Shown: positions 1 through 28,704 of the stretch, in pieces
Position numbering within the stretch: the first letter of the stretch is position 1
Layout of the letters: every line of letters starts with the position of its first letter
IMG/VR virus record: IMGVR_UViG_3300005613_000322
Coordinates: 1-28,704 of that record
Direction: 5' to 3' (one strand)
Length of the DNA: 28,704 nt
From: a virus
Notes under the pieces: generated by a model
What the model was told of the DNA's origin: nothing
The model's input: only the letters and a program-made list of their open reading frames with translations
Databases searched by the model: none
Made by a program: the position numbers and the translations under genes

Positions 1-1
1 A

Positions 2-712
2 TCACATTATGCAAAAGCAATAAAAAGAAAATGGATGGACGAAATCTGTTCCCATATGGAAGAAAGATTTATTACATGGAATAGAGAGAATATTTTGGAA
101 TACGCTGAAAAATCTAATCTTGAAACAATTACAGAGTTTTGTAAAGAATATTCTGGAGCATATCAGGCATCGCAGAGATTGGGTATTGAAGATGAGTTGA
201 AAGAATATTTTGATTGGAGAGGTGGTAAAAAATGGACAAAAGAAGAAATCCATCAAATATCATTGAAATACAAAATCCGTAGTGAGTTTATAGATGAAAA
301 TAAAGCCGCTGCGTCATATGCTGAAAAGAAAGGATGGTATGATGAAATCACATCACACATGGGTTATTTACCAAAAGGAAAGAAATGGACAAAAGAAGAA
401 GTCCATGCAGAGGCATTGAAATACAAAACAAGAACAGAGTTTGCCAGAGCGACAGATACAAAGGGTTGTAATAAAGCATATCAATCTGCATTACATAACG
501 GATGGATTGATGAAGTTTGTTCACATATGGTCAAACCCCAACCAAAAAATAAGGGAGAGAATGCATATCAAAGTAAATTGACCAAAGAACAAGTCATTTG
601 GTTCAGAGAAAATAAAGGAAAATATTCAGTGACCAAGATTGCCAAAGAATATGGTATTACAAAGGGCACAATTTATTCAATATTGAGTCGTAATACTTGG
701 AAACACATTTGA
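2..712 (+). CDS. Repeat-containing DNA-binding protein, 5' end outside the window
   Basis: The frame is open from the first bases. The residues before the internal ATG at 35 (ending KWMDEICSHM) match the protein's own repeat, so that ATG is not the true start and the gene begins upstream. Each repeat has the form KKWTKEE, then KYK-R-EF, then a Y..A...GW-DE-SHM ending; ends are seen near 58, 360 and 530, so about two full repeats and one partial are present. The last 45 residues look like a helix-turn-helix (VTKIAKEYGITKGTIYSIL) ending in NTWKHI. Such WTKEE...DEICSHM repeats are known to me from phage proteins, often next to GIY-YIG or HNH endonuclease domains, so this may be the DNA-binding tail of a homing endonuclease. 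No catalytic domain is visible here. Function is inferred. Confidence 0.8.
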   Translation, partial: SHYAKAIKRKWMDEICSHMEERFITWNRENILEYAEKSNLETITEFCKEYSGAYQASQRLGIEDELKEYFDWRGGKKWTKEEIHQISLKYKIRSEFIDENKAAASYAEKKGWYDEITSHMGYLPKGKKWTKEEVHAEALKYKTRTEFARATDTKGCNKAYQSALHNGWIDEVCSHMVKPQPKNKGENAYQSKLTKEQVIWFRENKGKYSVTKIAKEYGITKGTIYSILSRNTWKHI

Positions 713-739
713 CAACCCAAAATATATCAATTATATTTT
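708..739 (+). promoter_or_regulatory. Candidate Bacteroidetes-type promoter for the 770 gene
   Basis: TTTG at 708-711, 20 bases, then TATATTTT at 732-739. This resembles the Bacteroidetes -33 TTTG and -7 TAnnTTTG boxes. The -33 box overlaps the stop codon of the upstream gene. The -7 box lacks the final G, so this is a moderate match. Confidence 0.4.
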
Positions 740-769
740 CTGTATAAAACAATCAAAAAAAATAGAAAA

Positions 770-988
770 ATGGCACAATCAAAAGAAAGACAAATCGCAG
801 CACAATCACAATTGAAATTGGTCGCAGAATGGTCACAATCATGTGGGTATTGTATAACCCTTGCAGACCTTGTGAAAGTTACCACAGTAATGGTGGATTA
901 CATTGAAAACGGATATTCCAAAGAAGTTGGAGAACGATTGGATAAAGTAGATGCGTATCTACAAAAAGAATACATGGGAAAGAAATAG
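770..988 (+). CDS. Small hypothetical protein (72 aa)
   Basis: I do not recognise this protein. It is 72 residues, predicted mostly helical, with a charged C-terminus (YLQKEYMGKK) and two cysteines in a CGYC pattern near residue 26. It has no signal peptide or membrane segment. The start follows an A-rich stretch (CAATCAAAAAAAATAGAAAA), the usual Bacteroidetes start context. It lies 57 bases after the preceding gene, with a promoter-like sequence in between, and is followed by a strong terminator at 1017. Being the last rightward gene before the convergent late operon suggests an early or middle gene, but nothing in the protein shows its role. Confidence 0.7.
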   Translation: MAQSKERQIAAQSQLKLVAEWSQSCGYCITLADLVKVTTVMVDYIENGYSKEVGERLDKVDAYLQKEYMGKK

Positions 989-1016
989 GTCAATTGTTTG
1001 TATTTTGTTGAAACTC

Positions 1017-1044
1017 GGGGGAGGTCTATTGACCTTCCCCTTTT
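1017..1044 (+). terminator. Rho-independent terminator between convergent transcripts
   Basis: GGGGGAGGTC, loop TATT, GACCTTCCCC gives a 10-bp stem with one G-U pair, followed by TTTT on the + strand. It separates the rightward gene ending at 988 from the leftward operon ending at 1048. The hairpin also forms on the minus strand but is followed there by few T residues (GAGTTT), so it is a better terminator for the rightward transcript. Confidence 0.8.
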
Positions 1045-1047
1045 CAA

Positions 1048-1230
1048 TTACTCTTCCCCTTGGCTGTTGAATGGTTGTCTCAAATAGAATCTTGCCTGTT
1101 CAACTTGTTCGGTACATAGTTGGGTTTTCAATCTTGAATCCAATGGTAGGGTTCTCATATCACGGGACGCTCTACATCTTTGAACATATCCCGCCACACT
1201 TTCACCTCTTCTATACAATGGTAGAATCAT
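1048..1230 (-). CDS. Small protein with a GES...RC motif, last gene of the late operon
   Basis: This 60-residue protein starts with an ATG that overlaps the preceding stop as ATGA, which supports it as a real, translationally coupled gene. It begins MILPLYRRGESVAGYVQRCR. That opening resembles a short motif I associate with head-region proteins of tailed phages (P-x-x-x-GE...F/Y-x-x-RC...C). A second small protein at 24855-25028 has a comparable pattern (RYMEACL...FPQSQALAICYSNW). It directly follows the connector gene, so a head or neck role is possible. The similarity is weak and from memory, and the function is unknown. Confidence 0.65.
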   Translation of the reverse strand: MILPLYRRGESVAGYVQRCRASRDMRTLPLDSRLKTQLCTEQVEQARFYLRQPFNSQGEE

Positions 1231-1727
1231 AACTGTAACCCACCGAAATATTTTGTGTTGATATTTCCTGGAACCTCACCTGTGTTTGAACACAATTCAA
1301 ATTCAGGGAATAACGATGAGTTTTTCCACAACCAATCGGTGGCTCTTTCACTGAAAGTTTCTGCGATGTTTCTGAAATTGGAACGGAGTTCTCTATATGT
1401 CGCAAGGTCAGCAGATGTGGAGTTTTCACTATTCTCAAATTGAAGACCCCTGTTTGAAATCTTTGCCAACAAATCATTCAAGGCATAATACACACTCCAA
1501 TACACCACCATATCCGTCAAGTGGTCATCAACCAATGTCTTATAGTTCCCTGAAAGGGTGTTATTTTGAATGTCAGAGTATATCTTATCCAATAATCTAT
1601 CTCCACATAGATTCAATACATTTATCTTCTGTGCGAGGATTATTGCGGGTTTGAGATTTGCGGATAACAGGTTGTTATCAAGTGGTGTCTTATCCAGTAT
1701 TTTTTGTTCTGTTGTCAAGAATATCAT
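1227..1727 (-). CDS. Head-tail connector-like protein (DUF6712-like)
   Basis: This 166-residue helical protein follows the portal gene. I chose the ATG at 1727 because it overlaps the portal stop as ATGA; a TTG 12 bases upstream is possible but less likely. The pattern LKPAIILAQKINVLNLCGDRL, then L-GNYKTLVDDH, then VYWSVYYAL, SNRGL and WKNSSLFPEF matches, from memory, the DUF6712 family of Bacteroidetes phages. That family sits beside portal and capsid genes and is thought to act at the head-tail connection, like gp6-type adaptors. The position directly after portal supports this. Exact role is inferred. Confidence 0.75.
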   Translation of the reverse strand: MIFLTTEQKILDKTPLDNNLLSANLKPAIILAQKINVLNLCGDRLLDKIYSDIQNNTLSGNYKTLVDDHLTDMVVYWSVYYALNDLLAKISNRGLQFENSENSTSADLATYRELRSNFRNIAETFSERATDWLWKNSSLFPEFELCSNTGEVPGNINTKYFGGLQL

Positions 1728-2809
1728 AATTCGTCCCAATATTTTGTGAAATTATTTATCAGTGTCACAGGTTGGTTGTATTTCAATTGTAGAATATCTT
1801 CCAATCCCATGTTCATTTCCTTCAATTTCGGTTTGATTGAATAGTTCATCATATGTTGTGTCGCCACCTTGATTTCATCTGCGTTCTGTGAGAATGCGTC
1901 AGATGAGAATGAATGGATGGATAATAATTTCGGTGATGCTATCTGCCAAGCCGTCAATACCGATTGTGACGCATAGGACAGAATATCCACATAGTAGTTG
2001 TCACCAACAGTGGATTGAATTGGGGTGATTTGTGCTGCTTCTTCTGGTGAAGATGCAAATCCCAACATAAGTTTCTGACCATCTTGACCCTGATATACAT
2101 CAATCAATTGTTGTTTGATTGCTTCCCTTTCACTCGGTGTAGGGTTGCCAAATAATTGTACAAAAAGTTGGGGTGTCAAATTTGAGTCAAGTGCCTTTCT
2201 GTGCCAAGCAAAGATATCACCTTCCAAGATAATAGAGTTGATTCCACTTTGATAAGGAACTGTTGGATATACTTTGTTGTTTGAAGGTACATATCTTGTC
2301 CAATAGAACATCTGTCTTTGACCTTTGTTTTCCGCATCTACCGAACCATATTCAATGATAGGGTTGTTTCTTGTATCATTCCAATTCTCACACACATAGA
2401 AAGTATCGGCATATAAGTCATCAAGACCCATTTTTCCCACACGAACATTTTGGAATGGAATGAAATAATACGATGCGATTGCGGTTCTTTCTCTATTCCA
2501 AATCACTTCAAGGGCATATCCCCCGAATAAATAGAAAGAATACAAAATCTTGTAGTATAGAGTTGATAGGGATTCTGTTGGATTCACCAAAATGTTTCCC
2601 AATCCCTCAATCTCCACACCATCACCATATGACATTGAAACTGTCATATCACAGGCTACGGAATGAATAGGGGAATTTTCCTTCAAATCCAAAAGGAATT
2701 GAGGGTAATCATTCTTCTTTCCCCAATAGTAGTAGTCAAATCTTCTATTATCTACCTCTTCGTTTCGGATAATTTTGTTTTGACTGATGTTGAATGCTTG
2801 TATATCCAT
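1724..2809 (-). CDS. Portal protein
   Basis: This 361-residue protein looks like a compact phage portal, the dodecameric ring at the capsid vertex through which DNA enters and leaves. The N-terminal half has DYPQFLLDLKENSPIHSVACDM and an IL-SFYLFGGYALEVIWNR stretch, which is the typical portal core in which a helix carries a G-G-[YA]-E segment. It is followed by a beta-rich part with FIPFQNVRVG and the segment IFAWHRKALDSN. The C-terminal half (SPKLLSIHSFSSDAFSQNADEI) resembles the clip/stem region of short portals. It is unusual that this gene is near the end of the operon, about 20 kb of transcript after terL and downstream of the adhesin genes. The call rests on these motifs and on the connector gene that follows. 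Confidence 0.75.
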   Translation of the reverse strand: MDIQAFNISQNKIIRNEEVDNRRFDYYYWGKKNDYPQFLLDLKENSPIHSVACDMTVSMSYGDGVEIEGLGNILVNPTESLSTLYYKILYSFYLFGGYALEVIWNRERTAIASYYFIPFQNVRVGKMGLDDLYADTFYVCENWNDTRNNPIIEYGSVDAENKGQRQMFYWTRYVPSNNKVYPTVPYQSGINSIILEGDIFAWHRKALDSNLTPQLFVQLFGNPTPSEREAIKQQLIDVYQGQDGQKLMLGFASSPEEAAQITPIQSTVGDNYYVDILSYASQSVLTAWQIASPKLLSIHSFSSDAFSQNADEIKVATQHMMNYSIKPKLKEMNMGLEDILQLKYNQPVTLINNFTKYWDEL

Positions 2810-2837
2810 ATTGTATAAATACTTTGTTTTTTATTGG

Positions 2838-3068
2838 TTATTCTACTGGTACCAATTCTTGCGGTAGGCTTTCAACCAATTCGTCAGTATAAGAATCCAA
2901 ATATTCTCTATACTCTTCCATCACCACAAACACATATTTTTTATCACCCGTATTGGTATCCACAAATTTCACGGGGAAATCTATCAATATCTTGTGGTAT
3001 ATCTCTTTGGTTTGTTGAATAATATCCATACAAACACCTTCGTTGTCAAAAATCAAATACTCTATCAT
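2838..3068 (-). CDS. Small hypothetical acidic protein (76 aa)
   Basis: This unrecognised 76-residue protein is acidic, with the sequence YLIFDNEGVCMDII near the start and VESLPQELVPVE at the end. It starts at an ATG after AATAAAAAAAAGTT, an A-rich context typical of this genome. It lies between the small gene at 3078 and the portal. The neighbouring small proteins (3078-3290 and 7652-7876) have a similar size and beta-rich look, so all three may be accessory proteins of the adhesin cluster. That is inference only. Confidence 0.7.
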   Translation of the reverse strand: MIEYLIFDNEGVCMDIIQQTKEIYHKILIDFPVKFVDTNTGDKKYVFVVMEEYREYLDSYTDELVESLPQELVPVE

Positions 3069-3077
3069 AACTTTTTT

Positions 3078-3290
3078 TTATTGTCCCAAAATTATTGAAA
3101 CCGCATCATCCATCAACACATCAATATCTGTTGAACCAGAAACGGAGAAATATTTTGTATCTACATCTTGTTCATTCTTGTATAAGAATAGTTGAACAAG
3201 ATTGGTATTATCACTCACATTGTGGTATAGAGAACGCTTCTCATACCCAATATAATGAACACCATCATAAGTGAAATCAATGCTTACCAT
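3078..3290 (-). CDS. Small hypothetical protein after the adhesin gene (70 aa)
   Basis: This unrecognised 70-residue protein appears beta-rich (MVSIDFTYDGVHYIGYEKRS...). Its start codon lies inside the last codons of the adhesin gene ending at 3284, a 7-base overlap that indicates translational coupling. A tyrosine-rich first half is followed by a short acidic part (DIDVLMDDAVSII). It could be a chaperone or minor tip component for the adhesin, since small genes follow large fibre genes in many tailed phages. Nothing in the sequence proves this. Confidence 0.7.
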   Translation of the reverse strand: MVSIDFTYDGVHYIGYEKRSLYHNVSDNTNLVQLFLYKNEQDVDTKYFSVSGSTDIDVLMDDAVSIILGQ

Positions 3291-5035
3291 ATATTATAGT
3301 TCCATTTGTTTTTCAGGTAGGTTACCACCTGGTTTATTTCAGTACCACTCAATTCTCTGTCATACATAAAGAATTCACGGAACTGATAGTTTGAAGCGTT
3401 ACCCCCATTTGACCTTGCTCCGATTGAAATCACATCCAAATCAACATCAGCAAAGTTGTCAGCGATGGAATCATTGAATGTCAAATCGTTCAACTCACCA
3501 TCGTAGTTATACGGGCTTGGTTTGGTCATATATGTCCAATTCAAGAAGTTTGGATATTTGTCCCAACTGAACAATCCCGTTATACCAGGTCCAGGGTAGT
3601 CAAAGAATCTGAATGTTTCACTTGACCCATAGTTTGTGAAATAGTAATCCATTCTTGACCCCGTTGATATTTCAACCATCATTTCTTCATTTGAAACCGA
3701 TGATGACTTGTTGAATACAAAGAACTTGGTGAATGCGGTTACCGCACCATATCCCGTTATAGAGTTGTTATACAATCGGTCAGATGACCCATCAAATACC
3801 AACATGTTTCCAATACTATCCGCAGAGAATATTGGTTGTTGTGTGGTTACACCATTACTCAAATCAAATCCATTTCCACTCTTATCTTCAATCGTTGAAA
3901 CAATCACATCAGAACCCGTAGTCCCCGTTGTCAATGTACCCACATCATCACTATCATACCAAGAAATCAAGCCTGATAATGAACCAGGTGAGAATGGAAT
4001 GGTAGGTGTAGATGAAGGTGTAGGGGTATTTGTAGGGGTATAGGACGGAGTTACCGATGGAGTTGGGGTTGGAGTATAGGTTGGAGTAACCGAAGCCGTT
4101 ATAGTCGGTGTAGGGGTTGGTGACGGATAATCCAATTCAGGGTCATAGACCTCACTGGTTTCATCGTCATCATAGAACACATCAGAGAATAACTCCGTGA
4201 TGTATCCAAGACCCACCTCCAACTGATTGTAGGCAAGAGATGTATCAAGGTTGATAGGGTTGATTTGTTCATATATCGCATATCTAAACTCACCAATTTC
4301 ATCCACTTCAATATTTGGAGTGTTGATATGGGTGATTGGATATGATTTCAGAAAACTTGCACCAGTATCACCATAGTATTCCCAAGGCTTAGCATCATCA
4401 ACTTGTTGTCCCGTTGGAACATAGATTGTACCAGTCATTGAGGTGCCACCCGTGCTTGTCCCCGTATAGGAAATCTTATACACATCCTCAAATAAAATTG
4501 GTGGATTGGTATATGTGTTTGGTTGAACATTGGCGATTCTACCTTCGTCAATACCACCACCTCTGTTCTGTCTGATTACAAAAGTGTTTCCCGTATATGG
4601 TGCGTCATTTATGGTTACCGTGAATCCCGTGTCATTTATATCGTCCATTCTATCGTTGGTATCCGCCCAATCAAACTGAACAGCAAAAAAGTTGAGGGTT
4701 TCAGTCCAAAGGTTCATCTTTGGATATGACTTACCCGTTCCCTTATATCTTGCGTCATCATAGACAAAGTTGGGAGCGTTTTGATAATACCAAGCCCTTG
4801 TTCCCCCTGTGAGGTCTTCTGGTGTGTTCTCATCAACCAAATTGAACTTGAATAAGTCATACCTTGAATTGTAGGGAGAACCACTCTGTGGTGTGATATT
4901 TTGAGGAATGAATGTCCATTTCTTCAATGTCTGCTGATGGGTCAGAGACATCAAGTATGTAGGGTTGGACAATTCCTTATTCACACTCACATTGGAGTAG
5001 ATAATATTTTCACTATTTCCAGTCAGATATAACAT
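3284..5035 (-). CDS. Adhesin/tail fibre with Pro-Thr linker and LamG-like C-terminal domain
   Basis: This 583-residue protein has three parts. Residues 1 to about 300 are a beta-rich virion-attachment part of unknown fold. Residues about 301-345 are a Pro-Thr-Ser linker built from TPTP, SVTP and TPTN units. Residues about 347-583 look like a concanavalin A/LamG-type sandwich, beginning SGLISWYDSDDVG, passing through VSTIEDKSGNGFDLS and LVFDGSSDRL, and ending FREFFMYDRELSGTEI. LamG-type domains commonly bind carbohydrates, so a host-surface receptor-binding role is likely. The linker resembles the one in the 6471-7655 gene at DNA level. No signal peptide is present, as expected for a phage structural protein. 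Confidence 0.8.
   Translation of the reverse strand: MLYLTGNSENIIYSNVSVNKELSNPTYLMSLTHQQTLKKWTFIPQNITPQSGSPYNSRYDLFKFNLVDENTPEDLTGGTRAWYYQNAPNFVYDDARYKGTGKSYPKMNLWTETLNFFAVQFDWADTNDRMDDINDTGFTVTINDAPYTGNTFVIRQNRGGGIDEGRIANVQPNTYTNPPILFEDVYKISYTGTSTGGTSMTGTIYVPTGQQVDDAKPWEYYGDTGASFLKSYPITHINTPNIEVDEIGEFRYAIYEQINPINLDTSLAYNQLEVGLGYITELFSDVFYDDDETSEVYDPELDYPSPTPTPTITASVTPTYTPTPTPSVTPSYTPTNTPTPSSTPTIPFSPGSLSGLISWYDSDDVGTLTTGTTGSDVIVSTIEDKSGNGFDLSNGVTTQQPIFSADSIGNMLVFDGSSDRLYNNSITGYGAVTAFTKFFVFNKSSSVSNEEMMVEISTGSRMDYYFTNYGSSETFRFFDYPGPGITGLFSWDKYPNFLNWTYMTKPSPYNYDGELNDLTFNDSIADNFADVDLDVISIGARSNGGNASNYQFREFFMYDRELSGTEINQVVTYLKNKWNYNIW
4001..4132 (-). repeat. Degenerate repeats encoding the Pro-Thr linker
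   Basis: Short GGTGTAGGGGTT-like units (read on the + strand) repeat without a fixed period and encode TPTP/SVTP units on the minus strand. The 22 bases at 4083-4104 (starting GGAGTAACCGAAG) are identical to 7261-7282 in the other adhesin gene. Boundaries are approximate. Confidence 0.75.
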
Positions 5036-5060
5036 ATTCAGTTCAAGTCAATATTTTTAT

Positions 5061-6446
5061 TTATAGTGCCGAGAAATTCAATTCTTCATCCAAGAACATT
5101 CTTGACCCATCATAAGTCGCAGTATATTTTGTAATCGCATTTGAACTCGGATTCACCGTTCCATTCTTCGCAAATACTGTTCCACCAACACCATTCACAG
5201 TCATAGAGGTCACATTGAATGTTGTATTATCAACAATAAAGATGAATCTCTGACCCGTGCGAGGGTTTGTGAAATTCACATCAACATCACCAATAAGATT
5301 GAAAGTGAAGATAGTACCCAAAGTACAATTCACAGTCACAGAACCAGTGACATCACCTGCGTCAATCACATCAAATGATTCCGTCTTATAGGTGTGTAGG
5401 TTATCTGTGTGTGTAGTGTTGTTATACAACGCATCATTTCCACTTTGAACACCGATAGAAACCGCTCCCGTCAAGTTGTTATGTGAAACATTCAAAGACC
5501 CCACAATCGTGTTATTTGTTCCACCACTGATAAGTGACGAATCAGATGACATGATAGTGTTTGTGTAGGTCACATTCCCACTAATATTTGAACCATAACA
5601 ATTCAATATCATTTGGTTGTATGCAAGACCCGCAGCCTTTGTAGGGATAATATTTGAATCGTATCCACCGATGATTGTTCCAACCCTTGTTCCTGAACCT
5701 GCGTTTGTATCGTCCAAATCACAATTGAATGAGTTGAAAATACTACCACAGAATGTTTTGGATTTTGCTTCTGATGAATAAGAACTATACACACCACTAT
5801 TTCTACCCGTATTTGAAACTGGATATACATTTGATGTTTCAGAACCGATTACAACACCATTTTGACTACCTTGCATATTGACATTTGATGACCTTGAAGC
5901 CATCACCACAGATGCTGTTGAGTTGTTCAGTGAGGTGTTACTATCAGATGCGATAATACCTCCACGATATACATTACCGACAATATCACATATTTGAGAA
6001 CCGATAATGAATGTGTTTTCAATACCATAGATATTTGAATCTCTTGACGCAAGTTGTGCTGACATCGCCGAATTTTGAATACTTTGATAACCCCTTGTCG
6101 CAAGAAACGCACATGCCTCGGTTGATTGTAGTAATGCTCGTCCAGAACCATCTTCTCTTGATGCTCCAATGAAACCATCCACACTACCTTGTGCTTCCCC
6201 ACTTTCAGAGGCGACAATAACGGTTCTATTTGACCCGTTGATAATCACTTTATTCGCATCAGTTCCAGTACCAGCGATGAAATACTGATTTGATGAATTT
6301 ATTGTTTGTCCCGACCAGTTTCCAAACAGATATTCAAATGTTTGTTTTGAGGTTTGGGTGTTTCCCGAATCCACTACTGGCAAAATGTCCGTGAGGTTCC
6401 AGTTTTGTGGTGCTACGGGTAGATTTGATATTTTTACAGAACTCAT
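5061..6446 (-). CDS. Tail fibre with beta-roll repeats
   Basis: This 461-residue protein begins MSSVKISNLPVAP...LTDILPVVDSG, a start I know from phage fibres that attach by their N-terminus. Residues about 60-340 are a long run of short repeats rich in Asn, Ser and Gly in which IIGS, VIGS or VMAS segments alternate with S-N-I/V turns. This resembles the beta-roll heads of YadA-type trimeric adhesins or a beta-helix. The C-terminal part (SVTVNCTLGTIFTFNLIGDVDVNF) looks like a separate beta domain. The gene lies between two Pro-Thr adhesins with gaps of about 25 bases. A trimeric receptor-binding fibre is the likely role. There are no visible catalytic residues, and enzyme activity is not suggested. 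Confidence 0.75.
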   Translation of the reverse strand: MSSVKISNLPVAPQNWNLTDILPVVDSGNTQTSKQTFEYLFGNWSGQTINSSNQYFIAGTGTDANKVIINGSNRTVIVASESGEAQGSVDGFIGASREDGSGRALLQSTEACAFLATRGYQSIQNSAMSAQLASRDSNIYGIENTFIIGSQICDIVGNVYRGGIIASDSNTSLNNSTASVVMASRSSNVNMQGSQNGVVIGSETSNVYPVSNTGRNSGVYSSYSSEAKSKTFCGSIFNSFNCDLDDTNAGSGTRVGTIIGGYDSNIIPTKAAGLAYNQMILNCYGSNISGNVTYTNTIMSSDSSLISGGTNNTIVGSLNVSHNNLTGAVSIGVQSGNDALYNNTTHTDNLHTYKTESFDVIDAGDVTGSVTVNCTLGTIFTFNLIGDVDVNFTNPRTGQRFIFIVDNTTFNVTSMTVNGVGGTVFAKNGTVNPSSNAITKYTATYDGSRMFLDEELNFSAL

Positions 6447-6470
6447 AGTTTTATTTTGTTATATTTTTAT

Positions 6471-7655
6471 TTATCTCCATACCGCTCCGATGAATGTTTT
6501 GAATCCAATACCTTCGGAATCTACATTCATTGTTGGTGTCCAATTTTGACCCACAATAAATTCTCTATCTCCCGTAGCATAAGCCCAGTTGTGAGGGAAT
6601 CCAATATAACCAGAATCTTGTAGGACAACATCAACATATGATGTATTACCTGTCCAATCCCAATATGAGAATACAACACCCGCACTTTCGTTTGGTAATG
6701 TTCCCAAGTCAAGTTGAACACTTGAACCGGCAAGTAATGTTCTTGAATCCGTTGAATATGGTTGGTCAAAAGTGACATAATTCAATCTATAAATACTCAT
6801 GTATTGTTCTTCCATATCATCAGCATAGTTTATTGTGATATCCAATGGAGTATCCCCCGTTACACGATGGTATGCGATGGTCATTCTTTGTCTACTATTG
6901 ATTCCACCACTACCGATATTCTCTTCTGCGATGGACGCTGTTTCACCATTGATGATAACCTCATTCAAAGTCACAGGTGTGCTTCCTAAATATTCACCAC
7001 CAAATCCAATCACAATAAGTCCCTGATTACCCGATGAGGTTCCAGTGAAGTTATAGGTGTTTGAAACCGTTGTGCTTGTATAGGTATCCAAATAATACGA
7101 TTGAACAGAACCAGTTCTGTAATCAATATTTTCACCCGCTTCCGTCAATAACTCATCTGTGTTTTCAGCCAATAGATAGTATGGATTCGGTTGTGCCGAT
7201 GGAGATGGAGTTATCGTTGGGGTCGGTGTAGGTGTCTCCGTAGATGTTGGAGTGAATGTCGGAGTAACCGAAGCCGTTATAGATGGGGTTATAGTGTTTG
7301 TTGGGGTGATAGATGGTGTTATCGTTGGAGTGATAGATGGGGTTATAGTGTTTGTTGGGGTTGGAGTAGGCGTTTGTAGTGTTGGTGTCACCGATGGTGT
7401 CGGTGTGATAGAAGCCGTAGGGCTCACCGAAATACTTGGGGTGACTGTTGGGGTAGATGTTGGTGCTGGCGTTGATGTAGGGGTCACCGATGCGGTCACA
7501 GAAGGGGTTGGAGTAGGTGTTGGTGTCTTTGTCGGCGTCGGTGTTGGTCTTGAAGGTGCAGGGTATAAAGCGATAGGGGCTTCAAAGTCCCCAAAATACT
7601 GATTTTCCCACTTTTGTGGGGTCACTTGCAGGTTGATATATCTTGTATCACTCAT
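6471..7655 (-). CDS. Adhesin with long Pro-Thr linker
   Basis: This 394-residue protein has a short N-terminal segment (MSDTRYINLQVTPQKWENQY) that probably anchors it to the virion. Residues about 35-155 are an extended Pro/Thr/Ser linker of TPTP, SVTP, TITPS and SITPT units. Residues about 158-394 form a beta-rich C-terminal domain (NTYNFTGTSSGNQGLIVIGF) of jelly-roll look, probably receptor-binding. The N-terminal wording NLQVTPQKWE is like NLPVAPQNWN in the neighbouring fibre at 5061-6446, which suggests the two share a docking site. The ATG overlaps the stop of the small upstream gene at 7652. Linker length is likely to vary between relatives by repeat slippage. Confidence 0.8.
   Translation of the reverse strand: MSDTRYINLQVTPQKWENQYFGDFEAPIALYPAPSRPTPTPTKTPTPTPTPSVTASVTPTSTPAPTSTPTVTPSISVSPTASITPTPSVTPTLQTPTPTPTNTITPSITPTITPSITPTNTITPSITASVTPTFTPTSTETPTPTPTITPSPSAQPNPYYLLAENTDELLTEAGENIDYRTGSVQSYYLDTYTSTTVSNTYNFTGTSSGNQGLIVIGFGGEYLGSTPVTLNEVIINGETASIAEENIGSGGINSRQRMTIAYHRVTGDTPLDITINYADDMEEQYMSIYRLNYVTFDQPYSTDSRTLLAGSSVQLDLGTLPNESAGVVFSYWDWTGNTSYVDVVLQDSGYIGFPHNWAYATGDREFIVGQNWTPTMNVDSEGIGFKTFIGAVWR
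7192..7553 (-). repeat. Long degenerate repeat tract encoding the Pro-Thr linker
   Basis: About 360 bases of G/T-rich units on the + strand (GTTGGGGT, GATGGTGTT, GATAGATGG and similar) encode TPTP and TITPS repeats on the minus strand. The sub-block GATAGATGGGGTTATAGTG recurs within the tract. There is no spacer structure, so it is not a CRISPR array. Boundaries are approximate. Confidence 0.8.
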
Positions 7656-7876
7656 TTGTGTAATCTATGTGTCTTATTTATCATTTCATTGACATCAAGT
7701 TCTTCACCTTCATATGTGAATATGTGCTTCTTGACATACACTTTGTTTTCATCTTCGTCAAAATAATGGACAATCATTGAAACATGGGGTTGGGACAAAT
7801 CTAATACCAACTCTTTGATGATATACCTTTCGTATTCTGTACCATCTACCCAAACTTTTTCAATTCTTTCCAACAT
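7652..7876 (-). CDS. Small hypothetical protein (74 aa)
   Basis: This unrecognised 74-residue protein looks like a beta-strand domain followed by an acidic/basic tail (MLERIEKVWVDGTEYERYII...EGEELDVNEMI). The start overlaps the preceding stop as TAATG, and its own stop overlaps the next ATG as ATGA, so it is tightly coupled on both sides. It sits directly before the long-linker adhesin, as the 3078 gene sits after another adhesin. A minor tail or fibre-assembly role is possible, but no motif supports it. Confidence 0.75.
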   Translation of the reverse strand: MLERIEKVWVDGTEYERYIIKELVLDLSQPHVSMIVHYFDEDENKVYVKKHIFTYEGEELDVNEMINKTHRLHK

Positions 7877-8196
7877 TATAGATAATTCTGTGTATCACCA
7901 CTCGGTGATGGCTCTGGTGTTCCACAACCAATAGTATAAGGTAATGTTGGAATAACCTCCGTCTTTTGTTGTTCAGTCAAACAATCATAACACTCACCCT
8001 TGATAATCACAAAATAACCACTTTCCGTTTCATTTGGGGAATAGTCATTTTGGAGACAACTTGGGATAGCCCAAGTAATCGTTCTCCCATCTGCCGTTGG
8101 AAATCCAAGACAGGTATCAATCTGTGAAATCAATTCGTTTGCTTCTGTTTCTGTGGTGTATTTCAACCAACCTAAATGTCCGTCTATGTGTGCCAT
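7876..8196 (-). CDS. Small hypothetical virion-type protein (106 aa)
   Basis: This unrecognised 106-residue protein begins MAHIDGHLGWLKYTTETEAN and contains five cysteines, including CYDC in the C-terminal half and CG near the end, with a PEPSPSGDT tail. The GHLGWLKYTT opening resembles short proteins in fibre clusters of environmental phages. The TAATG overlap with the next gene shows coupling. It could be a fibre-tip or capping protein, but this is inferred from position only. Confidence 0.7.
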   Translation of the reverse strand: MAHIDGHLGWLKYTTETEANELISQIDTCLGFPTADGRTITWAIPSCLQNDYSPNETESGYFVIIKGECYDCLTEQQKTEVIPTLPYTIGCGTPEPSPSGDTQNYL

Positions 8197-8208
8197 ATAT
8201 TATATTTT

Positions 8209-9330
8209 TTAATTGGTCATTGACCCAAACCATTTATATTGTAGGTATCTGTCTAATTGTGCTTCCTCATTCACATCTAAATCCCTTGAAAAGTGTATGC
8301 TTTCCCAATATTCCCCTAATAGTTTATGTCCAGTTGAATTACCTCCACTATTTCCTTGTGTTGATATGTAAAAATCTCTAACATACCAGGGGTCGTTTTT
8401 CGCACTAAATCCAGTTCTTGGTTGGTCATTTATGACTTGGTCTCCACCCGTTGTGGCATCTCGTCTAATGACTAATGTCAAGGGATAGTTGGTAAATCCA
8501 GTGTTATATGTGGTATAACTATCTTGGTTAAATCCATAACCAATACCCATTATTTGTTCTAAATCGGGTCTATGGGTCAATGCCCTCCTATCTCCAAAAG
8601 AAAAAGATGCCGTTCTACCAATTTCCCAATAACAACCTCTCCTACTTTCTTCCGTTGCTCCCGCTTTTACTTTATTCGTTCCAAGAGTAAATGAGGTGTG
8701 TGCGGTGAATGTGGTTATAGGGGTTATCTGGTTACTAATCATATAGTTATCTATCCCGTCAAATTGAGCCACTTGTAATAAACTTGTAGCGTCTGCCGAA
8801 CCACCCGTGAGCATTAGTGGTTGATAAGATGCGGTTGTTTGTGATATAGTCCAATTTCCCGTTTTGTCGGTAATACTTTCAATATAATTTGTTCCCGTTC
8901 TATAACTAATAGTTGAATTATCACTGAAATCTATCCAAGCGAACATATCACTAATTGTGTTTGGACTAAACTCACTCACACTGAATGTGGAATTACTACC
9001 ACTACCCTCATCACATACCACACTCACACTCACATTGGATGAACCTGTTGAGGTGAAATAACCCTCTGTGAGAACACTTCCCGTGAATGAGGTGATTGGA
9101 CTATCACTTGTATCATAAAAGTCCGTCAGAGACCAAATAAATGTGGGTGATGTCCCCGTTGTGGATGCCGATAGAATAACATTCTCATATTGAATCGTTG
9201 ATGAAGGGTCAATACTCACTTCAACGGGTGTAGGTGTTGGTGTAACACCACCCCTGTTTCTCCAACCCGTTCTTCTCGGGTGGTATATCATCATTCTTCT
9301 CAATTCTTCTTCGGGTCTGATAAAGGGCAT
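8209..9330 (-). CDS. Adhesin with Ig/PKD-like and LamG-like domains
   Basis: This 373-residue protein starts with a basic segment (RRMMIYHPRRTGWRNRGG) and a very short TPTPTP linker near residue 30. It is followed by an Ig/PKD-like domain (residues about 38-115, with ILSASTTGTSPTFIWSLTDF). The C-terminal part (about 128-373) is a LamG/ConA-like sandwich: MFAWIDFSDNSTI, IESITDKTGNW, AQFDGIDNYM, and the ending HFSRDLDVNEEAQLDRYLQYK. The final segment matches the plan of the C-terminus of the 3284-5035 adhesin (FFMYDRELSGTEI...YLKNKW), so the two are probably distant paralogues. It is the first gene after the terminator at 9352. Carbohydrate binding is likely but not shown. Confidence 0.8.
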   Translation of the reverse strand: MPFIRPEEELRRMMIYHPRRTGWRNRGGVTPTPTPVEVSIDPSSTIQYENVILSASTTGTSPTFIWSLTDFYDTSDSPITSFTGSVLTEGYFTSTGSSNVSVSVVCDEGSGSNSTFSVSEFSPNTISDMFAWIDFSDNSTISYRTGTNYIESITDKTGNWTISQTTASYQPLMLTGGSADATSLLQVAQFDGIDNYMISNQITPITTFTAHTSFTLGTNKVKAGATEESRRGCYWEIGRTASFSFGDRRALTHRPDLEQIMGIGYGFNQDSYTTYNTGFTNYPLTLVIRRDATTGGDQVINDQPRTGFSAKNDPWYVRDFYISTQGNSGGNSTGHKLLGEYWESIHFSRDLDVNEEAQLDRYLQYKWFGSMTN

Positions 9331-9351
9331 ATTTTTTGTTTTTTGAAGGCT

Positions 9352-9380
9352 AAAAAAGGGGGAGGTATTACCCTCACCCC
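9352..9380 (-). terminator. Rho-independent terminator inside the late operon
   Basis: Read on the minus strand: GGGG, bulged T, GAGG, loop GTAATA, CCTCCCC, then C and TTTTTT. An outer pairing TGAAGG with CCTTCA surrounds it. It follows the tail-tube-like gene and precedes the adhesin genes, so it probably lowers expression of the downstream genes relative to capsid and tube. Confidence 0.8.
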
Positions 9381-9388
9381 TTCATGAA

Positions 9389-9958
9389 TTATTCTCTATC
9401 AACAGAGATGTTTGTTCCGCTGAAATAAGTCGCCAAATCAGTTGAAACAGTCATCATAGGTAATGACCTTGTTTCATTTCCTGTCACGGTGATATCGTAC
9501 AATGTATCATCACCAGGTTGAGAACCCGACGCCACGGTCGCAGCGGAGATGTACATACCCGATGGAGAAGCAAGGAAATATCTTCCCGACTTCAATTTCA
9601 CGATGAAGTATGATTCAGTTGATTTCACAATCTCTTGGTATAAAAGAGTGTGTGATTGTGTCCAAGTTGGAATTTGGAACTGTAATGAAGGAACGAAAGA
9701 GAATGATAATGATTGAGCATTTACATTCACTTCTTCACTCAATACAGCGTTTGAGTTTCTTACAAGGTCAATTTTCTTGAATTCACCAGTAGTGTTTGCA
9801 TCAAATGATGACAACTCTTCAGTTGAAACATCATAAGTCAAACCACTTACTGAAATTGAAGTGCCAGTGGTAGTCAATACCCATAAAGAATCTACACCTG
9901 GTAGATTATTCTGACAATTTTCAAGAGTTAGTCCTCTTTCTATAACACAGTTTCCCAT
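9389..9958 (-). CDS. Major tail (tube) protein candidate
   Basis: This 189-residue beta-rich protein follows the capsid gene. The opening (NCVIERGLTLENCQNNLPGV...LWVL) and the ending (SGRYFLASPSGMYISAA, then GDDTLYDITVTGNETRSLPM) follow a pattern I know from the protein after the capsid gene in Bacteroidetes phages. That pattern is an N-terminal C-x-N-x-x-G segment and a C-terminal D...Y-x-x-T-x-T-G-x-E segment, and I read it as a tail-tube fold. The central part (LLYQEIVKSTESYFIVKLKSG) fits the strand-helix layout of tube subunits. A strong terminator directly after it suits a highly expressed gene. A head decoration protein is the main alternative. Confidence 0.6.
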   Translation of the reverse strand: MGNCVIERGLTLENCQNNLPGVDSLWVLTTTGTSISVSGLTYDVSTEELSSFDANTTGEFKKIDLVRNSNAVLSEEVNVNAQSLSFSFVPSLQFQIPTWTQSHTLLYQEIVKSTESYFIVKLKSGRYFLASPSGMYISAATVASGSQPGDDTLYDITVTGNETRSLPMMTVSTDLATYFSGTNISVDRE

Positions 9959-9994
9959 AGTTATTTATATTTGTTTTTTCAGTTTATTTATTGT

Positions 9995-10022
9995 GTGATT
10001 TTCATCACTGTGGTTTGACCAC
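9995..10022 (-). promoter_or_regulatory. Two tandem small hairpins after the capsid gene
   Basis: On the minus strand just after the capsid stop: GTGGT-CAA-ACCAC, then GTGAT-GAAA-ATCAC, the second with a GNRA tetraloop. No T-run follows either. They may stabilise the 3' end of the capsid message or mark a processing site rather than stop transcription. This is the longest gap between structural genes (66 bases). Confidence 0.45.
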
Positions 10023-10024
10023 TA

Positions 10025-10936
10025 TTATGCAATTCTTACCACTAATTCAGGGAAGAATACTAATGAACCCATTCTCCATTTCATTGATAATCTGTACTCT
10101 TGATTGTCAGCAGACCACCATGTAGATGCTTGTGCTGAATCCGTCATCAAGTCAGTTCCCAATGCAAGGTTAGCCCCGTATGTCAATAACGCTCTACCAC
10201 TACCGATTTCTGACGAAACCACGATTGTGTTTGTAGCAGGTAATTGAACCGCCATTGGAGCGATAACCGCACCACTTGGGTCATACTGTGGGTTGTAGTA
10301 GTTTGCGTTCAACAAACCTAAAATCAACGCTTGGAAATCCGCTCTATTCACGAACATCACAGTTGAGTTGTATTTCAACGCTTCTGGTAATGCCAATACA
10401 TATGTTTGAGCCACCTCAATAGCGTTTGCTGCTGTCATAGCAGTGTATGTCACATTGACAGTAGATGCTGATGCAGCGTCTAATTGTGCGTTGATTCCTA
10501 ATGAACAGTCAGTAGCGTCCGCCTGGAACCACTTTCTTTCGTTGAATACCGCAGCCTTTGCAACCAAGTCCTCAATGAATCTTTCTTCTGCACCGATTTC
10601 TTCGTTGTATGAACCCGCTTGCATTCTCAATCCCATGATTGTCTTTGCAAGTGATTCAGGACAGTAACCTTTTTGAATGTTGTAATCACATACAGTCAAA
10701 GTTTTTTCTGCCATAGTTATGTCACCAAATGTTGTTGAACAGTGACCAGTTGAAACTAATGAATCAATATCACCAGTATCAAATGTAGGTACTTTCTCTG
10801 CGTGTTTAATACCAGGGAAAATAGAAACATAATCAGCAACACTTGTACCGATTACGATTTTTGACAATAATTCAGTTTCGTTTGCAGAAACGAAGTCCGC
10901 CATATTATTGACAAATGAAAATGAATGTTTTTCCAT
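10025..10936 (-). CDS. Major capsid protein
   Basis: This 303-residue protein has the composition and layout of an HK97-fold capsid subunit. The N-terminal arm is followed by IVIGTSVADYVSIFPGIKHAEKVP, an E-loop-like stretch (residues about 55-90), a spine-helix region EEIGAEERFIEDLVAKAAVFNERKWF, and beta-rich P- and A-domain segments (VMFVNRADFQALIL, VVSSEIGSGRALL). It ends SMKWRMGSLVFFPELVVRIA, typical of a capsid C-terminus with charged and hydrophobic strands. It comes after a protease and a scaffold-like gene, the usual order of a head module. At 303 residues it is of normal size for the family. Fold assignment is inferred from these patterns and context. Confidence 0.8.
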   Translation of the reverse strand: MEKHSFSFVNNMADFVSANETELLSKIVIGTSVADYVSIFPGIKHAEKVPTFDTGDIDSLVSTGHCSTTFGDITMAEKTLTVCDYNIQKGYCPESLAKTIMGLRMQAGSYNEEIGAEERFIEDLVAKAAVFNERKWFQADATDCSLGINAQLDAASASTVNVTYTAMTAANAIEVAQTYVLALPEALKYNSTVMFVNRADFQALILGLLNANYYNPQYDPSGAVIAPMAVQLPATNTIVVSSEIGSGRALLTYGANLALGTDLMTDSAQASTWWSADNQEYRLSMKWRMGSLVFFPELVVRIA

Positions 10937-10959
10937 CTTTTTATTTGTTAGTTTTTGTT

Positions 10960-11511
10960 TTATTTTTTCAACTCTTTGAGGGTAGCGATTCTACCATCAA
11001 GTTTGCTGAATGATTTTTTGAAGGAATTGTCCTTCTTTATTGGAGCATACTCCGCTTCTTTTTTGAAGGCGTTATAGTCAGCCTCCAATGACTTGAATCT
11101 TTCGTCCATTTCTTTTGAATGACTTTCAAAAGCCAATAATAAGTCATGGATTGCCGTTTTGAGTTCGTCAATCTTTGCCAAATCCGCAGAAGCCTCTACA
11201 ACCTCTTCGTCTTCAACAACGATTTCTTCTTCCTCAATTTCTTCTACTTCTTCACGGATTTCAGTTACTACACTATTTTCGTCCAAAACGATTTCTCTTC
11301 CGTCTTCCAATCGGTGTAACCCGACAGGTGCGTTTTCAAAACCACTTTCAGTTTCAACATAGATAGTATCACCCAGTGCGATTGCATCTTCTGTTTGGTT
11401 CGTTACGAATACCTCACCACCTTCCAACGCAATTCTTTCAAATTTCTGTTCCACTGTTGTTTCAGGTGAAACCAATTTTTTGATTGCCGCAAATACTTCT
11501 TGCTTTGTCAT
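10960..11511 (-). CDS. Scaffold-like acidic protein
   Basis: This 183-residue protein has an N-terminal helical/beta part, then the pattern GLHRLEDGREIVLDENSVV, which I associate with scaffold-region proteins of environmental phages. A strongly acidic block (residues about 88-105, rich in E-E-I-E-E-E) follows. A helical coiled-coil region (about 112-155) precedes a lysine-rich end (FSKLDGRIATLKELKK). Acidic, coiled-coil and basic-tailed proteins between protease and capsid genes usually act as scaffolds. The basic tail could contact the capsid protein, as in other scaffolds. It begins 11 bases after the protease stop. Confidence 0.7.
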   Translation of the reverse strand: MTKQEVFAAIKKLVSPETTVEQKFERIALEGGEVFVTNQTEDAIALGDTIYVETESGFENAPVGLHRLEDGREIVLDENSVVTEIREEVEEIEEEEIVVEDEEVVEASADLAKIDELKTAIHDLLLAFESHSKEMDERFKSLEADYNAFKKEAEYAPIKKDNSFKKSFSKLDGRIATLKELKK

Positions 11512-11522
11512 ATTGAAGTTTT

Positions 11523-13964
11523 TTATTGATTATTTATGATGTTTTTCACCTCTTCAATAAATATATCGTATTCATCTTTATACAAAGAGGTTTTCACACC
11601 TTGAAGAATGGAGTGACTTTCACAAGCCATATAACCATCTTCGTGTTTATGAGTTCCACTACAACCAAGTGCCAATGCTCTTTCCAAAGCCTCTTCTTCG
11701 GTGGAATAGATGGGTTCTCCGTCCATATCTCCAATCACTGAATACTTGTATTCATCACGATTGTATTCCCTTGATAAGAACGAACCTTCAAGAGAAATCC
11801 CCAATGTCTCTTCTGAAAGGACATATTTTTCAAACTCTTCTTTATCGTCCCATTTCAAGGAAACCATCCATGTTCCTGGATTGACATAGAAACCCATTTC
11901 TGTGGCTTTATCTGTTTCAGGGTTATTCACCAACCATGATTCAAAAACATACCCCCCATTCAATGTCAAATTGGAATGTTCCACATTGAAGGACTTATGT
12001 CTGTTTTGTTTGAAGAACTTTTGAGCCATCAACTTTATGGTCTCTTTTGAGAATACTACATAATATATCTCATTTGTGTAGGGGTCTTTTCTGACGATGT
12101 ACCTGTCAGGCTCCATTACAACAGTTGTGATTTCATATTTCAAATCGTCCTTGAAGGTGTGTTGTTTGAATTCCATCTGACCATCTAATCCAACTCTACG
12201 GATAAAGTCCTTCAAATCAAAGGAAACACCCTCTTCCGTCAATGTTTCAATCGCTCTTTCAACAATCTTTTTTCTTTCTTCCAAGTCATCAACCTGAATA
12301 ATCAAATCCACAATACCATCAACCATTTCTCTATCTTCGTCATAGTTTTCAAAGTTTTCAGGTTTTTGTATCTGACGCAAATTGTCAGTATATTGACCAA
12401 CAATAGAACCATCAATAGTTCTTATCAATGCGACTGGTCTTTCTTCGGTTGCCGTGAGTGTATAATCAGTATTTGGTACTTTGACATCACCCTGAATTCT
12501 CAAATCAGTGATTTGTCCCCTTGCTCTATCGTCACCTTCACCTCTACCAGCATATGTCCAAGAAACATAATCACCAACACTGAATCCACCAGCATTATCT
12601 ACAAAATCTTGTTTGTATTCATTGTCATCAGTGGGGTCATATAGTGGTTTTGTGATATGTGCGTGTGGATTCTTTGAACATCTGTATATCGCTTCCAATT
12701 CACCAACACCATCGGTGATAAGAGTTCCAATACAACCTGTATTTCCCATGAAATCCATTTCAATCTGATTGAGTTTTCTTTCCACCCATCTCAACATTGG
12801 TAACCCACCCCAAAGTAGGTAGGAAATATATGCGCAAGAATCATATTCCTTTTTGTTCTGTGCTTCAACAAACCCGTCTTCCGCTCTTGATAGATAAGAA
12901 TAAGTTCTCTTCAAAGTTTCCAATGAAAGATTTTCACCCTGTGAAATTTGCTGTGCCCTTACTTTTCCCACTTGTGTGGCACAAGGGTTTCCAAGTTCTT
13001 CATTTCTCTTTATACCCATCTCTGCGGCTTCTTTTGCCCCTTCTGGATAGTCATTGTAGAATTGTTCTTCAATCAATGAAGATTTCAATATCTTCACTTC
13101 TTTGTTGTCAAAATATTCTTCGGTCGCCACTCCACCAATCCAACCTTGAATTCCGTCAATCTCAATCAATGACCAACCCATCGCATTTTCTGATTTCATC
13201 ATAGATGCGAATGTTGGATAGATGATAAGACCCTCTATGAACCCAATAGGGTTGTCCTGTGATGAGAACCCCGCAATACCAGCCAAATACCCCGCTCTGT
13301 TGGAAATACCTCCATTACCTTCTTGTTTGATGTTTTGTGAAGCGATGGCGAATGATTGTCCCGCACTACTTGGTAGGGTTGAAGCGAATTGTTCTTTCGT
13401 CATACCCTCTGGCACTTTGAATATCAACTTTCTGAAAATATGACGGCATTGTTTCCCCGCTTTCCATGTCTTCAAATCAACATCAAATCCCTGTGTTCTT
13501 GGAATCAGTTTTCTTGCTGAATCTATGGTAGATAATTGTCTTGACATCGCAGTCAAATCTTCATCTCTATACACCAATCCCGCAAATACGAAATCTCTAC
13601 AAATACTTCTTGATTCCCTGATAAGAGTACCACCCAAACCGACATCTACCGCATAGTAGTATCTGACCAATTCTCGGTCATTATCTTCCCTTGAAGATTG
13701 GTTTGATGTGGAGAATGGGGAATAGAATTTGTGGTATTCCTTTTCCGTGATGTCTTCAACACGAAACTCAACCCCCATATTGATATAAGAAGAGAAACTT
13801 TCCCCCTTTGTTTTGATTTCTTTTCTCAATGAGCATGTTCCATCACATTGTTCTTGGTCAGAAAATACCAACCAATCAAAATGTGTCGCTGCTTCCTTTA
13901 CAAGGGATAGTGCCTCAACACCTGATTCATCTTCCTCTTGTACAAATAGTTCAACTATCTTCAT
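11523..13964 (-). CDS. Large XkdF-like prohead protease fusion protein
   Basis: This 813-residue protein has several parts. The start (ELFVQEEDESGVEALSLVKE, to about 40) is typical of XkdF-type head proteins. Residues about 65-170 hold SRSICRDFVFAGLVYRDEDL and a later C-R-H-I-F segment, a Cys/His pattern seen in other phage head proteins. About 325-400 carries CATQVGKVRAQQIS and YISYLLWGGLPMLRW. About 455-510 resembles a small beta-barrel (GDYVSWTYAGRGEGDDRARG). About 600-740 is the XkdF-like serine protease domain, with FNVEHS, YVFESWLVNNPETDKATEMG, GTWMVSLKWDD and LGISLEGSF. The His of VEHS and the Ser of SLEGS are probable catalytic residues. It should cleave scaffold and capsid during head maturation. 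XkdF-type proteins are usually much shorter, so the fusion is unusual. Confidence 0.75.
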   Translation of the reverse strand: MKIVELFVQEEDESGVEALSLVKEAATHFDWLVFSDQEQCDGTCSLRKEIKTKGESFSSYINMGVEFRVEDITEKEYHKFYSPFSTSNQSSREDNDRELVRYYYAVDVGLGGTLIRESRSICRDFVFAGLVYRDEDLTAMSRQLSTIDSARKLIPRTQGFDVDLKTWKAGKQCRHIFRKLIFKVPEGMTKEQFASTLPSSAGQSFAIASQNIKQEGNGGISNRAGYLAGIAGFSSQDNPIGFIEGLIIYPTFASMMKSENAMGWSLIEIDGIQGWIGGVATEEYFDNKEVKILKSSLIEEQFYNDYPEGAKEAAEMGIKRNEELGNPCATQVGKVRAQQISQGENLSLETLKRTYSYLSRAEDGFVEAQNKKEYDSCAYISYLLWGGLPMLRWVERKLNQIEMDFMGNTGCIGTLITDGVGELEAIYRCSKNPHAHITKPLYDPTDDNEYKQDFVDNAGGFSVGDYVSWTYAGRGEGDDRARGQITDLRIQGDVKVPNTDYTLTATEERPVALIRTIDGSIVGQYTDNLRQIQKPENFENYDEDREMVDGIVDLIIQVDDLEERKKIVERAIETLTEEGVSFDLKDFIRRVGLDGQMEFKQHTFKDDLKYEITTVVMEPDRYIVRKDPYTNEIYYVVFSKETIKLMAQKFFKQNRHKSFNVEHSNLTLNGGYVFESWLVNNPETDKATEMGFYVNPGTWMVSLKWDDKEEFEKYVLSEETLGISLEGSFLSREYNRDEYKYSVIGDMDGEPIYSTEEEALERALALGCSGTHKHEDGYMACESHSILQGVKTSLYKDEYDIFIEEVKNIINNQ

Positions 13965-14001
13965 ATCTATTATGATAAATACTTTTTATTTATTGGGTAT
14001 A

Positions 14002-16941
14002 TCAAAGACGGGATATCTGTTCCAATCTCGCATTGATTTTCCTTGTGTCTTGTATGTCTTGGTCAAGAACATAGGTTTTGATAGGTCTTTGGTTCTGTCT
14101 TCTAATCTCTTCAACAATTCTTGAATCGTCAGCGACAAGGGGTCTTCCCCCCGTACTCATTGACATTTGTGACAAGATGTCAGAGAATTGTGAAACCGCA
14201 TTTCTATTCAATATCGCTTCACCACCTTCAACTACCAATCCACCATTCGCCATGATTCCACCTTGTTCGTGAGACGCACCCTGTATCAAACCACCCCTTC
14301 TTGCGATGAATTGTTTTGACTTCGCAAATCCAATCTGTGAGTTGATTACCGCAATCTGTGCCGCTGTTATACCACCGACCAATTGAGCCAGTAGGAAACC
14401 CGCAGGGGGTGCCACCGTCAATGCCGATATGTATGCTGCGGCTCCGTTTGCGATGGAATCAGCCAATGCGAATTGTAGTTCAGATATTCTCGCTCTTTTT
14501 TCAAGATTGAATCTGTCTTCCGCAAATTGTTTTTGAACCCTTTCTTGTTCTTTTCTTGCTTCTTCGGTCGCATCACCGATGGTCGCCAGTGTCAATTCTT
14601 CTTGGTATTGTAGTTGTTCCAAAGCCAGTGAATTTTGTTGTGAAACAATTGAAGATATTTGACCCGAAACCTGTGAGAATAATTGTACAACTTTCTGTGC
14701 CACCTCATCTATGTCATCAACCAAGTTATTCAACTTGATATCACTAATCAACTGGTTGATGTTTTCAATCTGTTCTTCGGTCAAGTTGGACGAACCCTCC
14801 AAGATGGTCTTGAAAGTGTCCTCAATCGTCTCTACGCTGTCCGCATTGTCAATAATGAACTGACGAAGGTTCTTGAATGCGTCACTATCCAAAGATTGTT
14901 CTTGTGATGTTACATTGTTTTTGATTTCTTTGGTCAATCGTGCCAATTCTTGATTCACATCAAATATACCTTTGTATAACCCCGCTTGTTGGATAAGGGA
15001 TTTTGTTATACTATCTATCGTTTGTAGTTGTTCTTCTGTCAGTTCTTTCCCCTCTTGTTGTGGGAATAATGATGCGGTGATAAGTTGGGTGATTTTTCTT
15101 TGTGTCACCTCTTTTCTTTCAAGGTTATTCGCATCTTCAATTTGAATATCACTGATTTCTTTCACCAATTTATTCAAGTCAATATTCAGATTGACCAATT
15201 GGGCGTTTGTCCCCAATGCTGTGGTCGCTCGGGTATTGTATTCACCCAATAAATTCACCAAATCAACATTGGTATCAAAATAATCTTGTAGGACTTCAAG
15301 GGATTCTTCACCGATAAGGGTTCTCACCTTTTCAGCACCACCCGCTTCCTTGATGACCTTCACCAAGTTTTTATATTGTTCTACTGCCGTTCCACCACCC
15401 GTTTGTACTTGTTCAAATAATTCTTGGAATATATCACGAAACTCAATGATTTCCTTTTCAGGAATCAATGCCCCTCCAATCAATCGGGTGAAATCTATCG
15501 CCAATTGTTCTTGTGCTGTTTTTTGTTCTTGAAGAATACTCTTTCTTTCCTCCAATAAATCATTCTGTTTTTCAATGACTTTATTTGCGTCATCTAATAC
15601 CTTTGCGGAAACCTCACCTTCAAGGTTGAATTCACCCAATGCCTTGATTGACAATTGTAACAATCTCAATCTTTCTTTTTGTAGTTCTATCGTTTTGTTG
15701 TCAGCGTCATTTGATTCTTTTGTCGCCTTGGTTTTGTCTTGTGTTCTTTTTGTTTGACGAGATAATATTTCCGCTTGTTCTTCTCTGTTTTCAAGTAGTT
15801 GTTTTTCAAGGACATTTTGGTCTTCAATCTGTTCAATCTCACCAGTACGAATGAGTTGGGCTTTCGCCATTTCTTGTGCTTGTTCAAAGGTCGCAGCACC
15901 CATACCTTTCATGATTTGGGTCGCCAGTACATTCACCTTATTCAAGTCAATAATGGATTGAATTTGTTTTCTTTTTGCTTGCTCATCAAGTTCCGCAGCG
16001 ATTCTTTCTTTTTCCAATTGAACCAAGAAATCTTCAAGTGCCCTTTCCTTTGCACGAAGACGGATAAGGTCAATCTGGTCATTTATCGCCTTATTCAATA
16101 TATCCGTCGCTTCGGCTTCTTCCAATGTATAACCCGCAAGTTCAGGGACAAGTTTTGTCAAATCTTTGTATATTTCCCTTCTGACATTTTGTGGTTTTTC
16201 TGTATCTTTCAACACCTTTGCCAGTTGTTGGATTTTCAAGATTTCAATACCAGAACTTTGTGCGGTTTCTTTTTGTAATTCCGAAAGGGTTTTTGTTTCC
16301 TTTGACAACTCTTCAGTTTCATCTTTTGCTGACATCAACTTGGAAATCAACGCACCAATCGCCACAACCGCAAGACCAATACCTGTGGTCGCCAACGCCA
16401 CACGGAGTGCTTTGAGTGCCCCCGTTGTTCCCCCAACAACTGCGGTATAACCTGCCTGTGCTGCGGTCAATAATCTTGTTCCAATCAACGATGCCTTTTC
16501 TGCAACATTTCTTTGGATTTGTTCAAACTTTACCTTCGCCTCAACAATCTGACGAATACCCAATGCGACATTCACAGCCGCCAACGCCCTTGCCTGAATC
16601 TTCGCAAGTTCTTCGGCATTCTTTCCTTCAATACCAAATGCTTGTACCGCAGATGTCGCCACCAAGAACGCACCCGTGACCCCATTTACCGAAGCCGCAA
16701 ACGCACCCAATGCCTGTTCTCTATCCGCACCTTCAATCTCTTTGTTGATGTCTCTGAAACCCGCTTTCAATTTCGCAAGGTCACCACTCAATCTGTTGAA
16801 TTCGTCACTACCAAACTCCGCAGTTTGTATCTCACTTTCAAGTTGGGTGATTGCGGTTTTTAGTTCATCTATGGACTTGACAGATTGTTGTGTCCCATTG
16901 ATTTTTATATTGATGCCGAGTGCTATATTTCTGGTTGCCAT
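14002..16941 (-). CDS. Tape measure protein
   Basis: This 979-residue protein is the tail-length ruler and probably helps DNA ejection. It is mostly helical with long coiled-coil stretches (residues about 25-80 and 400-560). Hydrophobic segments lie at about 177-205 (ALATTGIGLAVVAIGALISK) and about 820-873 (AAAYISALTVAPPAGFLLAQ). The C-terminal part carries RRGGLIQGASHEQGGIMANG and VVEGGEAILN, a G-G...H-E-x-G-G pattern that recurs near the end of many tape measures. Using the usual relation of tape length to tail length, a tail on the order of 150 nm is expected, which fits a siphophage. The start follows TATTTATAG in the gap before the ATG. Confidence 0.9.
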   Translation of the reverse strand: MATRNIALGINIKINGTQQSVKSIDELKTAITQLESEIQTAEFGSDEFNRLSGDLAKLKAGFRDINKEIEGADREQALGAFAASVNGVTGAFLVATSAVQAFGIEGKNAEELAKIQARALAAVNVALGIRQIVEAKVKFEQIQRNVAEKASLIGTRLLTAAQAGYTAVVGGTTGALKALRVALATTGIGLAVVAIGALISKLMSAKDETEELSKETKTLSELQKETAQSSGIEILKIQQLAKVLKDTEKPQNVRREIYKDLTKLVPELAGYTLEEAEATDILNKAINDQIDLIRLRAKERALEDFLVQLEKERIAAELDEQAKRKQIQSIIDLNKVNVLATQIMKGMGAATFEQAQEMAKAQLIRTGEIEQIEDQNVLEKQLLENREEQAEILSRQTKRTQDKTKATKESNDADNKTIELQKERLRLLQLSIKALGEFNLEGEVSAKVLDDANKVIEKQNDLLEERKSILQEQKTAQEQLAIDFTRLIGGALIPEKEIIEFRDIFQELFEQVQTGGGTAVEQYKNLVKVIKEAGGAEKVRTLIGEESLEVLQDYFDTNVDLVNLLGEYNTRATTALGTNAQLVNLNIDLNKLVKEISDIQIEDANNLERKEVTQRKITQLITASLFPQQEGKELTEEQLQTIDSITKSLIQQAGLYKGIFDVNQELARLTKEIKNNVTSQEQSLDSDAFKNLRQFIIDNADSVETIEDTFKTILEGSSNLTEEQIENINQLISDIKLNNLVDDIDEVAQKVVQLFSQVSGQISSIVSQQNSLALEQLQYQEELTLATIGDATEEARKEQERVQKQFAEDRFNLEKRARISELQFALADSIANGAAAYISALTVAPPAGFLLAQLVGGITAAQIAVINSQIGFAKSKQFIARRGGLIQGASHEQGGIMANGGLVVEGGEAILNRNAVSQFSDILSQMSMSTGGRPLVADDSRIVEEIRRQNQRPIKTYVLDQDIQDTRKINARLEQISRL

Positions 16942-16960
16942 ATTCTATAAATATTATTTT

Positions 16961-19627
16961 TTAGTAGGTGTCAAATGTCGCATATAAGTTCCCTGATGAT
17001 GGTAGATATACGGTCACATCCAACTCATAGAAGGTCAAGTCCGCAGGGTTTGGAATCGCCAATCTACCATAAGTATCGTCACCCGAAGTAGTACCAAATG
17101 TCAATTCAAGGTTATTCAATGAACCGACATTGTTTCTATATGTGAATGAAGAATAGATGTTGATAAATCCAGGTGCAAATCCAACACTACCACTACCAAG
17201 TGCCGTGCTTCTCAACAATTGAGCCCCCGTATCCACTTGTGTGATAACCAATTCTTCAAATTCAATATTCGCAAAACCAGCACCCATTTGTTCTTCAAAT
17301 ACCCATGACAATACACTTGTTGGTGGTGTTGGTGTCGGTACAGGTGTTCTTTCTTTTGCCTGTTCCACATAGTTTGGTGGTATAGGGGTTGATGACGGAA
17401 CTCTATATGGGACTTTCAAGAACTTACATTTGACTATATTGGGTTCTGTGATGTCACCATCTTGTATCTCCAACAATCTCCATTGTGCATTTAGGAAATA
17501 GATTTTGTCATTGAAGTTTATTTCTTGTATGTCTTCTGGTGTCAAATAGAAATACCCCGTGAATAATCTTGCTTCGGGTGAATACAATAGGTCAATGGGG
17601 TTTCGGTAGAAGTCATTCCATGCGGTATTTGGTGTATAACCCACCATATCGTTATGGGTCATAAAGAAGTCCCAATTTGATGTGAAATTCAAATCAGAAA
17701 CCTCTGTATTGGCAGTATAGGTCAATAGGGATAGGTGGTTGATAACAGGGTATATCGTTTGTTCTACCGCTGTTGTTCCACTTTGTAGGTACCAGGTTAT
17801 CCCTGTGAATGATGTACCACTGGTTGATGTATCCCCCGTGTATGGAATCTTCTTTCCAGCATAGAAACCCAATCTCGGTTCAGATGATGTCGGTCTTTCA
17901 CGAAGTATATCATCGGTATCCCTTTCTTGGACAAACAATTGTGGAACAACAAAATCACAATCACCAGTATTATTGACTGTATTGGTCGGTAGGGAATTGA
18001 ATACAAACTCAATGTCTTGTGACCCACTCAATAGGGTGTTGGTTGATGTATATGTCCTTGAACCGAAGATGTTATCGTAGTTTTCAATATAGTATTTTCC
18101 AAGCACTGTTTCATCGTCTTGGAATGTCAGGTTCAATTGTCTTTGTAATGAGAAATCCAAAGGTTCAATGGTATAGGTGTCATTCAGGTTCAACTTTTGG
18201 CTCCAATCCCTTGTATCCCCACTCAACGATGACAGATAGTCATTGTAGGGTTCAATCAAGAATGATTTCTCACCAGTGGGAACAATAACCAAGTTGAAAT
18301 AATTCACCACATTCCTCACGAAATCCACACTACTCAAAGAACATGGTAGGTTATCCACCCAATTCATTGTCGCCCCCGTTGTTGATAACAATGGTGATGA
18401 ATACAATCTCAATTTCGCATCTACAACACGCATGTCAGAATCTTGTAATCCACCCGTATTGAATTTCACAAACATCGCCACCCTTTGGTCTTTGGACAAT
18501 GTCGCATTGAAATATACATCAATGTCCGTATTTGACGAAACAAGGGGATATGCGGATAGTGTCACGATTGCGGTATCTGTGTCAATATCCCTCAAAGTGA
18601 AATCCAAATAAGAAGCACCGAAGAAAACAGGTGAGTAGTAGGTCATATCAAAGTTGAATTGGTATGTTCCCGCCACTGGTGCGGTGAAATAGTTTTTCGC
18701 ACCAATCTGTCCTGGTATTGTTGGATATTCCGATAGGGTATATCTATCCAAGTAGTCATAGTTCTCTTGTGAGAAGATGATGTATTTCCAATCTGCAAGT
18801 TCAAGGTAGTTATAGGTATATTGAAAGTTACCTTGTTCTACCTCAAAAAAGTTTTGGTTGTCAGGTCGGTCTTCCAATAACGAAGCCCCCATTGTCGGTG
18901 ATTGTCCTGCGAGCATGAAAACCGATTGAAAATATTGTGTGTCAAAAAATGCTGATTCATAGGTGAAACCTGCTTTTTGGAATACCTTGTCAAAAAGATA
19001 TTTCAGATTCACCCACGGCTTGAATTGTGTGGTTTGTATCGCATTCCCTGTTGGTGAGGTGAAACCCGTAGATGTGAAATCAAATGTTCCAAATGTCCCA
19101 TCTTCATCGTATCCCGTTTCAGCAAGGGGGTATAGTACTTTCCCCGTCAATCCCGAATAACTGTCATATGTCCCACCAGAATAGTCCCAAGTGGATAGAA
19201 TATTGTCATAGTTGATTTCATGCTCTATATCAGAGAAATCCAAATCACAGATGGTTGTTTGTTCCAATTGACTGGTGAAAGGTGTCATCGTTTCAACCAA
19301 ATATACCTCATAATTTACCAACCCATTTTGGTTGGTGATTTTGTTCAACCTCATTGTCCCCTTGAAAATATCACTACCCCTGTATTGAACAACACAACCA
19401 CTTTGTAGGGTCGCATCAAAATCTGTCGCATTCACATTGAATGCCGATTGGAAATACTTGTCATTCCTTGCGGAGCCAGGGATATTGAAGGTCTTCGTAT
19501 AACCACCCTTTCTGGCTGTTATATCTTCAATGTCCTCAATAGATTTGTTATAGGGAATGGAAACCTCTTCTTGCAAATCCAAGTAGGTGTATTGTCCATT
19601 TTTGTCAATTGCCAATAATTCAACCAT
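16961..19627 (-). CDS. Large tail/baseplate protein with Pro-Thr linker and added C-terminal domain
   Basis: This 888-residue protein begins VELLAIDKNGQYTYLDLQEE, followed by DITARKGGYTKTFNIPGSAR, a pattern I know from the tail-tip/hub protein of Bacteroidetes phages. Most of it is beta-rich with many aromatic residues. It has a late segment ARLFTGYFYLTPEDIQEINF and then NAQWRLLEIQDGD, which suggests a hub-type fold. Near residues 757-770 is a Pro-Thr linker (TPVPTPTPPTS), and residues about 771-888 form an extra beta-rich domain. Its stop overlaps nothing, but its start is TAATG-coupled to the previous gene. It sits before the tape measure in the transcript, the place for a baseplate gene only in rearranged operons. 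Confidence 0.7.
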   Translation of the reverse strand: MVELLAIDKNGQYTYLDLQEEVSIPYNKSIEDIEDITARKGGYTKTFNIPGSARNDKYFQSAFNVNATDFDATLQSGCVVQYRGSDIFKGTMRLNKITNQNGLVNYEVYLVETMTPFTSQLEQTTICDLDFSDIEHEINYDNILSTWDYSGGTYDSYSGLTGKVLYPLAETGYDEDGTFGTFDFTSTGFTSPTGNAIQTTQFKPWVNLKYLFDKVFQKAGFTYESAFFDTQYFQSVFMLAGQSPTMGASLLEDRPDNQNFFEVEQGNFQYTYNYLELADWKYIIFSQENYDYLDRYTLSEYPTIPGQIGAKNYFTAPVAGTYQFNFDMTYYSPVFFGASYLDFTLRDIDTDTAIVTLSAYPLVSSNTDIDVYFNATLSKDQRVAMFVKFNTGGLQDSDMRVVDAKLRLYSSPLLSTTGATMNWVDNLPCSLSSVDFVRNVVNYFNLVIVPTGEKSFLIEPYNDYLSSLSGDTRDWSQKLNLNDTYTIEPLDFSLQRQLNLTFQDDETVLGKYYIENYDNIFGSRTYTSTNTLLSGSQDIEFVFNSLPTNTVNNTGDCDFVVPQLFVQERDTDDILRERPTSSEPRLGFYAGKKIPYTGDTSTSGTSFTGITWYLQSGTTAVEQTIYPVINHLSLLTYTANTEVSDLNFTSNWDFFMTHNDMVGYTPNTAWNDFYRNPIDLLYSPEARLFTGYFYLTPEDIQEINFNDKIYFLNAQWRLLEIQDGDITEPNIVKCKFLKVPYRVPSSTPIPPNYVEQAKERTPVPTPTPPTSVLSWVFEEQMGAGFANIEFEELVITQVDTGAQLLRSTALGSGSVGFAPGFINIYSSFTYRNNVGSLNNLELTFGTTSGDDTYGRLAIPNPADLTFYELDVTVYLPSSGNLYATFDTY

Positions 19628-21198
19628 TATTCGTTGTCTTGTCTTGTTTCGTTATACCCACCAGAGTATTCAATTACCAATTCATATTCACCATCGTTTC
19701 TTTGGAAATTCGGTTCAATCACTTCCGTATTTGACAATACGATAGGTTGAATGTCACCATCTGAATCTATGAAATATACAGATGGGGATTTCAATAATTC
19801 ATCTGACAACCATACCAAGTAGGACTTTGATATTCTTCCTGAATACAATAATCCCGTCTTTGAGATGTTTTGTTTCCACACTTGGTTTCTGTTGTTCCAA
19901 CCATAGTATTTGTCAGCATCCCAACCCGCAGCATAGTTATCGGGTTCTCTTTGTAGTGATTCCCTTTGAATGTCATAACCGACATTGTGTCTGTATTTGA
20001 AGGTGAAGTATTCCCATGTTCCATAAGATGATAACCACATCACCCTTTGATTACCAGGCCCACATTCAGGGTCTTTGTAGTAGTAGAAATATTCAGATAT
20101 TCTTCTTGTTGAGAAACATTCTTCAATCAAACCACTTGGGGTTGTACATTCACCCAATAATGTTTTTGTGGTATTCGCACCAACACTGAATGAACCCCTC
20201 GCACAGATGTCAGCAGATGTCCCACCGACCAAGTTCAAGGTGGTCAAACTATTGTCTTCACATTGAGCATAGGTAATGGAATCTGTTCCAAACTCATCGT
20301 TGTTTCTCAACAGCCAACTGAAACACTGATATTCCGTTCCTTCAAGGGAAACACGATAATAATGCCAGTTTGAAGGTAGGGTGATTCCATGCTCTTCCAA
20401 GTTCTTTGTTCCCGTTCCAACATATTCAAAGAAATGTTTCTTGTAATTGAATGTATATCCCGTTACATCGTCACATGCGATATATTGACCACAATCTTGG
20501 AATAGGTTGATTCTTCTCGCATTTGATATTGGAATACCATCCACATCAAAAAACTCAAAGAACACCGAATATACGGGTTGTGAGAAGGTGTCATAGGTAG
20601 TTCCCGTGAATACACCTGGCTCCCTCATATTGAAACCAGTCAAGGTTGCCCAATCACTATCCGTGATGTATTGTACTCTTGGTTGGTCAGTCAAGAATTT
20701 GTGGGTATTCGCAGGGAAACCAGAAGGAAGGGAATAGTTGGATAAATAGAATGGGGTGAAATCAAACGATTTTCCCTTGTTCCAATTCTTCACTCCGTTA
20801 TACACATAGTTGGTATCCGATGTTGTTGTCGGTTCAAAGGTAATAACCACAGAATCAGGGGTTGTGGAATACTCTTCACCCACCTTGATGTAGTAGTCAT
20901 GGATATCGTCATTCAATGCTCCCCATTTGGCTTGAACAATAGGGGTTTCTGTTGTCCCCGTACAACCCTCATTTATGGGTCTTGATGAAAGATAATTCTT
21001 TATGATGGATGATATATCCACTTGACCCCAAGAAGTGTTCTGTGGGGTTATTTTCAATCTTGTTTGTTTCACTGAATCAACATACACATCCACAATATAT
21101 CTGTATTTGTAGAATGCGGTTTGTGCTGTTGAAGAAAACTGATATACCAAATTCCCATATGCTGGTTGTACTTTGGTTGGTTGTATGTCAATTGTCAT
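19627..21198 (-). CDS. Large tail structural protein (523 aa)
   Basis: This 523-residue protein is beta-rich with many aromatic residues and 9 cysteines. The opening (VQPAYGNLVYQFSSTAQTAF, then YKYRYIVDVYVD) and the internal motif IKNYLSSRPINEGCTG resemble a family of large tail or baseplate proteins that I associate with Bacteroidetes phages. A cysteine-rich middle (about 270-385) includes FQDCGQYIACDDV and GECTTPSGLIEECFSTRRI. It ends with an acidic DNE tail. The start overlaps the preceding stop as ATGA. The partner gene at 16961 usually occurs beside it, so the two may form one tail-tip assembly. Enzyme function is not evident. Confidence 0.65.
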   Translation of the reverse strand: MTIDIQPTKVQPAYGNLVYQFSSTAQTAFYKYRYIVDVYVDSVKQTRLKITPQNTSWGQVDISSIIKNYLSSRPINEGCTGTTETPIVQAKWGALNDDIHDYYIKVGEEYSTTPDSVVITFEPTTTSDTNYVYNGVKNWNKGKSFDFTPFYLSNYSLPSGFPANTHKFLTDQPRVQYITDSDWATLTGFNMREPGVFTGTTYDTFSQPVYSVFFEFFDVDGIPISNARRINLFQDCGQYIACDDVTGYTFNYKKHFFEYVGTGTKNLEEHGITLPSNWHYYRVSLEGTEYQCFSWLLRNNDEFGTDSITYAQCEDNSLTTLNLVGGTSADICARGSFSVGANTTKTLLGECTTPSGLIEECFSTRRISEYFYYYKDPECGPGNQRVMWLSSYGTWEYFTFKYRHNVGYDIQRESLQREPDNYAAGWDADKYYGWNNRNQVWKQNISKTGLLYSGRISKSYLVWLSDELLKSPSVYFIDSDGDIQPIVLSNTEVIEPNFQRNDGEYELVIEYSGGYNETRQDNE

Positions 21199-21758
21199 CG
21201 GAATATTTCTATTGTCTCTTGGTCAAAGATTTTTATGTTCCCAAGTGCGTTGAAAACCTCTTGGAGACCTGGCAGTTGTTCAATTTCTTCATCGGATAAC
21301 CCAATGAACCATTGTTGATATTTGTTTCTCACATCTTCAATAAATGAAGGGTCAAAAACGGGGTATGTACCAATTCCCCTTTGTTTGATTTTCATACTGA
21401 TTCTAATCAAACGGAATGTCTTTTCTTCTGGTGTCAGTCCCGCAAAACCTGGTAGTTTTCTATCCGCCCAACCACGAAGGTTTTCAATATTCACACCTTT
21501 TCCTGGTCTTCTACCCGTCTCAAAGTATATCTTCGCCTTGATATCATTCTCACCCACATTTGGATAAGTCAATGCGAGTTGGACATCACTACCGAATTGA
21601 AGGACTTCCATCGCCAATGAATCTGACAATGAACCCGTGTCATTCAAACGATATGATGTTCTCTTGAAACCACCCAAAGCATCTTTTCGGGTTTGTGGTT
21701 GTGCCAATCGTTCTTTGACCTCTTCAAGAATAAAACTCGCTATTGTATTCCAAGACAT
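21195..21758 (-). CDS. Tail completion/neck protein candidate (187 aa)
   Basis: This 187-residue protein has the look of the HK97 gp10 group of neck or tail completion proteins. Features are a helical start (IASFILEEVKERLAQPQTRK), a strand-rich centre (SLAMEVLQFGSDVQLALTYP), the segment YFETGRRPGKGVNIENLRGW, and KQRGIGTYPVFDPSF. The pattern of a tyrosine, a glycine/arginine-rich loop, then W is typical of gp10-type proteins. It lies between the 140-residue protein and the large tail genes, with only one base between it and the previous gene. This role is inferred from pattern and position. Confidence 0.65.
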   Translation of the reverse strand: MSWNTIASFILEEVKERLAQPQTRKDALGGFKRTSYRLNDTGSLSDSLAMEVLQFGSDVQLALTYPNVGENDIKAKIYFETGRRPGKGVNIENLRGWADRKLPGFAGLTPEEKTFRLIRISMKIKQRGIGTYPVFDPSFIEDVRNKYQQWFIGLSDEEIEQLPGLQEVFNALGNIKIFDQETIEIFR

Positions 21759-21759
21759 A

Positions 21760-22182
21760 TTACAAACAGAATGTACCTTCTACCCTCAAAGTTATGCTCG
21801 CATCAACCCCCGCCACTCTTGTCGGTAATCGGTCAAGAAATGGTTGAAACTGAATGGGTGTTACCAATGCGTAGGAATAGTCCTTCAAGTCATTTATGAA
21901 ATAGTCAGAGAAATCTTTCAATATCAAATGACATATCTTCAAGATGTCCAATTGGTTGTCTTCGGTATCGTCCAACATATCCATAAACAATACTTGGAAA
22001 TTGAAGTCAGTATAGTCAGGGTATATGGTTGAAGGGGTTGGAATGACATGAAGCAAAGGGAATGTGATTTTCTCTTTGTCTCTACCCACATCTGACAACT
22101 CACCCCAAGTGAATGTTTTCAACAATGGGTGTTGTTGTGCGAATGTATCAAAGGTTTCTATGATTGTACGATAGTTGTTCAT
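21760..22182 (-). CDS. Tail terminator-like protein (140 aa)
   Basis: This 140-residue protein begins MNNYRTIIETFDTFAQQHPL and contains TFPLLHVIPTPS, followed by FQVLFMDMLDDTEDNQLDIL and FQPFLDRLPTRVAGVDASIT. This helix-strand layout with a C-terminal R-V-A-G-V and a strand resembles a protein I know from Bacteroidetes phages placed before the gp10-like gene. It may be a tail terminator or tail-end capping protein. Its ATG overlaps the stop of the -1 frame extension at 22179 as ATGA, strong evidence that ribosomes normally read through that frame. Confidence 0.6.
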   Translation of the reverse strand: MNNYRTIIETFDTFAQQHPLLKTFTWGELSDVGRDKEKITFPLLHVIPTPSTIYPDYTDFNFQVLFMDMLDDTEDNQLDILKICHLILKDFSDYFINDLKDYSYALVTPIQFQPFLDRLPTRVAGVDASITLRVEGTFCL

Positions 22183-22945
22183 ATCTTTTGTTTTTTGTAT
22201 TTGGCTTCAAGTTCTTTATTCTTCTTCACCATATATGATAAATAGAATAATGCTTCTTGAACATTCAGATTTGTGGTTTCTTTCATTTTCAACGCATCTT
22301 CACCAGAAATAACCATAAATGTTTTGTAGTAGAAATCCACCAAATCACTCATCTTTTCATCTTCGGTTCTTTCATCGGGTTTTTCTACCCTTCCGTCATC
22401 TTCGTCCCTTTCCCCGAAGACAAGTGGGAATCTTCCAATTGTGCTTCGTAGAACTTCACGAAAAAAAAAACGCTGGATATGTAGTCATTGATAGGGAAAT
22501 CACCCATATCTTTGCTTCGTTCCACACATCGGTCATAATCGTATTTCTCAATCTTTCTGTCCTCACCCTCACCTTCAATCACTGGTCGGTATAGAATGGA
22601 TGCCAGTAGGTTGTAGTCCATTATTTCAGATGAAACCAATATGTGTAGGTCAGAGAACTCACCATAGGTCATATCTTTGGGTTGTAGTAATCCCAACAAT
22701 TCCCCCTTATATTCTCTTGTCATTGACAATGGGGTCTTTTGTAGTGAATTCACCCATGTCTTCAAAAATTTTGAAACGAATGTTATTTGATTGAAATCTA
22801 CATCCCTCAATTCTTCAATGGTCAATCCCGTCAATAGTGAAATGAAATTGATGTCCTTCATATCGGGTTCATCCATCATTCTGTTGTATTGGTTGATGGT
22901 AATGTATTCCAACTCTATTTCTTTTTCTCCAAGTGTAATCGTCAT
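22179..22945 (-). CDS. Tail assembly chaperone, -1 frameshift fusion (G-GT type)
   Basis: Reading of the 0-frame gene passes GTT TTT TTT TTC at 22471-22460, which contains ten T residues (22470-22461). A -1 shift at this site gives a 94-codon extension (22463-22182), beginning with FREVLRSTIGRF and ending KKNKELEAKYKKQKI. It has no stop until TGA at 22181-22179, where ATGA couples it to the next gene. The fusion would be 255 residues: 161 from frame 0 plus 94. This is the G/GT arrangement of siphophage tail assembly chaperones, whose T part binds the tape measure. The slip may occur on the ribosome or, given T10, during transcription. The extension is highly charged and helical. Not confirmed by mass data here. 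Confidence 0.8.
22385..22945 (-). CDS. Tail assembly chaperone, short form (G type)
   Basis: This 186-residue protein begins MTITLGEKEIELEYITINQY, a start I associate with tail assembly chaperones (strand, E-x-E, then helix). The body is helical, with FISLLTGLTIEELRDVDFNQ. Near the end it has VFFFVKF, encoded by the T10 slippery run, and a hydrophilic tail of about 23 residues before the stop at 22385. In the G/GT system the short form is made in excess and the frameshifted form in minor amount. The start overlaps the terL stop as ATGA. It is separated from the tape measure gene by four other genes, unlike the usual adjacency. Confidence 0.8.
   Translation of the reverse strand: MTITLGEKEIELEYITINQYNRMMDEPDMKDINFISLLTGLTIEELRDVDFNQITFVSKFLKTWVNSLQKTPLSMTREYKGELLGLLQPKDMTYGEFSDLHILVSSEIMDYNLLASILYRPVIEGEGEDRKIEKYDYDRCVERSKDMGDFPINDYISSVFFFVKFYEAQLEDSHLSSGKGTKMTEG
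22460..22471 (-). promoter_or_regulatory. Slippery site for -1 recoding
   Basis: On the minus strand this reads G, ten T, C. In frame 0 it is split GTT TTT TTT TTC, so both T TTT TTT and T TTT TTC fit the X-XXY-YYZ rule. A run of this length can also cause polymerase slippage. Short hairpins follow (TTCGT/ACGAA next to the run and TCTTCG/CGAAGA further on), which are weak. Confidence 0.75.
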
Positions 22946-24084
22946 AAAAATGAATATTGTGTTTTTGGTTTGTTTGACATTTCCAAAGCATATCTACACG
23001 CATCTATGGCGTGATTGTATAGGTCTTCGGGTTGGTCAATTATCTTCCCGTCTTTATTTGTTTTCCATTTATAGTTTTGGAACTCATCCAAAAGATTAGT
23101 TGAATCTTTGTGGATATGAACCCTGTGTCTTTTTATCATATCAATCCCATGTAGTATCGTATGTTTCTTGACAGGTTTCGCATTTATACCAGCCCTTTTG
23201 AGTTCTTCAATCACTTGCGGTGCTGCCGAATCAACCCATAGGTCATCAGTGGGGTCAATACCCATTCTCTGAATCGTATAGATGAGGTCTGGTGTTGTCA
23301 TTTGTGTTTTGTATATCAACTCCCTCAAATACACACTATCGTCTATTATTCTCACCTCTACCATCGCCATTGGGTCGCTATAACCAATATCTAATGCTCT
23401 GTATAACCTTCCCTCACTTGGGAAATCTTCCACCACATTCCATACCGAAAATACAGAGTTGGTTGCCACCCCCCTTTCCCCGAGACCAAACACCCTCCAT
23501 AGGTTGGGGTCTTTGTCTTGAAGGGATTCAATTTCCTTGATGATTTCCTGTGTCAAGAATGGATTTTCCTTGTAGGTGGATTTGTGAAAGAATGTACCTT
23601 CTTCTTCAATCAAATCATAGATGTACGAATATAGGTCAGAAGGGTTATAGTCAATGATGATTTGTTCTGTGGTTCTGATAGCCAGTTGGACATACTCATC
23701 TCGGGTCAATTCATTCCCTTCGTTGATAAAAAGTATTTCCCTCTTTCTACCCCTCAACTTTTGTTCTTCATCTGTTGAAAACCATTCTATGATTGACCCA
23801 TTGGGTAGGGTGTAGTATCCCTCTTGTTTCTTCCAATCACTTGGAATATAGATTTCAAGGGTTTCCAATATTTCCTTCAAGTCCCTCAATACCGACCCCT
23901 TCAACGCTGGTAGGGTTTTCCTGACGATAGAAAGAGTTTTGTTGGGGGTTTGGAGTAGATGTACCACCAACCAAATAAGAATGTTGTAGGTCTTGCCAGA
24001 ACGAGCCGACCCTTGAAACAATTTCAATCTCTTGTCCTTGTTGGTTTCCAACATTTCATATATTTCAGTGGTTTGGATTTTCAT
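22942..24084 (-). CDS. terL: Terminase large subunit
   Basis: This 380-residue motor packages DNA into the prohead through the portal and cuts it. The ATPase part has a Walker A (GSARSGKT, residues 25-32), a Walker B (ILFINE, about 117-122), and a coupling motif (IIIDYNPSD, 142-150). The nuclease part has RALDIGYSDPMAM with Asp 232, LWVDSAAPQVIEEL with Asp 285, and DLYNHAIDACRYAL near the end. These three acidic sites are the expected RNase H-like metal ligands. At 380 residues it is at the short end for the family but contains all expected motifs. It lies just after terS and a 53-residue gene, whose stop overlaps its ATG as ATGA. Confidence 0.95.
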   Translation of the reverse strand: MKIQTTEIYEMLETNKDKRLKLFQGSARSGKTYNILIWLVVHLLQTPNKTLSIVRKTLPALKGSVLRDLKEILETLEIYIPSDWKKQEGYYTLPNGSIIEWFSTDEEQKLRGRKREILFINEGNELTRDEYVQLAIRTTEQIIIDYNPSDLYSYIYDLIEEEGTFFHKSTYKENPFLTQEIIKEIESLQDKDPNLWRVFGLGERGVATNSVFSVWNVVEDFPSEGRLYRALDIGYSDPMAMVEVRIIDDSVYLRELIYKTQMTTPDLIYTIQRMGIDPTDDLWVDSAAPQVIEELKRAGINAKPVKKHTILHGIDMIKRHRVHIHKDSTNLLDEFQNYKWKTNKDGKIIDQPEDLYNHAIDACRYALEMSNKPKTQYSFL

Positions 24085-24242
24085 CTATTCTTCTTGTACA
24101 TTTTTATCATATCCCTGATTAGTACCCCCATTGTCTTTTCTTCGTCTTTGGAAATACTTTTGAGTTCGGTGTGTATGTTTTTGCCAATCCATATGGCTTT
24201 CATATCGTATTCATAGACCTTTCCGTTTGCTTTAACTTTCAT
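24081..24242 (-). CDS. 53-residue protein between terS and terL, RHH-like
   Basis: This short gene starts at an ATG inside the last codons of terS (11-base overlap) and stops as ATGA on the terL start. It encodes MKVKANGKVYEYDMKAIWIG, followed by KNIHTELKSISKDEEKTMGV and LIRDMIKMYKKNR. The layout, a strand, then a helix with ISKDEEKTMG, then a second helix, resembles a ribbon-helix-helix DNA-binding protein. The exact fit between two terminase genes, with both overlaps, is strong evidence it is real. It could help terminase find packaging DNA or regulate the operon. The function is inferred only. Confidence 0.75.
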   Translation of the reverse strand: MKVKANGKVYEYDMKAIWIGKNIHTELKSISKDEEKTMGVLIRDMIKMYKKNR

Positions 24243-24666
24243 TGTCATTTTCTTCTTCTTTTTTGATTATCTCCACCGATATGGTGTTGTCATTTATTTT
24301 GTCTCCTTTGGAGGTGATATCAACATCTTTTCTATCTGACCATCTGTCCTTGAACATGTTTCTCATAATCAGTGACCAGTGGTTTGAATTGATTGAACGG
24401 GAATTTCCTTTCACCCATTCTTGTTTCGCAATATCCAACCACCATTGTTCTGACAAACTTTGTGCTTGAATGACGGATTGGAAATATTCATTTGACCTTT
24501 CCATAAGGGTCTTGTGTGTTTTCCAAGATATCCCCATGTAATTGACTATATGCACCTCCGCACAACCCGTTTTCCCGAGTTCTCTGATATCTTCTTTCCA
24601 AGTTGATGGTATTCTTCCCCTTTGAACGAGAAGTTCTATTGTGAAGGGTTTTTTTCCTCTTTTCAT
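24232..24666 (-). CDS. terS: Terminase small subunit
   Basis: This 144-residue protein should recognise phage DNA and load the large subunit. I chose the ATG at 24666 because it overlaps the preceding gene's stop as ATGA; a TTG 12 bases upstream is less likely. The N-terminal part (STWKEDIRELGKTGCAEVHI) followed by NYMGISWKTHKTLMERSNEY looks like a helix-turn-helix. The middle has AQSLSEQWWLDIAKQEWVKG, and the C-terminal part NMFKDRWSDRKDVDITSKGD carries the W-D/S...D-x-T-S-K-G ending that I associate with small terminases. Its tail is acidic (EEENDNES), suitable for contact with TerL. The position before terL supports the call. Confidence 0.85.
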   Translation of the reverse strand: MKRGKKPFTIELLVQRGRIPSTWKEDIRELGKTGCAEVHIVNYMGISWKTHKTLMERSNEYFQSVIQAQSLSEQWWLDIAKQEWVKGNSRSINSNHWSLIMRNMFKDRWSDRKDVDITSKGDKINDNTISVEIIKKEEENDNES

Positions 24667-24830
24667 AATCCCAACCAATTTCTCACTTGTTCATCCGTTG
24701 GAAACTTTTTGAATTGTTCGTTGTACAACCCGTTGAGTTGTCCAGTTTCAATTATATCCAACTGTTCCCACTTTCTACCATTGACCAATCTCAATGCTCT
24801 TTTCTTCACATTGTCTTTGCAGTTACACAT
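24663..24830 (-). CDS. 55-residue protein upstream of terS
   Basis: This gene encodes MCNCKDNVKKRALRLVNGRK, then WEQLDIIETGQLNGLYNEQF and KKFPTDEQVRNWLGL. The stop is TGA overlapping the terS ATG as ATGA. Its ATG lies 24 bases after the stop of the upstream small gene. The CNC start is followed by a helical, charged body. It has the look of a small phage accessory protein, but I recognise no family. The tight overlap with terS supports it as a real gene. Confidence 0.7.
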   Translation of the reverse strand: MCNCKDNVKKRALRLVNGRKWEQLDIIETGQLNGLYNEQFKKFPTDEQVRNWLGL

Positions 24831-24854
24831 ATTTTGTATTATTTTTCATATGTT

Positions 24855-25028
24855 TTATCCTCTTGTTCTGTTTTTCCAATTTGAATAACAGATTGCCAGT
24901 GCCTGACTTTGAGGAAACTCTTTGCTGGTCACCTTCAAACATGCCTCCATGTATCTGTCTTCGTCTGTGTATAGGTTTGCATTCGGTATGATGAATGCTT
25001 GTTTTCCTGTTCTATTGTTTGTACTCAT
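24855..25028 (-). CDS. 57-residue protein with Cys-x-(n)-Cys motif
   Basis: This protein begins MSTNNRTGKQAFIIPNANLY, then has TDEDRYMEACLKVTSKEFPQ and SQALAICYSNWKN. The part from R-Y-M-E-A-C to A-I-C-Y-S-N-W matches the short motif C...FP-x-x-x-x-A-x-C-x-x-x-W that I know from head-region proteins of tailed phages. The last gene of the operon (1048-1230) has a related layout. The ATG lies 17 bases inside the preceding gene. Conserved cysteines suggest metal or redox binding, but this is inferred. Confidence 0.7.
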   Translation of the reverse strand: MSTNNRTGKQAFIIPNANLYTDEDRYMEACLKVTSKEFPQSQALAICYSNWKNRTRG

Positions 25029-25317
25029 CGTTCAATCTATTTTTTGTTTTGTTTAGTAGATATACCATTTCATAATCTTCTTTGAGTAGGAAATGCTTTT
25101 CCAATTCTTTGATATTATCCATGTAGATAGATTTGATATTTTCATTGGGGAATAGTTCTTCCATTTCTATGATAGCACTTTTCCACGCTTCATACATTCC
25201 GTTGGTGACATATTCTTGTTCTTCTTTTGATTTGTTGAATAATCCCAATGCGTGATAGTTTGTCAAATCATCCATTTCCATAGTTAGTTTTGATTTTTCT
25301 TGACCAATATTTTTCAT
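25012..25317 (-). CDS. Helical hypothetical protein after the winged-helix gene
   Basis: This 101-residue, mostly helical acidic protein has the segments MDDLTNYHALGLFNKSKEEQ and NIKSIYMDNIKELEKHFLLK. I chose the ATG at 25317, which overlaps the stop of the winged-helix gene as ATGA; an ATG 21 bases upstream exists but would overlap more. If the upstream gene is a lambda O-like initiator, this small protein has the position of a helicase loader (lambda P), but at 101 residues and with no Walker motif it is too short to claim that. No family recognised. Confidence 0.65.
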   Translation of the reverse strand: MKNIGQEKSKLTMEMDDLTNYHALGLFNKSKEEQEYVTNGMYEAWKSAIIEMEELFPNENIKSIYMDNIKELEKHFLLKEDYEMVYLLNKTKNRLNDEYKQ

Positions 25318-25748
25318 ATACCTCTTTTCTCCAACCATTCATTTATTGCTTCATTTGCCATAGCAATATATTCTTTATCATATGCTTTCTCATCTATTTT
25401 CTCATTCTCTTTCTCATTGTTAGACAATTTGTCTATGTTGTCTTGGACATATTGTCTATGTTGTTGGACAAATTGTCTATGTTGGGTGGTCATATTGTCT
25501 ATGTTGTTTTCCCCTTCAACGAAGATAATATACCGACTTCTCCCCTTTGGTTTCTCAATTTTGATATACCCCTTTTCACTCAATTCAGAAAATGTTCTTG
25601 TTAGCGTTCGTGTTGATATGTGAAGCCTTTCACCAATGTGTTTGTTGGATGCGTAGGTCTCACCATACATCTCAACGAAAGATAGAACCAAACATTCGGT
25701 GTGATTCAATCCCTCATATGTTTTATATTTGACAAATTGTTGTTTCAT
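25314..25748 (-). CDS. Winged-helix protein, candidate replication initiator carrying its own iterons
   Basis: This 144-residue protein has an N-terminal winged helix (residues about 14-75), with ECLVLSFVEMYGETYASNKH, then IGERLHISTRTLTRTFSELS and EKGYIKIEKPKGRSRYII. This layout matches initiator proteins such as lambda O and DnaD-type proteins. The linker (about 81-109) is encoded by four iterons. The C-terminal part is A-rich DNA and a helix (MANEAINEWLEKRGI). An ATG further upstream would give MCPFIF..., but I chose 25748 because the extra region carries a promoter-like TATATTTATAC. It is the first gene of the late operon. A transcriptional regulator is the main alternative. Confidence 0.7.
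   Translation of the reverse strand: MKQQFVKYKTYEGLNHTECLVLSFVEMYGETYASNKHIGERLHISTRTLTRTFSELSEKGYIKIEKPKGRSRYIIFVEGENNIDNMTTQHRQFVQQHRQYVQDNIDKLSNNEKENEKIDEKAYDKEYIAMANEAINEWLEKRGI
25422..25506. repeat. Four iterons inside the winged-helix gene, candidate replication origin
   Basis: The 19-bp unit GGACAWATTGTCTATGTTG (+ strand) occurs at 25422 (first base A, and GACAATTTGTC), 25445, 25466 and 25488. The last copy has GGTCAT. Spacing is 23, 21 and 22 bases. TTGTCTATGTTG is identical in all four. The GACA...TGTC part is an interrupted palindrome. Because spacing is not always a multiple of three, the copies are read in three different frames, so the DNA rather than the protein is conserved. 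An A-rich stretch follows on the minus strand. This matches the lambda ori layout. Confidence 0.75.
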
Positions 25749-25763
25749 ACAATATTCCTTTTT

Positions 25764-25774
25764 GTATAAATATA
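25764..25774 (-). promoter_or_regulatory. TATATTTATAC motif upstream of the winged-helix gene
   Basis: On the minus strand TATATTTATAC lies 16 bases before the start at 25748. The same sequence occurs on the other strand at 25950-25960, so the two form an inverted pair. It may be a -7 type box or a regulator site. A -33 box at the right spacing is poor here. Confidence 0.4.
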
Positions 25775-25803
25775 AGAAAACAACAGAAAATATAAAGGGG
25801 CAC

Positions 25804-25833
25804 AAAAAAAGAACCCATTGGTCAATGAGTTCT
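25804..25833 (-). terminator. Hairpin with T-run in the divergent region
   Basis: On the minus strand AGAACTCATT, loop GACC, AATGGGTTCT with one G-U pair, followed by six T. It lies between the leftward gene start and the divergent rightward gene, so it could be an attenuator of the leftward operon or a stop for stray transcription. On the + strand it is followed by TCTTTT, so it may act both ways. Confidence 0.6.
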
Positions 25834-25926
25834 TCTTTTCAAGTTTGAATATTGAGACAGAAACGATTGTCTTTCAAATAAATATATGTGGAATATTTTC
25901 ACAATAAACATTTTTTTGTTGTGGAT

Positions 25927-25957
25927 ATTGACTTTGCAACAGGTCACACTATATTTA
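25927..25957 (+). promoter_or_regulatory. Promoter of the rightward genes, Bacteroidetes type
   Basis: ATTG at 25927-25930, 19 bases, then TATATTTA at 25950-25957. The spacing equals that of the promoter at 28252. The -7 box differs from TAnnTTTG only in the last base. It serves the gene starting at 25991. Confidence 0.5.
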
Positions 25958-25990
25958 TACAAAATAACAAGTTGAATAAAAAGTATTGAA

Positions 25991-26518
25991 ATGGAAAAAC
26001 AAATTATTGAAGTATTGAAATGGAAAGGTTATATCCCATCAGATGATAACCCAGATGAATTGACAAACTATTCGTATAGAATCAAAACATCGGACGGTAG
26101 TGTGTATTGTTCATACCGATTGGAAAATGAACCAGAGTTGATTATCAACCAAACTTATCGCATGAGGGAAACAGGTGAAATGGAATTCTCATTTCAGAAT
26201 GAACCAAAGAGAATGTATAACAAGGTGAAAATCTACGAAATGGTTCAACCCAAGGCAAACCCTCAACTCACCATAGAAAGTTCATTAGAACCCACACAAA
26301 TCATTCACGGGGGGTCTCCAACACCAACTCAAATGGTACAGATGTCATCAGATGTTGAATACCACAAGATGGCATTGGAATATCTTTGGAGAAGTGATAT
26401 GATGAATCTACCCAACCTTGCAAAACTGGCACCAGTGATGAAACAAATTTGTGAGGGGAAAATGGATGAAAATAAACTTGGAAAACTCAATTTGGAGTTT
26501 TATGGAACAATGGTATAA
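25991..26518 (+). CDS. Hypothetical protein (175 aa), first gene of the rightward group
   Basis: I do not recognise this protein. The N-terminal part (EKQIIEVLKWKGYIPSDDNP, then SYRIKTSDGSVYCSYRLENE) looks beta-rich, like a small OB or similar fold. A linker with HGGSPTPTQMVQMSS follows, and the C-terminal part (VEYHKMALEYLWRSDMMNLP) is helical. It is the first gene after the divergent control region and has the promoter at 25927, so it may be an early gene. Single-stranded DNA binding is possible from the fold guess but not supported by any motif. Confidence 0.75.
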   Translation: MEKQIIEVLKWKGYIPSDDNPDELTNYSYRIKTSDGSVYCSYRLENEPELIINQTYRMRETGEMEFSFQNEPKRMYNKVKIYEMVQPKANPQLTIESSLEPTQIIHGGSPTPTQMVQMSSDVEYHKMALEYLWRSDMMNLPNLAKLAPVMKQICEGKMDENKLGKLNLEFYGTMV

Positions 26519-26519
26519 C

Positions 26520-26732
26520 ATGGCAAAGAATCAAAAAAGAGGAAATAAGTTACTACTTGAAGAGGTCGCATTTATGAAATCACTCTTCAACAGATTTAGA
26601 AACGATTCAGAGGTCAGGGATTTATTCTTTGAAGAAACTGGAAAAGAAATTAGTAGAGCGTTGGTTTGGAATATACGAAACGGACATAGATGGAAACATG
26701 TTCAACCATCAACGGAAAAAAATTGGGAATAA
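26520..26732 (+). CDS. Small DNA-binding-like protein (70 aa)
   Basis: This protein starts with MAKNQKRGNKLLLEEVAFMK, then SLFNRFRNDSEVRDLFFEET. I chose the ATG at 26520, two bases after the previous stop, over one further upstream that would overlap the preceding gene. The end (ISRALVWNIRNGHRWKHVQPS) resembles the HTH-like tail of the gene ending at 712 (YSILSRNTWKHI), and the basic helices suggest DNA binding. It precedes a HNH endonuclease gene. No function is known. Confidence 0.65.
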   Translation: MAKNQKRGNKLLLEEVAFMKSLFNRFRNDSEVRDLFFEETGKEISRALVWNIRNGHRWKHVQPSTEKNWE

Positions 26733-26745
26733 CATATTTATATTC

Positions 26746-26814
26746 GGGGGGGTTGTGATTTGTACTTGCGTATGGTTTCATTTATTTTGTTTTTTTTTGA
26801 CCCCCCCTTTTTTT
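26746..26814 (+). other. G7 ... C7 T7 homopolymer stretch before the endonuclease gene
   Basis: Seven G at 26746-26752, a run of nine T just before, and seven C at 26801-26807 then seven T. G7 and C7 could pair with a 48-base loop, which would resemble a weak terminator with its T7 tail. It fills most of the 102-base gap before the HNH gene. Long homopolymers also invite sequencing error. Confidence 0.5.
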
Positions 26815-26834
26815 CATCAAATCTGAAAAAACAT

Positions 26835-27308
26835 ATGGGAGAAATTTGGAAACAATATCAGGATTCACCTTATCAAGTATCAACTCTTGGTCGTGTGAAA
26901 GGACATAGAGGACAAATACTCAAATCAACAGAAAGAAATGGTTATTTGAGATTTTCTATGTATGATAACTCAAAAAAAAGACAAGTATCAATTCACAGAT
27001 TAGTAGCCGAAACATTTATTGACAATCCACAAAACAAACCAATTATCAATCATATAAATGGAATCAAATCTGATAATAGAGTTGAAAATCTTGAATGGGT
27101 GACATATAGTGAAAATATCACACATGCTTTGGAAAATGGACTCAAAGGTTACGGTCAAAGAAAAATTGATATTGAAATAGTAAAAGAAATTAGAAAAAAA
27201 TATAAAAAGGGAATATATGGGTATTTGAAATTATCAAAAGAATATGATATACCCGTGACAACTATTAGGTTTATTATTTTTGAAAAAACATATTCCAATG
27301 TCATATAA
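26835..27308 (+). CDS. HNH homing endonuclease with NUMOD4-like start
   Basis: This 157-residue protein is a probable homing endonuclease that cuts DNA lacking its gene and so spreads itself. Residues 1-40 look like NUMOD4 (EIWKQYQDSPYQVSTLGRVKG). The HNH part has IHRLVAETF with His 54, then NHINGIKSDNRVENLEWVT with His 73, Asn 75, Asp 80 and Asn 85. The C-terminal part is a helix-turn-helix (KLSKEYDIPVTTIRFIIFEK). I chose the ATG at 26835, since earlier codons encode an unlikely hydrophobic run next to the homopolymers. It overlaps the next gene by 11 bases. It is free-standing, not inside an intron. Confidence 0.9.
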   Translation: MGEIWKQYQDSPYQVSTLGRVKGHRGQILKSTERNGYLRFSMYDNSKKRQVSIHRLVAETFIDNPQNKPIINHINGIKSDNRVENLEWVTYSENITHALENGLKGYGQRKIDIEIVKEIRKKYKKGIYGYLKLSKEYDIPVTTIRFIIFEKTYSNVI

Positions 27309-27615
27309 AAAAAATAGTAGAGGTCAAAAACACAATCGCCGAATCATGCTTGAAGATGGATGGGGATATAGATGTTCAAGGTGCAATAACTATCTTCCAC
27401 AAGACCATTTCCACAATGATAAAAGCAAACCACCTTTTATGATTGCCTATACCTGCAAAGAGTGTAGAAAGGATTCAGAGAACCAAGAACCCATACTATA
27501 TGAATCTGACAGGGAAGCAGGTCTTGAAATCTTGACCCGATTGGGTTATGATATTGAAGGTGATGTCCATGAACAGTTCATGGACAGAATCAGAAAGAGA
27601 TATGGCAAATTATAG
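27298..27615 (+). CDS. Zinc-ribbon protein, first of a tandem pair
   Basis: This 105-residue protein has YRCSRCNNYLPQDHFHN and later YTCKECRK, which gives two CxxC pairs about 25 residues apart and suggests a zinc ribbon. The end EAGLEILTRLGYDIEGDVHE is shared with the next gene. I chose the ATG at 27298, which gives an 11-base overlap with the endonuclease gene; an upstream ATG at 27280 would overlap more. Similar small CxxC...CxxC proteins are common in environmental phages and may be HNH-like or regulators, but no nuclease residues are seen. Paralogue of 27602-27892. Confidence 0.75.
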   Translation: MSYKKNSRGQKHNRRIMLEDGWGYRCSRCNNYLPQDHFHNDKSKPPFMIAYTCKECRKDSENQEPILYESDREAGLEILTRLGYDIEGDVHEQFMDRIRKRYGKL

Positions 27616-27892
27616 AAAGGTAGATGACAAATACTACATCACATGTAGAATGTGTGGGGAAGAGAAGATTGAAGATGAGTTTCACAATAATAAAAACAAT
27701 GCAATTGGTAGAGCATATGCTTGTAGGAAGTGTTTGAATCCAACTTTCAAGAAACGAATTGGATTGAGTGAAGCCAATGATGAAAATGCATCAATGGCAA
27801 AGGAAATACTTATAGGGATGGGATATGATATTGAAAAAGATATACATACCCAATTCATAAAAAGAATGAAAGACAAAGGAATAGATTTGTGA
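27602..27892 (+). CDS. Zinc-ribbon protein, second of a tandem pair
   Basis: This 96-residue protein has ITCRMCGEEKIEDEFHNNKN, then YACRKCLN, the same two CxxC pairs as its neighbour. The ending MAKEILIGMGYDIEKDIHTQ matches EILTRLGYDIEGDVHEQF in the upstream gene, so the two are paralogues from a tandem duplication. It starts at 27602, 14 bases inside the previous gene. The earlier ATG at 27548 would overlap too far. The function is unknown; metal binding is very likely. Confidence 0.75.
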   Translation: MANYRKVDDKYYITCRMCGEEKIEDEFHNNKNNAIGRAYACRKCLNPTFKKRIGLSEANDENASMAKEILIGMGYDIEKDIHTQFIKRMKDKGIDL

Positions 27893-28149
27893 ATACTACT
27901 ATCGTAACAATAATGGTTTCCGCCATAACCGGCATTGTAACCTTCTTCATGGGGGTTCAGAGAACAAAGAAAGAGGTAGAGTCAATGACCCTCACCAACT
28001 TGGAAAAATCCATTGACATATACGCCAGAGTGATTGCTGACCTCAAATTGGAGATAAATGAGTTGAAAAGTGAAATCACTGAACTGAAAGCCCAAGTATC
28101 AAATCTGTCCAAAGAGAACCACGAATTGAAACAGATGTTGAGAAAATAA
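27889..28149 (+). CDS. Small membrane protein with coiled coil
   Basis: This 86-residue protein starts with GTG overlapping the preceding stop as GTGA. Residues 4-22 (TIVTIMVSAITGIVTFFMG) are one membrane segment. Residues about 32-86 are a coiled coil with I/L at heptad positions (DLKLEINELKSEITELKAQV). The shape fits an inner-membrane protein with a periplasmic or cytoplasmic coil, such as a lysis accessory (holin or spanin-like) protein, as seen in other Bacteroidetes phages. No lysin gene is nearby in this window, so this is uncertain. A strong terminator follows. Confidence 0.8.
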   Translation: MNTTIVTIMVSAITGIVTFFMGVQRTKKEVESMTLTNLEKSIDIYARVIADLKLEINELKSEITELKAQVSNLSKENHELKQMLRK

Positions 28150-28175
28150 AAACCTTTTAGCCATTTAGGTTTTTT
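28148..28175 (+). terminator. First of two tandem terminators
   Basis: AAAAACCT, loop of 11 bases, AGGTTTTT, then T. The stem is AT-rich and of modest strength. It begins at the stop codon of the gene ending at 28149. Confidence 0.5.
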
Positions 28176-28179
28176 GCTC

Positions 28180-28214
28180 CCCCGATGAAATGCTCCCAAA
28201 TCATCGGGGTTTTT
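28180..28214 (+). terminator. Strong rho-independent terminator
   Basis: CCCCGATGA, a 12-base loop, TCATCGGGG, then TTTTT. The 9-bp stem is perfect. It ends the rightward transcript after the membrane/coiled-coil gene. Confidence 0.85.
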
Positions 28215-28251
28215 CATGCCCAAAACTTTTTTTGATTTTTTTTGTGAGATG

Positions 28252-28282
28252 CTTGTGGGAATGGAGAATAGTTGTATCTTTG
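28252..28282 (+). promoter_or_regulatory. Bacteroidetes promoter for the 28314 gene
   Basis: CTTG at 28252-28255, 19 bases, then TATCTTTG at 28275-28282, a full match to TAnnTTTG. It lies between the strong terminator and the gene starting at 28314. This is the best promoter in the window. Confidence 0.75.
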
Positions 28283-28313
28283 TATGGTAATCAAATAACA
28301 AAAGACAGAAACA

Positions 28314-28580
28314 ATGACAACAACAGACACAAAAAACCCGATGATTCTCTTCGCAATGGCAAAAGTAATCGCATTCACATCACTTGGATATTCAATTGAA
28401 GAAATCCACGAAATCCGTGAAATGGAATTCTGTCACAACAATAAGACTGGTTTGACCACGAGTGTTGAGGTTTGGTCAAACACCAAAAGAACCAAAGGAT
28501 ACAAGAACATCACCCTCTCACCTGAAATCCAAAAGCAAGTTGGTTCATTCCTTCAAAAACTTTATGATTTGATGAAATAA
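28314..28580 (+). CDS. Hypothetical protein (88 aa)
   Basis: I do not recognise this protein. It begins MTTTDTKNPMILFAMAKVIA and contains the segments SIEEIHEIREMEFC and YKNITLSPEIQKQVGSFLQK. It is helical at both ends, with a polar middle (TSVEVWSNTKRTKGY). It has its own promoter at 28252 and is isolated by terminators, so it is probably expressed independently of the operon before it. The start follows AAACA at the ATG. A regulator role would fit the layout, but no DNA-binding motif is clear. Confidence 0.75.
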   Translation: MTTTDTKNPMILFAMAKVIAFTSLGYSIEEIHEIREMEFCHNNKTGLTTSVEVWSNTKRTKGYKNITLSPEIQKQVGSFLQKLYDLMK

Positions 28581-28597
28581 AACCAATAAAATGGTTT
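28580..28597 (+). terminator. Weak terminator-like hairpin
   Basis: AAACCA, loop ATAAAA, TGGTTT. It overlaps the end of the upstream gene and is not followed by a T-run. Confidence 0.3.
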
Positions 28598-28626
28598 GAC
28601 TTTCTCCACTTGATTGACTATACTAT
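28595..28626 (+). promoter_or_regulatory. Possible promoter for the last gene
   Basis: TTTG at 28595-28598, 20 bases, then TATACTAT at 28619-28626. It matches the spacing of other promoters but the -7 box is weak. Confidence 0.3.
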
Positions 28627-28656
28627 TCATATAATCATTTAATCAAAAGAAAAACT

Positions 28657-28704
28657 ATGAAAGAAACAGAAACAAAAAGAATCCAATTTACTATTGAGGA
28701 ATTG
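28657..28704 (+). CDS. Start of a gene cut by the window end
   Basis: ATG follows an A-rich stretch (AATCAAAAGAAAAACT) and the frame stays open to the window end, giving MKETETKRIQFTIEEL (16 residues). The start context matches that of other genes in this window. Nothing can be said about its product. Confidence 0.55.
   Translation, partial: MKETETKRIQFTIEEL

Follow-up and report, generated by a model that had tools for sequence, protein, structure and literature searches.

In a phage group related to the uncultivated virus studied here, a gene lying close to that of the terminase large subunit (TerL) is predicted to give two products with a common N-terminus, the longer one arising by a -1 frame change at a run of nine or ten T into a conserved extension; this expectation is met on evolutionary evidence only. 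We consider it likely that programmed transcriptional slippage makes the GT-like long form of this chaperone-like protein, although there are no RNA or protein data.

Gene layout and coding status of the -1 frame

The window, the whole stretch of 28,704 nucleotides that was analysed, is a complete IMG/VR virus record (IMGVR_UViG_3300005613_000322). The gene carrying the shift site is on the minus strand, which the first-pass annotation had not specified, and the order of genes on that strand is small terminase, TerL, shift-site gene, and structural genes. The features of the locus are listed in Table 1.

Table 1. Features of the two-product gene and its surroundings in the window
Feature	Coordinates	Strand	Basis or remark
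Frame-0 ORF (G-like short product, 186 aa)	22385..22945	-	ORF list; starts at 22945, ends at 22385
T10 run, shift site; codons GTT TTT TTT TTC	22461..22470	-	A10 on the plus strand
-1 frame extension (T-like domain), open from the run to TGA	22179..22469	-	Sequence, selection, conservation, predicted structure
Whole two-product gene; fused GT-like product of 255 aa	22179..22945	-	Sequence and relatives
TGA in the +1 frame immediately 3' of the run	22456..22458	-	Would end transcripts lacking one base
Next gene; weak match to PHROG 30964	21760..22182	-	ATG overlaps the -1 stop
TerL gene, adjoining upstream	22942..24084	-	Annotation
Tape measure protein gene, 5.2 kb downstream of the shift-site gene	14002..16941	-	Annotation

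The wider order of genes in the window is odd (24678..1724, minus strand): terminase, the chaperone-like gene, tail genes, tape measure, followed by a gene whose product has a Peptidase_S78_2 (XkdF-like) domain; the portal gene (2809..1724) comes much further downstream. By eye, two structural proteins (6471-7655 and 3284-5035, minus strand) contain long Thr-Pro repeat linkers (PTPTPTP...). On the plus strand, two adjacent small ORFs (27280-27615 and 27548-27892) have similar Cys-rich CxxC...CxxC motifs and, again judging by eye, are tandem paralogues.

Frame 0 runs for 24 codons beyond the codon that ends the T10 run; the first-pass annotation had recognized this early end but counted 23 residues. 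An open stretch of 94 codons lies in the -1 frame (peptide FREVLRSTIGRF...KKQKI), and the TGA that closes it (22181-22179) overlaps the ATG (22182) of the next gene as ATGA, exactly as had been proposed. Without the extension, the gap to the next gene would be 202 bases, the maximum among the structural genes (the runner-up is 147), in agreement with the earlier statement that a gap of about 200 bases would otherwise be the largest. Judged from the -1 frames of the other genes of the phage, an open stretch of 94 codons has a p of about 3e-4, and the exclusive part of the extension, when shuffled, stays open in 0.2% of cases. The T10 run is the longest homopolymer in the window, and other T runs in the 20.8 kb of structural ORFs reach T6 at most.

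Among relatives, the differences in the part of the extension beyond the frame-0 stop number 47/22/107 at -1 codon positions 1, 2, and 3, with a dN/dS of about 0.1-0.4 for most of the informative pairs. Alignment of relatives had been suggested at the outset as a check for purifying selection in the -1 frame; that selection was found, and it supports the uncalled extension at the T10 run. Open stretches in the -1 frame measure 72-106 codons, the exceptions being one read of 50 and three truncated where their contigs end, and the observation named beforehand as a refutation, stops in the -1 frame of relatives, was not made after the run in any of them. The frame-0 tail is not conserved. In one of two nearly identical phages (L023, compared with L024), frame 0 stops early, 9 codons past the run (3709-3740), so the tail is apparently dispensable. 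Members L124 to L144, in which frame 0 is about 250-280 aa, were considered as fused genes and rejected as such: they have only a long frame-0 tail, and T9 and the open -1 frame are present.

The T domain might instead be made on its own, by ribosomes that reinitiate at a start codon of the domain once they have passed the frame-0 stop, and the records of the cultured phages P12024L and P12024S do show a second ORF annotated with a separate start. We regard this as very improbable, since sequence conservation begins at the run itself (FF..FR), the opening 50 codons of the -1 frame contain no ATG in 79 of 109 clusters (30 have none at all), and the frame-0 stop drifts from 9 to 106 codons past the run. 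The -1 stop lies on the next start or at most 10 nt away in 81 of 108 clusters. Conservation starting at the run, scarcity of ATG codons, and a -1 stop adjoining the next start together make a fusion the simplest account of the extension. At the level of sequence comparison, these data establish the extension as a selected coding region, with the run as the point where the first ORF passes into it.

Relatives of the gene and length of the T run

A first scan recovered three relatives with 55-73% identity in the best segments and nearly the full fused length covered; all three have exactly T10 and a -1 frame that ends as ATGA on the next gene. The first scan of genome contigs gave no match, and neither did tblastn of the window protein and of the relative L010 against named phages. 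The census was widened with alignments, TerL, and more distant members as queries, an alignment of seven sequences being too diverse as a scan query. The larger pattern scans relied on peptide patterns located upstream of the T run and hence did not favor any particular run length. Once contigs ending before the site were excluded, 259 loci with a complete site were left. The run is T9 in 208 and T10 in 51 of these, and T7, T8, T11, any other length, or a fused ORF was not found among the 259. They form 125 clusters at 90% identity of the fused protein (T9 in 103, T10 in 22), 83 at 70%, and 37 at 50%. Several hundred further loci turned up and were left out of the census, and the 125 clusters are a lower bound. 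Whether the run is T9 or T10 splits by clade, and six placements of the run relative to the codons occur.

The cultured Nonlabens phages P12024L and P12024S (genus Inhavirus) belong to this set, with the site CTT TTT TTT TAT and an open -1 frame. The gene, with T9 in these two phages, follows TerL as it does in the window; it is annotated as two hypothetical proteins in each phage (genes _40/_41 of P12024L and _38/_39 of P12024S), with no mention of recoding. One of the 259 loci sits in a Flavobacterium genome contig, and the hosts of the phage group are probably Bacteroidota. In the members checked, the gene either adjoins TerL on its downstream side or is no more than about 2 kb from it, and the tape measure gene is not its neighbor. 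In the Bacteroides phage BS162P3, TerL is followed by a single ORF without a run of 8 or more, and its relation to the group could not be shown.

These counts bear on two explanations at the level of DNA. Homopolymers are error-prone and the window is a single metagenome contig, so that a sequencing or assembly error in one homopolymer might hide a single ORF; however, all 259 records, including cultured phages and a bacterial genome contig, give out-of-frame counts. The records are independent, and a single-assembly error cannot explain the run; the relatives already refute this explanation, and we see practically no room for it. A T count joining the two frames directly, which would have undone the proposal of an extension, is found in no relative. 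Replication slippage could alternatively toggle the gene in and out of frame, and some bacteria use homopolymers of such length for phase variation. Yet an in-frame count occurs in no genome, and both length and placement of the run are identical in 352/352 pairs at 90% identity or more, which leaves phase variation with hardly any credibility.

Transcriptional slippage or ribosomal frameshifting

The run stays at 9-10 T while the position of the extra T's relative to the codons varies, as do the amino acids encoded there. This retention of length whatever the codon phase points to slipping of RNA polymerase rather than of the ribosome. On a quick tree (51 substitutions per site in total), there are about ten changes of placement and six of length, although these counts are rough and deep branches are weak. 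Two criteria for a slippage site are met: a run of at least nine conserved in length among homologs (125 clusters), and conservation of length rather than codon phase (six placements). A run of nine that homologs keep at constant length has been put forward as the hallmark of purposeful slippage (PMC1088944). Slippage is efficient at A9/T9, the RNA-DNA hybrid of the polymerase being 9-10 bp (PMC5009743); the 9-10 T found here are as long as this hybrid. The suspicion of polymerase slippage voiced in the first-pass annotation is supported by the 9-10 T found across 125 clusters and six placements, in the absence of RNA data.

In programmed -1 ribosomal frameshifting, the slip would be a re-pairing of two tRNAs on U UUU UUU or U UUU UUC/A/G inside the run, as happens in lambda G/GT. 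The nearest upstream stop in the -1 frame is 17 nt away from the run, and the two frames can join at or beyond this stop only. This leaves the run's own heptamers as the only ones usable for a -1 shift, and an in-frame U UUU UUU or U UUU UUN heptamer is present in every placement and at all sites. Shifting to -1 is the known route for G/GT (PMC5009743), and in E. coli, codons of the UUY type are comparatively prone to shifting (PMC4066793). Ribosomal shifting nevertheless accounts for at most seven T's and leaves the floor of nine in six placements unexplained; nor was a stimulatory structure found, since RNA structure up- or downstream within 70 nt in 23 relatives did not exceed that of shuffled sequences (pseudoknots and Shine-Dalgarno pairing were outside the model). 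Unstimulated heptamers in E. coli give at most about tenfold over a background of 0.055% (PMC4066793). The extra U's would have to be tolerated, raise the efficiency of shifting, or serve a Phe-rich protein motif. Phe residues in both frames may hold some of the T's. With a P(T|T) of 0.32, we estimate by hand that only about a quarter of T7 heptamers would reach nine by chance, a figure in favor of slippage. We regard ribosomal shifting, together with this reading of the extra U's, as possible but doubtful, and clearly prefer slippage to it.

Runs of T9 or longer are otherwise rare inside ORFs, with 3 in the 623 kb of census loci, at least 2 of them at a terminator-like hairpin a short way upstream of the gene; no such hairpin is found at the run inside the gene. 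In several relatives, a further T9/T10 run, preceded by a perfect 8-9 bp hairpin, lies some 55 nt ahead of the chaperone-like gene (L046 at 2949, L047 at 2950, L050 at 2949, L060 at 2933, L061 at 2941, and L088 at 2938; also L053 at 2941 and L103 at 2938). This putative element looks like an intrinsic terminator.

Under transcriptional slippage, one gene would give two proteins at a set ratio. Most mRNAs would carry the templated U10 and be translated into the short G-like protein. In some, the RNA-DNA hybrid would slip as the host RNA polymerase copies the homopolymer, adding one U, and ordinary translation of these mRNAs would yield the 255-aa GT-like protein with its conserved, predicted C-terminal helical domain. 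Transcripts that lose a base would end almost at once in the window phage because the +1 frame is closed. An immediate stop in the +1 frame was rejected as a general rule; it holds in two clades and fails in others. Both the occurrence of the shift in transcription and the ratio of products are inferred.

The closest parallels to the site are the 9A/9T slippage systems of Shigella mxiE and spa13, Thermus dnaX, and IS elements, where an ORF likewise contains a pure A or T run of nine or ten. There, as here, homologs keep the run length, and a conserved second frame is reached when a base is inserted (PMC1088944, PMC5009743); in the phage group, in contrast, the run is in a phage morphogenesis gene.

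Likely function of the protein and its meaning

No known family covering the window protein was found. PHROG 32199, a family of unknown function whose annotation does not mention recoding, is matched by 41 of 58 G parts. The G part (residues 1-161) is predicted by AlphaFold2 to be a mixed alpha/beta domain with a pLDDT of 93.7, and the T part is predicted to form helices. Foldseek with the G and T parts against the PDB gave no significant match. In a second-look structural alignment, HK97 gp13 (2OB9) ranked first, although weakly (Z 3.3, 75 aligned, rmsd 3.9), and VIA-align on the T part gave nothing, with only two chains compared. No match was obtained with a G-part sequence profile against the PDB, or with hhalign against HK97 gp13 and lambda G and T; Phage_TAC_7 was reached by only 2 of 58 members, at an E of 0.022. 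Known tail assembly chaperones diverge widely in sequence. The G protein of lambda attaches to the tape measure protein, T brings in the tail tube subunit, and neither is in the virion.

Like lambda G/GT and HK97 gp13/gp14, the gene is predicted to give a short product and to be extended in the -1 frame from a point close to where the first ORF ends; an extension made of helices, here by structure prediction, and a place in the structural gene block are also common to all. It differs in its shift site, which is pure T9/T10 rather than the mixed heptamer GGGAAAG of lambda, in having no sequence similarity to the lambda and HK97 chaperones, and in lying near TerL rather than between the genes for the major tail protein and the tape measure protein. 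The criterion of a position directly before the tape measure gene is not met, several genes and the distance given in Table 1 intervening, and the first-pass annotation had rightly placed the site far from that gene. No other small chaperone candidate before the tape measure gene was found in the window. On account of the arrangement, size, position in the structural block, and lack of another candidate, a tail assembly chaperone is our best guess. The protein is most likely such a chaperone, by inference and without binding data; the G/GT layout proposed initially is retained, while homology to known chaperones could not be demonstrated. That the gene works like G/GT is likewise a best guess, and we do not claim proven membership.

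G/GT recoding and transcriptional slippage are each already known, and their combination appears new, slippage at a tail assembly chaperone gene not having been found in a limited search of the open-access literature. On balance, we lean towards the view that a phage group of at least 125 clusters makes the long form of its chaperone by RNA polymerase slippage at T9/T10, with length and not phase conserved. The long product is absent from current annotation, in which the gene appears truncated or split, and the cultured phages P12024L and P12024S make the slippage idea directly testable. The recoding of G/GT is conserved in long-tailed phages and is treated as ribosomal. If slippage is confirmed, a ratio that is set on the ribosome in lambda would in this phage group be set during transcription, and one function would be served at two levels of gene expression, as with dnaX in E. 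coli and Thermus.
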